49,090 nucleotides of DNA from Oscillospiraceae bacterium. GTDB taxonomy: Bacteria > Bacillota > Clostridia > Oscillospirales > Oscillospiraceae. The stretch covers positions 1 through 49,090 of the forward strand of contig SVMH01000010.1 in NCBI GenBank assembly GCA_015067525.1, read 5' to 3'. Shown here one piece after another: positions 1 to 49,090 of the stretch (its first letter is position 1; each line of letters starts with the position of its first letter). Made by a program: the position numbers and the translations under genes. Under the pieces are notes generated by a model. That model made no database searches and had not been told where the DNA came from. It was given only the letters and a program-made list of their open reading frames with translations.

Positions 1-605
1 TTCGGGTTTTCCTCATCGTAATATCTGCCGCCGTAGATGTTGGGGAATCCATATCTACCAAGCTTTGCATCCGCGTTGCGCACCTGTCTATCCAGATCGG
101 TCTCCGACATCAATGTGAAGTCGTTGAAGTAATTCTCCTGCAACGCTTTGCCGAACGGGTCGAATACCTGTACCGACAATTTGAACTGCAGCACCTGATC
201 GGCCAGAGTATCGTATCTGCCTGTGCGATGCAATTCCTCAACATAATCACGAATCAAACCGATAATGTCATCAATAACCTCATCACGGGCTCCCTGATAA
301 ATGATGTTATGTGTCAGCAGGGTTGCCAGATCCAGCAGGGATTTCAGGTAATCGTTGATGCGATCCTGACGGACAAAGTATGTCAGGTAGCCCTTGGCGT
401 TGATAAAATCGATGATCTCCACACGATCAAGCTCCGGTGCGAACTCCAGCTGCTTGCCCTGCGGAATTTCTTCTGCGGGAACAGCAGGAGCTGCCTGCTG
501 GCTGTTACCTGCGACCGGAACAGTTACCGTTGTAGGAGGAATATATTCCGGCGCACCAGCACCACTATTCGCTACCGGTGCTACATACGGTGTGCTGGAT
601 GCAAT
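1..605 (-). pseudogene. Type III restriction endonuclease (Res) fragment, late part
   Basis: The minus strand is open from 605 to the window edge but has no start of its own. The translation contains the stretches RINDYLKSLLDLATLLTHN, DLDRQVRNADAKLG and IYGGRYYDEENP, which resemble the region before the C-terminus of type III restriction (Res) helicase-nuclease subunits. The helicase motifs that should come first are missing. The frame enters directly from the truncated mod gene near 597-605 but is shifted relative to it, so no fused protein can form. The gene runs off the window at base 1, so its true end is unseen. The family call rests on remembered family pattern, not a search. Confidence 0.55.
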
Positions 606-1053
606 CTACCTTGCCTGCGTACAGGTATTCCAGAAGCTGCAGTGCATGGTAGTTGTCTGCTTCGATCAGGGTATGCCATAATTCACTGTCTGCCGCATTG
701 CAAACCTCTCCCAAGGGCTGCAGACAAGGATAGATGGGATCACCCAGCTCTGCCGTTGTAACAAGGTCAGTCACAGCAAACTGTATCGCTTCCTTACTAT
801 TCTTAGGCAGACAGGTTGCCATACCATTTTCGATTTTCAATACGGTGTAGGTTTCGTTTGCTTTGCCGTTGCGCACGGATACCTTGAGGCCTTTTCTAAC
901 AGGAATATCATACAGGGGAGTACACTCCGGCAGATGTTCCTCAAACACCAGTCCAAACTGTTTGTGTTTCAATGCGCGTTTTGCTGCCTCCGCAATCTGC
1001 GCGCGCAACTCCGGATTTTCAATTTTCTCTATCAGCTCATGTAATTCAGCCAT
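565..1053 (-). pseudogene. Type III DNA methyltransferase (Mod), N-terminal fragment
   Basis: This frame encodes 162 residues. The first ~145 match the N-terminus of site-specific adenine methyltransferases of type III systems: an acidic helical start, then ADNYHALQLLEYLYAGKVDCI. In intact enzymes this leads straight into the catalytic DPPY motif. Here the frame instead continues QHTVCSTGSE and stops, so the DPPY motif, the SAM-binding part and the target recognition domain are all absent. The break lies near 597-600, where a res-like frame takes over. A deletion joining mod to res is the simplest reading; a chimeric assembly is the alternative. The gene starts 12 bases after the stop of the XRE regulator. 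Confidence 0.7.
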
Positions 1054-1065
1054 ATCTATTTCTCC

Positions 1066-1401
1066 TTATCCTTGCGCCGCAAGTAGCGTTGTCAGTGTTT
1101 CACGAATGATAGCCAGCTTGGCAGGGTGATCTGCGATCAGCTTTGCGATGTCTGCCGGTACCTCACCGCGTCCCTCCGCCGCCAAATTCAAAAACTCATT
1201 GCGCTGCTGCTCATCCAAATTCAAGTTTTCAAGCATTTTGTACTGCACATCCGGTGGCGGCGGATTGACCTTGCCGGACAGAATGTCGTAGAAGTATGGT
1301 TTTGTGATCTCTACCGCTGAGTAAAATGCCGACTGTGATATGCCAGTCTGCTTGATCATGTCCCGAAGGAAATTACCAAACGCCTTTTTGTCCTTGGTCA
1401 T
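1066..1401 (-). CDS. XRE-family helix-turn-helix regulator
   Basis: A 111-residue DNA-binding protein. The N-terminal half has the cro/C1 helix-turn-helix pattern (FLRDMIKQTGISQSAFYSAV, then YFYDILSGKVNPPPPDV), followed by a helical tail ending AIIRETLTTLLAAQG. The ATG at 1401 is chosen because AGGAGG lies 8 bases upstream; the in-frame GTG at 1410 overlaps that ribosome site. It lies 12 bases upstream of the broken mod gene, so it probably controlled the restriction-modification operon. A symmetric set of GTATGT/ACATAC half-sites directly upstream is a likely autoregulatory operator. The region is less GC-rich than the rest of the window, which fits acquisition with the R-M locus. Confidence 0.8.
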   Translation of the reverse strand: MTKDKKAFGNFLRDMIKQTGISQSAFYSAVEITKPYFYDILSGKVNPPPPDVQYKMLENLNLDEQQRNEFLNLAAEGRGEVPADIAKLIADHPAKLAIIRETLTTLLAAQG

Positions 1402-1420
1402 CCGCTTCACCTCCTATTTG

Positions 1421-1446
1421 GTATGTATGTAAACATACTAACATAC
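1421..1446. promoter_or_regulatory. Candidate operator of the XRE gene
   Basis: Two overlapping GTATGT half-sites (1421-1426, 1425-1430) face two ACATAC half-sites (1433-1438, 1441-1446). The inner pair forms a perfect 6-bp inverted repeat with a 2-bp centre at 1425-1438. It lies just upstream of the XRE ribosome site, where a repressor would block the leader. Binding by the XRE protein is inference. Confidence 0.5.
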
Positions 1447-1494
1447 TTTTTATAAAAAATCAAGGGGTTTCAAGAAATTCACCGTTATATGCAC

Positions 1495-1546
1495 AAAAAA
1501 TCAGCCATGTCCAAGCTGTTTCGCTTGATCATGACTGATTTTTTTG
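1495..1546. terminator. Bidirectional terminator hairpin
   Basis: Arms AAAAAATCAG (1495-1504) and CTGATTTTTT (1535-1544) pair, helped by inner CATG/CATG and CAAG/CTTG pairs, with T-runs on both strands. It would end leftward transcription of the oxidoreductase operon, whose last stop is at 1644, before the R-M remnant. Confidence 0.75.
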
Positions 1547-1643
1547 TTTTTTGCCACTCGAAGGTGTCCTCACAACTACCTATTTCTGATTAGTCGTTCT
1601 GGCGCACCACCTTTGGGTGCGCTCCCTTTTTTGAATGTTTTCC

Positions 1644-2852
1644 TTACAGCACGGGGACTTCCAGCGTCACATCGCCCAGAGGATAGGTGCGGCAGGGATG
1701 GACCCAGCCGAACTTCTTGTCAGCTATGCGGCGGCCGTCGCCCTCTGCGGGGACGTAGATCTCGCCGCTGACGAGACGGGAGTGGCACCAGCCGCACTCG
1801 CCGCTGCGGCAGTGGGACGGGGCGCGGATACCGGCCCGCTCGCAGGCGTCCAGCAGCGTCTGGTCGGCACGGCAGGTGGTCTTAAACTCCTCACCGCGGA
1901 TGATGACGGTCAGGGCAAAGGTCTTACCGGCGGCGTCAGCAGGATAGGCGGCGTCCTTGCTGGGATCGCCGTACTCGCCGCCCACTTCCCAGCGGATGCG
2001 GCGGGACTTGAGGCCCAGCTTGCCCAGCTCCTGCTTCAAAAAGGCGTACATGGGCTTGGGGCCGCAGACGTACACGGAGTAATCGCCCTCGCCGGCGTAC
2101 TTCTGCACCAGCTCGGCGGTGATGAAGCCCTTTTCGCAGCCCTCGGCCTCCTCATCGGACAGGACGTGGACCACCTTCACCTTGCCGCCGGCAGCGGCCT
2201 CGATGGCGGAGAGCTCCTCGCCCAGCAGGATGGCATCCTTGGTGCGGCTGCCGTAGAGGATGGTCAGGCGGAAGTCCTCGGTACCGTCGGCAATGGCGGC
2301 GGCCATGGAGCAGAAGGGGGTGATGCCGCTGCCGCCGGCCAGAGCCACCACGTGCTTTGCGTCGCGCAGCTCCTGATGGTAGAACTCGCCCAGAGGGCCG
2401 GAGAGCTTGACCTTGGTGCCCACCTGCCAGTTATCCAGAATATAGTCGGAAGCAAAGCCACCGGCGCTGCGCTTGATGGTGAGGATATAGCCGCCGTTCA
2501 GCGCCAGCTTGGGGCAGGAACGGATGGTATAGGGCTTATTGAGCTTGGCCTCGCCGATATCCAGCGCCACGCTGACATACTGGCCGGCGCGGAAATAGGC
2601 CAGCTGCTCGGTGCCCTTTTCGGCATCGGGGGCGAGGGTGAAGCTCTTGGCGTCGCCGTGGTCGGCAACGGCGGTGATGACGGCGTACTGGGCGCCGGGA
2701 TGGAGCTTCTTAGCCAGCACGTTGGCGTTGAAGACGGACTGGGGCATGGTGTCGGGTGCTTCGGCGATCTTCTTCTCACGCAGCTTCACCTGACCGAGGA
2801 AGGCGCCTACGCCCAGACTTTTCAGCAGTTTTTTATCGTAATTGTACTTCAT
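1644..2852 (-). CDS. Flavin reductase with C-terminal [2Fe-2S] ferredoxin domain
   Basis: A 402-residue electron-transfer protein. A ferredoxin-reductase-type FAD domain (about 50-160; AYFRAGQYVSVAL and NKPYTIRSCP bind flavin) is followed by an NAD(P)H domain (about 165-290; VVALAGGSGITPF, then YVCGPKPMY). A plant-type [2Fe-2S] domain ends the protein, with ligands Cys348, Cys353, Cys356 and Cys387 in a CX4CX2CX30C pattern. It should pass electrons from NAD(P)H through FAD and the cluster to a partner. Its start codon is one base after the stop of the phytoene-desaturase-like gene, and its ribosome site lies inside that gene's end, so the two are translationally coupled. The partner is therefore probably that flavoprotein, though the reaction is unknown. 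Confidence 0.85.
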   Translation of the reverse strand: MKYNYDKKLLKSLGVGAFLGQVKLREKKIAEAPDTMPQSVFNANVLAKKLHPGAQYAVITAVADHGDAKSFTLAPDAEKGTEQLAYFRAGQYVSVALDIGEAKLNKPYTIRSCPKLALNGGYILTIKRSAGGFASDYILDNWQVGTKVKLSGPLGEFYHQELRDAKHVVALAGGSGITPFCSMAAAIADGTEDFRLTILYGSRTKDAILLGEELSAIEAAAGGKVKVVHVLSDEEAEGCEKGFITAELVQKYAGEGDYSVYVCGPKPMYAFLKQELGKLGLKSRRIRWEVGGEYGDPSKDAAYPADAAGKTFALTVIIRGEEFKTTCRADQTLLDACERAGIRAPSHCRSGECGWCHSRLVSGEIYVPAEGDGRRIADKKFGWVHPCRTYPLGDVTLEVPVL

Positions 2853-2853
2853 C

Positions 2854-4413
2854 TTACTTACCCTCCTTCATGTCGTGGAGCGTATAGCGTGCCTGCTCAG
2901 CACCGGACATATAAGCCTGGCTGTAGCCGTCCATCTGGGTGCCGTGACCGCCGGCAAAGCGCAGGCCCTTGATGGTGTAGCCCAGATCGGCGGTGCCGGA
3001 CTGGACGCGGGGGAACATACCGTCCCAGGTGTGGGGCTCGTAGCCGTAGACATCGCCGCGGGGGGTACCCAGATAGCGGGCCCAGGTCACGGGAGAGGCC
3101 ACCACGATCTCCTCGATGTGGCTCTGGAGGTCGCAGCCGGTGACCGCCTCGTAGCGCTCGATGCACTCGCGGGCGATCTTGTCCTTGATGCGGAAATACT
3201 CCTCCTCGGTGACGTCGGCGAAGGGATCGTCGATATAGAACTTGGAGAACTGCATGCAGGCGCGGCCCTCACCCACGGCATCGGGAATGGCGTTGGTCAG
3301 CACGGTGACGGTGATGTCCTTGTGGGTCTCGATGGCGTTGGAGCTGGCGTACTGGTTGCGGTTATTGGGATCTTCACGCATGAAGGTGTCGTAGCCCTTC
3401 AGGCCCAGCTCCTGGGCGGTAGCGTCCAGACCGATATACACAGTAACGCAGGCCTGGGCGATCTTCTGGGCGTTCATGCAGCGGCGGTTGTACTCCGGCA
3501 CTTCGGCAGGATCCACCATGCGGTCGAACACCACGTGGGGCATCAGGTTGGAGATGACGCGCTCGCAGGGGATATACTTGCCGCCGGCGAGTTCCACGCC
3601 GCGGACAGCGCCGTCCTTGACGTCGATCTTCTTGACCTCGCAGTTATACCAGATGTCGCCGCCCAGCTCGCGGATGCGCTTGTCGAAGGCAAGGCCGATC
3701 TCGTGGCTGCGGTTGCGGGCGATCCAGGGCTTCTGGGTCAGGTACACGTAGGTCATGAAGGCGTACACGGCAAAGGACATATTGCCGGAATGGGAGGAGA
3801 TGTAGGTCCAGTAGGACTCATAGATGTTCTTGGCCTTTTCCGGCATGCCCAGCAGATCCAGCACCGTCTCCACGCTCTGGGGCACCAGCTTCATCAGGTC
3901 GTGATACTTGATGAGCATTTCCACCTTCTGCAGGGGATTGGGATGGTTGTGGCGCTCGCCCAGCCATGCCACGCCATCGGCCAGCATGCGTGCCATTTCC
4001 ATCACGTTGGTCATGGGCTCACGGCTGCCGGGCACCTGACGCTCCATCTCGTCGATGAAGGCTTCCACGCCCAGGGGCATCTCCACGTTGAAGCCCTTTT
4101 CCGGGTCGGTAGCCACGGCGCAGAAGGCCTCGGGGACGGGGACCCAGTCCACGTCCAGGCCGTAACCGTCCAGCAGCTCGCGCACCGCGCCTCTGGGCTC
4201 GCCGTCCACACCGCGGCCCATCTGGCACATCTCATGGAGCGTTGCCTCAAACTCGAATGCACCGCGCACAAAGCTGGTGGCGCAGCCGCCGGGGAGATTG
4301 TGCTTTTCCAGCACCAGGACTTTCTTGCCGGCCTTGGCAAGATATGCTGCCGCGGACAGGCCGCCGTTACCGGCACCCACCACGACAACATCGTAGCGTT
4401 TGGCTTCCTGCAT
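2854..4413 (-). CDS. Phytoene desaturase/retinol saturase-like FAD oxidoreductase
   Basis: A 519-residue flavoprotein of the CrtI/RetSat branch of the amine-oxidase superfamily. The N-terminus has the dinucleotide-binding fold (VVVVGAGNGGLSAAAYLAKAG, then LEKHNLPGG), and the C-terminus has the second FAD contact (GLRFAGGHGTQMDGYSQAYMSG). Members saturate, desaturate or isomerise polyene or lipid substrates. No phytoene synthase or other carotenoid gene lies nearby, so carotenoid synthesis is unlikely. The ATG at 4413 is chosen over upstream starts because AAGGAGAGG precedes it. It is first in a two-gene operon with an FAD/[2Fe-2S] reductase, which suggests a reductive reaction fed by NAD(P)H. 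The substrate cannot be told from sequence. Confidence 0.8.
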   Translation of the reverse strand: MQEAKRYDVVVVGAGNGGLSAAAYLAKAGKKVLVLEKHNLPGGCATSFVRGAFEFEATLHEMCQMGRGVDGEPRGAVRELLDGYGLDVDWVPVPEAFCAVATDPEKGFNVEMPLGVEAFIDEMERQVPGSREPMTNVMEMARMLADGVAWLGERHNHPNPLQKVEMLIKYHDLMKLVPQSVETVLDLLGMPEKAKNIYESYWTYISSHSGNMSFAVYAFMTYVYLTQKPWIARNRSHEIGLAFDKRIRELGGDIWYNCEVKKIDVKDGAVRGVELAGGKYIPCERVISNLMPHVVFDRMVDPAEVPEYNRRCMNAQKIAQACVTVYIGLDATAQELGLKGYDTFMREDPNNRNQYASSNAIETHKDITVTVLTNAIPDAVGEGRACMQFSKFYIDDPFADVTEEEYFRIKDKIARECIERYEAVTGCDLQSHIEEIVVASPVTWARYLGTPRGDVYGYEPHTWDGMFPRVQSGTADLGYTIKGLRFAGGHGTQMDGYSQAYMSGAEQARYTLHDMKEGK

Positions 4414-4463
4414 ATCTTCCTCTCCTTGTTGTATCATAAATTCGTGGTCTAACCACCAATCAC

Positions 4464-4492
4464 ATTATACGTTAAATTGCTGACAATTGCAA
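4464..4492 (-). promoter_or_regulatory. Sigma-A-type promoter of the desaturase-like operon
   Basis: On the minus strand TTGCAA (4487-4492) and a perfect TATAAT (4464-4469) are 17 bases apart. A small dyad, GTGGT-CTA-ACCAC at 4444-4456, lies just downstream of the -10 box and may be an operator. Confidence 0.7.
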
Positions 4493-4547
4493 GGAAAAAG
4501 TGTTGCCGACAGGGCAAAATGCCGGGTCAAAGCAGCGACAAAACGAT

Positions 4548-4580
4548 AAAAGGAGCCTGCATATGGCAGGCTCCTTTTTT
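4548..4580. terminator. Terminator after the opine dehydrogenase gene
   Basis: Perfect 13-bp arms, AAAAGGAGCCTGC (4548-4560) and its complement (4566-4578), enclose a 5-base loop with T-rich flanks. It directly follows the leftward gene ending at 4584. Confidence 0.8.
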
Positions 4581-4583
4581 GTT

Positions 4584-5663
4584 TTACTTCTTGCCTGTTT
4601 TAAGATAGCTGCGGATCTCCTCCACGCTCATGCCGGCAAGGCCCAGACGGGCAAGGTCGATGCCGGTGCCGCGCCAATCCCGCTCGTGGACGAGGGAATA
4701 GATGCTGATGACGGCGTCCATGGTGGGGGTGGGCACACCGCAGAGGCGGCCCAGCTCGCTCCACGGCACCAGGCCGTTGGGGCAGTCCTCGGTGAGGTAG
4801 CGGTTCCAGATGCTGTCCGGGCCGGTGATGGGGGTCAGCTCCGGCGCGCCGTGCATCTTCTGATAGATATCCTGCCACCGCAGCTCGTTCTTCGGCTCGC
4901 AGAAGTCCTCCAGCGGCGTGAGGCGGTAGCCAAAGGCGGCGCCCACGGCCTTGCGCTCGGCATCGATGGCCCAGTCGATTTTGGCGGCGCCGAAGGTGAA
5001 ATGCTCATACATGCAAAACTGGCCCCGCAGCGCCTGCTGCTCGATGGCGCCGATGTTGATGAGGCAGGGGCCCGAGTGGACGGAGGGGTTCACGAGGGAG
5101 AGGTCACTCTCCAGCACGTCTTCATAGATGCGGTCGAAGGGGGAGATGTCCATCACGTCCTCCAGCACCGCGCGGTCGGCGTCTGCCGGGAAGAGGGCCA
5201 CGCTGACGGGGCTCATGCCGGTGCAATAGATGCTGGCAGGGCCGCTCAGGCGGGTGTCGTAGGGCAGGTTGTTTGTCTGCACGATGACGGGGCACTCCTC
5301 CCCCAGCACGGCCTTGAACTCCAGCGCGCCGAAGCCGCCGGGATAGATGAGGATGGTCTGGTCTTTGCGCACCAGGCCGCGCAGCTTCTCCGCCACAGCC
5401 ACGTGAGCGGTGGAGGGCGTGACCACGGCGATGTAGTCGGCGCCGTCGATGGCTTCGGAGATATCGTCGGTGAGGAGGTCGATGTGCCCCTCGCCGGTCA
5501 AAAGGCCGGTGCAGCGGATGGTAAGCGTTTCGCGCAGCACGCTCAGACGGCCGATAAAGGCGGCGTCTTCATACATGCGGACGCGATAGCCGCGCATGGC
5601 CAGGTCAGCCGCCATGGTGTGGGCGCCGTTGCCGCCGCCTAAGATTGCGATGGTTTTTTTCAT
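4584..5663 (-). CDS. NAD/octopine (opine) dehydrogenase family protein
   Basis: A 359-residue two-domain dehydrogenase. The N-terminal Rossmann fold opens IAILGGGNGAHTMAADLAMRG, the opine-dehydrogenase version of the glycine-rich loop. The C-terminal helical half contains NPSVHSGPCLINIGAIE, which matches the conserved His/Asn region of this family (PF02317 type). Such enzymes make or break N-(carboxyalkyl) amino acids by reductive condensation of an amino acid with a 2-oxo acid; many bacterial members are of unknown substrate. It is second in an operon behind a histidine phosphatase, 19 bases apart, and is followed by a strong terminator. The real substrate is not predictable here. Confidence 0.8.
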   Translation of the reverse strand: MKKTIAILGGGNGAHTMAADLAMRGYRVRMYEDAAFIGRLSVLRETLTIRCTGLLTGEGHIDLLTDDISEAIDGADYIAVVTPSTAHVAVAEKLRGLVRKDQTILIYPGGFGALEFKAVLGEECPVIVQTNNLPYDTRLSGPASIYCTGMSPVSVALFPADADRAVLEDVMDISPFDRIYEDVLESDLSLVNPSVHSGPCLINIGAIEQQALRGQFCMYEHFTFGAAKIDWAIDAERKAVGAAFGYRLTPLEDFCEPKNELRWQDIYQKMHGAPELTPITGPDSIWNRYLTEDCPNGLVPWSELGRLCGVPTPTMDAVISIYSLVHERDWRGTGIDLARLGLAGMSVEEIRSYLKTGKK

Positions 5664-5682
5664 CTCTTTTTCCTTTCTGCGC

Positions 5683-6273
5683 TCAAAGCGCGCCGGTATG
5701 GTTCCACTTCAAAAGCTTCCAGCAGCCGTTTTCATAGCTGAACACGGTGACGGAGGCATTGTCCACCTGCAGATGCTGGAGCAGCACGTCGTGACCCAGG
5801 GCATAGCTGAGCATATGGTGCACCGTGCCCTCATGGCCGAACACCGCCACATGCTCCATCCCCTCCAGCGCTTCCAGCTCGTCGCGGAAAAAACTGCGCA
5901 GGCGCTGCCCCATTTGCTGCTGGTTCTCGCCGCCATAGGCGGTGAAGTCCAGCGCACGGTTGTTGCGGTAATAGGCCTCGCCATAGTCCCGGGCACAGTC
6001 CGCCCGGGGGCGGTCGGCCAGACTGCCCACATGCACCTCCCGCAGCTTGTCGCTGTAGATGGGCTGGCAGCCGGGCAGGGCGTCCGCCGCCGTCTGCTGC
6101 GCGCGGCGCAGGTCACTGCAGTAGATGCGGTCAAAGGGGATATCCTTGAGGTGGACGCCCGCGGCTTTCGCCTGCTCATGTCCCAGCTGAGACAGGGGCA
6201 TCTGCGACCAGCCGCAGTGCAGGGAAAGACGGTTTCCCTCGCTCTGTCCGTGGCGGATGAAGTAAACTTTCAT
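5683..6273 (-). CDS. Histidine phosphatase family (phosphoglycerate mutase-like) protein
   Basis: A 196-residue enzyme of the histidine phosphatase superfamily. The phosphoacceptor motif YFIRHGQSEGN lies at residues 4-14 and the second catalytic His is in AVFGHEGTVHHM. The short length and lack of the mutase insert suggest a small-molecule phosphatase (CobC/GpmB-like branch), not a glycolytic mutase. GGGAGGAG precedes the ATG at 6273. It heads the operon with the opine dehydrogenase-family gene and is divergent from a DeoR regulator. A 9-bp dyad at 6295-6317 sits directly upstream, so it may be under DeoR control. Confidence 0.85.
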   Translation of the reverse strand: MKVYFIRHGQSEGNRLSLHCGWSQMPLSQLGHEQAKAAGVHLKDIPFDRIYCSDLRRAQQTAADALPGCQPIYSDKLREVHVGSLADRPRADCARDYGEAYYRNNRALDFTAYGGENQQQMGQRLRSFFRDELEALEGMEHVAVFGHEGTVHHMLSYALGHDVLLQHLQVDNASVTVFSYENGCWKLLKWNHTGAL

Positions 6274-6294
6274 ACGCTTCTCCTCCCAACAATC

Positions 6295-6317
6295 AAATCC
6301 ACAAAATCTGTGGATTT
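6295..6317. promoter_or_regulatory. Candidate DeoR operator dyad
   Basis: AAATCCACA (6295-6303) and TGTGGATTT (6309-6317) are perfect inverted arms with a 5-base centre. Half-sites of the same sequence recur nearer the DeoR gene: TTTGTGG around 6390-6397, TTGTGGATTT around 6400-6409, and TCCACAAA at about 6419-6426 next to its -35 box. Repeated half-sites across a divergent intergenic region suggest one regulator controlling both sides. Confidence 0.55.
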
Positions 6318-6428
6318 TGGTGTTTTAAGCAGTTTTCACAACTTTTCAACGTCAGTATAGTCCCCTCCTCCGCCTGCTGTCAACGGTTATTTGTGGTTTT
6401 TGTGGATTTTTCGCAAACTCCACAAATG

Positions 6429-6457
6429 TTGACAACATTGACAGGATATGATAGGAT
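6429..6457 (+). promoter_or_regulatory. Promoter of the DeoR gene
   Basis: TTGACA (6429-6434) and TAGGAT (6452-6457) are 17 bases apart, ending 29 bases before the start codon. A TCCACAAA half-site abuts the -35 box, as expected for self-repression. Confidence 0.6.
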
Positions 6458-6486
6458 GCCAGCAGCGAAACGAGGAGGGAAACGCC

Positions 6487-7260
6487 ATGCAAAACGACCG
6501 CATCCGCCAGATCATGACCATTTTACTGCAGGAAAAGAAAGTCATCGCCAAAGATCTGGCGTCGCGCTTCGGCGTATCGCTGGAGAGCATCCGCCGCGAT
6601 TTGAGCGAATTGGAGCGGCAAGGCGCCGTGCGCAAATTCTACGGCGGCGCGGTACTGGTGGAGGATCTCCTGCCCGACGGCGAGGCGGCGGTCTTTCAGG
6701 TGCGATTGACGGAGCACGGCGCGGAAAAGCAGGCCATCGCCCGCACGGCAGCCGCTCTGATCGCGGACGGCGAGACGGTGTATCTGGACTCCGGCACCAC
6801 GGCGGCAGCCCTCATCCCTTACCTCAAAGAGCGCCGCGGCCTGACGGTGATCACCCGGTCCCTGCGCAGCGCCGCCCAGCTTGGCATGTGCGACCATCTC
6901 ACGGTATATTGCCTGGGCGGGGCGGTGAAGGTGGACACCCTCACCAACACCGGCTTCATGGCCCAGGAGTGCCTGAACTACTTCTCCCACATCGACACCG
7001 CCATCCTCAGCGGTGACGGACTGGTGCCGACGCAGGGCGTGGTGGACTTCGGCATGGAAAATCTCGCCTTCAAGCGCAGCCTTGTGGAGCGGTCAGGGCG
7101 CGTGGCGGTGGTCATTGACAGCAGCAAGTTCGGCCGCACCGCCCACTGCCTCACCTGCCCCACCGAGCGCATCACCACGCTGGTGACCGACGGCGGCGCG
7201 GACGCACAGGCACTGGAGACGCTGCGCGCAAGGGGCGTGGAGGTCATGGTGGCGGAATAA
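6487..7260 (+). CDS. DeoR/GlpR-family transcriptional regulator
   Basis: A 257-residue repressor. The N-terminal winged helix-turn-helix (residues ~4-57) carries the DeoR signature VSLESIRRDLSELERQGAVRKFYGGAV. The C-terminal sensor domain contains LDSGTTAAALIPYL, the sugar-phosphate-binding-type loop, and ends with VVIDSSKFGR. The ATG at 6487 follows GAGGAGGGA; an upstream in-frame ATG at 6448 has no ribosome site and overlaps the promoter. It is divergent from the histidine phosphatase/opine dehydrogenase operon and shares repeated TGTGGATTT half-sites with it. Family members respond to phosphorylated metabolites; the effector here is unknown. Confidence 0.88.
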   Translation: MQNDRIRQIMTILLQEKKVIAKDLASRFGVSLESIRRDLSELERQGAVRKFYGGAVLVEDLLPDGEAAVFQVRLTEHGAEKQAIARTAAALIADGETVYLDSGTTAAALIPYLKERRGLTVITRSLRSAAQLGMCDHLTVYCLGGAVKVDTLTNTGFMAQECLNYFSHIDTAILSGDGLVPTQGVVDFGMENLAFKRSLVERSGRVAVVIDSSKFGRTAHCLTCPTERITTLVTDGGADAQALETLRARGVEVMVAE

Positions 7261-7266
7261 AAACAA

Positions 7267-7295
7267 AAGACCCGAAGCAGAACGCTTCGGGTCTT
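7267..7295. terminator. Shared terminator between convergent genes
   Basis: Perfect 12-bp arms AAGACCCGAAGC (7267-7278) and complement (7284-7295) lie between the ends of the DeoR gene (7260) and the leftward SGNH hydrolase gene (7299). No long T-run follows. Confidence 0.65.
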
Positions 7296-7298
7296 ACA

Positions 7299-7970
7299 TT
7301 ATGCCAGATTCTCCCGCGCCCACTGGCCGATGGTATCGAACAATCGGCGGTAGCCGGTCATATTCAGGTGGATGCCATCGGCGGAGATCATGCGGCAGCA
7401 GTTCAGATCCCACAGGAAAGCCCTGCGCACGGGGATGAGGGGCACGGACTGCTCCGCCGCCACGGCGGCCACCGTGTCGGAGTACAGCTCCTGATAGCGG
7501 TAGATCATCTGGCAGTCCCCCAGCCAGCTTAAAATACGCCCCCGGTCCGCCCCGCCGCGGCAGACGAAGCGGAGATACTTCTCCGCGTCGATGGGCGGCA
7601 GGGTCATCAGAATCGGCTGCACCCCTTTTTGCCGCAGCAGCTCCACCGTTTCTGCCAGGATACGGCGGAACTCCGGCAGCTCCGTACGGGGCTTATGCTC
7701 CCCCGTGGGATCGTCGGAGATGGCCTGCCAGTCAAAGTCGCTGTCGTTGCCGCCATAGCCCACCAGGGCGTACTGCGCGTCAAAGCCCCGGGCCGCGTCC
7801 CGCTCCACCAGCTGCCGGCCCTTGCGCACCGTGGCGCCCATCATGGCCCGGCTCACCACCTCCGGATGGCCGCCCAGCAGCTCCGCGGCGTGGAAATGAT
7901 AGCGAAACTCCTCGTCCGGCACCGTGGCCTTCAAAAGGGAGTCACCGTAGAGATAGAATTTGCCGGTCAT
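7299..7970 (-). CDS. SGNH/GDSL-type hydrolase
   Basis: A 223-residue SGNH-family esterase/lipase-like protein. Block I is LYGDSLLKA near the N-terminus with the nucleophile Ser, a block III Asn is in VGYGGNDSDFDW, and block V carries the catalytic Asp and His in SADGIHLNMTGYRR. No signal peptide is visible, so it probably acts in the cytoplasm, for example removing acetyl or acyl groups from sugars. The start at 7970 is chosen because AAGGAGGAG lies just upstream; the longer reading from 8003 overlaps the promoter. It is a single gene, with promoter 8006-8034. Confidence 0.8.
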   Translation of the reverse strand: MTGKFYLYGDSLLKATVPDEEFRYHFHAAELLGGHPEVVSRAMMGATVRKGRQLVERDAARGFDAQYALVGYGGNDSDFDWQAISDDPTGEHKPRTELPEFRRILAETVELLRQKGVQPILMTLPPIDAEKYLRFVCRGGADRGRILSWLGDCQMIYRYQELYSDTVAAVAAEQSVPLIPVRRAFLWDLNCCRMISADGIHLNMTGYRRLFDTIGQWARENLA

Positions 7971-8005
7971 GGACGCTCCTCCTTGTGTTTTATATTTCTG
8001 CATCT

Positions 8006-8034
8006 AATATAGCATATTATATTATCTTGGTCAA
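8006..8034 (-). promoter_or_regulatory. Promoter of the SGNH hydrolase gene
   Basis: Minus strand TTGACC (8029-8034) and TATATT (8006-8011), 17 bases apart, with a T/A-rich flank. Confidence 0.65.
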
Positions 8035-8057
8035 GCATTATTTTATCTCGTTTCCTG

Positions 8058-8086
8058 TTGCATTATACATAGTGGTGTGGTATCAT
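8058..8086 (+). promoter_or_regulatory. Promoter of the DUF1836 gene
   Basis: TTGCAT (8058-8063) and TATCAT (8081-8086), 17 bases apart, 30 bases before the start codon. Confidence 0.6.
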
Positions 8087-8116
8087 AGGCAGCAGAAGAA
8101 CAAGGAGGTGGGCGCG

Positions 8117-8710
8117 ATGGCATACGACAAGGCATTGGTGGCGGCCAAGCTGCAGCGCTGGGAGGACTATGTGGCCGGTTATTCCCTGCCGGCATGGGAG
8201 AGCATTCCGGATTTCGGGCTGTACATGGATCAGGTGATCGTGCTTTTGCAGCAGTATCTGGATTTCATCCCCGCACCGGCGGAGGGCAAGGACAGCTTCG
8301 TCACCGCCAGCACCATCAACAACTATGTGCGATTGAAGATCATGCCGGCGCCGGTGAAGAAGAAATACGGCCGGCTGCACGTGGCCTGGCTCATCATGAT
8401 CCTGACGCTGAAGCTGTCACTGAGCATTTCCGAGATCGGGCAGCTGCTGCCCTCGGGGCTGGAGGAAGCGCAGGTGCGCGCGCTGTACGCCGACTATTGC
8501 GCCAAGTTCAGCCGCACGCAGCAGCACTTTGCCGGAAAGCTGCAGCAGGCCGCCCGGGAGCTGGCCGAGGCCGACAACGCTGACGCAGCCGCCGGAGGCA
8601 TGGTGATGGAGCACGCGCTCAGCGGCGCTTTTCACTCCCTGCTGGCCACCAAGCTGATGGCGCTGGAGGGCGCGGAAGGCGGAGGAAACGCAGGCTTAAG
8701 CGAATCTTAA
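8117..8710 (+). CDS. DUF1836 domain-containing protein
   Basis: A 197-residue soluble protein matching the DUF1836 family of Firmicutes. The core is a MerR-like helical region: VTASTINNYVRLKIMPAPVKKKYGRLHVAWLIMI, in which a wing-like turn and conserved Asn-Asn-Tyr precede a hydrophobic helix. A variable tail (TQQHFAGKLQQAARELAEADN) follows. The family is of unknown function, but the helix pattern suggests DNA binding. ATG 8117 is preceded by AAGGAGGTG. It is monocistronic, with its own promoter and a strong terminator at 8724-8759. Confidence 0.75.
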   Translation: MAYDKALVAAKLQRWEDYVAGYSLPAWESIPDFGLYMDQVIVLLQQYLDFIPAPAEGKDSFVTASTINNYVRLKIMPAPVKKKYGRLHVAWLIMILTLKLSLSISEIGQLLPSGLEEAQVRALYADYCAKFSRTQQHFAGKLQQAARELAEADNADAAAGGMVMEHALSGAFHSLLATKLMALEGAEGGGNAGLSES

Positions 8711-8723
8711 GGAATCTTTTCAA

Positions 8724-8759
8724 AAAAAGGCTGTATTTTTCAAAAAATACAGCCTTTTT
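8724..8759 (+). terminator. Rho-independent terminator
   Basis: Perfect 17-bp arms AAAAAGGCTGTATTTTT (8724-8740) and complement (8743-8759) with a 2-base loop and a T-run, just after the DUF1836 gene. Confidence 0.85.
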
Positions 8760-8762
8760 CCT

Positions 8763-8792
8763 TTGCATAGACGGGGTAAAGTGTGGTATAAT
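8763..8792 (+). promoter_or_regulatory. Promoter of the PAP2-like gene
   Basis: TTGCAT (8763-8768) and a perfect TATAAT (8787-8792) with an 18-base spacer, 36 bases before the start codon. Confidence 0.65.
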
Positions 8793-8828
8793 CGTGAAAA
8801 TAAACGAAATGCGTAAGGAGAGCTGCCC

Positions 8829-9296
8829 ATGACTTGGCTCAAAGAGCTTGTGACCAACCCCTTCCTGATCACCAGCACCTCCTCGTGGCTGATCGCCCAG
8901 GTGATCAAGGTGATCATCAACGCCTGCGTGACCAAAAAACTGGACTGGGAGCGCCTCTTTGGCGACGGCGGCATGCCCAGTGGGCACAGCGCTACCGTGT
9001 CCAGTCTGGCGATCTTCGCGGCGCTGCGGTGCGGCTGCGGCTCTTTTGAGTTCGCGGTGTGCGCCATCCTCGCCATCATCGTGTGCCACGACGCCATGGG
9101 CGTGCGGCAGGAGGCCGGCAAACAGGCCATGGTCATCAACGACATGGTGGCGCAGTTTGAAAAGCTCCTCAAGCAGGACATCATCGACATCGACCTGAAA
9201 GAGCTGGTGGGCCACACACCGCTGCAGGTGCTGGCCGGTATCACCGTGGGCGTGTGCAACGCGCTGGTGATGCACTTCTGGGTCTTTGGCGGATAA
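8829..9296 (+). CDS. Divergent PAP2 family membrane protein
   Basis: A 155-residue membrane protein of the divergent PAP2 (DUF212) family. It has hydrophobic segments near residues 12-35, 55-95 and 130-152 and the motif DGGMPSGHSATVSSLAIFAAL, the phosphatase-like SGH block of PAP2 enzymes. The later HDAMGVRQEAGKQA block is typical of the divergent family. Members are presumed lipid or isoprenoid phosphate phosphatases but few are tested. GTAAGGAG precedes the ATG. It stands alone between two terminators. Confidence 0.85.
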   Translation: MTWLKELVTNPFLITSTSSWLIAQVIKVIINACVTKKLDWERLFGDGGMPSGHSATVSSLAIFAALRCGCGSFEFAVCAILAIIVCHDAMGVRQEAGKQAMVINDMVAQFEKLLKQDIIDIDLKELVGHTPLQVLAGITVGVCNALVMHFWVFGG

Positions 9297-9310
9297 AAGA
9301 AGACGCCGCA

Positions 9311-9341
9311 CCAAAGCCTCCCTTTACACAAGGGAGCCTTG
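9311..9341. repeat. CCTCCC/GGGAGG dispersed stem-loop unit
   Basis: AAAGCCTCCCTT then ACAC then AAGGGAGCCTT form a short stem-loop between two genes. It belongs to the same family as units near 27667, 28600, 32764, 33635, 34428, 36860 and 41214. Confidence 0.5.
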
Positions 9342-9364
9342 GATACCTTCTGCCGAACAGACAC

Positions 9365-9398
9365 AAAAAAAGAGAAGCCTTGCGGCTTCTCTTTTTTT
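9365..9398. terminator. Bidirectional terminator
   Basis: 15-bp arms AAAAAAAGAGAAGCC (9365-9379) and complement (9384-9398) with T-runs on both sides, between convergent genes ending at 9296 and 9415. Confidence 0.85.
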
Positions 9399-9414
9399 GT
9401 TATTCTTTTTCCGA

Positions 9415-10872
9415 TCAGTCCTCGTAGGCCACGGCCTTGTCGTACAGGGCCTCCACCTCGGCAGAGGGCTTGGGGCTGGCAAGAGACACCACCACGGCGG
9501 CGATCAGGCCCAGAACGAAGCCGGGGATGATCTCGTAAATGCCGGTGGAGCTGAGGAAGGCCAGCCAGCAGATATCCACGATGGAACCCACCAGAATACC
9601 GGCCACGGCGCCGGAGAAGGTGAAGCGCTTCCAGAACAGGCTCAGCAGAATGGCGGGGCCGAAGGCGGCGCCGAAGACGCCCCAGGCGTTCTCCACCAGA
9701 CCCATGATGGTACCGCTGTTGGGGTTGGAGGCGATGAGCACGGCGATGACGGCGATGATGAGCACCACGAAGCGGCCGGCCCAGAGCATCTCCTTCTCGC
9801 TGGCCTTGCCCTTGCGGATGACGGGCTTATACACATCGCTGGCAAAGGCGGAGGCGCTGGCCAGCAGCTGGGAGTCGGCGGTGGACATGGCGGCGGCCAG
9901 AATGGCGGACAGCAGGATGCCGCTGATGAGGGCGGGGAACATGAAGCGCACCATCTGGATGAACACGGTGGAGCTGTCAGCCAGCTCACCCATCAGCAGG
10001 TGGCCGATGCAGCCGGAGGCCACGGAGAAGATGAGGATCAGAACGGTCCAGGAGATGCCGATCTTGGCGGACTTCTTCAAGGACTTCTGGCTCTCCAGAG
10101 ACATGAAGCGGACGATGATGTGGGGCATGCCGAAGTAGCCAAGGCCCCAACCAAGGCCGGAGACAATATCCTTCCAGTTGCCAAACAGGTTCCAGTAGCC
10201 CTCGGGCAGATCAGCCATGGTAGCGGCAGCCTGACCGCCGTTGATGAGAGCCAGGGCGAAGATGGGGGCGATGAGCAGCGCGCCCAGCATCAGCAGGCCC
10301 TGGAAGAAGTCGGTCCAGCACACGGCGGAGAAGCCGCCCAGGAAGGTGTAGCCGATGATGATCACGGCTGCGATGTACATGGCCACGGTGGCGTCCAGAC
10401 CCATCACGGTATTAAAGAGGGTGCCGCAGGCCTTGATGGAGGAGGCGGCGTAGACGGTGTAGGCCACCAGGAAGATGACGGCGCAGATGATCTGCAGCGC
10501 CTTGGACTTGCTCAGAAAGCGGTTGGTCAGATACTGGGGGATGGTGATGGAGTCATTGGCCACCACGGAGAAGCTGCGCAGACGGGGCGCCTCCACCAGC
10601 CAGCTGACAGTGTAGCCGATGCCAAGGCCAATGGCGATCCACGCCTGACCGATGCCGGCGGCGTAGATGGAGGCGGGCAGACCCATCAGCACCCAGGCGC
10701 TCATGTCGGAAGCGCCGGCAGACAGGGCAGACACCCAGGGGCCCATCTGGCGGCCGCCCAGGAAGTAGGTCTTATCGCCGCCGCCCTTGGAGCGGAAGAA
10801 GAAAAAGACACCGATACCCAGCATAAACACCAGGTAGACAACAAAGACGATGGTCTCAACATTAAAAGTCAT
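9415..10872 (-). CDS. putP: Sodium/proline-type symporter (SSS family)
   Basis: A 485-residue transporter of the sodium:solute symporter family. About 13 hydrophobic segments run through the protein. The first loop has DKTYFLGGRQMGPWVSALSAGASDMSAWVLMGLP, the PutP-type sodium/substrate region, and TM6-TM8 carries FLGGFSAVCWTDFFQGLLM. It should import proline or a similar amino acid with sodium at the cytoplasmic membrane. ATG 10872 is chosen for the GGAGAG upstream; the longer ORF start lies in promoter sequence. It is monocistronic with a good promoter, adjacent to a TetR regulator transcribed in the same direction. The exact substrate is inferred from family resemblance. Confidence 0.85.
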   Translation of the reverse strand: MTFNVETIVFVVYLVFMLGIGVFFFFRSKGGGDKTYFLGGRQMGPWVSALSAGASDMSAWVLMGLPASIYAAGIGQAWIAIGLGIGYTVSWLVEAPRLRSFSVVANDSITIPQYLTNRFLSKSKALQIICAVIFLVAYTVYAASSIKACGTLFNTVMGLDATVAMYIAAVIIIGYTFLGGFSAVCWTDFFQGLLMLGALLIAPIFALALINGGQAAATMADLPEGYWNLFGNWKDIVSGLGWGLGYFGMPHIIVRFMSLESQKSLKKSAKIGISWTVLILIFSVASGCIGHLLMGELADSSTVFIQMVRFMFPALISGILLSAILAAAMSTADSQLLASASAFASDVYKPVIRKGKASEKEMLWAGRFVVLIIAVIAVLIASNPNSGTIMGLVENAWGVFGAAFGPAILLSLFWKRFTFSGAVAGILVGSIVDICWLAFLSSTGIYEIIPGFVLGLIAAVVVSLASPKPSAEVEALYDKAVAYED

Positions 10873-10921
10873 GATATTCTCTCCTAACTTTCGGTACCGC
10901 TGTACCGTTTTAACGTGTGAC

Positions 10922-10950
10922 AGTATAGCACACTTTTTACCAGACGTAAA
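10922..10950 (-). promoter_or_regulatory. Promoter of the symporter gene
   Basis: Minus strand TTTACG (10945-10950) and TATACT (10922-10927) with a 17-base spacer, 49 bases before the start codon. Confidence 0.65.
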
Positions 10951-10958
10951 TAGAGAAC

Positions 10959-10984
10959 GCCGTACAGAACGAATTCTGTACGGC
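10959..10984. promoter_or_regulatory. Perfect 11-bp inverted repeat upstream of the symporter promoter
   Basis: GCCGTACAGAA (10959-10969) and its complement (10974-10984) with a 4-base centre. It could end transcription from the TetR gene (stop at 11066), but no real T-run follows. It could equally be an operator just upstream of the symporter -35 box. Confidence 0.5.
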
Positions 10985-11065
10985 GCACAGTAAAAATCTT
11001 GCAAATCCTTGAAAATACTATGTTTTTAACTGAACGATTTTTCGAAACGAAATTATTCCGAAAAA

Positions 11066-11659
11066 TTATTTTTCACGCCGTATGCGGTACCCCTCCAAAA
11101 AGGTGGGCATCATGTCGGCGGCGTAGCGGCCCAGGGCGTATTCGCCGCCCACCAGGCACCAGTCGTACATCAGCGCCCGCTCGAACATGGCGTAGCCCTT
11201 GACGATCTCGTTGGCGGTGATGTCGGCGCGCAGCTCGCCCTTTTCCTGGCCCCGGCGCACGATGCGGTGCAGCAGGCGGAAGTAGGTGCGGTCGCGGTCG
11301 AGCAGGTGCTTATCGCCCCTTGTCACCAGCTGGCTGGACAAAAGGCGGCTCAAAAGCTCCAGCGGGATGCGGTTGTCGATCATGGTGAAAAGCTCGCGGT
11401 TGAGGAAGGTCAGCGCCGCCACGGCGTCCATGGACTCGGCCACGGCCTGCAGCTCTTCATACTTCTCGTCGAAGATCAGCGACAGCGTCTCGAGAAGGGC
11501 GTCCTTGCCCTCAAAATAGTGGTAGAAAGAGCCCTTGGAGGTGCCGGACTCGGCAATGATATCCTCCACGGTGGTGTTCTCGTAGCCCTGGTCGTAGAAG
11601 AGCTTCCACGCGGCGGACACGATGCGGCCCTTGGTGTTGCGGCTGTTTTTGCGGGCCAT
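11066..11659 (-). CDS. TetR/AcrR-family transcriptional regulator
   Basis: A 197-residue repressor. The N-terminal helix-turn-helix (residues ~8-55) reads RIVSAAWKLFYDQGYENTTVEDIIAESGTSKGSFYHYF, a textbook TetR domain with the YHYFEGKDAL end. The C-terminal ligand domain is all helical with no recognised ligand class. It is upstream of, and in line with, the symporter gene, and a dyad lies between them, so regulation of the transporter is possible but unproven. A promoter lies at 11689-11717. Confidence 0.88.
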   Translation of the reverse strand: MARKNSRNTKGRIVSAAWKLFYDQGYENTTVEDIIAESGTSKGSFYHYFEGKDALLETLSLIFDEKYEELQAVAESMDAVAALTFLNRELFTMIDNRIPLELLSRLLSSQLVTRGDKHLLDRDRTYFRLLHRIVRRGQEKGELRADITANEIVKGYAMFERALMYDWCLVGGEYALGRYAADMMPTFLEGYRIRREK

Positions 11660-11688
11660 AGCGTTACCTCCCCCCTGCCGTTTTTTTG

Positions 11689-11717
11689 ATGATAGCAGAC
11701 TTTTGGGGCGGTGTAAA
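11689..11717 (-). promoter_or_regulatory. Promoter of the TetR gene
   Basis: Minus strand TTTACA (11712-11717) and TATCAT (11689-11694), 17 bases apart, 30 bases before the start codon. Confidence 0.6.
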
Positions 11718-11779
11718 GGAACTTTTTCCCTGCCGGTTCCGTCTAATTTAGTAACAACGCCTGTGAGGAGGAACCCGCC

Positions 11780-12400
11780 ATGAAAAAGTTTGTGAGTTTA
11801 CTGCTTGCCCTTTTGTGTATCCTTCCCCTGACCGCCTGCCGCCGGCTCCATCCGGCGCCGGAAAAGCCGGTGATCTATCTCTATCCCACGGAGGAGACGG
11901 ACGTGACCGTGACGCTGGACTTTGACGGCACCCTCACCTCCACCTATCCCGCCTATGATGGCCTCTGGCGCGTCACCGCGCAGCCCGACGGTACGCTGAC
12001 GGACGCCGCGGGTCGGGAGTACTACTGCCTCTTTTGGGAGGGCGAGGGCGGCGAGGACTACGACTTCTCCCGCGGCTTCTGCGTGGCGGGCCGCGACACC
12101 GCCGCCTTTTTGGAGGATGCCCTCCGTCAGCTGGGTCTCACCGACCGCGAGGCCAATGAATTCCTCATCTACTGGCTGCCCCGCATGGAGGGAAACGCTT
12201 ATAACCTCATCGCCTTCCAGACCGACCGCTACACCGACAGTGCGCGGCTCCACATCGACCCCGCACCCGACACGCTGCTGCGCGTCTTTATGGCGTGGAA
12301 GCCGCTGGAGCGCGCTGTGGACATTGAGCCCCAGACCCTAACCGCCCCGGAGCGTACCGGCTTCACCGCCGTGGAGTGGGGCGGCGCGGAAGTGAACTGA
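11780..12400 (+). CDS. Lipoprotein of unknown function (VIYLYP family)
   Basis: A 206-residue lipoprotein: a signal peptide (MKKFVSLLLALLCILPLTAC) with a lipobox ending in Cys20, then a mature domain beginning PEKPVIYLYPTEETDVTV. That IYLYP start followed by a beta-rich domain (TYPAYDGLWRVTAQPDGTL, then YYCLFWEG) recurs in many Firmicutes hypothetical proteins; I know no tested function. It would be anchored outside the membrane. GTGAGGAGGA precedes the ATG. The serpin lipoprotein starts 17 bases after its stop, so the two are probably made together. Confidence 0.7.
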   Translation: MKKFVSLLLALLCILPLTACRRLHPAPEKPVIYLYPTEETDVTVTLDFDGTLTSTYPAYDGLWRVTAQPDGTLTDAAGREYYCLFWEGEGGEDYDFSRGFCVAGRDTAAFLEDALRQLGLTDREANEFLIYWLPRMEGNAYNLIAFQTDRYTDSARLHIDPAPDTLLRVFMAWKPLERAVDIEPQTLTAPERTGFTAVEWGGAEVN

Positions 12401-12417
12401 ACAAGGAGGCTGCTGAC

Positions 12418-13647
12418 ATGAAAAAGCTGGTAAGTCTTTGTCTGGCCCTTGTGCTGACGCTGTCTTTGAGCGGCTGCGGCATGCAGGCCCGTGACCTGAC
12501 CGAGGGCGTGACAGCCCGTCCCCTCACCGCCGAGACCGATCTCCCCGCCGCCGGCAATATCGCCGTCACCGACTTCGCCCTGCGGCTTTTGCGCGCCTGC
12601 GAGGATGGCGAGAAAAGCACCGTACTCTCTCCCCTCTCCGTCCTGTGCGCCCTTGGCATGACCGTCAACGGCGCCGCCGGCGAGACGAAGGCACAGATGG
12701 AAGCCGCCCTGGGCATGACCGCCGAGGAGCTGAACCGCTATCTCGGCGCGTATCTGCGCCGCCTCAATGGGAAGGTGCAGTTCCACGTTGCCAACTCCGT
12801 CTGGCTGCGGGACGATGAACGCTTCACCGTGGAGCCTTCCTTCCTGCAGGCCAACGCCGACGTCTATGATGCTGGTATCTACGCTGCGCCCTTTGACGAC
12901 ACCACCGTGCGGGACATCAACCGCTGGGTGAAGAAGCACACCGACGGCATGATCGACGACGTGCTGCAGTCCATCCCCACCGACGCGGTGATGTATCTCA
13001 TTAACGCCCTGGCCTTTGAGGCGGAGTGGATGAACATCTACGAAAAGCCGCAGGTGCGCCCCGGCACCTTCACCCGCGCCGACGGCACCACGGTGGAGGC
13101 CGACTTCATGCACAGCACGGAGTACAACTACCTCGCCTGCGACAGCGCCGAGGGCTTTCTGAAGCTCTACAAGGGCGGCAAATATGCCTTTGCCGCGCTG
13201 CTGCCCCGCGAGGGCATGACGGTGTCCGATTGCCTTGCCGCGCTGGATGGCACCACGCTGCAGCAGATGCTCTCCCAGCCGGAGTGGGGCGAGGTGGTGG
13301 CCGCCCTGCCCAAGTTCGAGCTGGAGGGCAGCTTTGAGCTGTCGGAAGCGCTGGAGGCTCTCGGCATGACGGACGCCTTTGACGCCAATTTGGCCGACTT
13401 CTCCGCTCTCGGCAGCTCCACGGAGGGCAATCTCTTCCTCAATCGCGTGCTGCACAGGACCTACCTCAGCGTGGCGGAGAAGGGCACCCGCGCCGGTGCC
13501 GTGACGGTGGTGGAGGTGGGCGAGGGTGCGGCCGCTCCCAGCGAGACCCACTACATCACGCTGGACCGGCCCTTTATCTGCATGCTGGTGGACACGGAAA
13601 ACGGCATTCCCTTCTTCATGGGCACGGTGATGGATGTTGGGAAGTAA
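12418..13647 (+). CDS. Serpin-family lipoprotein (protease inhibitor)
   Basis: A 409-residue serpin. A lipoprotein signal (LCLALVLTLSLSGCG) places it on the cell surface. The core has STVLSPLSVLCALGMTVNGAAGET, a match to the serpin helix B-C region, and LINALAFEAEWM. The C-terminus has the RCL-hinge order EKGTRAGAVTVVEVG followed by the end strand ITLDRPFICMLVDTENGIPFFMGTV. The small residues in the hinge (Gly, Thr, Ala, Gly, Ala) are those of inhibitory serpins, which trap serine or cysteine proteases by loop insertion. ATG 12418 follows CAAGGAGG. A gut bacterium might use it against host or competitor proteases; that role is inference. The target protease cannot be told from the loop alone. 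Confidence 0.88.
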   Translation: MKKLVSLCLALVLTLSLSGCGMQARDLTEGVTARPLTAETDLPAAGNIAVTDFALRLLRACEDGEKSTVLSPLSVLCALGMTVNGAAGETKAQMEAALGMTAEELNRYLGAYLRRLNGKVQFHVANSVWLRDDERFTVEPSFLQANADVYDAGIYAAPFDDTTVRDINRWVKKHTDGMIDDVLQSIPTDAVMYLINALAFEAEWMNIYEKPQVRPGTFTRADGTTVEADFMHSTEYNYLACDSAEGFLKLYKGGKYAFAALLPREGMTVSDCLAALDGTTLQQMLSQPEWGEVVAALPKFELEGSFELSEALEALGMTDAFDANLADFSALGSSTEGNLFLNRVLHRTYLSVAEKGTRAGAVTVVEVGEGAAAPSETHYITLDRPFICMLVDTENGIPFFMGTVMDVGK

Positions 13648-13659
13648 GAAGTAAGAATC

Positions 13660-13694
13660 AAAAAACGCCTTTCCCAAGGGGAAAGGCGTTTTTT
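13660..13694. terminator. Bidirectional terminator
   Basis: Arms AAAAAACGCCTTTCCC (13660-13675) and GGGAAAGGCGTTTTTT with T-runs on both strands, between the serpin gene and the convergent dipeptidase gene. Confidence 0.85.
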
Positions 13695-13695
13695 C

Positions 13696-15099
13696 TTATT
13701 CTTTTCCGCAGAAGCGGAGGATGGCAAGGATCAGCAGCTCCGTCAAACACGCAAAATCCGCCAGCGGCAGCCACTCATCGGCCTTGTGGATGCGGCAGTC
13801 GATGCCCTCGGCGGCGCGGCCCACAGCGATGGCGCCCTCCACAAAGTGGGCGTAGCTGCCCGCCACCATGGAGACCACGGCAGGCTCGCAGCCGCGCACG
13901 GTGCGCCAAAGCTGCGCCATCTCCTGCACGATCTCGGCCTTGGGATCCACAAAGTGGGCGGCATCCATCTCACTTTCCTCCACCGTGAAACCGGCGGCGG
14001 TGAGAGCGCGGTCAATGACGCGGGCGAAGTTCTCCTCCGTGGCCAGCGCGCCGCCCCGTCCGTCAAACTGCAGCGCCACGCCTGTCTCGGTAAGCGTGCA
14101 GGTGGTGGCGTTGATGCGGCATTTACCCATGACGGCGTCCTCCACCGTCAGGCCCAGCGCCGTACCGTAGGGGTCGGCGTAGGGGAAGAGTGTTGCCATG
14201 GCGCGGATGGCGCGGGCAGATCCGCAGTCGGCGAGAGGAAGCTTTGCAAGAAGCTCCACCAGCGCCGTCTGGGCGTTGCGGCCCAGGTGGGGCTTACCGA
14301 TATGGGCGCCGCGGCCCGAAGCGCGGATGAGAAGTCCTTCTTCCGTGTCGGTGAGGGTGAAATTGACCTCCGTCTGGGCGCTCCACGATTCGGCGAGGGG
14401 GCGTACCTGTGCGGCGTTGAGACCGGCCACGCAGGCCTCTGCCTCCGCGGGGATGGCGTTGCGGACGCGGCCGCCCTGCAGGTGTGTCACCCGGGGCAGC
14501 GCATCGCTTTGCTCCCACGCGGCGGACACGGCAGGGCGGTACTTGGCGCATTCGCCCACCACGATGGCGTCCACGGCGTCGGGGGTAATGACATAGCGGG
14601 GCATGGTGTGGGTGTTGAGATAGTGCTTCAGATCGGGGCTGCCGATCTCCTCCGCCGTACCCAGCCAGAGGCGCACGCCGTGGGGCAGATCGGGATACAG
14701 CTCCCGCACCGCCGCCATGGCGTAGAGGGCAGCCACGGCGGGACCTTTATCGTCGGTCACGCCGCGGCCGCGGATGCAGGCATCCTCCACCGTCAGCGTA
14801 TAGGGCGGCGTTGTCCACCCCTCGCCCGCCGGCACCACGTCCAGATGGCTGAGGATGGCGAAGTTCACATCCCGCCCATCCCACTGTACTGTCAGCGCGG
14901 CGTCCTCCACCGTCTCGGTGACAAAACCCAGCTTTTGGGCGATAGCCTCGGCTCTCGCCAGCGCCTCGCGGCACTCTGCGCCGTAGGGAAGGCCGTCCTT
15001 CCCGGGCTTGGCAACGCTTGGTACCTCGATGAGGGCAGAGAGGTCGCGCAGCATGTCGGCGCGGTGGGCGGCGATCCAGCTCTGGATGGACGCGCGCAT
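13696..15099 (-). CDS. M20-family (PepV-like) dipeptidase
   Basis: A 467-residue metallopeptidase of the M20 family. Metal and catalytic motifs are present in order: ILSHLDVVPAGEGW (His plus Asp), RGVTDDKGPAVAALYA (bridging Asp), and TAEEIGSPDL (general-base Glu plus ligand Glu). A conserved His is in SYAHFVEGA, and KADEWLP ends the active site. It should hydrolyse dipeptides or related N-acyl amino acids using two zinc ions in the cytoplasm. ATG 15099 lies one base after the stop of the upstream membrane protein gene, so the two are an operon. A paralogue (17088-18509) shares the same motifs and length. Confidence 0.87.
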   Translation of the reverse strand: MRASIQSWIAAHRADMLRDLSALIEVPSVAKPGKDGLPYGAECREALARAEAIAQKLGFVTETVEDAALTVQWDGRDVNFAILSHLDVVPAGEGWTTPPYTLTVEDACIRGRGVTDDKGPAVAALYAMAAVRELYPDLPHGVRLWLGTAEEIGSPDLKHYLNTHTMPRYVITPDAVDAIVVGECAKYRPAVSAAWEQSDALPRVTHLQGGRVRNAIPAEAEACVAGLNAAQVRPLAESWSAQTEVNFTLTDTEEGLLIRASGRGAHIGKPHLGRNAQTALVELLAKLPLADCGSARAIRAMATLFPYADPYGTALGLTVEDAVMGKCRINATTCTLTETGVALQFDGRGGALATEENFARVIDRALTAAGFTVEESEMDAAHFVDPKAEIVQEMAQLWRTVRGCEPAVVSMVAGSYAHFVEGAIAVGRAAEGIDCRIHKADEWLPLADFACLTELLILAILRFCGKE

Positions 15100-15100
15100 G

Positions 15101-15397
15101 TTACTCACCCTTTTCCCGATCCAGACGGCGGTTGCGGAAGTACAGGCAGAAGTCCACACCCACCATCACGAAGTTGAGCACGTAGAAAAAGAGAACATAC
15201 CACTTCTCAGCGAAAGCGGCCATGTAGGCGGGGTTGATGAGCTTGGCGGCGATGCCCGCCACGTAGCCCAGCAGGATCAGACACAAAAAGGCCAGGCTCT
15301 TGCCCTTGGTGGTGCGGGCCTTCCACGATTTGATGACGTTCATGGGCCACGAGGCACCAAAGCACAAAAGCATCACGATCTCCAGCAGTTCCGGCAT
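15101..15397 (-). CDS. Small membrane protein, SemiSWEET/PQ-loop-like
   Basis: A 98-residue protein with three predicted membrane helices (about 3-20, 34-55 and 64-88). The first helix ends in GASWPMNVIKSWKARTTKGKSLAFL, which resembles the helix 1 to helix 2 junction of SemiSWEET/PQ-loop transporters (proline-containing helix, then a K-S-x-x-F/L pattern). Such 3-helix proteins dimerise to move small sugars. The resemblance is moderate, and hypothetical membrane protein is a fair alternative. ATG 15397 follows AAGGAGGAG. It is the first gene of the M20 operon, so it might instead serve peptide or amino acid export. Confidence 0.5.
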   Translation of the reverse strand: MPELLEIVMLLCFGASWPMNVIKSWKARTTKGKSLAFLCLILLGYVAGIAAKLINPAYMAAFAEKWYVLFFYVLNFVMVGVDFCLYFRNRRLDREKGE

Positions 15398-15430
15398 AAA
15401 AAAACTCCTCCTTACGGTTGATTTATCTCC

Positions 15431-15458
15431 ATTATACCGCCTTTTCCGGCCCTGTAAA
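15431..15458 (-). promoter_or_regulatory. Promoter of the SemiSWEET-like/M20 operon
   Basis: Minus strand TTTACA (15453-15458) and a perfect TATAAT (15431-15436) with a 16-base spacer. Confidence 0.65.
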
Positions 15459-15482
15459 GTATGTGTTGACATCTGCCGTTTT

Positions 15483-15515
15483 CACTTGCAAGTGATGGTA
15501 TGACCATGGTATAAT
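15483..15515 (+). promoter_or_regulatory. LysR promoter with overlapping palindrome
   Basis: TTGCAA (15486-15491) and a perfect TATAAT (15510-15515) are 18 bases apart. The -35 box sits inside the perfect palindrome CACTTGCAAGTG (15483-15494). A palindrome at the promoter between divergent genes is typical of LysR autoregulation and suggests that the neighbouring M20 operon is the target. Confidence 0.6.
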
Positions 15516-15545
15516 CACCTAAAAATGACGCTGGAGGACAAAGAC

Positions 15546-16397
15546 ATGGAGCTTTTGCAGCTGAAAAAATTCTGCCACGCCGCCCGCTGCGGCAGCTTTT
15601 CCGAAACGGCCAGAGCCTTCGGCGTGCCGCCGTCGGACATCTCCCAGACGGTGCGGCGGCTGGAGCGGGAGCTGGGGACAGAGCTGTTTGACCGGCGGGC
15701 CAATGCCGTAGCCCTCAACGAGCGGGGCGCCGCCTTTGCCGAGGCGGCCCGACAGGCCCTGACGCTGCTGGACAGTGCCGCCGCTGCCGCCGCCGACCGG
15801 GTGGACGCCGGACAGGTACACATCTGCGTCAATGCCAACCGCCGCATCGTCATGGACACGGTGGAGACCTTCCGCCGGCTGTATCCGGATGTGACCGTAC
15901 GCACGGAGTTTTTCGCCGACCCCACCGCCAAGGAATTCCATCTCATCGTCTCTGCGGAGGATGCACGGCTGCGGGAGTGGCACAAAGAGCCCCTTCTCAG
16001 CGAGCAGCTGGCGGTGGCGGCAGGCCGCGAGACGCCGTGGGCCGCGCTGCTGGGCGAAGGCCTCGCGGCCCTGTCGGGTGCGCCCTTCATCACCGTGGGC
16101 GAGGGCAGCAGCCTCTTCGCCCTGACCCAGCAGCTGTGCCGCGAGGCGGGGTTTGATCCGCGCATCGCCGTGCAGAGCGACGACCCCTACTATGTGCGCC
16201 GCTGTGTGGCGCTGGGTCTGGGGGCGGCGGTGGTGCCCCTGACCTCGTGGCAGGGCCAGTTCCCGCCGGAGGTGGCGCTGCAGCCCCTGCCCTATCGACG
16301 CGAGACGTATCTCTACACCGCGCCGGAGCGGTATCTCCCCCTGTGCGCCCGGGCCTTTGCCGAGCTGCTGCGCTCTGCGTGCGCACAAACCTTGTGA
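15546..16397 (+). CDS. LysR-family transcriptional regulator
   Basis: A 283-residue LysR protein. The winged helix-turn-helix fills residues 1-60 (LLQLKKFCHAARCGSFSETA, then PSDISQTVRRLERELGTELFDR). The effector domain follows, with VHICVNANRRIVMDTVETFRRLYPDV at its first strand. ATG 15546 is chosen because GGAGG lies 10 bases upstream and translation from there starts at the usual N-terminus. It is divergent from the SemiSWEET-like/M20 operon and shares a palindrome-bearing promoter region with it. The effector might be a peptide or amino acid, but that is a guess from context. Confidence 0.87.
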   Translation: MELLQLKKFCHAARCGSFSETARAFGVPPSDISQTVRRLERELGTELFDRRANAVALNERGAAFAEAARQALTLLDSAAAAAADRVDAGQVHICVNANRRIVMDTVETFRRLYPDVTVRTEFFADPTAKEFHLIVSAEDARLREWHKEPLLSEQLAVAAGRETPWAALLGEGLAALSGAPFITVGEGSSLFALTQQLCREAGFDPRIAVQSDDPYYVRRCVALGLGAAVVPLTSWQGQFPPEVALQPLPYRRETYLYTAPERYLPLCARAFAELLRSACAQTL

Positions 16398-16470
16398 CAA
16401 AAAAAGAGTGCTCTTTGGACTTTTGCGGGAATTGTTGGGTAATTATGGACAATTTTGAGCGACTCTCCAC

Positions 16471-16499
16471 TTGCGTTTTTGTCTGTTTTGCTGTATCAT
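16471..16499 (+). promoter_or_regulatory. Promoter of the small membrane protein gene
   Basis: TTGCGT (16471-16476) and TATCAT (16494-16499), 17 bases apart. The resulting ~110-base leader contains AGGGGAGG followed by a three-codon ORF (MFR, 16536) and three CCGCTGAA units. Confidence 0.5.
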
Positions 16500-16618
16500 G
16501 AAGTTGAAAGAATATACCGAAAGGGGAGGTTTGCCATGTTCCGCTGAACCGCTGAAAAAACCGCTGAAAGACAGCTAAAAGATCTGCAACGACAAGACTG
16601 AACAAGGAGGTAAAACGT

Positions 16619-17023
16619 ATGAAAAAACTCATCCACATCCTCTACCCCCTGTATGCCGCCGTGTGTCTTGCCGCCTGTCTGGCTGCGGAGCGGGTGTATC
16701 AGTGGGCGAGGAACCTTGCTTTGAATTTCATGAGCATCACAGCATCTCTCTGGCTGATGTTTTTGCCCATCTTTTTGCTGGGCATCCTGTGGGCGGCGGA
16801 GCAGCTGCTGGCGGCGCGGGTCGGCAAAAGGGTGCTGCTGGTGACCCGCCTTGTGACCATGGCGGTGCTGCTGGTATGGACGCTTTACACCATGTATGTC
16901 CCCATCACCCTGCCGGAGTGGTTCCACCCCATTGGCTATGCGCCCTATGTGATCGTCTGGTTCCTGCTGGGCTGGCTGATCGTGTCCACAATCGCGCTGC
17001 TGGTGAAGAAAAAAGACGCATAA
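16619..17023 (+). CDS. Four-helix membrane protein of unknown function
   Basis: A 134-residue hydrophobic protein with four likely membrane segments (about 5-25, 38-60, 72-92 and 103-126) and a lysine-rich cytoplasmic end (VKKKDA). I do not recognise the family. CAAGGAGG precedes the ATG. It has its own promoter and a strong terminator and lies between a LysR gene and an M20 peptidase gene, so it is a stand-alone transcript. Nothing in the sequence points to transport or catalysis. Confidence 0.65.
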   Translation: MKKLIHILYPLYAAVCLAACLAAERVYQWARNLALNFMSITASLWLMFLPIFLLGILWAAEQLLAARVGKRVLLVTRLVTMAVLLVWTLYTMYVPITLPEWFHPIGYAPYVIVWFLLGWLIVSTIALLVKKKDA

Positions 17024-17040
17024 GACCTCTATATACACAT

Positions 17041-17075
17041 AACACCGCCGGACTTTCTGCAAGTCCGGCGGTGTT
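17041..17075. terminator. Shared terminator
   Basis: Perfect 15-bp arms AACACCGCCGGACTT (17041-17055) and complement (17061-17075) between convergent genes, followed by a T-rich stretch on the plus strand. Confidence 0.8.
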
Positions 17076-17087
17076 GTTTCTTCTCTT

Positions 17088-18509
17088 TTACAGCGGCTTT
17101 TCCTGACACATCCGCGCGATGGTCAGGGCGCACAGCTCCACCTGACGGTCAAAGTCCGCGATGGGCAAAAACTCGTTGGCCTTGTGCAGCAGCGTATCCA
17201 CGCCGGGGGCGGCGATGCCGTAGGCGATGGCGCCGTCCACATAGTGGGCGTAGGTACCGGCGAAGCTGAACTCCGGCTTGGGGGTATAGCCCCAGACCTG
17301 CTGCCAGATGGCCTGCATGGCGCGGATGATGGGCGCGTCGTCGGGCACATAGTGGGCGGCGTCCATCTCGCTTGCGGCCACGGTGAAGCCGGCCTCGCGC
17401 AGGGCCTTGTCGATGACGAGGGAGTAATTCTCCGGCGTTGCGTTGGTGGGGCCGCGGGAGTCAAACTGGCCGCGGAAGCCCTCGGTATCCAGATAGCAGG
17501 TGGTGAAGTTGACACGGCACTTGCCCATGACATGATCCTCCACCGTCAATCCCATGGCCGCGCCGGTCATATCCCCGTGGGGGAACAGGCGGGCCAGGTC
17601 GCGGATGGCGCGGGTGGCGGGGCAGTCGGCAAGAGGCAGCTTGCTCAAAAGGGCGATCAGCGCCGTCTGGGCGTTGCGTCCCTGTTCTGCGATGCCGATG
17701 TGGGCGATGCGGCCGATGGCGCGGATCATGAGGCCCTTGTCCGTATCCTCCAGCTGGAAGGCCACCTCGGACTCCTTCGCCCACTCCTCGGCGATGGGGC
17801 GCACATCCTCGGCGCTCAGACCCTCCACCAGTGCCTCGGACTCGCCGGGCACGGCGTTGCGCACCTTGCCGCCCTGCAGATACACCACCTGCGGGCAGGC
17901 CACGCAGGGCTCCCACTTGCCGCCGAAATCCGGGCGGTGCTTGGCGCTCTCGCCGGTGCACAGAGCCTCCATGGAGTCGGGGGTCAGCACGATGGGGGGC
18001 ATGGTGTGATTCTTCAGATAGTGCTTCAGGTCGGGGCTGCCGATCTCCTCGGCGGTGCCCAGCCACAGCTGCACGCCGTAGGGCAGGTCACAGCCCAGCT
18101 CCTGCACGGCCTTCATGGCGTACAGAGCCGCGATGGCGGGGCCCTTATCGTCGGTGACGCCGCGGCCGCACAGCTTGTCGTCCACCTGCGTCACAGCGTA
18201 GGGGGGCGTATCCCAGCCGTCACCGGCGTCCACCACGTCCAGATGGGCCATCAGGCACAGCTGGGAGGGCTTATCGGGGTATTCCACCGTCAGCACGGCG
18301 TCATCATGGATGGCGGTCACAAAGCCCATCCGCTGGGCGATGGTCTGGAAGCGCAGCATCACCTCATAGCATTCCTTACCGTAGGGCAGACCGTCCTTGC
18401 CCGGCTTTGCCACGCCGGGCACCTCCACCAAATAGGCCAGATCCTCCAGCATCTCCTGCCGGTGTTCGGCGAAATATTGGCGGATACTCTCCTGCAGATT
18501 GACACTCAT
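17088..18509 (-). CDS. M20-family (PepV-like) dipeptidase, second paralogue
   Basis: A 473-residue M20 metallopeptidase, close in sequence to the protein at 13696-15099. The active-site blocks align one for one: LMAHLDVVDAGDGW, GRGVTDDKGPAIAALYA, TAEEIGSPDLKHYL, EMDAAHYV, GTYAHYVDGA and KANEFLPIAD. GAAAGGAGC precedes the ATG. It is transcribed alone from a promoter at 18552-18580. Two diverged copies 2 kb apart imply an old duplication followed by specialisation for different dipeptides. Confidence 0.87.
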   Translation of the reverse strand: MSVNLQESIRQYFAEHRQEMLEDLAYLVEVPGVAKPGKDGLPYGKECYEVMLRFQTIAQRMGFVTAIHDDAVLTVEYPDKPSQLCLMAHLDVVDAGDGWDTPPYAVTQVDDKLCGRGVTDDKGPAIAALYAMKAVQELGCDLPYGVQLWLGTAEEIGSPDLKHYLKNHTMPPIVLTPDSMEALCTGESAKHRPDFGGKWEPCVACPQVVYLQGGKVRNAVPGESEALVEGLSAEDVRPIAEEWAKESEVAFQLEDTDKGLMIRAIGRIAHIGIAEQGRNAQTALIALLSKLPLADCPATRAIRDLARLFPHGDMTGAAMGLTVEDHVMGKCRVNFTTCYLDTEGFRGQFDSRGPTNATPENYSLVIDKALREAGFTVAASEMDAAHYVPDDAPIIRAMQAIWQQVWGYTPKPEFSFAGTYAHYVDGAIAYGIAAPGVDTLLHKANEFLPIADFDRQVELCALTIARMCQEKPL

Positions 18510-18551
18510 AGCATGCTCCTTTCCGCCGTATCCCGCGGCGGTTTTTTCTCT

Positions 18552-18580
18552 ATTGTACCGCGCCTTGGGCGCCTTGACAA
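18552..18580 (-). promoter_or_regulatory. Promoter of the second M20 gene
   Basis: Minus strand TTGTCA (18575-18580) and TACAAT (18552-18557), 17 bases apart. It nearly abuts the stop of the transglutaminase-like gene at 18584. Confidence 0.6.
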
Positions 18581-18583
18581 GGC

Positions 18584-19609
18584 TTACGTCTCCAATTCCG
18601 GCGCGTCGTCACGGGCCTCGTCGGGCTGCTGCACCGTCATGTCCTGCGCCGGCTGGTCGGTGAAGTCCAGCTGGATGACGCCTTGTGCCACGTTGAGGGC
18701 GCACTGCACGCCCTTGCCTTTGGCCGCCGCCTGCGCGCGGGCTACGGCAAGAATGTCGCCCACGATGGTGCGGTTCAGTCCGCCGCCCCGCCAGTGGAAG
18801 ATGAAGCGCTCCGCGCGCTTGCGCAGGGCCTGCCTAACCCGGCTTTCCACCTGCTCCATCTTGGTGAAGGACAGGCTGCGGTAGTAAAAGCTGTCGCCGT
18901 CGGTGCACGCCGGCACCGGCAGCACCAGACGCTCATGGTCGCGGAAGATGCGCCTGTCGTCCAGCAGACAGTAGTCATAGCGCTTCTCGCCCCGCTGTAA
19001 AGAGGTGTCGAAGGTGGCGTCCATGTGATACCACTTCCCCTCCAGCTGCACCACGTTCCAGGCGTGGCGGTACTTCACGCCCCGGTCGGGGTTGTCGTGG
19101 CTCAGGGCCACGATGCACTCCACGCCGCACTCGTCGCACAGCGCTTTCACCGTCTTGGCCATGCCCTCGCACACGCCCACGCCCTGGGTCAGCGGGCCGA
19201 TGATCTCGTGGGAATAGGACTTTTTCAGCTTGTCGTAGCGGACGTTCTCCAGAATGAAATCGTGGATGGCCACCGCCTTTTCCCGCGCCGTTTTGCCCTG
19301 CAGGGGGCGGGCCAGACGGGCGATGCGGCTCAAAATGGCCTGCCGGTGCTCGCGGATCTTGGCCTTGTCGAAGAGATACTCGGGCACCAGCTCCACGTGG
19401 CTGGCCTGGGGATAGAAGCGGTAGGTGTAGCCCACCACGAACCACAAAAGGGGCTCGTCCAGCTTCAGCCGCTGGTACACGTCGGCCAGCTCCGCGTTTT
19501 CCAGCCGCTCCACGCGGATGGCGGGCGCGAGGGCGTCAAAGCCCTGCCGCATCGCGTCGTACACCGCTCGCTGCTGCTTGTTGAGACTCTTGTAGTAGTA
19601 TCCGGCCAT
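18584..19609 (-). CDS. Transglutaminase-like cysteine protease domain protein
   Basis: A 341-residue protein with a transglutaminase-like fold in the middle. The triad is visible: Cys147 in GVGVCEGMAKTVKALCDECG, His182 in VKYRHAWNVVQLEGKWYH, and Asp197 in HMDATFD. No signal peptide is present, so it is probably cytoplasmic. Bacterial members act as cysteine proteases, transglutaminases or non-catalytic modules; the role here is unknown. The C-terminal ~60 residues (after LNRTIVGDILAVARAQAAAKG) are acidic and low in structure. GGGAGGAGG precedes the ATG. It is monocistronic and next to the start of the virion cassette, but its context reads as a host gene. Confidence 0.8.
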   Translation of the reverse strand: MAGYYYKSLNKQQRAVYDAMRQGFDALAPAIRVERLENAELADVYQRLKLDEPLLWFVVGYTYRFYPQASHVELVPEYLFDKAKIREHRQAILSRIARLARPLQGKTAREKAVAIHDFILENVRYDKLKKSYSHEIIGPLTQGVGVCEGMAKTVKALCDECGVECIVALSHDNPDRGVKYRHAWNVVQLEGKWYHMDATFDTSLQRGEKRYDYCLLDDRRIFRDHERLVLPVPACTDGDSFYYRSLSFTKMEQVESRVRQALRKRAERFIFHWRGGGLNRTIVGDILAVARAQAAAKGKGVQCALNVAQGVIQLDFTDQPAQDMTVQQPDEARDDAPELET

Positions 19610-19836
19610 GACCGCACCTCCTCCCTTTTTTGTCCATTATGGGGATGGACGCCAGGATTGTCAAGGGGCGGGTGGTACCCGCCCCTACGTGTTCTTCCGA
19701 GGGCGGCGCAGGGGCGTCTATCAGCCGCCCACAAAGCAATTCCGCTTCCGCCGCTTTCCGCGCCCCTGCCTGCCGCCGCGCAGGCCGATGGCTGCCCCCC
19801 CTCTCCCCACCGCAAAACTTCCCCGTTTCTATCCTT

Positions 19837-19870
19837 GTCAGTTTACCATAATCTTTTATGGTAAACTGAC
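19837..19870. repeat. GTTTACC palindrome, copy 1 (perfect)
   Basis: GTCAGTTTACCATAA (19837-19851) and its complement (19856-19870) with a 4-base centre. It is the most symmetric member of a family found again at 31276, 33932, 34097, 34273, 41323 and 41621. Confidence 0.75.
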
Positions 19871-19912
19871 CACAGTCGGCGGCGGAGGTTATGAGAGGGG
19901 TAAAGAATCACG

Positions 19913-20036
19913 AAGGACACAGTGACCGCAGAGGCCACAGCGGTCGTGAGGACACAGCGACCGTGAGGACACAGCGACCGTAGGGACACAGCGCCCGCGG
20001 AGGACACAGCAACCGCGAGAACTCAGCGACCGTGAG
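19913..20036. repeat. Minisatellite, about seven 17-18-base units
   Basis: Units of the form AGGACACAGCGACCGTG repeat head to tail with small changes (for example GGACACAGCGCCCGCGG and AGAACTCAGCGACCGTG). No frame through the array gives a credible protein. Unit length and the lack of spacers rule out CRISPR. Confidence 0.75.
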
Positions 20037-20068
20037 GCGGCCGGCCGCCAACTGTTACCTGTTACCTG

Positions 20069-21184
20069 TTAACTGTTTACTGTCCCCATCACCGCGCCGT
20101 ACTTTTCAAACAGCGCCTCGAAGCGGCGCTTCTGCGCGGCGGTCATGCGCGCGGCGTACTTGGCGGCCAGCGCCTGTGCCGCAGCGGCGTCACCGGCGGA
20201 GAGATAGTTGCCCATGGCCCGCTGGAGGCTCTCGGCGGCGGTGGAGCTGAGGGTCTGGGCCTTGGGTGCAGCGTCGCTCACCTTGCCGCTGTTGACTTTT
20301 CTGCCGTCCGACGCCTTCTGCTCCTGGGCGGCCTTGTCGGCAAAATAATGGAGCATGGTCTTGTAGGCGTTGTAGTCGCGGTCATAGGCCGCGTCGTAGG
20401 CGCTCTCGGCGGCCTTGAGCTGGGCCTGCCACGCCTCATAGGCCTGCTCCCACGCCGCCTTTTCCGCCTTCTGCTGCTGCGCGGTCAGCTCATAGCGCTG
20501 CTGCGCGGCGTCGCCCTCGGTCTCATAGCGCTTGCGGGCGTTCTCCTCCAGCTGGGGGAGCAGGGCGGCCAGCTGCTGCAGGTAGCCGTTGTAGGACTGC
20601 TGGGCCGCCGTCTGGGCATAGGTGGAGCCGTAGCCGCCGGTGAGGGCGGCGGACTTGCCCAGCGTGTCCTCCATGGCCTGTCTGCCCGAGCGCTCGTAGA
20701 GCTGGGCGTAGCTGTGATAGGCCGCGTCCTCCTTGGGATCGTAGGAAAAGCCGGGGCGGCTCACCAGCTCATCGTACAGGCGCAGCAGCTCCTCTTCAAA
20801 GGAGGACTGATAGTCCCCGGGGCGGATGGCGGCCACGCTGTCGCGCTCGGCCTGGGCGGCGGACACCTCATCAGAGGGCGCGTAGCCCTGCTCCAGCTGA
20901 AACAGGCGGTCGCTGGTCTCGTCGGACACGCCGGAGAGCACCTGCTTGCCGGTGCTGCCGCCGGCGGCGGAAGAGGTGGTGTTCAGCAGGCTGCTCCACG
21001 TGGAATTGCCCACGATGCCGTCGGCGGTGAGGCCGTTTTTCGCCTGATAGTCCTTCACCGCCTTCTGGGTGGCGGCGCCGAACACGCCGTCCACCGTCAG
21101 GGAATAGCCGTTTGCGTTGAGTTTTTCCTGCAGCGCCGACACGGCCGAGCCGGTGCTGCCGTAGCTTACCTGTGCGTATGCCAT
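20069..21184 (-). CDS. Peptidoglycan-binding, coiled-coil virion-cassette protein
   Basis: A 371-residue protein. Residues ~8-68 form a peptidoglycan-binding_1 domain (GSTGSAVSALQEKLNANGYS, then VDGVFGAATQKAVKDYQAKNGL and ADGIVGNSTW). The rest is Ala/Gln/Glu-rich helix with long coiled-coil stretches (residues ~190-310). No catalytic lysozyme or amidase domain is present. It is the last gene of the virion cassette, 10 bases after the fibre-like gene. A virion-associated wall-binding, ejection or anchoring protein is a reasonable guess. The stop codon lies inside a GTTAACTG-type repeat (GTAAACAGTTAACAG on its strand). Confidence 0.65.
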   Translation of the reverse strand: MAYAQVSYGSTGSAVSALQEKLNANGYSLTVDGVFGAATQKAVKDYQAKNGLTADGIVGNSTWSSLLNTTSSAAGGSTGKQVLSGVSDETSDRLFQLEQGYAPSDEVSAAQAERDSVAAIRPGDYQSSFEEELLRLYDELVSRPGFSYDPKEDAAYHSYAQLYERSGRQAMEDTLGKSAALTGGYGSTYAQTAAQQSYNGYLQQLAALLPQLEENARKRYETEGDAAQQRYELTAQQQKAEKAAWEQAYEAWQAQLKAAESAYDAAYDRDYNAYKTMLHYFADKAAQEQKASDGRKVNSGKVSDAAPKAQTLSSTAAESLQRAMGNYLSAGDAAAAQALAAKYAARMTAAQKRRFEALFEKYGAVMGTVNS

Positions 21185-21194
21185 AGTGTTCTCC

Positions 21195-23030
21195 TTACTT
21201 GGTGTATTTCACGGTGATGTACGCCTGATAGCCGGACAGGTCCCAGGTGGTGGAGATCCACAGATTGCCGGTGGCGCGGGTGTAGCCCATGTTCTCGACG
21301 GCATAGTAGCCGGGGATGGGGATGATGTAGCTCGCGCCCACGGCAAAGCCCCGCATATCGATGATGTGGAGGCCCGCCGGCAGGGCGTAGTTCTCCGCCT
21401 CGGTGCTGTTGGGCAGCGCCCCGTAATCCACCACCATAGCGTAGACCGGCGCGCCGTTCCACTTCTCCCCTGTCAGGTACTCCACGCCCAGCACCATGTC
21501 CGGTGCGGCGGAGAGCTGCGCTTCCAGCGCCGCCGTCTCCTCTTCCAGCGCGGCGATGCGCTCGGTGTGCTGCTGCAGCTGCGCCTGCGATGCCTGCGCC
21601 GCCGTTTCCAGCCGTGCATCCAGCGTCTGCAGGGGTACGGCGTCGCCGTCCTCCTGCGGTGCGGCCAGGCCCGTCAGGCGGTTGCCCCGCAGGTCCACGC
21701 TCCACTCGCTCTCCAGCCAGCCGTCGTGCTCGGCGTATTTGCCGAAGGCGGCGCCGCAGCCGCCCTCCCGCAGATGGAAGGCCACGGCGGCGGTGGGGAT
21801 GGAATAGACCACCGCGCGGCTGCCGCCCAGCGCGTCCACCGCCTCCACCTCCATCTGATAGCTGGCGCCCACGGAAAATCCGGACAGCACCGCCGTTTCT
21901 CCCTGCGCCAGCGCGGTGTAGCCGCTCCACGAGCCGCCCACGGCGCGGTATCGCCCGCGCAGGGACACCGTGTTGTGACCATCCACCGGTGAGCAGACGG
22001 CCGACGCTGTGACGGCGGCGCAGGTGCCGCTGTCATCGGCCTGCCCGTCGCTGCCGGCGCGGAAGGCCGCGCTGTGGGTAAAGGCGGGGGCGGCGTAGTC
22101 GTGCACCGTGATGGCCTCGCCCTCCCACACCGCCGTTTTGCCGCGGCTGTCGGTCACGGTAACCCGGGGACGGAAGGTGCCCGCCTGGGGCAAAAGAGGC
22201 GTGGTGCCGGCAAGTCCCTCTGCCGCCGCGCCGCCGCAGGTGAAGCGGCAGAGGGTGACGGTTGCCCCCTCCTGCCCCTGCGCGGTCACGGCGTAGGACA
22301 GGGCCGTTTTGCCCTTCACCGCCGCGTTCCACGCCTGCGGCACGCTGCCGCTTTGGAAGCTGACCGCCACTGCCGTTACCTGCGGGGCAAGGCTGTCGGG
22401 CACCAGCAGCGTGACGGGATAGTCCTGCGTGCCGATGACCGTCTCGCCGCTCCACGTGGTGACGGTAACGGTGGCCTGCCCTTCGCCTGCCGACCCCAGC
22501 TCCCGGGCAAGGGACACAGGCGGCGTCCATTCCACGCTCTTTTCCATGCCGCGGGACAAAACGGTGCCCGCGGCGTCACCCAGACGGTAATCCGCCGCCC
22601 ACGTCAGCCCCTCCGCGCCGGAAAAGGTCAGCGTGGCGGCCTGACCCAGCGTGCACACCGGCGCCGTCAGCGCGGCGCAGCGGGGGATGCGGGGCAGGGC
22701 GATGGTGGTCTGGGCGGTGCGCAGGCCGGTCATGGGCGTGTTGACGTTGAACTCCGCCGCCACGGTGACGCTTTTGCTGCCGTCGGCCTCGTGGGTCACG
22801 GTGTGCACCGCGTCATAAAGGGTCGTGGTGGTGTTGATGTACACCCACTTGCCGTCAAGGGACGCCGCCTCCGCGCCGTCGATGAGCACGCGGCCCAGCG
22901 TTCTGCCGGTCTGACTGTAGGTGCCCGAATCGGTGGTGATCTTCACCACGATGGCCACCTGCGAGGTGTTGTGAGCCACGCTGCAGCTGTCCGCCACCGG
23001 CGTGACCGTCAGATTCAATACAGCTCCCAT
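21195..23030 (-). CDS. DUF859-like phage minor structural (fibre) protein
   Basis: A 611-residue beta-rich protein. It begins with a strand-rich domain (SVAHNTSQVAIVVKITTDSG), continues through repeated Ig/fibronectin-like sections, and has the VYSIPTAAVAFHLREGG ... AAFGKYAEHDGWLESEW stretch typical of DUF859 minor structural proteins of Firmicutes phages. A short coiled coil (about 475-510) leads to a C-terminal beta domain (LPAGLHIIDMRGFAVGASY), probably the receptor-binding tip. It is likely a tail fibre or collar protein. It starts 3 bases after the preceding gene, so it is part of the same transcript. Confidence 0.75.
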   Translation of the reverse strand: MGAVLNLTVTPVADSCSVAHNTSQVAIVVKITTDSGTYSQTGRTLGRVLIDGAEAASLDGKWVYINTTTTLYDAVHTVTHEADGSKSVTVAAEFNVNTPMTGLRTAQTTIALPRIPRCAALTAPVCTLGQAATLTFSGAEGLTWAADYRLGDAAGTVLSRGMEKSVEWTPPVSLARELGSAGEGQATVTVTTWSGETVIGTQDYPVTLLVPDSLAPQVTAVAVSFQSGSVPQAWNAAVKGKTALSYAVTAQGQEGATVTLCRFTCGGAAAEGLAGTTPLLPQAGTFRPRVTVTDSRGKTAVWEGEAITVHDYAAPAFTHSAAFRAGSDGQADDSGTCAAVTASAVCSPVDGHNTVSLRGRYRAVGGSWSGYTALAQGETAVLSGFSVGASYQMEVEAVDALGGSRAVVYSIPTAAVAFHLREGGCGAAFGKYAEHDGWLESEWSVDLRGNRLTGLAAPQEDGDAVPLQTLDARLETAAQASQAQLQQHTERIAALEEETAALEAQLSAAPDMVLGVEYLTGEKWNGAPVYAMVVDYGALPNSTEAENYALPAGLHIIDMRGFAVGASYIIPIPGYYAVENMGYTRATGNLWISTTWDLSGYQAYITVKYTK

Positions 23031-23033
23031 CCC

Positions 23034-23759
23034 TTATCCTCCGATCCACTGGAATGCCAGCCCGCTCTTGTCCGCTATCTCCCACCGGCCCACAGCCACG
23101 CTGCGCAGCACGGTGATGTCGGCGATGTAGAGGCGGTTGTTGCTGACGTAGGCCACCTCCACGGCGTCCTGCCAGAAGCTGAGCTTGGCGGCGGTGAAGG
23201 TGGCGCGGAAATTCTTCTGCTCTACCACACGCTGCCCGTCCACCTCCTGCACCGCCAGATCCTGACCGACAGCCACGCCGTACACCGGCACGGCGCCGTC
23301 ATAGCTGACGATGCCGGTGCGGATGTAGCCCTCCGTGTCCACGCGGTAGCTCTCAAAGGCGGCGGTGACGGCGTCCACATCCGTCTGCAGGTCGGAGAGA
23401 AAGCGGTAATACTGGCTGATGCCGGCGGCGTCGCCCTCGATGGCGGCGTTGAGCTGCTGGAGATAGGTGCCAAAATCGCTGACCGCCACATACTGCCCCG
23501 CCAGCTCCAATCGCACCTTGTCCATCTCGGCGCGCACCTGACGGGCCGTGCGGGTGATGAGGCTTTTGAGATTCTGATACTGCTCCTTTTCCTCCGGCGT
23601 CACGGCGGCGCGCTGATTGGTGGATACCGGCACAGCGCCGCCCAGACCGTCCAGCGCCAGATTCAGCTGCTGGGCCATCTGGAAGAGATAGGCGTACTGC
23701 CGCGCCAGCTGCTCGCGCGTGTCGCCGCGGGGGCTGGGCGGCAGGGAAATGACACTCAT
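23034..23759 (-). CDS. Virion-cassette structural protein of unknown role
   Basis: A 241-residue protein. The N-terminal two-thirds is helical and charged (QYAYLFQMAQQLNLALDGLGG, then KEQYQNLKSLITRTARQVRAEMDKV), and the last third is beta-rich (FRATFTAAKLSFWQDAVEVA). This helix-then-beta layout fits a tail or baseplate component joining the fibre to the tail. I do not recognise a named family. Its start overlaps the stop of the propeller-like gene by 4 bases (ATGA), which couples their translation. Confidence 0.6.
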   Translation of the reverse strand: MSVISLPPSPRGDTREQLARQYAYLFQMAQQLNLALDGLGGAVPVSTNQRAAVTPEEKEQYQNLKSLITRTARQVRAEMDKVRLELAGQYVAVSDFGTYLQQLNAAIEGDAAGISQYYRFLSDLQTDVDAVTAAFESYRVDTEGYIRTGIVSYDGAVPVYGVAVGQDLAVQEVDGQRVVEQKNFRATFTAAKLSFWQDAVEVAYVSNNRLYIADITVLRSVAVGRWEIADKSGLAFQWIGG

Positions 23760-25465
23760 GTCTCCTCACTTCCCTTCTCATACACGGCGCTGACGGAGCG
23801 CAGCGTGCAGCCGCCCGTGCCCTGCAGCCGCAGCCGCAGATGGGCACAGCGGCGCGGACGCAGATGGAGCGTTACCGCCTCACCGCCGCCGCGGCCGGTG
23901 ATACCGCCCTGCGCCTGCCACGTTTCGCCGCCGTCATAGCTCAGGGCGGCGCGGACCGTGGCGCCCCGCGCCATCTGCAGGCGCAGGGAGAGGCGCATGG
24001 GATAGGCGTGCTCGGCAGTGGCAAAACCCAGCTCCCCCGTCTCCGCCAGCCACGAAAGGGGCGCTTCCTCCTCCCCTTCGCCGCCGCGCAGAGCCAGCAC
24101 GCGGCCCTGCGCCGTCAGCGCGTAGAGGGCGCCGTCAAGGGCGGCAAAATCGGTGACGTGCAGCGCGTCCTCCTCATGCCACAAGCGGCGTCGGGTGTCG
24201 TACACCAGCAGATGCCGCGCCTCCCCCTCCGCCGCGCTGAGGTAGTACCGGCCCTGCCACACACCGGCGCAGGCATTTTGCAGCTCCATGCCGCCCAGCG
24301 GCGCCGATACCGTCACCGGCAGGCTGCCGTCAAAGGCGTACACGCCGCCGCGGCCCACGTAGTACAAAGTGCCGTCCACCGCCGCCACACTCTTGCGGCA
24401 GCCCGGCAGCACGCCGGGGCACTCCAGCGTCACCATGCGGTGGGCGCCGGAATCGGAGGGATAGAGCCGCTCGATGCAGTTCTCCTTGCAGAAAAGCACG
24501 CTGCCCAGATAGCTCACCGCCGCGGTAAAGGGGCCGTCGGAGCCGCGGGAGGCGGCGTAGCTGTCGGTGGAGAGACCGGCAAAGCAGTTCCAGTTGCGAA
24601 AATCGCCCAGCTTGCTGGCGTACACCTCGTTGACGGCGCGGCCGTCCACCACGCCGTACTTGCAGCCCCACAACCGGTTGCCGCACTCGGTGACATAGTC
24701 CATCTCCGGCACAGCGCGCCTCACCGTCACCGCGGCGGTCTGCACGCCGTCGCCCTTCACGCTGCCTGCCACCACCAGCGCGTCATCCTCCACCAGACGC
24801 AGCACGTGCAGCCCGTTGAGCGATCCCTCTTCGCAGCCCATGATCTCCACGCCGTCGCCTGCGGCAAAGCCTGCGCCGATGTGGGGGCACTGCAGCTTCA
24901 CGCATACGTCCGCCGCCTCGTTCCACACGCCGTCAGCAAAGCGGTACAGCACGCCCTCGCCGCCGGACAGCCACAGTGCGCCCTCCTGCGGCTGCTGCGG
25001 CGCATCGTCGGACACGGTGTAGTCGCCCCATGGGCTGCCGTCGCCGCGGCACAGGGAGAAGGACACCTCGCCCGCTGTCACCACCGTGTTCTCCAAGTGG
25101 CCGAACTGGGTCATATCCCGCAGATTCAGCCACATTTTGTCGGGAAAAATCACCAGATACGCGCCCATGGATACCAGCTGCTTCTCCCCCTGCGACAGGG
25201 TAAGACCTGTGGCAAGGCCGTTGACGTACAGCGTGCTGCCCTCCACCCAGATCAGGCTCTCCCGCGCCGCAAGGCCGCCGGGCGCGGTGAGGGACGCCAC
25301 GCTGAGACGCCGCGGCCGCACCTGCAGCGCAGGATAGCTGTCGGCGCACAGGTTCTCCATGCGCGCCGCCGTGCCTGCCGCCGCGCCCTCGCGCCGGTCA
25401 AGACCGTGGAAGCTGCTCACCGTCACGCGCTGCAGCGTCGGGGCGGCCAGCTTGCGAAAATACAT
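23756..25465 (-). CDS. Large beta-propeller-like virion protein (tail nozzle candidate)
   Basis: A 569-residue beta-rich protein with several blade-like repeats: ESLIWVEGSTLYVNGLATG, QLVSMGAYLVIFPDKMWLN, GNRLWGCKYGVVDGRAVNEVYAS, AVDGTLYYVGRGGVYAFDG and GALYALTAQGRVLAL. This W/Y-G-x-L pattern resembles the nozzle/stabilisation proteins of short-tailed phages. The cassette has no tape-measure, tail-tube or sheath gene, which also favours a short tail. It is 15 bases downstream of the adaptor-like gene and overlaps the next gene by 4 bases. The nozzle call is inference; beta-propeller structural protein is the safer statement. Confidence 0.6.
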   Translation of the reverse strand: MYFRKLAAPTLQRVTVSSFHGLDRREGAAAGTAARMENLCADSYPALQVRPRRLSVASLTAPGGLAARESLIWVEGSTLYVNGLATGLTLSQGEKQLVSMGAYLVIFPDKMWLNLRDMTQFGHLENTVVTAGEVSFSLCRGDGSPWGDYTVSDDAPQQPQEGALWLSGGEGVLYRFADGVWNEAADVCVKLQCPHIGAGFAAGDGVEIMGCEEGSLNGLHVLRLVEDDALVVAGSVKGDGVQTAAVTVRRAVPEMDYVTECGNRLWGCKYGVVDGRAVNEVYASKLGDFRNWNCFAGLSTDSYAASRGSDGPFTAAVSYLGSVLFCKENCIERLYPSDSGAHRMVTLECPGVLPGCRKSVAAVDGTLYYVGRGGVYAFDGSLPVTVSAPLGGMELQNACAGVWQGRYYLSAAEGEARHLLVYDTRRRLWHEEDALHVTDFAALDGALYALTAQGRVLALRGGEGEEEAPLSWLAETGELGFATAEHAYPMRLSLRLQMARGATVRAALSYDGGETWQAQGGITGRGGGEAVTLHLRPRRCAHLRLRLQGTGGCTLRSVSAVYEKGSEET

Positions 25466-25480
25466 CCTCCCCGCCCCCTT

Positions 25481-25834
25481 TCAGCACAGCTTCAGCGCCG
25501 CGGCGCGCGCAGGTGCTGCGCCGCCCCGCGCGCGGTAGTCCCGCCACGAGAGGAACAGCTCGTTCCACGCGGCCATGGCGTTGTTGTAGCGGCTCATCTC
25601 GCCGTTGTGGTAGTGGATCTGGGCCTCCACATAGCGGCAGTACAGGCCGTCATAGGGCATCTGCGCCGTCAAAACGGCGTCGTCTGCCAGATTGGCCGGT
25701 GCGCTGCCGCCCGCCTCCAGCGCGCAGAAGCCCTCGGCCTGTGCCAGCCAGTGGCGCTTCTGGGCGTCGGAGTAGCCGTTGGGCAGGGTGTCATCCACCT
25801 GCCCCAGCACCCACAGTGCCGTGATTTGGGACAT
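25481..25834 (-). CDS. Head-tail adaptor-like protein
   Basis: A 117-residue mostly helical protein: GYSDAQKRHWLAQAEGFCALEAG, then MPYDGLYCRYVEAQIHYHNGEMSRYNNAMAAW. Size, helix content and position between the capsid genes and the large tail-like protein match the head-completion (adaptor) proteins of tailed phages, which plug into the portal ring. ATG 25834 follows AAAGGAGGGG. No sequence motif proves the role, so the call leans on gene order. Confidence 0.6.
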   Translation of the reverse strand: MSQITALWVLGQVDDTLPNGYSDAQKRHWLAQAEGFCALEAGGSAPANLADDAVLTAQMPYDGLYCRYVEAQIHYHNGEMSRYNNAMAAWNELFLSWRDYRARGGAAPARAAALKLC

Positions 25835-25850
25835 CACGTCCCCTCCTTTC

Positions 25851-26051
25851 TCAGTCGGCCATACGGTCCACGTAGCGCCGCGCCTCCTCGGCCATGCGGC
25901 GGTTGTTCTCCAGCACCTCGGCCACGTAGTCGGGCACCTGTACCTCCACGCCCTTCATGATCTGGAAGCTGCGTCCGTTGACCGATACGATCACGAAATT
26001 CTCCTCGTTCTTTCTGCCGCGAGGCAGCATGATGGTGGTCATCTTGTCCAT
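25851..26051 (-). CDS. Small virion-cassette protein
   Basis: A 66-residue protein with a short N-terminal beta part (ENFVIVSVNGRSFQIMKGVEVQVPDYVAE) and a helical end (VLENNRRMAEEARRYVDR). Proteins of this size and make-up are often found just downstream of phage major capsid genes, but I know no tested function. ATG 26051 is set by GGAGGATC upstream; longer ORFs through this region run into hairpin repeats. The adaptor-like gene follows 16 bases after its stop. Confidence 0.6.
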   Translation of the reverse strand: MDKMTTIMLPRGRKNEENFVIVSVNGRSFQIMKGVEVQVPDYVAEVLENNRRMAEEARRYVDRMAD

Positions 26052-26655
26052 GTCGATCCTCCTGAATGTTGTTGATGTGGGAGTGTTCTTCGCGCTGACG
26101 CTTACGATGCTCCCTGCCATGCCGATGGCGTGTCCTGTCTCCGACGGCCATCTTTCTTTCCACCGGCGGAAAGAAAGATGGGAAAGAAACGCCGCAAGGA
26201 ACCGATGGTTCCTTGACTTCCTTGCACGCATCACTTCCTGCAAGGCGCATCTCCCTGCCGCGCGTTTTGTTGGCACAATCGTTTTCGGCGCAAATGTGGT
26301 ATTGTCCCTGCTCCTGCTCTTGCTGCCGCCCTGCTCTGAAATGTAGAAGTGCAGCGTTCTACATCTTGTAAGGGTGAGCGGCTGAGCGAGTTAGTTGATG
26401 CGGCAATACAACATTTAGTCGATCTTTGACCTGCCGATTACGCGTGGTAACAGAGTCGCATTTTGTGAGCAGACCGGCGTGCAAAGGAAGTTTTGAAACC
26501 ATCGGTTTCAAAGGGCGCTTTTGCATACTTTTGTCGCTCTTGACAAAAGTATGCCTGCGGAGCAAGGACACGCCCACACCCTCGCAGGGGGTATGTGAGC
26601 GTCAGCGGTTCGCTTCACGCCATCTCCGCCCCGCCCGTTCTTAATTGCTCATTCC
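26052..26655. other. 604-base gene-free block with four perfect hairpins
   Basis: It separates the capsid gene from the small head genes of the same transcript direction. Hairpins: CCATCTTTCTTTCC (26148-26161/26168-26181), AAGGAACC (26196-26203/26207-26214), TTTGAAACC (26492-26500/26504-26512) and GCATACTTTTGTC (26523-26535/26542-26554). A TTCTTAATTGCTCATTC-type repeat adjoins the capsid stop. No credible gene is seen on either strand. Confidence 0.7.
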
Positions 26656-27651
26656 TCAGTTGGCGTTGTCGGTGCCGGAATAGCTGGAGCCGCACTCCAC
26701 GCGCACCATGTACTCGTCGTACAGGATGGCGGCGGCGTGGACACCCTTCCAGCCCACGCTGGAGCGCTGATCCAGAGGATCGGCGGTGCCGGAGGAGCCG
26801 CGGGGCTTGACGATGACCTCGGTGCCCTCGCTCAGGTCCACCACGCCGTAAGCGCCCTTGCCCAGGAACAGGCAGGCGTACACGGCGCAGCCGTCCTTGC
26901 CCTCGTTCCAGATCTTGGCCTCGGTGGTCTCCACGAAGCGCACGCCGTGCAGCTCGCCGATCTCGCCGCTGTACAGCTCGGTGACGCCGGCGTACTGGTG
27001 GGCGGCCAGCCATGCCTCGTCCTGACGCAGGTCAAAGGCCACGCTGGGGTGGATGATGCAGATGTACTTGCCGTCGATCTTGGGAGCGTTCATCTTCTTC
27101 AGCTGGGTGGCGGCCTTGGCCACCAGCTCGCCGGTCAGCTTGCAGTCGGCGGTCAGGGCGCTGCGGCTGGTCACTTCGGCGCCGTCAGCCATGGGGGCGT
27201 AGATCACCTGGTTGCCCTGCACGATCTCGTTGCGGGTCACGGTGTCCAGGGTCAGGCCCATGTTGGCGCCGTGGCGGTCGGTGATCTCCAGCACCACGTC
27301 GTCGATGGCGGTCAGATCCAGCATGTCGGACACGGTGGTGTAGTCGCCGTACTGCTCCAGCTCCTTGGTGATGTAGCTCACGGAGATGCCGCTGCCGTCG
27401 GGGGTCACGCCCTCGGTCAGGGGGGTCAGGGCCTTGTCAAAGGCGCCGAACTTACGCCACTCCACCGTCTTGCCGCCGCCGGCAGGCAGACCCTTGGTGG
27501 CGGCGAACTGGTTGTGCACCAGCTGAGGCTTGGCGTTCTCCAGCAGCTCCATGCCGTAGTAGGTCTTCATCTCGGCGCTCAAGCCGGAAGTGGTCTGGGT
27601 GTTGCTGTCACCTGCGAACATCTGCAGGTGGAAATGCTTGATGTTGTCCAT
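26656..27651 (-). CDS. N4-gp56-type major capsid protein
   Basis: A 331-residue HK97-fold capsid protein of the N4-gp56 family. The family pattern is clear: LSAEMKTYYGMELLENAKPQLVHNQF, KTVEWRKFGAFDKALTPLTEGVTPDG, then TVSDMLDLTAIDDVVLEITDR. Later comes ICIIHPSVAFDLRQDEAW. The N-terminus is MDNIKHFHLQMFAGDSN. HLQMFA matches the LxLQxFA sequence cut by Prp-type proteases, so the mature protein would start at Ala13. ATG 27651 follows AAAGGAGA. It lies downstream of the scaffold-like gene and the Prp-like protease gene of the same cassette. This is the strongest phage identity in the window together with TerL. Confidence 0.9.
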   Translation of the reverse strand: MDNIKHFHLQMFAGDSNTQTTSGLSAEMKTYYGMELLENAKPQLVHNQFAATKGLPAGGGKTVEWRKFGAFDKALTPLTEGVTPDGSGISVSYITKELEQYGDYTTVSDMLDLTAIDDVVLEITDRHGANMGLTLDTVTRNEIVQGNQVIYAPMADGAEVTSRSALTADCKLTGELVAKAATQLKKMNAPKIDGKYICIIHPSVAFDLRQDEAWLAAHQYAGVTELYSGEIGELHGVRFVETTEAKIWNEGKDGCAVYACLFLGKGAYGVVDLSEGTEVIVKPRGSSGTADPLDQRSSVGWKGVHAAAILYDEYMVRVECGSSYSGTDNAN

Positions 27652-27951
27652 CGTTAAATCTCCTTTCCTATTTGCCTTCTCCCTTGGGAGAAGGGGGACC
27701 GCGTCAGCGGTGGATGAGGGGAACCGGACTTCGGATATCCTCCCTATTTGCCTTCTCCCTTGGGAGAAGGGGGACCGCGTCAGCGGTGGATGAGGGGGCC
27801 GATGCCGTGCAGGCCATCGAAAACCCATCTTCGCAAATTTTTTCGCCGCCCGCTCCCCTCATCAGCCGCACTCTCGTGCGGCAGCTTCCCCCCAAAGGGG
27901 AAGCCTTTGGAGTTGCTCCTGTTGAAGCCCCTCGCACAAAAAGGACTTTGA
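27652..27951. other. Gene-free gap with a 55-bp direct duplication
   Basis: The unit beginning CCTATTTGCCTTCTCCC occurs at 27667-27721 and again at 27743-27797, 76 bases apart. It carries the CTCCC/GGGAG stem plus GACCGCGTCAGCGGTGGATG. A related unit in the other orientation lies at about 27855-27910 (CGGCAGCTTCCCCC). No gene is seen. These are chromosomal-type repeats placed between scaffold and capsid genes. Confidence 0.7.
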
Positions 27952-28545
27952 TCAAAACCGGATCTTCTCCCCGTCCATGACGCGGCGGCGGATGTCGGCC
28001 AGCTCGCCGGAAGTCAGGTGTCTGGGATCACTGCGGCTAACGGCAGCGCTGCGCCGTCCGTTTTCCGCCGCCCGTCTTGCCCCGGCTGCCGCGCTGCGTG
28101 CGGTGTGCTGTGCCGTCTGGTGGGCGGCATAGGCCATAGCGGCGCGGAGGATCTCCTCGCGGTGCACCACCTCGTAGGCGGTGCGGGGCGAGACGCCGGC
28201 TGCAATGAGCCGTGCAAACTCGCCGCCCTCCACTTCCCGCTGCCAGTCAAATGCCGGATAAACGGCGCGCACCTCATCGGCTCCGCGCTCCAGGGCGGCA
28301 AAGGCGGCCTTCGCCGTGCGCTGCCGCTCGTCCACGGCATCGCGCAGCGTCTGGTTTTCCCGCTTCAAACCGCGCAGACGACCCTCCAGGATCTTCTGCA
28401 CCCGGGCCTCAAAGTCGGCCTTGTAAGGTCCTCGGATCAGGCTCTCAAAGTCCTGCCGCTCCCCGGCGTCGGGAGCCGTAACGCCCGCTTCTTCCGCTGC
28501 GGAATCCTCCGCAAAGAGCTGTAAATGAAAGATCTTGTCCAACAT
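27952..28545 (-). CDS. Capsid scaffold-like protein with Prp cleavage site
   Basis: A 197-residue helical, highly charged protein immediately upstream of the major capsid gene, which is the standard place for a scaffold. The middle (residues ~35-95) is coiled coil: EARVQKILEGRLRGLKRENQTL, then DAVDERQRTAKAAFAALERG. It begins MLDKIFHLQLFAEDS; HLQLFA is nearly the same as HLQMFA in the capsid protein and fits the Prp motif, with cleavage expected between Phe11 and Ala12. ATG 28545 follows AAAGGAGC; the longer ORF start lies in repeats. The C-terminus is basic, as in scaffolds that bind capsid subunits. Confidence 0.7.
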   Translation of the reverse strand: MLDKIFHLQLFAEDSAAEEAGVTAPDAGERQDFESLIRGPYKADFEARVQKILEGRLRGLKRENQTLRDAVDERQRTAKAAFAALERGADEVRAVYPAFDWQREVEGGEFARLIAAGVSPRTAYEVVHREEILRAAMAYAAHQTAQHTARSAAAGARRAAENGRRSAAVSRSDPRHLTSGELADIRRRVMDGEKIRF

Positions 28546-28599
28546 AATGCTCCTTTCCCAGTGGTAAGCCACGACCTCATGTATCTCCATCCCACCCAC

Positions 28600-28725
28600 C
28601 ACCGCACCCCTCATCAGTCTCGCTGACGCTCGCCAGCTTCCCCCCAAGGGGAAGCCCTTGGAGTTGCTTCTACCCAAGCCTTCTCCCTTGGGAGAAGGTG
28701 TCAGCGAAGCTGACGGATGAGGGGC
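28600..28725. repeat. Paired stem-loop repeats between protease and scaffold genes
   Basis: CTCATCAGTCTCGCTGACG... with GCTTCCCCCC/GGGGAAGC is followed by CCTTCTCCCTTGGGAGAAGG and GTCAGCGAAGCTGACGGATG. These are units of the same stem-loop family as at 27667, in both orientations. Confidence 0.65.
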
Positions 28726-28744
28726 GCTCTACCTTCGCCATCAC

Positions 28745-29020
28745 TTACTCGTTCACCACCCGCACGCACCTGGGATACTCCGTCCCCAGCCACCGTGCGC
28801 CCAGCTCCAGCACCTCGCACCGCGCGCCGTCCTTCAGATGCAGCGCCACGAAGCCGTCCTCCGCCTCCAGCGTCTCCAGCGTCCCCGCCTTCTCCAAAAG
28901 CCGCACCTGCACGTATACCAGCGCGCTCATGGCCGCGCACACGATGTCCTCGCCCCGCTTACCGTATCCGGCGTGGCCTTCCACCGTGGCGGACTTCTCT
29001 TCAAACCGCACGCAGATCAT
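28745..29020 (-). CDS. prp: Prp-type (DUF464) cysteine protease, putative prohead protease
   Basis: A 91-residue protein of the ribosomal-processing cysteine protease family. The catalytic blocks are intact: His16 in VEGHAGYGKRGEDIVCAAMSAL and Cys28 twelve residues later, followed by the typical helix and a beta C-terminus (VALHLKDGARCEVLELG). In Firmicutes the host Prp trims ribosomal protein L27, and in some staphylococcal phages it trims scaffold and capsid proteins at an LxLQxFA-type site. Here the gene sits between portal and scaffold genes, and both scaffold and capsid begin with that site. Its ATG overlaps the portal stop by 4 bases. It is therefore probably a cassette-specific prohead protease, separate from the housekeeping Prp, which should lie in the rplU-rpmA operon elsewhere. 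Confidence 0.82.
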   Translation of the reverse strand: MICVRFEEKSATVEGHAGYGKRGEDIVCAAMSALVYVQVRLLEKAGTLETLEAEDGFVALHLKDGARCEVLELGARWLGTEYPRCVRVVNE

Positions 29021-30840
29021 CGGGGCTGCACCGCCGATCTGGCGCGGCGGCGGCTCAGCTCCATGGCGCCCGTTTTCTTCTCCGCTGCGCGTCCCGCCGT
29101 GCCCTGCACCGCGCCGCCGTATTCCGCCTGCAGCGCCGATACCAGCTCGGTACCCTTCACGCTGTCCACCACCGCCGCGATCTCCAGCAGCTGCTGGCGC
29201 AGACGCTCGATCTCCGCGGCCTGGGTGCGGCTGTGGTCAATGGCGCTGACCACCGCGTCCTTGTTCTTGAAGTCCATCAACTCCAGACACCGCAGGGACT
29301 GCTCGGCCATGTCGGCGCGGAAAAAGCCCATCTGGTACAGCTGCAGCGCCAGCTGATTGTGTTCCATGGTCTGATAGGGGTTCTCCTCCTGTGCGTCGAT
29401 CTCCAGATCGAACTCCGGCACGCGGTAGTGCTCGCCGAAGGCGTCGCGCTCGGTGCGGCCCTGCAGACCTGCGTTGTCGTAGCTGACAAATTCCCCGCCC
29501 TTGCCCAGCAGACGGAACTGACGGGGCAGGCCGTAGAACTGGCGCACCAGCTCGATCACCAGCGTCACCACGTCGGCAAAGGCGTCGTAGCCGTCGGCGA
29601 TCATGTTGCGGCTCAGCTTGCCGCCGGCCTCCTGGAGCGCCGCGATGGCGGTGGCCGCGGTGACGCCGCCGCTGGTGCCTCCGCTGGTCACGTCGCGGTT
29701 GCCGGCCGTCTCCTTCATCTCGGCGATCTTGTTCTGCAGATACGCCACATACACGCCGTCAAGGCTGGCCGCGCGGATGGGCGCGATGGAGTCGGCGCCC
29801 AGATTGCCGTTGGTGTGGACGAAGGGCTGCGTCCAGTCGGCGTACTCCGCCTCGTTCACCGCGCCGTCGGAGCGGATGAAAAAGCGGGGCGTGGCGGCAG
29901 CCAGGGCGTTTTTCAGCATAGCCTGATTGAGAAGGTCGATCTGCTGCTGGGGACTCTTGCACAGGTCCACGTAGCCGTAGCCGCAGGGCGTGCCCTCGGC
30001 GGGAAACAAGGGGTCGAACACGAAGGGATACTTGCCGTGGTCGTACCAGCCACGTGCGGCGTTCTCCTCATTTTCCGTGGCGTACAGTACGTTGTCGCCC
30101 ACGAATTTGCAGTATTGCAGCACTTTTCTGCCGTCTTCGCCCTCGGTGCGGTAATACCAGTCCACCACCAGCGACTTGTCCGCGGTGTCCACGGCGTCGT
30201 CGTAGAGATAGCGGCTCACCTGCCCTCGCGCGCCGCCCAATTTGCCCGCAAGCTGGGGGTATGTACGCAGCAGCTCCTCGTTGTCCGCCAGCTCCGTGGC
30301 GAAAAAGTGGGGCGAATCCTGAATGTCGGTGACGCCCGGCTGCCAGAACAGCTGCAGCAGGTCCATGCTGCGGATCTCGATGTCGCCCAGCCCCGCGTCC
30401 TTCTCCGCGTTCCAGAACACGCCGTACACGGCGCAGCCGGATTTCAGCTTGCGCCACCACGCGTCGGCGTAGACGCGGCGGAAGCGGCTGCGCTTGAGGA
30501 TCACGGGCAGGATGCGGCTGAGCTTTTTGGCCTCCTCCGCGTCGCCCGGCTCCCGGGGCAGCACGGTGGGCTCGGGATAGCTGTCCATGGCGTCTGCGTG
30601 CTTGCTGAGGATGCAGTTGACCAGCCAGCCGCTGGTGGGTCGGGGATCGGCGCTGTTGCCGCCGCTGCCCTTCTTGTCCATTTCCTGCCAGTGACGCAGC
30701 TTCCAGAACTGCTCGTTTTCGATGAGGCGCTGCTCCAGCTGCGCCTTGCCGCGCCGGTATTTTTCCAGCACCTGTGCGGCCTGACGTACCTCCTCGGTGC
30801 CGATGGGCGGACGCACCGCCGCAGTGTTGTTCATGTCCAT
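29017..30840 (-). CDS. Phage portal protein (podovirus/P22-like)
   Basis: A 607-residue portal protein. Recognisable blocks are VRQAAQVLEKYRRGKAQLEQR at the N-terminus, GWLVNCILSKHADAMDSYPEP, KLKSGCAVYGVFWNAEKDAGLGDIEI, and the conserved YGYVDLCKSPQQQIDLLNQAML. The long helical C-terminus (from ENPYQTMEHNQLALQLYQMG) ends basic. Portals form the 12-mer ring through which DNA enters the head. The length fits short-tailed phage portals. ATG 30840 follows AAAGGAGGAC. It heads the downstream cassette transcript, preceded by the shared TTTGCAC-N6-GTGCAAA element at 30895-30914. Confidence 0.85.
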   Translation of the reverse strand: MDMNNTAAVRPPIGTEEVRQAAQVLEKYRRGKAQLEQRLIENEQFWKLRHWQEMDKKGSGGNSADPRPTSGWLVNCILSKHADAMDSYPEPTVLPREPGDAEEAKKLSRILPVILKRSRFRRVYADAWWRKLKSGCAVYGVFWNAEKDAGLGDIEIRSMDLLQLFWQPGVTDIQDSPHFFATELADNEELLRTYPQLAGKLGGARGQVSRYLYDDAVDTADKSLVVDWYYRTEGEDGRKVLQYCKFVGDNVLYATENEENAARGWYDHGKYPFVFDPLFPAEGTPCGYGYVDLCKSPQQQIDLLNQAMLKNALAAATPRFFIRSDGAVNEAEYADWTQPFVHTNGNLGADSIAPIRAASLDGVYVAYLQNKIAEMKETAGNRDVTSGGTSGGVTAATAIAALQEAGGKLSRNMIADGYDAFADVVTLVIELVRQFYGLPRQFRLLGKGGEFVSYDNAGLQGRTERDAFGEHYRVPEFDLEIDAQEENPYQTMEHNQLALQLYQMGFFRADMAEQSLRCLELMDFKNKDAVVSAIDHSRTQAAEIERLRQQLLEIAAVVDSVKGTELVSALQAEYGGAVQGTAGRAAEKKTGAMELSRRRARSAVQPR

Positions 30841-30873
30841 CAAAGTCCTCCTTTGCAAAAGTCCTCTCACCTA

Positions 30874-30936
30874 TACCCTCGCCCGCCCCTGTTTTTTGCA
30901 CGCCAACGTGCAAATTGGGGAAAAGTTTTTGAAAAA
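30874..30936 (-). promoter_or_regulatory. Shared cassette control element, copy 1 (before portal)
   Basis: On the minus strand: TTTTTTCAAAAACTTTTCC, then the dyad TTTGCAC-N6-GTGCAAA (30895-30914), then AAA and, 14 bases on, GGGTATAGG, ending ~30 bases before the portal start. The same order is found at 33553 and 35289. It is likely a promoter with an operator dyad. GGGTAT resembles the -10 region of SigB/SigF-type promoters, but the match is weak. Confidence 0.7.
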
Positions 30937-31090
30937 ATATTTTCTTCATTCGCCCCCCTGTGACGGAGGGCGTCAGCGCGGCTGACGGATGAAGGGGGAC
31001 AGGTTTCGGACGTCCCCCTCGGGCGATTCATGAATCGCCCCTGCGATCCGCGGCGCACCCCCGTATCCCGTAGGCGCACCCCCCGCTCCG

Positions 31091-31304
31091 CAGCCCTCTG
31101 TAGTGGCCGACGACCCGGCGGCCCGTTTGCCCTCTCCCCCACGGTGCGCCGAGGTCGTCGCGCCCTACACCATTTACCGGCCGCTCCCCGCATCCCCGCA
31201 GGCGCACTTCCCGCGCAGCACCCCCCACGCCATACCCTAACCGCACAAACAATGATTCCCTCGCTTATTCTCGTCGGTTTACATAATTTAATTACGGTAA
31301 ATCA
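31091..31304. repeat. ~213-bp direct repeat, copy 1 (downstream of TerL)
   Basis: It starts CAGCCCTCTGTAG, passes through GACCCGGCGGCCCGTTTGCC, GCATCCCCGCAGGCGCACTT and CACGCCATACCCTAA, and ends with a GTTTACATAAT/ATTACGGTAAAT palindrome (31276-31303). Copy 2 lies at 33749-33960 and is about 85-90% alike by eye. Partial copies occur at ~34000-34124 and ~41408-41490. Confidence 0.8.
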
Positions 31305-31323
31305 ATCGCACCCCCGCCAACTG

Positions 31324-32694
31324 TTACCTGTTACCTGCTCGCATATTCAGCGGATCGTCCCCCAGCTCCGCCGCCGGCACCTCGCGCCGCGGTGCAATGG
31401 GCCGCGACATGCAGAAATACCGGCACTCGTCGGCGGCGTGGTCCTCCTGATGGGTGTCCAGATCCTCCACCTCGCTGCCGGAGAAGAGGAGGGCCGGCAC
31501 CGTGCGCAAAAAGGCGCGGCAGGTACGGAACACGTACATCATCGGATACCCCTCGTCGTCAAACCCCAGCCGGTAGTGCATCTGCATCCAGCCCGGGATG
31601 CGCCGGTTGTCGCCCTTGGTGAAATAGATGCGGTAGCGAAGCGCCGTCTCGTAGATGCTCTCGCCGCGGCTGGTGTCCCAGATGGCGGGGTCAGCCACGC
31701 CCTGAATGTCGCGGCCACGGAGCCACGGGTGGGTATCCTCAATTTCCCGAATTTTGGCAAACTGCCGCTCCGGCGTCCAGCGCACGCCCTCGTCGGGGGT
31801 GTCGGTGCAGCCGTAGAGCTCCAGAATGCGGTAGATGACGCCGTCGTAGTCCACCGCCCACCACGCGCAGGAGAAGGGCTTGGCGTAGCCAAAGTCGTAG
31901 CTGCGGTAAACGCGCCACGAGCGGGGGATGTCAAAGGGCTCAATGACGTGGGTCCAGCGCCGATCGGCGTAGTGCTCCGGCGCGTCGGTGAATTCGGGGA
32001 AGAACTGCCCCTCAAATACGTCCCACCTGCCCTCCAGCCACGCCGCGCGCAGCTTGTCCGGCAGAGCCTTCAGCTGCTCCAGATAGTCCGGCTGGGCGCG
32101 CAGCAGCGCCACGTTGTCCGTCACCCGGGCGGGGATGAAGGCGTAGTCCTCCCCCCGCTCCCCTGCCACGTACCGCCGGTCGATGAAGAGCCGCTTGATG
32201 TAGCCGTGTCCCGGCCCGCCGGGGTTGCAGGTGTAGTAGATGCGCTTGGGGAACTCGTTGACGCCGCGCAGACACGCGGCAAACTGCCGCAGCCACTCCT
32301 CGCGCAGCTGCGTGGCCTCGTCGATGAAGATCACGTCGTATTCCGCGCCCTGATAGCGGTCCAGGTCGGCGTCGCAGGCGCAGTAGCCAAAATCCAGCAC
32401 GCTGCCGTTTTGGAAGAGGAACTGCCTTGCGGTGGCCCGATATTCCGCCGCACCGTGGAGCTCTTGGCGCAAAAAGCGCAGATGGTTGTTCTCCAGTTCC
32501 TGATAGGTGCGCCGCAAAAGCAGCATCCGGATGCCCGGGTAGCGCAGGGCCAACAGGCGCGCCTTCTGCCGCACCGCCCAGCTCTTGCCGCCGCCGCGTG
32601 CGCCGCCAAAGGCGATGTATTTTTTCTCACACTCCAGAAATTCCTGCTGTCGCCCGTTGGGCCACTCCATGACCATGATCGTCCCGTCCATCAT
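31324..32694 (-). CDS. terL: Phage terminase large subunit
   Basis: A 456-residue DNA-packaging motor. The ATPase has Walker A GGARGGGKSW (residues 30-39), Walker B VIFIDEA (121-127) and the coupling motif TCNPGGPGH. The nuclease half has acidic residues at Asp267 (YRSYDFGYAKPF), Asp335 (GVADPAIWD) and Asp418 (QEDHAADECRY), all in the expected order. Both activities therefore look intact. ATG ATG at 32694 follows AAGGAATT. The last residues (AGNR) and the stop are encoded inside a TAACAGGTAACAG-type repeat. It lies after TerS in the same direction with a 246-base repeat-filled gap. Confidence 0.92.
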   Translation of the reverse strand: MMDGTIMVMEWPNGRQQEFLECEKKYIAFGGARGGGKSWAVRQKARLLALRYPGIRMLLLRRTYQELENNHLRFLRQELHGAAEYRATARQFLFQNGSVLDFGYCACDADLDRYQGAEYDVIFIDEATQLREEWLRQFAACLRGVNEFPKRIYYTCNPGGPGHGYIKRLFIDRRYVAGERGEDYAFIPARVTDNVALLRAQPDYLEQLKALPDKLRAAWLEGRWDVFEGQFFPEFTDAPEHYADRRWTHVIEPFDIPRSWRVYRSYDFGYAKPFSCAWWAVDYDGVIYRILELYGCTDTPDEGVRWTPERQFAKIREIEDTHPWLRGRDIQGVADPAIWDTSRGESIYETALRYRIYFTKGDNRRIPGWMQMHYRLGFDDEGYPMMYVFRTCRAFLRTVPALLFSGSEVEDLDTHQEDHAADECRYFCMSRPIAPRREVPAAELGDDPLNMRAGNR

Positions 32695-32940
32695 AATTCC
32701 TTCCTCTCTGCCTTCCCCCCATCAAACCCGTAGGGGACGGCGCTTGCCGACGCGGCGCCGCCCGAAAGGCTCCCCTTGTTAGGGGAGCTGGCGCAAAGCG
32801 CCTGAGGGGTAGTCCACCAACGCCCATAATCTCCGCAGGACGCAGCGCTTGCCAACGCGGCGGCCCGTTTGCCCTCTCTCCCGCGGCCCTTGCGGCGCAG
32901 CGCACCAACCGTTAACTGTTAACTGTCACCTGTCACCTGT
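32695..32940. repeat. Repeat-filled gap between TerS and TerL
   Basis: It contains GTAGGGGACGGCGCTTGCCGAC (32730-32751; again at 41123 and 41498), a CTCCCC/GGGGAG stem-loop unit (~32764-32812), a GGCGGCCCGTTTGCCCTCTC stretch shared with the ~213-bp repeat, and a GTTAACTGTCACC repeat abutting the TerS stop. No gene is seen. Confidence 0.7.
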
Positions 32941-33309
32941 TCACACGCTCCAGCGCTCCACCTCGTCGGCCAGTACCAGCCGCACCTCCGGCGCGCCGGT
33001 CTCGTCACTTTTGTGCGCCGCGTCCTCCAGCGCCAGCAGTTCCCGCGTCAGCGCCGCCAGATCCTTCATGTCGCGGATGGTCAGCGTCACGTTCTCGTCC
33101 TCCAGCGTCTCCAGCATGGCCAGACGCAGACGGCTCACCACCTCCGCCGTGTCCTCCGCCCGACTGTTGCGCTCGCCCCAGCCCTCCATGCGCGCCCTGC
33201 GGTACAGCGTGGCAACGGACAGCCCGTGCTTTTCCGCCAGAGCGCGGAAGGTGGCGCCCAGCTCCCGCTCGCAGCGGATGGCCGCCCAGTTCACGGTCTT
33301 CACTTCCAT
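32941..33309 (-). CDS. Terminase small subunit-like protein
   Basis: A 122-residue protein. The N-terminus is a helix-turn-helix of the terminase small-subunit kind: VNWAAIRCERELGATFRALAEKHGLSVATLYRRARMEGW. A helical, acidic remainder (LETLEDENVTLTIRDMKDLAALTRELLAL) could form the oligomerisation part. TerS recognises the DNA to be packaged and loads TerL. ATG 33309 overlaps the end of the zinc-ribbon gene by 10 bases. Its position just before terL supports the call; the family match itself is moderate. Confidence 0.7.
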   Translation of the reverse strand: MEVKTVNWAAIRCERELGATFRALAEKHGLSVATLYRRARMEGWGERNSRAEDTAEVVSRLRLAMLETLEDENVTLTIRDMKDLAALTRELLALEDAAHKSDETGAPEVRLVLADEVERWSV

Positions 33310-33497
33310 TCCCGCTGCCCTCCCGCGCATAAAAAGGGCGCAAAGTAGGCGCGGGCGTAGTCCTCCAGACAACTCTCACAGAACACCTGCCCGTTCACCT
33401 GATAGTAGTCCTCCCCCACGTAGATGGCGTCGCCGCACAGACTGCACTGCTGGCGCACCGCGCTGCCGTCCGCTTCATGGATCATCGCAAATCGCAT
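33300..33497 (-). CDS. Small zinc-ribbon protein heading the terminase operon
   Basis: A 65-residue protein with CSLCGDAIYVGEDYYQVNGQ then FCESCLEDYARAYFAPF: two CxxC pairs about 20 residues apart, a LIM/zinc-ribbon arrangement for one zinc ion. ATG 33497 follows AAAGGAGAC; longer upstream frames run through repeats. It overlaps the TerS-like gene, so the two are translationally coupled. Its direct upstream sequence is control element copy 2. The function is unknown; a DNA- or protein-binding accessory to packaging is a guess. Confidence 0.65.
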   Translation of the reverse strand: MRFAMIHEADGSAVRQQCSLCGDAIYVGEDYYQVNGQVFCESCLEDYARAYFAPFLCAGGQREWK

Positions 33498-33530
33498 CGT
33501 CCGTCTCCTTTCCCCAAAAGCGTTCCTACT

Positions 33531-33597
33531 ACTACCCTCTCCACGCCCCTTTTTTGCACGCCAACGTGCAAATTTCGGAAAAGTTTTTGAAAAAAAC
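33531..33597 (-). promoter_or_regulatory. Shared cassette control element, copy 2 (before zinc-ribbon/TerS/TerL)
   Basis: Minus strand TTTTTTTCAAAAACTTTTCC, then the dyad TTTGCACG-N4-CGTGCAAA (33553-33572, identical to copy 1 over 20 bases), then, 13 bases after GTGCAAAAA, GGGTAG. It ends ~34 bases before the start of the zinc-ribbon gene. Confidence 0.7.
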
Positions 33598-33748
33598 GGT
33601 TTCCCACGCCCTCTCTCCCACTGCCGCACCCGCCCAAAAGCTCCCTCTGATGAGGGAGCTGGCACGGCGCAAGCCGTGACTGAGGGAGAGATACTCCACC
33701 CCCTCATCCCACCCCGCACCATCGCATCCCGCACTCGCCGACGCCCCG

Positions 33749-33960
33749 CAGCCCTCTGTAGGGGCCGACGACCCGGCGGCCCGTTTGCCCTCTCTCCCAC
33801 ACCGCACCTCGTCCGGCGCCCTACACCGTTTATCGGCAGCTCCCCGCATCCCCGCAGGCGCACTTCCCGCGCAGCACCCCCCACGCCATACCCTAAGTGC
33901 ACAAACAATGATTCCCCCGCTTATTCTCGCGGGTTTACATAATTAAATTACGGTAAATCA
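33749..33960. repeat. ~213-bp direct repeat, copy 2 (upstream of the terminase operon)
   Basis: Same order of blocks as copy 1 at 31091, ending in the palindrome at 33932-33959. The offset between the two copies (2658 bases at the left end) equals the offset between control element copies 1 and 2, so element plus repeat were probably duplicated together. Confidence 0.8.
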
Positions 33961-34096
33961 TCCACCAACACCGCACCACCGTCCCACGGCGCGCCGAGGT
34001 CGTCGCGCCCTACACCATTTATCGGCCGCTCCCCGCATCCCGCACCTCCTGCGCCGCACCCTCTACCCCCCTTACCGTTCCTCTTCTATTCTCGTC

Positions 34097-34124
34097 GGTT
34101 GACATAATTTAATTACGGTAAATC
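34097..34124. repeat. GTTTAC palindrome family member
   Basis: GGTTGACATAATTT then AATTACGGTAAATC, preceded by CTATTCTCGTC as in the copies at 31276 and 34273. Confidence 0.65.
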
Positions 34125-34272
34125 ATCCACCGCATCGTACCACCACCCCGCACCACCGTCCCGCGCCCCGCACCACCGTCCCGCGCCGCACCATCGCAGC
34201 CCCCACCTCCCGCACCAATTGTCAACTGTCAACTGTTACCTATTCATTCCCATCCCCTCGCCTATCCTCGTC

Positions 34273-34299
34273 GGTTTACATAACTTTATTACCGTCAAC
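34273..34299. repeat. GTTTAC palindrome family member, diverged
   Basis: GGTTTACATAACTTTATTACCGTCAAC, split here for reading as GGTTTACATAAC and TTTATTACCGTCAAC; preceded by CTATCCTCGTC. It lies just beyond the NUDIX terminator. Confidence 0.6.
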
Positions 34300-34311
34300 C
34301 TCCCACAAGCC

Positions 34312-34348
34312 AAAAAAACACCCGGACCGCGATTTGCAGTCCGGGTGT
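34312..34348 (-). terminator. Terminator of the NUDIX gene
   Basis: Arms ACACCCGGAC (34318-34327) and complement (34339-34348); on the minus strand a T-run (34312-34317) follows. It lies ~145 bases beyond the present stop because a repeat unit has been placed in between. Confidence 0.8.
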
Positions 34349-34380
34349 CTCCCGTTTATTTCGTTGTGGCCGGTTCATTC

Positions 34381-34523
34381 CTTCACAGCCCCAGCAGCAG
34401 CTTCACCTTCAAAACCGCCGCCCTAAGCCTCCCCTGTGCAAGGGGAGGTGGCGCGCAGCGCCGGAGGGGTTGTCAAACCAGCCGCACCTCTTCACAGCCC
34501 CAGCAGCAGCTTCACCTTCAAAA
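34381..34523. repeat. 34-bp direct duplication of the NUDIX gene end flanking a stem-loop repeat
   Basis: A 34-base sequence starting CTTCACAGCCCCAGCAGCAG occurs at 34381-34414 and 34490-34523, without mismatch. The right copy is the real 3' end of the NUDIX gene (residues LKVKLLLGL plus stop). Between them is a ~75-base CCTCCCC/GGGGAGG stem-loop unit (about 34428-34470 at its core). This looks like an insertion with a long flank duplication. Confidence 0.8.
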
Positions 34524-35028
34524 TGGCCGCCACCGTCTTGGCGTCCTCCACGGAGCCGTCCATGCACATTTCGTACAGCGTGTCGAAGTCCATCCGCTCA
34601 CACTCCAGGAACTCGTCCTCGTCGGGATGCACCGCGCCGAAGGTGAGTCCGCGGGCCAGATACAGGTACAGCCGCTCGCCGTAGCAGCCCGGGGAGGGCA
34701 GCAGCGTACCGAGGCTCTGCCACGAAGCGGCGGTGGCGCCCACCTCCTCCTGCAGCTCCCGCTGCGCCGTGAGGAAGGGGTCCTCCCCCGCCTCCCGCTT
34801 GCCCGCCGGGATCTCCAGCATCATCCGTCCAAAGGCGTAGCGGTACTGCCGCACCACGCACACGCGGTTCTCCTCATCCAGCGCCACAATGGCCACGCCG
34901 CCGGGATGCTCCACGATCTCCCGGGTGGCCGTGCCGCCATCGGGCAGCGATACCGTGTCCACATGCAGCTTCACCACGCGCCCTGCGTAAATGTCCTGCC
35001 GCGCAAGGGTCTTTTCCGTCATATCCAT
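34492..35028 (-). CDS. NUDIX hydrolase, ADP-ribose pyrophosphatase-like
   Basis: A 178-residue NUDIX enzyme. The box fits GX5EX7REUXEEXGU: GKREAGEDPFLTAQRELQEEVGA. The preceding VRQYRYAFGRMMLEIPAG is the ADP-ribose pyrophosphatase form. It should split ADP-ribose or a related nucleotide sugar to AMP and sugar phosphate using Mg2+. ATG 35028 follows GGAGG. It is monocistronic with a promoter at 35056-35084. Its 3' end is duplicated 109 bases downstream around an inserted repeat, but the coding frame is intact. Confidence 0.9.
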   Translation of the reverse strand: MDMTEKTLARQDIYAGRVVKLHVDTVSLPDGGTATREIVEHPGGVAIVALDEENRVCVVRQYRYAFGRMMLEIPAGKREAGEDPFLTAQRELQEEVGATAASWQSLGTLLPSPGCYGERLYLYLARGLTFGAVHPDEDEFLECERMDFDTLYEMCMDGSVEDAKTVAAILKVKLLLGL

Positions 35029-35055
35029 GGCCTGCGCCTCCTTTGCTTTGCCCCC

Positions 35056-35084
35056 ATTCTACCACACCGCCGGCTAAAAACCAA
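35056..35084 (-). promoter_or_regulatory. Promoter of the NUDIX gene
   Basis: Minus strand TTGGTT (35079-35084) and TAGAAT (35056-35061), 17 bases apart. Confidence 0.55.
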
Positions 35085-35235
35085 CCTTTTTCCGCCCCGC
35101 CCCCTTGACAAGACGCCGCAAGTGTGTTAATTTTTTATCAGGATAGTCAAACATTTCACATTCTCATGTTTGTCATCTTCTTTCTCTCCTGCGAAGCAGC
35201 ACCTTCACTCCTTTTCCGTGCCGGTTCGCAAAAGG

Positions 35236-35269
35236 CAGTCCCCGTCCGCAGCGGGGGCTGTTTTTTTTT
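35236..35269 (+). terminator. Terminator-like hairpin before the DUF6291 gene
   Basis: CAGTCCCC (35236-35243) pairs with GGGGGCTG (35253-35260, one G-T pair) and is followed by nine T. No plus-strand gene ends here, so it either shields the next gene or ends an unseen small transcript. Confidence 0.6.
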
Positions 35270-35330
35270 GTGAAAATTTTCCCTCCTGTTTGCACAGTTC
35301 CGTGCAAAAACGCCGCCGAAACCGGGTATG
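35262..35330 (+). promoter_or_regulatory. Shared cassette control element, copy 3 (before DUF6291)
   Basis: Plus strand: T-run, GTGAAAATTTTCCC, the dyad TTTGCAC-AGTTCC-GTGCAAA (35289-35308), then, 13 bases after GTGCAAAAA, GGGTATGG, ending at the ribosome site TTAGGAGG. The dyad arms match copies 1 and 2 exactly while the centre differs, which is the mark of a protein-binding dyad or RNA stem. Confidence 0.7.
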
Positions 35331-35348
35331 GTTAGGAGGTGTTTTTAT

Positions 35349-35762
35349 ATGACCAATTCGAATCCCCCCGGCGTGCTGCTGCATTTTGAGTGGATGGATT
35401 CCCTGCAGCATCTGAGCCACGAGCAGCTGGGCCGCCTGTTTCTGGCCATTCTGACCTACGGCAAAACCGGCACCGTGCCCGAATGGGACGACCGCTTTCT
35501 TCTCTTTGTCTGGAACGTGCTGCGCCCCCGACTGGATCTGGACCGTGAGCGCTACGCAGCCATTGTGGAAAAGCGCCGCGCCGCCGCCAACAAGCGCTGG
35601 AACAGCCAGAGCGACAGCGCACCAAGCCGCGCCGAGCCCCAGCGCACCGAACCGAAGCACGAACCCCAGCGCAGCTATACGCCCCGCGCCGCCTCTTCCC
35701 GCACCTTCGGTATGCCCGGCTCCATCCTCGCTCCCACGCAGGAAGACCGCATGAACCGTTAG
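35349..35762 (+). CDS. DUF6291-like phage-associated protein
   Basis: A 137-residue protein. The N-terminal ~85 residues (FEWMDSLQHLSHEQLGRLFLAILTYGKTG, then FLLFVWNVLRPRLDLDRERY) match the DUF6291 type found in Firmicutes phage and mobile-element genes, where a basic region (EKRRAAANKRWNS) follows as here. The last ~40 residues are low-complexity, Ser/Arg/Pro-rich. Related proteins are often annotated as replication-module proteins, but I know no tested function. ATG 35349 follows TTAGGAGGTG. It is on the strand opposite to the virion cassette but has the same control element, so it may belong to the same regulon. Confidence 0.65.
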   Translation: MTNSNPPGVLLHFEWMDSLQHLSHEQLGRLFLAILTYGKTGTVPEWDDRFLLFVWNVLRPRLDLDRERYAAIVEKRRAAANKRWNSQSDSAPSRAEPQRTEPKHEPQRSYTPRAASSRTFGMPGSILAPTQEDRMNR

Positions 35763-35789
35763 CTGTGATGCAAATGCATGCACCCCATG

Positions 35790-35882
35790 CCAACCACAAC
35801 TACAACTACAACTACAACCACAGCCACAACCACAGCCACAACCACAACCTCAACCTCAACTGCAACCACAGCCACAACCACA
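35790..35882 (+). repeat. Guanine-poor ACAACC/ACAACT tract (rut-like)
   Basis: About 90 bases made of CAACCACAACTACAAC-type units with only a handful of G. It lies between the DUF6291 stop and the terminator. Such C-rich, unstructured RNA is what Rho binds, so a Rho-utilisation role is possible. A simple expanded microsatellite is the alternative. Confidence 0.6.
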
Positions 35883-35883
35883 T

Positions 35884-35912
35884 GCCCCGGCCCCAACCGG
35901 ACGGGCCGGGGC
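35884..35912 (+). terminator. GC-rich terminator hairpin of the DUF6291 gene
   Basis: Perfect arms GCCCCGGCCC (35884-35893) and complement (35903-35912). A purine-rich stretch and then T-rich sequence follow; the T-run is not immediate. Confidence 0.6.
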
Positions 35913-36109
35913 GGCAGGAGAGAGAAAAAGTATTTTTTCTTTTTTCCGTTGGGCCTTCGGCATTTTTCCCAAAAATTGCCCCCAAATTTCTACTCCCACG
36001 AAACTCCCTCTTCGTTGACACTTGCGCCGCCGCGTGGTACATTTTGTATAAGAGCAACAATCTTCCCACGTGAAAGATTGTGCATTTTGTCACAAAGGGA
36101 GGGATGCCC

Positions 36110-36793
36110 ATGATCTCATTTGCCCCTGTCCTGCCGGAAGATACCCGCCTTTTCACGGTGGTGGGCCACTTCGGCAGCGGCAAAACGGAATTCGCCGTCA
36201 ATCTGGCCCTCGCCCTGCGCGAGGAGCGCGATGAGGTGGCCCTGGCGGATCTGGACGTGGTGGACCCGTATTTCCGCAGCCGCGAGTGCGAGCCGCTGCT
36301 GGTGCAGCGCGGCATCCGCCTCATCTCCAGCGCCAACACCTGTCGCGATGCGGACCTGCCCAGCATGCCCGCCGAGGTGAACGTGCTGCTGGATAACCCC
36401 TCGCTCACCGGCGTGCTGGACATCGGCGGCGACCCCTCCGGCGCCCGGGTGCTGGCCCGCTACCGCCGCCGCATCGGGGAGAGCAGCGCAGCGCTGCTGT
36501 GCGTCATCAACGCAAACCGCCCCCTCTCGGACACGGCGGACAAGTGCATCGACTACATCCGCCGCATCGAGACCGCCTGCGGCATGGGCGTGACGGCGCT
36601 GGTGAATAACACCCACTGCTGCCACCTCACCGAGGTGGAGGACGTCCTCGCCGGCGCGGAGATGGCCCGGGAGGTCAGCGAAAAGACCGGCATCCCCATT
36701 TTGTGCCACTGCGCACCGTGCAAGATCGCCGCGGATGTACCGCTGGATCACATCTTCCCCATGGAGCTTTTCATGAAAAAACCGTGGGAATGA
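36110..36793 (+). CDS. P-loop ATPase (MinD/CobQ-type) linked to the oxidoreductase operon
   Basis: A 227-residue nucleotide-binding protein. Walker A is VVGHFGSGKTEFAVNLALAL (residues ~18-37) and a switch-like ADLDVVDPYFRSRECEPLL follows, as in SIMIBI-class ATPases; VLDIGGDPSGARVLARY is the Walker B region. Two Cys-rich stretches (VNNTHCCHLTE, LCHCAPCK) might bind a metal or cluster. ATG 36110 follows GGGAGGG at a fitting distance. The gene precedes the ferredoxin oxidoreductase operon in the same direction, a pairing I recall from other gut Clostridia. A role in cofactor or cluster insertion is speculative. Confidence 0.7.
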   Translation: MISFAPVLPEDTRLFTVVGHFGSGKTEFAVNLALALREERDEVALADLDVVDPYFRSRECEPLLVQRGIRLISSANTCRDADLPSMPAEVNVLLDNPSLTGVLDIGGDPSGARVLARYRRRIGESSAALLCVINANRPLSDTADKCIDYIRRIETACGMGVTALVNNTHCCHLTEVEDVLAGAEMAREVSEKTGIPILCHCAPCKIAADVPLDHIFPMELFMKKPWE

Positions 36794-37102
36794 TGTAGGG
36801 GCGATTCACGAATCGCCCTTCCCCCTTTCGGCAAGGGGGGTAAAGAAGTAACGATGAAAACCTCCCCTGCCTAAGGGGAGGGGGACCGCGACAGCGGTGG
36901 AGGGGTACTCCCCTGTCTGGCAACGCCTTCCCAAAGCGCTGCTTAAAGTGACAGTAAATCCCCCCGTCTGCTTCGCAGACACCCTTTTTAGGGGTTCTGT
37001 GCAAAGAGAAAGTATATCCCCCCGATTTTGCCCACGGCAAAATCACCCCCCTTTAGGCAAGGGGGGGTAAAGAGGTAATTTATTAGAAAAGGAGACTTGT
37101 CT
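36794..37102. other. Repeat-filled leader of the oxidoreductase operon
   Basis: Starts with GTAGGGGCGATTCACGAATCGCCC, then CCTCCCC/GGGGAGGGGGACCGCGACAGCGGTGGAGGGG, and two further CCCCCCG... units whose arms (GTCTGCTTCGCAGAC; GATTTTGCCCACGGCAAAATC) are themselves hairpins. No gene is seen. The promoter of the operon could not be placed with confidence. Confidence 0.65.
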
Positions 37103-37312
37103 ATGGCCATTCATCTTACCTTCCAACAGGACCGGTGCAAGGGCTGCGCCCTTTGTATCACCGTCTGTCCCAAGCACATCCTGGCGCTGGATGAGGGCAC
37201 CAACGTCAAGGGCTACCGCCCCGCCGTATGCACCGACGAGGCTGCCTGTGTCGGCTGCGCCAGCTGCGCCAGGATCTGTCCCGATTCCATCATCACCATT
37301 GAGAAAGATTGA
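37103..37312 (+). CDS. 4Fe-4S ferredoxin subunit of 2-oxoacid:ferredoxin oxidoreductase
   Basis: A 69-residue two-cluster ferredoxin: CKGCALCITVCP near the N-terminus and CVGCASCARICP near the C-terminus, each CxxCxxCxxxCP, for two [4Fe-4S] clusters. It is the delta-type subunit of VOR/KOR enzymes and hands electrons to free ferredoxin. ATG 37103 follows AAAAGGAGAC. Stop at 37312 and the alpha subunit start at 37322 are 9 bases apart. Confidence 0.9.
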   Translation: MAIHLTFQQDRCKGCALCITVCPKHILALDEGTNVKGYRPAVCTDEAACVGCASCARICPDSIITIEKD

Positions 37313-37321
37313 GGAGGTGTC

Positions 37322-38395
37322 ATGACCATGAAACGCGAGATCTGGAAAGGCAGCGAAGCCATTGCCGAGGCCGCCATCCGTGCCGGCTGCCGCGGCTTCT
37401 TCGGCTACCCCATCACCCCCCAGAATGAGATCCCCGAGTACATGTCGCTGAAAATGCCCGAATCGGGCGGCGTGTTCGTGCAGGCCGAGTCGGAGCTGGC
37501 CGCCATCAACATGGTCTACGGCGCCGCCGCCAGCGGCATGCGCGCCATGACCTCGTCCTCCTCCCCCGGCATCAGCCTCAAGCAGGAGGGCATCAGCTAC
37601 ATGGTGGGCGCGGAGCTGCCCGGCGTCATCGTTAACGTGATGCGCGGCGGCCCGGGCCTCGGCTCCATCCAGCCCGGCCAGAGCGACTATTTCCAGGCCA
37701 CCCGCGGCGGCGGCAACGGCGACTACCACATGGTGGTGCTGGCCCCCGCCAACCTGCAGGAGGCCGTGGACGTGATGTTCGAGGCCTTTGACATTGCCGA
37801 TCAGTACCGCAACCCCGTGCTGGTGCTGGCGGACGGCCTCATCGGCCAGATGATGGAGCCCATCGTCTGGAAGGAACACACCCCCCGCGTGCTGCCCGAC
37901 AAGACCTGGGCCGCTGACGGCCGCCGGGGCGAGCGCGAGCATAACAACTTCATCACCTCCCTGCTGCTGGCCGCTGACGCGTGCGAGGCCCGCAACATCC
38001 GCCTGAAGGCCAAGTTCGACGAGATGGAGCAAAACGAGTGCCGCTGGGAGGAGATCGGCACCGAGGACGCCGACCTCATTCTCGTCTCTTACGGCACCCC
38101 CTCCCGTATCGCCCAGTCCGCCGCCGAGCAGCTGCGCGCACAGGGCCTGAAGGTGGGTCTCCTCCGTCCCATCACCGTGTGGCCCTTCCCCACCGCGCGC
38201 ATCCGTGAGCTGGCGGCAGGCAAGTGCCGCGGCTTCCTGGCCGTGGAGATGAGTCAGGGCCAGATGGTGGACGACGTCCGCCTTGCCGTAGGCGAGAAGA
38301 AGCCCGTGGGCTTCTACGGCCGCTGCGGCGGCGTGGTGCCCACCGTGTCGGAAGTCCGGCTTGCGGCGGAGAAATTCTATCAGGAGGTGCAGTGA
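37322..38395 (+). CDS. 2-oxoacid:ferredoxin oxidoreductase alpha subunit (VorB/KorA-like)
   Basis: A 357-residue subunit carrying the pyrimidine-binding and C-terminal transketolase-like domains. Key blocks are GSEAIAEAAIRAGCRGFFGYPITPQNEIPEY, QAESELAAINMVYGAAASGMRAMTSSSSPG and GLGSIQPGQSDYFQATRGGGNGDY. With the beta, gamma and ferredoxin subunits it converts a 2-oxo acid plus CoA to acyl-CoA, CO2 and reduced ferredoxin. The four-gene layout and 357-residue length are those of enzymes annotated as 3-methyl-2-oxobutanoate (VOR) oxidoreductase; 2-oxoglutarate (KOR) is the alternative. GAGGAGGTGTC precedes ATG 37322. Confidence 0.88.
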   Translation: MTMKREIWKGSEAIAEAAIRAGCRGFFGYPITPQNEIPEYMSLKMPESGGVFVQAESELAAINMVYGAAASGMRAMTSSSSPGISLKQEGISYMVGAELPGVIVNVMRGGPGLGSIQPGQSDYFQATRGGGNGDYHMVVLAPANLQEAVDVMFEAFDIADQYRNPVLVLADGLIGQMMEPIVWKEHTPRVLPDKTWAADGRRGEREHNNFITSLLLAADACEARNIRLKAKFDEMEQNECRWEEIGTEDADLILVSYGTPSRIAQSAAEQLRAQGLKVGLLRPITVWPFPTARIRELAAGKCRGFLAVEMSQGQMVDDVRLAVGEKKPVGFYGRCGGVVPTVSEVRLAAEKFYQEVQ

Positions 38396-38396
38396 T

Positions 38397-39140
38397 ATGA
38401 CTACCATTTACCGTAAATCCACCGGTCTGCAGGATACGGAGCTGCACTATTGCCCCGGCTGCAGCCACGGCACCGTCCATAAGCTGGTGGCCGAGGTGCT
38501 GGAGGAGATGGGCGCTGTGGATACCGCCATCGGCATCTGCCCCGTGGGCTGCGCAGTTCTGGCCGGCAACTACTTCAACTGCGACGTCATCGAGGCCGCT
38601 CACGGCCGCGCCCCCGCCGTGGCCACGGCTGTCAAGCGCCTGCACCCCACCCAGCCCGTCTTTACCTATCAGGGCGACGGCGACCTGGCCTCCATCGGTG
38701 CCGCCGAAATCGTCCACGCCGCCATGCGCGGTGAGAAGTTCACCACCATCTTCATCAATAACGCCATCTACGGCATGACCGGCGGCCAGATGGCCCCCAC
38801 CACCCTCTTGGGCCAGCGCGCCACCACCGCCCCTCTGGGCCGCACGGTGGAGCAGGCCGGCAGCCCCATCCGCATGGCGGAGATGCTCTCCACGCTGGAC
38901 GGTCTGGTCTACGCCGAGCGCGTGTGCGTCACCGATATCCCCCACCTGAATAAGGCCAAGAAGGCCATCCGCAAGGCCTTCCAGAAGCAGATGGCGGGCG
39001 AAGGCTTCACCTTCATCGAGGTGCTGGCCGCCTGCCCCACCAACTGGGGTATGGACATCGTGGAGGCCAACCAGTGGCTGCTGGAGAACATGGCCGCCTA
39101 CTATCCCCTGGGCGTCATTAAGGATAAGGAGGCTGAGTAA
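38397..39140 (+). CDS. 2-oxoacid:ferredoxin oxidoreductase beta subunit (TPP-binding)
   Basis: A 247-residue thiamine-diphosphate-binding subunit. The TPP motif runs GDGDLASIGAAEIVHAAMRGE with the later NNAIYGMTGGQMAPTT, and CPGCSHGTVHKL near the start supplies cluster-type cysteines. The late FIEVLAACPTNWGM is conserved in KorB/VorA proteins. ATG 38397 lies one base after the alpha subunit stop and its ribosome site CAGGAGGTG is inside that gene, so expression is coupled. Confidence 0.9.
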   Translation: MTTIYRKSTGLQDTELHYCPGCSHGTVHKLVAEVLEEMGAVDTAIGICPVGCAVLAGNYFNCDVIEAAHGRAPAVATAVKRLHPTQPVFTYQGDGDLASIGAAEIVHAAMRGEKFTTIFINNAIYGMTGGQMAPTTLLGQRATTAPLGRTVEQAGSPIRMAEMLSTLDGLVYAERVCVTDIPHLNKAKKAIRKAFQKQMAGEGFTFIEVLAACPTNWGMDIVEANQWLLENMAAYYPLGVIKDKEAE

Positions 39141-39142
39141 CC

Positions 39143-39694
39143 ATGAAAAAGCGTGAAGTCATCCTCTCCGGCTTCGGCGGTCAGGGCGTCATGTCCATCG
39201 GCAAGAACCTGGCCGAGGCCGGCGTGGTGGAGGGTCTGGAAGTCTCCTGGGTGCCCTCCTACGGCCCCGAGATGCGCGGCGGCACCGCCAACTGCACCGT
39301 GATTTTGAGCGAAGAGCGCATCGGCGCCCCGCTGGTGGAGCAGGCCACCGAGATCGTGGTCATGAACCGCCCCTCCCTCATCAAGTTTGAGCCGGCGCTG
39401 CAGCCCGGCGGCATCGCCTTCATCAATAGCTCCATTGTGCCCGACAAGGTCACCCGTGACGACATTCAGGCCATCTACGTCCCCTGCGACGCCATCGCCA
39501 AGGAGCTGGGCAACCCCAAGGTTGCCAACATGGTGATGCTGGGCGCCTACGTGGGCGCCACCGAGGCACTGAAGGTGGAAACCATCGAGGAAATGATCCA
39601 CGAGATGTTCACCGGCAAGAAGGCCAAGCTGGTGCCGCTGAATCTGGAAGCCCTGCAGCGCGGCATCCGGTGCGCCAAGGAACAGCTTGCATGA
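39143..39694 (+). CDS. 2-oxoacid:ferredoxin oxidoreductase gamma subunit
   Basis: A 183-residue CoA-contacting gamma subunit: VILSGFGGQGVMSIGKNLAEA, then SYGPEMRGGTANCTVILSEERIGAP and the late GNPKVANMVMLGAYVG. These are the family's conserved blocks. It follows the beta gene by 2 bases and overlaps the CoA-transferase start by 4 bases, so the transferase is made with the complex. Confidence 0.9.
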   Translation: MKKREVILSGFGGQGVMSIGKNLAEAGVVEGLEVSWVPSYGPEMRGGTANCTVILSEERIGAPLVEQATEIVVMNRPSLIKFEPALQPGGIAFINSSIVPDKVTRDDIQAIYVPCDAIAKELGNPKVANMVMLGAYVGATEALKVETIEEMIHEMFTGKKAKLVPLNLEALQRGIRCAKEQLA

Positions 39695-40995
39695 GCAGCA
39701 TCCACCAACTGTATGCCGAAAAGCTGACCACCGCCGAGGGCATCGCCGCCCAGATCCGGCCCCACTGGGTCATGAGCAGCGACATCGGCCTTGGTATGCC
39801 CTACGCATTACTCAACACCATCGGCGAGTACCTCTATGCCCATCAAGTCGAGGGCGTGGTGATCCACACCATTCTGGACCTGCGGCCCCTGAACTGCTAT
39901 GAAGAGCGCATCGCCCCCTATTTCCGGGCCACCACCTGCTTTTCCGGTGCGTGGGCGAGAAAAGCGGTGAATGCCGGCCTTGCCGATGTGGTCAGCTGCT
40001 ATTACCGGGATATGCCCCGCTATTTCCGTCAGCGCGAACGCCTGGACGCCATCATCCTCACCGCCGCGCCTATGGACGAGGAGGGCTACTTCTCCGCCGG
40101 CGTCATCGGCTCCAATATCCCCGCCCTGCTGGAGAATTGCGACCGCATTTATCTGCAGGTGGGCAGCAAGGTCCCCCGCGCCCTCCATGCCCCCAAGATC
40201 CATATCTCGCAGGTAACGGCCTTCTGCACCACCGATGAGCCTCTGCCCTCCCCGGGCAAGGTGGAGTTGGACGACATGAGCCGCGTCATCGGCGGCTATA
40301 TCGCGGGCGAAGTGCCCCACGAGGCCACCTTCCAGCTGGGCATCGGCGCCATCCCCGAGGCGGTGGGTCTGGCCCTGCACGATAAGCGCGATTTGGGCAT
40401 CCATACCGAGCTTTTGACCGACAGCATGATCGAGCTCATCCGCTGCGGCGCGGTGACCAACGCGGCAAAGCCCCTCCACCGCGGCAAAACGGTGGCCACT
40501 TTGTCCTACGGCTCCCAGGATATGTACGACTATATCCACGAGAACGACGATATCGAGTTCCTGCCCGTGGACTATACCAACGACCCCGCCGTCATCGCCC
40601 AGCTCCCCAAGTTCATGTCGGTGAACGGCGCATTGGCGGTAGATTTCTACGGTCAGGTCTGCGCCGAGAGCCTGGGCACGAAGCACGTCTCCGGCACCGG
40701 CGGCCAGTCGGACTATGTCCGCGGCGCCGTGGCGTCCAAGGGCGGCAAGAGCTTCATCGCCTTCCCCTCCACGGCAGCCGGCGGCACCGTCAGCCGCATC
40801 GCCGCCACCTTACCCCACGGCAGCGTGGTGTCCACCAGTAAGAACGATGTGGACTGCATCGTCACCGAGTACGGCATCGCACGCCTCCGGGGCAAGACGC
40901 TCTGGCAGCGCACGCGGGAGCTCATCGCCGTGGCCCACCCCGATTTCCGGGATCAATTACTGTATGATGCACGACGGATGAATATCATCGTGTAA
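39691..40995 (+). CDS. Acetyl-CoA hydrolase/transferase family CoA-transferase
   Basis: A 434-residue family I CoA-transferase of the 4-hydroxybutyrate/butyryl-CoA:acetate type. The catalytic Glu240 is in LGIHTELLTDSM, and GIGAIPEAVGLAL, VDFYGQVCAESLG and HVSGTGGQSDYVRGA are the substrate and CoA blocks. It moves CoA between an acyl-CoA and a free acid, here probably from the oxidoreductase product (for example isobutyryl-CoA) to acetate. The product can then yield ATP. ATG 39691 overlaps the gamma gene by 4 bases. Fermentation of branched-chain amino acids is the natural reading of the operon. Confidence 0.85.
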   Translation: MSSIHQLYAEKLTTAEGIAAQIRPHWVMSSDIGLGMPYALLNTIGEYLYAHQVEGVVIHTILDLRPLNCYEERIAPYFRATTCFSGAWARKAVNAGLADVVSCYYRDMPRYFRQRERLDAIILTAAPMDEEGYFSAGVIGSNIPALLENCDRIYLQVGSKVPRALHAPKIHISQVTAFCTTDEPLPSPGKVELDDMSRVIGGYIAGEVPHEATFQLGIGAIPEAVGLALHDKRDLGIHTELLTDSMIELIRCGAVTNAAKPLHRGKTVATLSYGSQDMYDYIHENDDIEFLPVDYTNDPAVIAQLPKFMSVNGALAVDFYGQVCAESLGTKHVSGTGGQSDYVRGAVASKGGKSFIAFPSTAAGGTVSRIAATLPHGSVVSTSKNDVDCIVTEYGIARLRGKTLWQRTRELIAVAHPDFRDQLLYDARRMNIIV

Positions 40996-41011
40996 TCTCC
41001 TTTCTGCACAT

Positions 41012-41040
41012 GGAGCCGCCCCAGTTGCCGGGGCGGCTCC
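41012..41040 (+). terminator. GC-rich hairpin after the oxidoreductase operon
   Basis: Perfect 11-bp arms GGAGCCGCCCC (41012-41022) and complement (41030-41040). No T-run follows, so its strength as a terminator is uncertain. Confidence 0.6.
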
Positions 41041-41322
41041 GGTGCGTTTGTTGGAAAAGCATGCACCACGCTGCGGCATCGATGCCCCCTCTCGCCCCTA
41101 CAACACCACCGACAGCCCCCCCGTAGGGGACGGCGCTTGCCGACGTCCCGTCCCCTGCATGATCATCGCGAAAATCCGTAGGGGACGATGTCCTCATCGC
41201 CCCTATCCGCCCCAAAGCCTCCCTCTGACGAGGGAGGTGTCGGCACAGCCGACGGAGGGAGAGATACACCGCACTCCCGCCCCCTTACCTCCTTTTCTAT
41301 TCGTCATCCGCCGATTCTTGTG

Positions 41323-41349
41323 GGTTTACATGATTTTATTATGGTAAAT
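41323..41349. repeat. GTTTAC palindrome family member
   Basis: GGTTTACATGATTTT then ATTATGGTAAAT; same order as the other copies with a few changes. Confidence 0.6.
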
Positions 41350-41620
41350 TATACGCCGCCCGCGCCCACGCCCGCACCGTGCCGCCATCCACCGCCCTGC
41401 ACGCTCGTAGGGGCCGACGACTCGGCGGCCCGTTTGCCACCCTCTCCCGCGGCGCGCCGAGGTCGTCACGCCCTACACCATTTATCGACAGACCCCCGTA
41501 GGGGACGGCGCTTGCCGACGTCCCGTCCCCCTCCGTTTGCACACCGGCACCGCCCCAATTCTTAATTGCTCATTCTTCATTCTAAATTCTTAATTTTGAC
41601 TTCTCCCGCCTATTCTCGCC

Positions 41621-41648
41621 GGTTAACATAATATTATTACGGTAAACC
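41621..41648. repeat. GTTTAC palindrome family member
   Basis: GGTTAACATAATAT then TATTACGGTAAACC, preceded by CTATTCTCGCC. It is close to fully symmetric. Confidence 0.65.
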
Positions 41649-41675
41649 CACGCACTCTTTTCGCCACCATTCCCC

Positions 41676-41704
41676 TTGCAAAGAGCCGCAAACTGTGCTA
41701 TACT
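41676..41704 (+). promoter_or_regulatory. Promoter of smpB
   Basis: TTGCAA (41676-41681) and TATACT (41699-41704) with a 17-base spacer, 36 bases before the start codon. Confidence 0.7.
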
Positions 41705-41739
41705 TATCCTCCACTACTGCGGAAAGGAGGCGCTCGGCC

Positions 41740-42207
41740 ATGGAAAAGAAAGGCATCAAGACGGCGGTGCAGAACCGCAAGGCCTTCCACGACTATTTTG
41801 TGGAGGAGCGCTACGAGGCCGGTATCGAGCTCTTCGGTACCGAGGTCAAGTCCATCCGCGGCGGTCAGGCCAATCTGAAGGACTCCTTCTGCGTGGCCAA
41901 GGACGGCGAGCTCTACGCCTACCAGATGCATATCTCCCCCTACGAGCAGGGCAATATCTTCAACCGCGACCCGGACCGGCCCAAGCGCCTTTTGATGCAC
42001 AAGCGGGAGATCCGCAAGCTGCAGGCGCTGCAGAAGCAGGACGGCTTTGCCCTCATCCCCCTGTCCCTGTACTTCAAGGACAGCCGCGTCAAGGTGGAGC
42101 TGGGCCTGTGCAAGGGTAAAAAGACCTACGATAAGCGCGAAGCCATCGCCCAGCGCGACGCCAAGCGGGAAATGGACCGCGCCATGCGGGAGAAGAACAG
42201 AGGATAA
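41740..42207 (+). CDS. smpB: SsrA-binding protein SmpB
   Basis: A 155-residue RNA-binding protein. Conserved blocks are RKAFHDYFVEERYEAGIELFGTEVKSIR, KDSFCVAKDGELYAYQMHISPYEQGN and KDSRVKVELGLCKGKKTYDKRE, with a basic C-terminal tail. It brings tmRNA to stalled ribosomes for trans-translation. ATG 41740 follows GGAAAGGAGG. Its RNA partner ssrA lies only 750 bases downstream. Confidence 0.95.
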   Translation: MEKKGIKTAVQNRKAFHDYFVEERYEAGIELFGTEVKSIRGGQANLKDSFCVAKDGELYAYQMHISPYEQGNIFNRDPDRPKRLLMHKREIRKLQALQKQDGFALIPLSLYFKDSRVKVELGLCKGKKTYDKREAIAQRDAKREMDRAMREKNRG

Positions 42208-42237
42208 CGTATTTCAATTCCAAAAGGAGACACACAT

Positions 42238-42777
42238 ATGAATCCTATCGCAACCATCACCATGGAAAACGGCTCCAAGATCGTCTGCGAGCTGTATCCC
42301 GACATCGCGCCCGAGAGCGTGCGCAACTTCATCTCCCTGGCGGGCCGCGGCTTTTATAACGGCCTCATCTTCCACCGCGTCATCTCCGGCTTCATGATCC
42401 AGGGCGGCTGCCCTCAGGGCACCGGCATGGGCGGCCCCGGCTACTGCATCAAGGGTGAGTTCGCCGCCAACGGCGTGCAGAACGACCTGCGCCACAGCCG
42501 CGGCGTGCTGAGCATGGCCCGCTCCCAGGCCCCCAACACCGCCGGCAGCCAGTTCTTCATCATGCACCAGGACGGCTATTTCCTGGACGGCCAGTACGCC
42601 GCCTTCGGCATGGTCATGGAGGGCATGGAGACGGTGGACGCCATCGCCGCCGTCAAGACCAACGCACAGGATAAGCCCCTCACGCCCCAGACCATCGCCA
42701 GCATCACCGTGGATACCCACGGCGTGGAGTATCCCGCTCCCCGCCTGCTGGCCGATCCCTTCGCACGGTTCAGATAA
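42238..42777 (+). CDS. Cyclophilin-type peptidyl-prolyl isomerase
   Basis: A 179-residue cytoplasmic cyclophilin. The fold is evident from NFISLAGRGFYNGLIFHRVISGFMIQGG and SMARSQAPNTAGSQFFIMHQD, with the active-site Arg in FHRVI. It speeds cis-trans isomerisation of proline bonds. AAAAGGAG precedes the ATG. It follows smpB by 30 bases in the same direction. No signal peptide is present. Confidence 0.93.
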   Translation: MNPIATITMENGSKIVCELYPDIAPESVRNFISLAGRGFYNGLIFHRVISGFMIQGGCPQGTGMGGPGYCIKGEFAANGVQNDLRHSRGVLSMARSQAPNTAGSQFFIMHQDGYFLDGQYAAFGMVMEGMETVDAIAAVKTNAQDKPLTPQTIASITVDTHGVEYPAPRLLADPFARFR

Positions 42778-42958
42778 CGTATTTTTCCTCGGGGTGGGGA
42801 TCTCCCCGCCCCGGGTAAAATAAATCAAATCCGTTTTTTGCCGCGGCGTGTACGTGGCAAAAAACACCGCTCAGCTTGCCAGTGTGCGAGCGCAGCGAGT
42901 GCATGCAGCAAGCTGCAAAACCTCAAAAATGTGTAAACACATTTTTGACTGTCTATTC

Positions 42959-43305
42959 GGGGGCGTACCGGTTTCGACGGGGGCGCGGAGGCCGGATAAG
43001 CGGGCGGTGGCGCCTGGCCACCATAAAACGGGCAATTAAAAATTAACTGACAACACTAACACTGTTGCTGTCGCTGCCTAAGCAGTGACCGTCTGAACCG
43101 GAGCGGCCACGGGCCGGGGAGGGCGTCGTTTACGTGGCGTCCGTGAGGCGGGTAAGAGTTGCCCCGCCCACGCATCATGACTCTACCAAACTGCAAAGTC
43201 TGTTAAGTGCCTTTGCAGGGCGGGAATGTTGAAACTTAACTGCGCCCGGAGAAAGTCTTGTCAAAACGCTTTCGGACAGGGGTTCGACTCCCCTCGCCTC
43301 CACCA
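42959..43305 (+). ncRNA. ssrA: tmRNA (one-piece)
   Basis: The 5' end GGGGGCGTACCGGTTTCGACG and 3' end GGTTCGACTCCCCTCGCCTCC plus ACCA are those of bacterial tmRNA. The acceptor stem pairs GGGGGCG (42959-42965) with CGCCTCC (43295-43301), including the G3-U pair that marks it for alanine. The tag reading frame probably resumes at GAC 43049 and stops at TAA 43079-43081, giving the tag (A)DNTNTVAVAA. A terminator follows at 43306-43341. Confidence 0.95.
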
Positions 43306-43341
43306 AAAAAAGAGACACCCCACAGGGGTGTCTCTTTTTTT
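43306..43341 (+). terminator. Terminator of ssrA
   Basis: Arms AAAAAAGAGACACCCC and GGGGTGTCTCTTTTTT (43325-43341) with a 3-base loop. Confidence 0.9.
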
Positions 43342-43344
43342 GGT

Positions 43345-43615
43345 TCCGGCTCTGCGAGGGGAGTCGAACCTCTCAAATGCAACATGCCGGTGGCATGCTG
43401 CGCCGACAGCGCGCACGTTGTCGGCTACTACTATCTTTGCCGCAGGCAAAGATGCAAATTGACTACCCACCGTTGCGCCAGCCGGTTCCCCGCCGCTTCG
43501 CAGCGGCCAACCGGGGCGCTGCCTCGAAAGCACCTCGCTTTATCCGCCACCGGCGGCGCTTCGGTGCTTTCCCCGAGCCTCCAACTCCGGCTCTGCGAGG
43601 GGAGTCAAACCTCTC
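43345..43615. repeat. 30-bp direct repeats carrying an inverted tmRNA T-arm sequence
   Basis: Two 30-base copies starting TCCGGCTCTGCGAGGGGAGT lie at 43345-43374 and 43586-43615 (one mismatch, G to A). Seventeen bases of the first (43354-43370) are the exact reverse complement of the tmRNA T-arm (43281-43297). The 379-base stretch between tmRNA and the thiolase gene otherwise holds hairpins such as ATCTTTGCC-GCA-GGCAAAGAT and no gene. Confidence 0.7.
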
Positions 43616-43632
43616 GCCTCCCCCTGCTGCAT

Positions 43633-43664
43633 AAAAAAGGCTCTCCCGCAGGAGAGCCTTTTTT
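43633..43664. terminator. Terminator of the thiolase operon
   Basis: Perfect 14-bp arms AAAAAAGGCTCTCC (43633-43646) and complement (43651-43664), T-runs on both strands, 20 bases beyond the thiolase stop. Confidence 0.85.
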
Positions 43665-43684
43665 CATTCTTTCTTCCCGTTTTC

Positions 43685-44863
43685 TCAGCCCGGGTTTTTG
43701 CCCACGATGGTGACCGAGCTGATGTTCTCCCACGGATAGCCGCCCAGATTGTGGGCAAGACCCAGCGTGGGATTTTCCAGCTGGCGCTCGCCGGCTCTGC
43801 CGTGGAACTGCAGCCAGCTCTCGTAGAGCATGCGGATGCCGCTGGCGCCCACGGGGTGGCCGAAGGACTTGAGGCCGCCGTCGATGTTGACGGGGATCTG
43901 GCCCTCGGGCAGGAACTTGCCCTCCAGACAGTCCCGCCAGCCCTGACCGCGCTCACTGAGCATCAGGTCTTCGTACAGCACGATCTCCGTGATGGTGAAG
44001 CAGTCGTGCAGCTCCACCAGACTCAGCTGCTTTGCAGGGTCCGTGATGCCGGCCTTGCGGTAGGCGTTGCGGGCGCAGTGCACCGTCTCTTTCACGGTGG
44101 TGTAGTCATACTCGGTGCTGAAGGTGCCAAAGCCGGAGGCCGCGGCAATCTCGGTGCACTTGACGTACATGGGGTCGGGGCGGTAGTACTTGGCGTCCTC
44201 GGAGGAGGTGAGGATGGCGCAGGCGCAGCCGTCGGACACGCCGGAGCAGTCCATCACGCTGATGTAGGGCTCGCACACCATGGGGGAGCGCAAAATGGCC
44301 TCCTTGGTCATCTCCTTGCGGTACATGGCCTTGGGATTGCGGGCGCCGTTGCGGTGGTTCTTCCACGCCACGGTGGCCATGGCGTCGCGGATATCGCCGA
44401 AGCTGACGCCGTACTTCTCACAGTAGGCCGGCACCAGCAGCGAGAAGCCGCCGGGGCCGCCGTAGGTGGGCTTGGTGCCGTCGCGGTAGGCGGGGGAATC
44501 GGGGTTGCCGGAGAAGCCGTTGTCCTTCAGCTTCTCCAGACCGATGGCCATGACCACCTTGTATTCGCCGCTGGTGACGCCGTAGCAGGCGTTGCGGAAC
44601 GCCTCGGCGCCGGTGCAGCAGTTGTTCTCCACGCGGGTGACGGGCTTGTACTGGGTCTTGAGCACGGTGGAGATGGTGTAGCCGTAGTATTCATAATAGG
44701 AGCCGAACCAGAACGCATCGATGTCCTCGATCTGGAGGCCGGCATCCTCCAGCGCCTCGTTGACGGCTTCCAGAATCAGGTCCTCGCGGCTTTTGTTGAA
44801 AAACTCGCCGAATTTGCTGCAGCCCATGCCGATGACGCAGACTTTATCCTTCAAACCTGCCAT
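43685..44863 (-). CDS. Thiolase-family protein (SCP2/acetyl-CoA acetyltransferase-like)
   Basis: A 392-residue thiolase of the SCP-x/lipid-transfer type. The nucleophile lies in RVENNCCTGAEAF (Cys82 or Cys83), HD is in VELHDCFTITE, and the last His is in GLKSFGHPVGASGIRM. These enzymes join or split acyl-CoA chains. It is the last gene of a four-gene operon, with its start almost touching the stop of the HMG-CoA-synthase/DUF35 gene. In archaea and in benzylsuccinate-type pathways such thiolases form a complex with DUF35 and HMG-CoA-synthase-like partners, so a physical complex with the upstream product is likely. Confidence 0.85.
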   Translation of the reverse strand: MAGLKDKVCVIGMGCSKFGEFFNKSREDLILEAVNEALEDAGLQIEDIDAFWFGSYYEYYGYTISTVLKTQYKPVTRVENNCCTGAEAFRNACYGVTSGEYKVVMAIGLEKLKDNGFSGNPDSPAYRDGTKPTYGGPGGFSLLVPAYCEKYGVSFGDIRDAMATVAWKNHRNGARNPKAMYRKEMTKEAILRSPMVCEPYISVMDCSGVSDGCACAILTSSEDAKYYRPDPMYVKCTEIAAASGFGTFSTEYDYTTVKETVHCARNAYRKAGITDPAKQLSLVELHDCFTITEIVLYEDLMLSERGQGWRDCLEGKFLPEGQIPVNIDGGLKSFGHPVGASGIRMLYESWLQFHGRAGERQLENPTLGLAHNLGGYPWENISSVTIVGKNPG

Positions 44864-44864
44864 A

Positions 44865-46289
44865 TCACATGCCCTCCGTTTCTCTGCAGGGTACCACTTT
44901 CCAGAAATAGGTGTTGACGCCGCCGGCGTGGAACATCTTGCGGAAGGTGAGCTGCACCGGCATGCCGGCGCGGATGTCCTCCTTGGCGCACTCCACCAGA
45001 TAGGTCATCATCTTGCCGCCGCCTTCGAATTCCACCACCACCAGATTGTTGGGCGAATCCAGCGACAGGGCCACGCCGTCCAGCGTGAAGGTGCGCAGCC
45101 ACGCCTTCTTGCCGATGAAGCGGTAGTCGGCCATCTTGTCCACGCTCTGGCAGATGGCGCACACGCGCTGGGGCGGATAGTGGGGCGTGCCGCACTCCGT
45201 GCACACCGAGCCGTACATGGCGTTATTTTTCTTGCTGCCGCGCAGATAGTCCGGCAGAGAGGAGCGCTCCTGCTCGGGACGGCGCTGGGGCTCGCACTGT
45301 AAAAAGCCCTTCCACTTCAGGTACTTGCCGTAGGGCAGGGAGCTGTCCTTGCACGCTACAAGACTGGAAATCGTGTGGGCGGGGGTGTAGCTTTCGATCT
45401 TCTCCGTGGTCTCAAAGACCATGGCGTTGCAGCCGTCGCCGTAGGAGACGTACAGGATCTTCTCCCCTGCCTTGGCCTCGTCCAGCGCCGCGCACAGCAT
45501 CAAAGGCGCCGCGGCCGCGCCGGTGTTGCCGATCTGGCCGTAGAGAGCGCTCTGGATCTGCTCGCGGGCAAAGCCCAGCTTGGTCAGCGCCGCCGTGCTG
45601 TGGCGCTCTTCATGGGCGTAGCACACCACGCGGGCAAAGTCGGCAGGCGTCAGGCCGGTCTTTTGCAAAACGCCCTTCACCGCATCCAGCACCAGCGGCT
45701 GGTAGATCTCGGACGTGGCAAAGCGCACGTCCCAGTAGCGCACGATCTTCTCATCCTGATCGCGCCACATGTCGTAGGCCTCCATGGAGAGGCTGCAGGC
45801 GTCCACAAACCGGGCGATCACGTCCGCGCCGCTGCCCATCACAAAGGCCGCCGCGCCGTCACCCAGATCGTTTTCATAGGTGCCGTCGTTGCCGCCCAGG
45901 CGGCAGTCGGCCGCCGCCACCAGCATGTCGCCGCCGGCGCAGGCCTCCAGCGCCGAGAGCATGGCGTCGCTGCCGCACTTGAGGGTGTTGGAGAAATCCG
46001 CCGTGCGCAGCTCCCGCCCGCAGTCCAGTACGGCCGCGATCTGGGACGCGCAGCTCTTTTCGCGGTAAGGCGAGGTGGTGGTGGCAAAGTACACGCCCCG
46101 CAGAGCGCTGCCGTCCGCCAGCGGCACGGCGTTCATAGCCGCGCCCACCGCCATGGTCAGGCTGTCCTCGTCGTAGTAGGCCACCGCCTTTTCGCCGCCC
46201 TTACCGGCCTTGCCGTAGGCCGCGGCGATGGTGGCTTTGCTGAGTCTGTAATACGGCACGTAGCCGCCGTAAGCTTTGATACCGGTCAT
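44865..46289 (-). CDS. HMG-CoA synthase-like protein fused to a DUF35 zinc-ribbon/OB domain
   Basis: A 474-residue fusion. Residues 1 to ~330 form a ketoacyl-synthase III/HMG-CoA-synthase fold: ITGI-type start (TGIKAYGGYVPYYRL), nucleophile region TADFSNTLKCGSDAM with Cys105, and VCYAHEERH with His226/His230. Residues ~355-474 are a DUF35 domain: rubredoxin-like zinc ribbon CTEC...CAIC (Cys363, 366, 377, 380) followed by an OB fold. In archaea these are separate proteins that bridge HMG-CoA synthase and thiolase. The fusion plus the adjacent thiolase suggests a channelled carbon-carbon bond step. GGGAGGAT precedes ATG 46289. The CoA substrate is unknown. Confidence 0.82.
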   Translation of the reverse strand: MTGIKAYGGYVPYYRLSKATIAAAYGKAGKGGEKAVAYYDEDSLTMAVGAAMNAVPLADGSALRGVYFATTTSPYREKSCASQIAAVLDCGRELRTADFSNTLKCGSDAMLSALEACAGGDMLVAAADCRLGGNDGTYENDLGDGAAAFVMGSGADVIARFVDACSLSMEAYDMWRDQDEKIVRYWDVRFATSEIYQPLVLDAVKGVLQKTGLTPADFARVVCYAHEERHSTAALTKLGFAREQIQSALYGQIGNTGAAAAPLMLCAALDEAKAGEKILYVSYGDGCNAMVFETTEKIESYTPAHTISSLVACKDSSLPYGKYLKWKGFLQCEPQRRPEQERSSLPDYLRGSKKNNAMYGSVCTECGTPHYPPQRVCAICQSVDKMADYRFIGKKAWLRTFTLDGVALSLDSPNNLVVVEFEGGGKMMTYLVECAKEDIRAGMPVQLTFRKMFHAGGVNTYFWKVVPCRETEGM

Positions 46290-46310
46290 ATCTGTATCCT
46301 CCCGCGGCCC

Positions 46311-47162
46311 TTACTTGGTGTAGTCGTACCAGCCCTTGCCGGTCTTGCGGCCCAGCTCGCCCCGGGCCACGCGCTCGTCCACCTCCGGCACCGGCAGATA
46401 GCGCTCATCGCCGGTGAGTTCGTAGAACACGGCGAAGCAGTCCTGCAGCGTCTTCAGTCCGCCGTAGTCGGTCAGCTCGAACACGCCCATGGGGTGGTTC
46501 AGACCCAGACGCAGCGCCTTGTCGATGTCCTCGATGGAGGCCACGCCCTCCTGCATGACGCGGAAGGCCTCAGCATAGGTGGCAAAATTGATGCGGTTGA
46601 CGATGAAGCCGGGGGCGTCCACATTGATGAGCACGCTCTCCTTGCCGATGGTCTCGGCCCACGCACGGGCCCATGCCACCGTCTCGTCGCTGGTCTTCTC
46701 GCCGCGGATGATCTCCAGCAGCTTCATGGCGTATACGGGCGCGAAGAAGTGCAGGCCGATGAAGCGCTCGGGATGCGCCATGTCCTCGGAAAGCTTGGTG
46801 ATGGGGATGAAGGAGGTGTTGGTGGCAATGATGGCGTCCTCGCGGCAGTAGGGCTCGATCTTGGCGAAGAGGGCCTTCTTGATCTCCACGTTCTCCACCA
46901 CCACTTCGATCACCAGCTCCGCCTCAGCGGCCAGCGCGTGGTCGGTGCAGGGGATCAGGTTATCCAAAATCTCCTGCCGCTTCTCCTCCGTCATCTTGCC
47001 GCGCTGGACTTGTTTGATGAGTCCGGCGTCGATGCCGTCCTTGCCCCGCTGGGCCAGTTCGCGGGTCAGATCCCAGAAATACACGCGATAACCGGCGGTG
47101 GCGCAGACCTGCGCGATGCCGCTGCCCATGGTGCCGGCGCCCAATACCATAATCGTTCTCAT
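46311..47162 (-). CDS. 3-hydroxyacyl-CoA (3-hydroxybutyryl-CoA) dehydrogenase
   Basis: A 283-residue dehydrogenase. The NAD(P) fold opens TIMVLGAGTMGSGIAQVCATAGY, the catalytic His is in FIGLHFFAPVYAMKLLEIIRG, and the C-terminal domain has GFIVNRINFATYAEAF and NHPMGVFELTDYGG. It interconverts 3-hydroxyacyl-CoA and 3-oxoacyl-CoA, the step beside a thiolase. AGGAGGAAAC precedes ATG 47162. Its start is 17 bases after the CoA-transferase stop. The length matches clostridial Hbd. Confidence 0.92.
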   Translation of the reverse strand: MRTIMVLGAGTMGSGIAQVCATAGYRVYFWDLTRELAQRGKDGIDAGLIKQVQRGKMTEEKRQEILDNLIPCTDHALAAEAELVIEVVVENVEIKKALFAKIEPYCREDAIIATNTSFIPITKLSEDMAHPERFIGLHFFAPVYAMKLLEIIRGEKTSDETVAWARAWAETIGKESVLINVDAPGFIVNRINFATYAEAFRVMQEGVASIEDIDKALRLGLNHPMGVFELTDYGGLKTLQDCFAVFYELTGDERYLPVPEVDERVARGELGRKTGKGWYDYTK

Positions 47163-47179
47163 GATCGTTTCCTCCTATG

Positions 47180-48385
47180 TCAGATCGTTCCGTTTTTCTT
47201 CAGCTGGGCCACTTCCTCCGCGCTCATGCCCAGATATTCGCCAAACACCTCTTCGTTGAACTGGCCCAGCGCGCCCGCGGGACGGGGCTCCACCAGTCCG
47301 GACTCGCGGAAGCGGATGGGGGTGTTGATGTAGGCGATGTCGCCGATGACGGGGTGCTGCATGTGTTTGATCATCTGGCGGTGCACGGTGAAGTTTTCGT
47401 CGGCCTCGATGTCGGCGTAGTTATACACCAGCGCGCCGGGGATGCCCACGGCGTTGAGCTGGTCCACCGCCTCTTCCGCGGTGATCCTGCCGCACCACTC
47501 GTACACCAGCGCGTCCGTCTCGGCGCGGTTCTGCACGCGGGTGATGGGGTCGCAGAACCGGGGATCGTCAATGAGCTCCGGCTTGTGGATGATGTCGGTG
47601 CAGAAGGTGGCCCACTGCCGCTCCATGCCCACGCCGATGGCAAAGGCCCGGTCGGCGGCCATGTAGGTGCCGTAGGGACACCACAGGCTGTAGCCGTTGC
47701 CGATGCGCGGCGGCAGATTCTTGGTGTGGCCGTAGTCGATGTAGTCCTGCGTGGTCAGCGCCAGCACCGAGTCCACCAGCGAGACCTCCACCCACTCGCC
47801 CTTGCCGGTCATCTTCTGGCGCACAAGGGCCGCCAGAATGCCGATAGCCAGATTCATACCGGCGGTGATGTCGCCGATGGAGGGGCCGCACTTGGTGGGC
47901 GGATTTTCGGGGAAGCCGGTGTAGCTCATGATGCCGCCCATGGCCTGCGCCACCACGTCGTAGCCGGGACGGCTGGCGTAGGGGCCGTTCTGGCCGTAGC
48001 CGGAGATGCTGGCCAGAATGATCTTCTCATTGACGCTGCGCAGCACCTCGTAGCCAAGGCCCAGCTTGTCCATGGTGCCGGGCTTGAAGTTCTCCGCCAC
48101 CACGTCCACCTGCTTGACCAGCTCCAGCAGCATCTCCTTGCCCTTGGGGTCCTTGAGGTTGATGGTCACATTGCGCTTGTTGCGGTTGACGGTGGCAAAA
48201 TAGTTGCTGCAGCCGTTGACGAAGGGCCCGCCGGCGCGGGTGGCGTCACCGGCCACGGGGTTTTCCACCTTGATGATCTCGGCGCCCATATCGCTCAGCC
48301 AGCTGGTGCCGAAGGGTCCGGACAGCACGCACGTCAGATCCAGGATCTTAATGCCGTGCAGTGCGCCCATGGGTTTTTCCTGCAT
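47180..48385 (-). CDS. CaiB/BaiF-family (type III) CoA-transferase
   Basis: A 401-residue family III CoA-transferase. Characteristic stretches are LDLTCVLSGPFGTSWLSDMGAEIIKVE, NRNKRNVTINLKDPKGKEM, ADVVAENFKPGTMDKLGLGYE-like VVAENFKPG and IGDITAGMNLAIGILAALV. The conserved active-site Asp is probably in WVEVSLVDSVL. It moves CoA from a donor acyl-CoA to a carboxylic acid, activating the operon's substrate without ATP. AAGGAGG precedes ATG 48385. It is the first gene of the operon, and its promoter at 48424-48452 shares a regulatory region with an AraC-type gene. Confidence 0.9.
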   Translation of the reverse strand: MQEKPMGALHGIKILDLTCVLSGPFGTSWLSDMGAEIIKVENPVAGDATRAGGPFVNGCSNYFATVNRNKRNVTINLKDPKGKEMLLELVKQVDVVAENFKPGTMDKLGLGYEVLRSVNEKIILASISGYGQNGPYASRPGYDVVAQAMGGIMSYTGFPENPPTKCGPSIGDITAGMNLAIGILAALVRQKMTGKGEWVEVSLVDSVLALTTQDYIDYGHTKNLPPRIGNGYSLWCPYGTYMAADRAFAIGVGMERQWATFCTDIIHKPELIDDPRFCDPITRVQNRAETDALVYEWCGRITAEEAVDQLNAVGIPGALVYNYADIEADENFTVHRQMIKHMQHPVIGDIAYINTPIRFRESGLVEPRPAGALGQFNEEVFGEYLGMSAEEVAQLKKNGTI

Positions 48386-48423
48386 AAAACACGACCTCCT
48401 TGCCGCATGTTTTTTCTGCCTTC

Positions 48424-48452
48424 ACAATAGTCCCTGCACCGCGGACTGTCAA
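48424..48452 (-). promoter_or_regulatory. Promoter of the CaiB-thiolase operon
   Basis: Minus strand TTGACA (48447-48452) and TATTGT (48424-48429), 17 bases apart. Confidence 0.65.
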
Positions 48453-48472
48453 CGCGCCGCACTATACCGATA

Positions 48473-48502
48473 TTCCGATTTCTCAGCGCCAAAAAATCGG
48501 AA
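48473..48502. promoter_or_regulatory. Candidate regulator dyad between divergent promoters
   Basis: TTCCGATTT (48473-48481) and AAATCGGAA (48494-48502) are perfect inverted arms with a 12-base centre, lying upstream of both divergent promoters. AraC-type activators commonly bind in this place. Confidence 0.55.
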
Positions 48503-48521
48503 CATCTGCATATTTACCCCT

Positions 48522-48550
48522 TTGACTCAGGCGCTGCATGCGCCTATAAT
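48522..48550 (+). promoter_or_regulatory. Promoter of the AraC-type gene
   Basis: TTGACT (48522-48527) and a perfect TATAAT (48545-48550), 17 bases apart. The spacer holds the inverted repeat AGGCGC-TGCAT-GCGCCT, a possible repression site. Confidence 0.7.
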
Positions 48551-48601
48551 AGAGCTGCACCCTACCCGAAGGGCTGTAACTTCCACAGGAGGTGCTCTGC
48601 C

Positions 48602-49090
48602 ATGGAACGCAACATTCTCTGGGCCTCCCGCGGCGAGCTGCCGGCGGGCTGGCCCCTGATGGGCCACACCCACCCATACTACCATCTTTTCTTCATTCTC
48701 AAGGGAAAAGCCGTCTTTTTGCTGGATCACCGGCCCTATGCCGTGTCCGCAGGCGACTGTCTGGTGGTGCCGCCCAACGTCTGGCACGAGGTCTGCGCCG
48801 AGGAGCACACGCTGCTGGACTCCTATGAGATCAAGTTCACCCTCAGCCCGCCCCTGCAGCAGATGGCGCAGGAAGCCGGCGTTCTGGTGCGCCGCGCGCC
48901 GGATTACGTGGGAAAATCGGTACAGTATATCGTCTATAACTGGGCCCGCCGCGACCTGATCAGTTTTTCCCATATGGACCATATCCTCCACGCCATGGTC
49001 ATGTCCCTCTATCTGGAGCCGCGCATGGCCGGCGAGCAGGTGTCCAGCTTCGTGGAGACGGAGGACTACTCCCCGCTGGTGCAGCGCATC
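48602..49090 (+). CDS. AraC-type regulator, cupin sensor part (cut by window end)
   Basis: The frame is open for 163 codons to the window edge. The N-terminus is a cupin ligand domain: MGHTHPYYHLFFILKGKAVFLL, then YAVSAGDCLVVPPNVWHE, with two His that can hold a metal or ligand. A helical linker follows (FSHMDHILHAMVMSLYLE). The helix-turn-helix expected next lies beyond 49090 and is not seen, so AraC membership is inferred from this N-terminal type and its place. ACAGGAGG precedes the ATG. It is divergent from the CaiB-thiolase operon and is its likely regulator. Confidence 0.7.
   Translation, partial: MERNILWASRGELPAGWPLMGHTHPYYHLFFILKGKAVFLLDHRPYAVSAGDCLVVPPNVWHEVCAEEHTLLDSYEIKFTLSPPLQQMAQEAGVLVRRAPDYVGKSVQYIVYNWARRDLISFSHMDHILHAMVMSLYLEPRMAGEQVSSFVETEDYSPLVQRI

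Follow-up and report, generated by a model that had tools for sequence, protein, structure and literature searches.

Described gene transfer agents and related phages

Only a few gene transfer agents have been described outside the Alphaproteobacteria. RcGTA and the other alphaproteobacterial agents are derived from tailed phages, have a long tail and belong to a phylum different from that of the host of the cassette described here. Like this cassette, which lies within the window (the whole stretch of 49,090 nucleotides that was analysed), they are host-encoded, comprise only structural genes and occupy dispersed loci, in part according to a recent report (PMC12946183). That report, published in Nat Commun in January 2026, presents FpGTA of Faecalibacterium, a podovirus-like agent, so that an agent of this kind is already known and the contrary statement of the first-pass annotation is out of date.

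As described there, FpGTA resembles the cassette in being a structural-only chromosomal operon that encodes TerS, TerL, portal, scaffold, capsid and proteins of short-tail type, without replication genes; the two host genera, in each of which the operon is conserved, are both gut bacteria and belong to one class. By description, FpGTA I consists of 10 ORFs that span 10.5 kb, whereas the cassette has 13 genes in 13.4 kb. Some Faecalibacterium strains carry a second operon (fibre, holin, and endolysin), while the cassette is without lysis genes, and terL is unlinked in some species with the cassette, unlike in FpGTA as described there. The same text records random DNA packaging in gut Oscillospiraceae (Onthomonas) and reports the operon for Faecalibacterium only. 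Literature searches retrieved no report of the Vescimonas lineage, of an unlinked terL, or of related terminases in other Oscillospirales families. Among phages, the Bacillus phage Page group (Pagevirus) has a capsid protein that is about 35% identical (Pony). Page is a podovirus in which TerS, TerL, and a portal-type joining protein come first, as in the cassette, but it is a complete phage of 39.9 kb.

Judged from sequence, it is well supported that the cassette is a host-domesticated podovirus, and it is probably a gene transfer agent. The combined reading, a captured podovirus late-gene module that is kept by the host and would act as a gene transfer agent, is given a probability of about 0.7. 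That this gut bacterium and most of its sister species have only the shell, tail and DNA-pump genes of a small virus, passed on as ordinary genes are, suggests that the bacteria make particles, which may move bacterial DNA from one cell to another.

Composition of the cassette

The genome that contains the window belongs to the genus of Vescimonas fastidiosa (Oscillospiraceae). Positions 20069 to 33497 hold the packaging, head and tail module of a short-tailed phage, with 13 genes, all on the minus strand and, as first described, all with open frames. Both the window and V. fastidiosa carry such phage-derived genes in the chromosome.

The packaging genes start with T1 (33300 to 33497), a small zinc-ribbon-like protein with two CxxC pairs (phrog_10625, E 1.3e-8), homologues of which adjoin TerS or NUDIX in clade members. 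T2 (32941 to 33372) is TerS-like (phrog_1206, E 1.5e-4), with homologues in clade members that are 28 to 39% identical, and T3 (31324 to 32694) is the large terminase TerL (phrog_2, E 7.7e-40). The earlier reading that TerL keeps both Walker motifs and the nuclease aspartates holds, as Walker A, the acidic residues of Walker B and the three nuclease aspartates are invariant in 20 of 20 clade members.

The head genes comprise a P22-type portal, T4 (29017 to 30840; phrog_156, E 1.2e-73; PF16510, E 2.9e-24), a Prp cysteine protease, T5 (28745 to 29020; PF04327, E 1.7e-12), which is likely the prohead protease, and a scaffold-like protein, T6 (27952 to 28545; phrog_13908, E 1.5e-32), which matches the phrog_172 scaffold at an E value of 0.025 only. 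T7 (26656 to 27651) is the major capsid protein (phrog_1357, E 3.2e-77; PF25209); it matches the solved capsids 9d7z (E 2.1e-12) and 9e99 (E 7.4e-12), and its homologue in V. fastidiosa is annotated as N4-gp56 family. The codon usage of the capsid gene is similar to that of RpoB (0.737 versus 0.716) and exceeds that of 93% of 585 genes from these regions.

T8 (25851 to 26051) is a small conserved protein (phrog_15239, E 1.5e-11). T9 (25481 to 25837) belongs to phrog_12105, a family without assigned function, and is a possible head-tail adaptor by position alone, while T10 (23756 to 25465) matches phrog_511 (E 2e-49), named "internal virion protein," and is a putative tail or internal virion protein, possibly the nozzle. 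The names "adaptor" and "propeller" that had been given to these two genes are thus unproven, and their profiles gave matches to solved structures at chance level only (E 0.8 for T9 and E 0.49 for T10). T11 (23034 to 23759) is minor tail-like, with a C-terminal match to phrog_1885 (E 0.0012) and homologues in the clade, and T12 (21195 to 23030) is a tail or fibre protein with DUF859 (PF05895, E 2.5e-34; phrog_372, E 1.9e-58). T13 (20069 to 21184) is a peptidoglycan-binding virion protein in which PF01471 (E 9.1e-20) covers only the N-terminal residues 11 to 66, and its likeness to endolysins is confined to this wall-binding domain.

In scans of the window genes, none of those within the cassette was recognised as a gene for integrase, replication, repressor, or lysis functions, in agreement with the first-pass annotation. 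Genes for autonomous replication or integration were absent from the cassette, from the scanned window genes and from the V. fastidiosa annotation shown; in neither place do integrase, repressor, replication and lysis genes occur in one element, as they would in a functional temperate phage.

Gaps, flanks, and chromosomal position

The chromosome-type repeats reported between the virion genes are real, since copies lie beyond the cassette within the window. Parts of three gaps (portal-terL, terL-terS, and capsid-scaffold) reappear at 33.5 to 34.3, 36.9, and 41.1 to 41.7 kb; the dispersed repeats of the portal-terL gap (30841 to 31323) have their copies at 33.5 to 34.3 and 41.4 to 41.7 kb. The genes on both sides, described earlier as ordinary, are mostly host genes, but the flank is not wholly ordinary because a DUF6291 gene (35328 to 35762, plus strand) belongs to a phage-associated family (phrog_16304, E 3.4e-13). 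Eight of the 20 clade genomes, that of the window among them, have this possible associated gene no more than 12 kb from terL. In the annotated record of V. fastidiosa, the cassette is found between ferritin-like/hydrolase and ATP-binding/transporter genes. The proposed search for a shared chromosomal position in relatives showed a largely conserved neighbourhood.

Distribution in Vescimonas and unlinked terL

TerL of a single clade is present in 20 of the 32 genomes of the genus, and one further genome (G016) has the genes from portal to T13 without terL. Of the 14 genomes with a completeness of 90% or more and a contamination of 5% or less, 9 are carriers; no clear cassette piece was found in 5 of the 32, one of which (G030) has a completeness of 97%. 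In a tree of 168 terL rows, this clade comes out pure with support 100; terL of fewer than 380 residues and identical proteins had been dropped from that set, the short rows including the G017 copy of clade B (described below), which has an internal stop. Its support is 93 in a smaller tree that took in 36 of 141 non-Vescimonas rows. This tree warns of long branches meeting, and for this reason the place of the f24 rows beside Vescimonas is not trusted; the f19 rows do not form a single clade in it. Three dropped IMG/VR contigs (L110, L111, and L112) belong to the clade of the window and are 99.9 to 100% identical to DNA of the window, G008, and G009 over their main stretches, which indicates that they are the same bacterial loci.

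Separation of terL from portal is seen in five genomes (G004, G010, G013, G020, and G027), three of which (G010, G020, and G027) have a portal-T13 or capsid-T13 block on another contig, so that the loci are dispersed, as those of gene transfer agents may be. An apparent split in G009 is a contig break, spanned by L112, and was not counted. Unlinked terL loci do not readily fit a phage that excises.

It is extremely improbable that the cassette is an active phage or a satellite of one, with its remaining genes elsewhere or missed, even though the cassette has phage-like relatives. Clade B (G005, G031, G023, and G017), from the same genus, resembles the cassette in the gene order from TerL to T10/T13, and its terL is 60 to 68% identical. 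Unlike the cassette, the element of G005 carries replication initiators, a helicase, endolysins, and a holin, and all four elements encode a protein of approximately 1,900 to 2,900 residues, which in two is cut by the end of the stretch. The IMG/VR contigs L114, L122, and L162 (39 to 42 kb) have replication or recombination genes. These phage-like relatives with replication and lysis genes all fall outside the clade, however, and the proposed search for lifestyle genes beside same-clade cassettes in relatives, made with gene calls and a few scans, found none. With host genes on either side of the window's cassette and of its V. fastidiosa counterpart, and with terL unlinked in five genomes, this explanation was rejected.

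Co-divergence and selection

Spearman Mantel correlations with RpoB are 0.39 for terL (p 0.001), 0.53 for T6 (p 0.0002), 0.58 for T10 (p 0.0001), 0.32 for portal (p 0.03), and 0.38 for capsid (p 0.013). The cassette and host trees have 6 of 14 bipartitions in common, against a mean of 0.28 and a maximum of 3 in 2000 permutations; the trees thus agree only in part, and a single gene, RpoB, makes a weak host tree. The dS values of terL, portal, T10, and T13, obtained with NG86 and near saturation in many pairs, are 0.84 to 1.18 times those of the neighbouring TGase and NUDIX genes. Relative to RpoB and NaSS, the ratios are 1.2 to 1.9 for the same four genes and 0.4 to 0.9 for capsid, and the agreement in dS thus holds for some host genes only.

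The dN/dS analysis that had been proposed for terL, portal, and capsid gave medians of 0.18, 0.24, and 0.235, well under 1, with 0.13 for RpoB, 0.14 for SmpB, and 0.41 for NUDIX as controls. Higher values (0.48 to 0.59) were obtained for T9, T10, T11, and T13. The cassette genes are open, largely full length, common to most of the genus, and co-diverged with the host. Purifying selection acts on terL, portal, and capsid, and terL is conserved despite its unlinking by chromosomal rearrangement in some species. Inheritance is thus vertical and under purifying selection, as in a gene transfer agent, with partial congruence to the host tree; the module is inherited as host genes are.

A decaying prophage remnant, mostly intact because of a recent arrival, would account for the loss of lifestyle genes, for the dispersed repeats in the gaps, and for the few broken copies, namely, T6 and T10 of G003, each split into two frames, and T12 of G010, with one stop. 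It is nevertheless very unlikely, and was rejected: the eight genes measured in 17 to 20 genomes are nearly all full length, the dN/dS values of terL, portal, and capsid are far under 1, and a dS matching that of chromosomal neighbours argues against a recent arrival. The "domesticated particle" of the first-pass annotation is well supported by the conserved neighbourhood, the low dN/dS, the co-divergence with the host, and the finding that no lifestyle genes were seen beside same-clade cassettes.

A particle may also be kept for a use other than transfer, such as the killing of competitors, for which PBSX is an example, or as a satellite helper, with DNA packaged and not delivered. Any useful particle would show selection on its genes, and a wall-binding protein is present; the authors of the FpGTA report leave the same alternative open for FpGTA (PMC12946183). 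This alternative is unlikely given that the catalytic residues of TerL are invariant and that terL survives unlinking, so that selection seems to act on the packaging of DNA as such.

In the preferred reading of a gene transfer agent, an ancestor within Vescimonas would have captured a podovirus late-gene module that the host then retained. The host would make small short-tailed capsids, into which TerL would pump host DNA while not strongly favouring the cassette locus, and this DNA would be delivered to kin by the particles, with the faster-evolving end from T9 to T13 setting the recipient.

Wider occurrence and lysis genes

Related terminases occur in other Oscillospirales families. There is about an even chance that domesticated podovirus particles are general in Oscillospirales and were captured more than once: in the Vescimonas lineage, as a holin-bearing second cassette in a sister group of the genus, and as an older lineage in nearly every genome drawn from some other families, in one of which it is split into TerS-TerL and portal-capsid-tail loci. 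If so, these clusters would underlie the random packaging of Oscillospiraceae and Ruminococcaceae DNA observed in particle fractions of the gut. The analysis supplies concrete loci and a named carrier strain, V. fastidiosa MM35, by which gene exchange among common gut bacteria becomes testable with a single knockout.

A search for the phrog_199 holin family found no member in the genome of the window, in the complete genome G001, or in V. fastidiosa. The family is present in 10 of the 32 genomes, 5 of which have the cassette clade, and its contexts are mixed. In G003, a holin-amidase pair is flanked by a permease gene on one side and a TrkA gene on the other, and in G021 such a pair lies inside a tailed-phage-like region.

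Cassette structure and chromosomal setting

Domestication of the cassette by its host is well supported. Thirteen open genes run from 33497 down to 20069 on the minus strand of the window, in the order of phage late modules: zinc-ribbon-like, TerS-like, TerL, portal, Prp protease, scaffold-like and capsid (26656 to 27651) proteins (T1 to T7), two small proteins (T8 and T9), and a tail part comprising a phrog_511 protein (T10), a minor-tail-like protein (T11), a DUF859 tail protein (T12) and a protein with an N-terminal peptidoglycan-binding domain (T13). The first-pass annotation had described such a same-strand phage module of thirteen genes, and profile matches uphold its packaging, head and tail roles, whereas its names "adaptor" and "propeller" remain guesses. 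The capsid profile matched the solved capsids 9d7z and 9e99. NUDIX, DUF6291 and P-loop genes lie upstream, and a transglutaminase-like gene and an M20 peptidase downstream. The repeats previously noticed in the gaps between virion genes are indeed there and have further copies outside the cassette. Tandem repeats of low complexity flank the region at 35779 to 35894 and 19915 to 20037 (CAACCACA type; GGACACAGCGACCG type).

The window's genome comprises 1,973,777 bases in 87 contigs. In G002, a genome assigned to the same genus, an 860,917-base contig is 100% identical to pMM35_01 of Vescimonas fastidiosa MM35 across the 15,000 bases compared. The V. fastidiosa cassette, annotated as terminase, Prp, N4-gp56 family capsid, DUF859 and peptidoglycan-binding proteins, is flanked by ferritin-like/hydrolase genes and ATP-binding/transporter genes; the replicon also carries dnaX, lexA, secG and gap close to the cassette.

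Distribution in the genus and phage relatives

TerL was matched in 27 of 32 genomes of the genus, one of them weakly (G026, 24% identity). A terL tree with 168 rows unites 20 from Vescimonas in a single clade (the window's clade; support of 100) without any foreign row; three IMG/VR contigs of this clade were left out as identical, being the loci of the window, G008 and G009 themselves. Seven further rows (clade B) cluster with IMG/VR contigs. A 21st genome, G016, has the portal-to-T13 part without terL, six genomes (G005, G011, G015, G022, G028, and G031) carry only clade B, and no clear cassette piece was found in the remaining five of the 32 searched (G007, G014, G026, G029, and G030; 76 to 97% complete). 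Fourteen genomes reach at least 90% completeness with no more than 5% contamination; of these, the window's clade is present in nine (G001, G002, G006, G009, G017, G018, G019, G021, and G024), a clade B cassette in four, and neither in one. The three cassette states require 5 changes on the RpoB tree (27 genomes), so losses or replacements occurred.

The clade B element of G005 surrounds the same TerL-to-T10 order with two replication initiators, a DnaB-like helicase, two endolysins and a holin, and in the IMG/VR contigs L114, L122, and L162 (39 to 42 kb) TerS is preceded by replication or recombination genes. In view of these phage-like relatives, the cassette of the window's clade resembles such a phage reduced to its late module. 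Another kind of compact cassette, in which a holin follows shortly after T13, occurs in G011 (L315/L316), G015 (L222), G022 (L223), and G028 (L224), and is apparently a second capture. This holin-bearing structural cassette belongs to a sister group within the genus, in which the window's clade is missing.

Vertical inheritance and selection

Distances of cassette genes correlate with those of RpoB (Spearman Mantel) for terL (0.39, p = 0.0011), portal (0.32, p = 0.031), capsid (0.38, p = 0.013), T6 (0.53, p = 0.0002), T10 (0.58, p = 0.0001), and T13 (0.46, p = 0.0034). On 17 genomes, 6 of 14 bipartitions recur in both the tree of concatenated cassette genes and the RpoB tree, whereas 2000 permutations gave a mean of 0.28 and at most 3. 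For terL, portal, T10, and T13, pairwise dS amounts to 0.84 to 1.18 times that of the transglutaminase-like and NUDIX genes, as though the cassette had been part of these chromosomes throughout their existence; relative to the more codon-biased RpoB and NaSS, it is 1.2 to 1.9 times as high.

The first-pass annotation had proposed dN/dS of terL, portal and capsid as a check, and their median NG86 values (0.18, 0.24, and 0.235) lie well under 1, the ratios being rough because dS is close to saturation in many pairs. The other genes measured gave 0.38 (T6), 0.48 (T10), 0.49 (T11 and T13), and 0.59 (T9), T12 being left out; host controls gave 0.13 (RpoB), 0.14 (SmpB), 0.19 (NaSS), 0.27 (transglutaminase-like), and 0.41 (NUDIX). 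The capsid ratio of 0.51 between the window and its nearest genome, G012, is due to the low capsid dS in that pair. Capsid dS is 0.39 to 0.57 times that of the transglutaminase-like, NUDIX, TetR, NaSS, and SmpB genes, and in codon usage the capsid gene matches RpoB (the reference set) and stands above 93% of 585 genes in these regions, as would be expected of a strongly expressed gene.

Gene integrity was assessed for eight genes, each in 17 to 20 genomes. Copies below 85% of the median length were limited to those at contig ends and to four capsids (window, G008, G012, and G018) that lack about 75 residues in frame around residue 250, a stretch present in other clade members. In G003, T6 and T10 are both broken into two frames, T12 of G010 has one internal stop, and the portal of G027 stops about eight codons short of the alignment end. 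The TerL Walker A motif, Walker B acids and nuclease aspartates are identical in 20 of 20 genomes.

Neighborhood and separation of terL

A search for the same position in relatives, as the first-pass annotation had suggested, showed a largely conserved neighborhood: 12 of 20 genomes (window counted) have a NUDIX gene no more than about 11 kb from terL. V. fastidiosa has neither flank in common. SmpB or DUF6291 is retained near terL in G013 and G027, the transglutaminase-like gene on the T13 side is common to G001 and G019, and the neighborhoods of G003, G010, and G012 are cut by a contig edge. T1 or TerS together with NUDIX genes is inverted relative to terL in G004, G009, G017, G021, and G023. 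The DUF6291 gene may itself belong to the element, since a homologue lies immediately upstream of terL in five genomes (G004, G009, G021, G023, and G027). The window copy (35328 to 35762) is of a phage-associated family (phrog_16304).

In five genomes the portal is replaced after terL by other genes: arginyl-tRNA synthetase (G010), a radical SAM protein (G020), 2-hydroxyacid dehydrogenase and aminotransferase (G027), DUF1538 (G013), or small unnamed genes and a 716-residue protein without assignment (G004). The portal block lies on a separate contig in G027, immediately behind a methyltransferase gene, and in G020, a few small genes past a QueT transporter; the capsid-to-T13 block of G010, also on a separate contig, is cut by the contig end. 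The other half was not found in G004 (73% complete) or G013 (66% complete). The host tree groups G010, G013, and G027 and places G020 with the unsplit G002 and G025, so the split probably arose more than once.

Lysis and release

Gene transfer would be the likeliest use of the putative particle, and cell release is the weakest point of this reading. As previously reported, none of the thirteen genes is a lysis gene. A search of the 32 genomes for the holin phrog_199 located it in 10, including five from the window's clade (G003, G006, G017, G021, and G025), and not in G000 (the window's genome), G001, or G002. G017 and G006 have a GH25 lysozyme adjoining or near the holin, G021 has a holin-amidase pair behind tailed-phage-like genes, and in G025 the holin match is fused in frame to a MatE protein. 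In G003 a holin-amidase pair (L446) stands by itself, with a xanthine/uracil permease on one side and a TrkA gene on the other, and might be a separate lysis locus. Some species could possibly have such a locus, comparable to that of FpGTA II.

Two human-fecal scaffolds from Mexico, deposited as "Bacteriophage sp.," carry cassettes of the window's clade. MT837590 (L469) covers T2 to T9 at 95 to 100% identity to G001 proteins; MT836218 (L470) covers T13 to portal plus one neighbor gene at 97 to 100% to G003, except T6, whose best match among those listed is G002 (41%). Both may derive from the purified-particle virome PRJNA646512 (PMC8844717); the passages found of that paper are without these accessions, so their particle origin is a lead only.

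Related terminases and the Faecalibacterium agent

Elsewhere in the order the same terminase family is present in most genomes drawn from some families, by our own tally in 37 of 40 draws of family f18 and 15 of 15 of f15; matches in f22 were mostly weak, and 120 of 300 genomes of the window's own family matched, many weakly. All 30 re-examined f12 genomes matched, a set chosen because it already did. In a smaller terL tree, 30 f12, 5 f15, 6 f18, and 8 g15 rows form one clade each and together lie apart from every phage-collection and genome-contig-collection row. The six f18 loci (L419 to L424) have the order TerS-TerL-portal-scaffold-capsid-tail, with a holin in the single one scanned (L424). 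Five f15 loci (L425 to L429) have TerS and TerL without a portal nearby; the one scanned (L427) lies between transaldolase and DctM genes. A capsid gene was found in all 15 f15 genomes; in 14 it lies on a different contig from TerS-TerL, and in G471 it is 22 kb away. The two capsid loci read (L467 and L468) comprise portal, scaffold, capsid and tail genes, and the TerS-TerL locus is separate from this portal-capsid-tail locus. The loci L419 to L424 (f18), L430 to L434 (f19), and L369 to L376 (g15) are further compact podovirus-type cassettes, most with capsids of about 245 to 283 residues.

According to PMC12946183, FpGTA of Faecalibacterium is a podovirus-like gene transfer agent with particles of about 40 nm and DNA of 8.4 to 8.9 kb; such packaging was also seen in Onthomonas (Oscillospiraceae), whose MAG was searched, and a strong operon candidate was reported from one Faecalibacterium MAG only. 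Among the matches listed for titles and abstract openings on Clostridia, Oscillospirales, domesticated Bacillota agents and Vescimonas phages, a scope outside which preprints and most subscription journals fall, there was no other such report. The f24 loci L435 and L436 hold the window's gene order within about 10.5 kb, the published size of FpGTA I, and L436 also has a holin.
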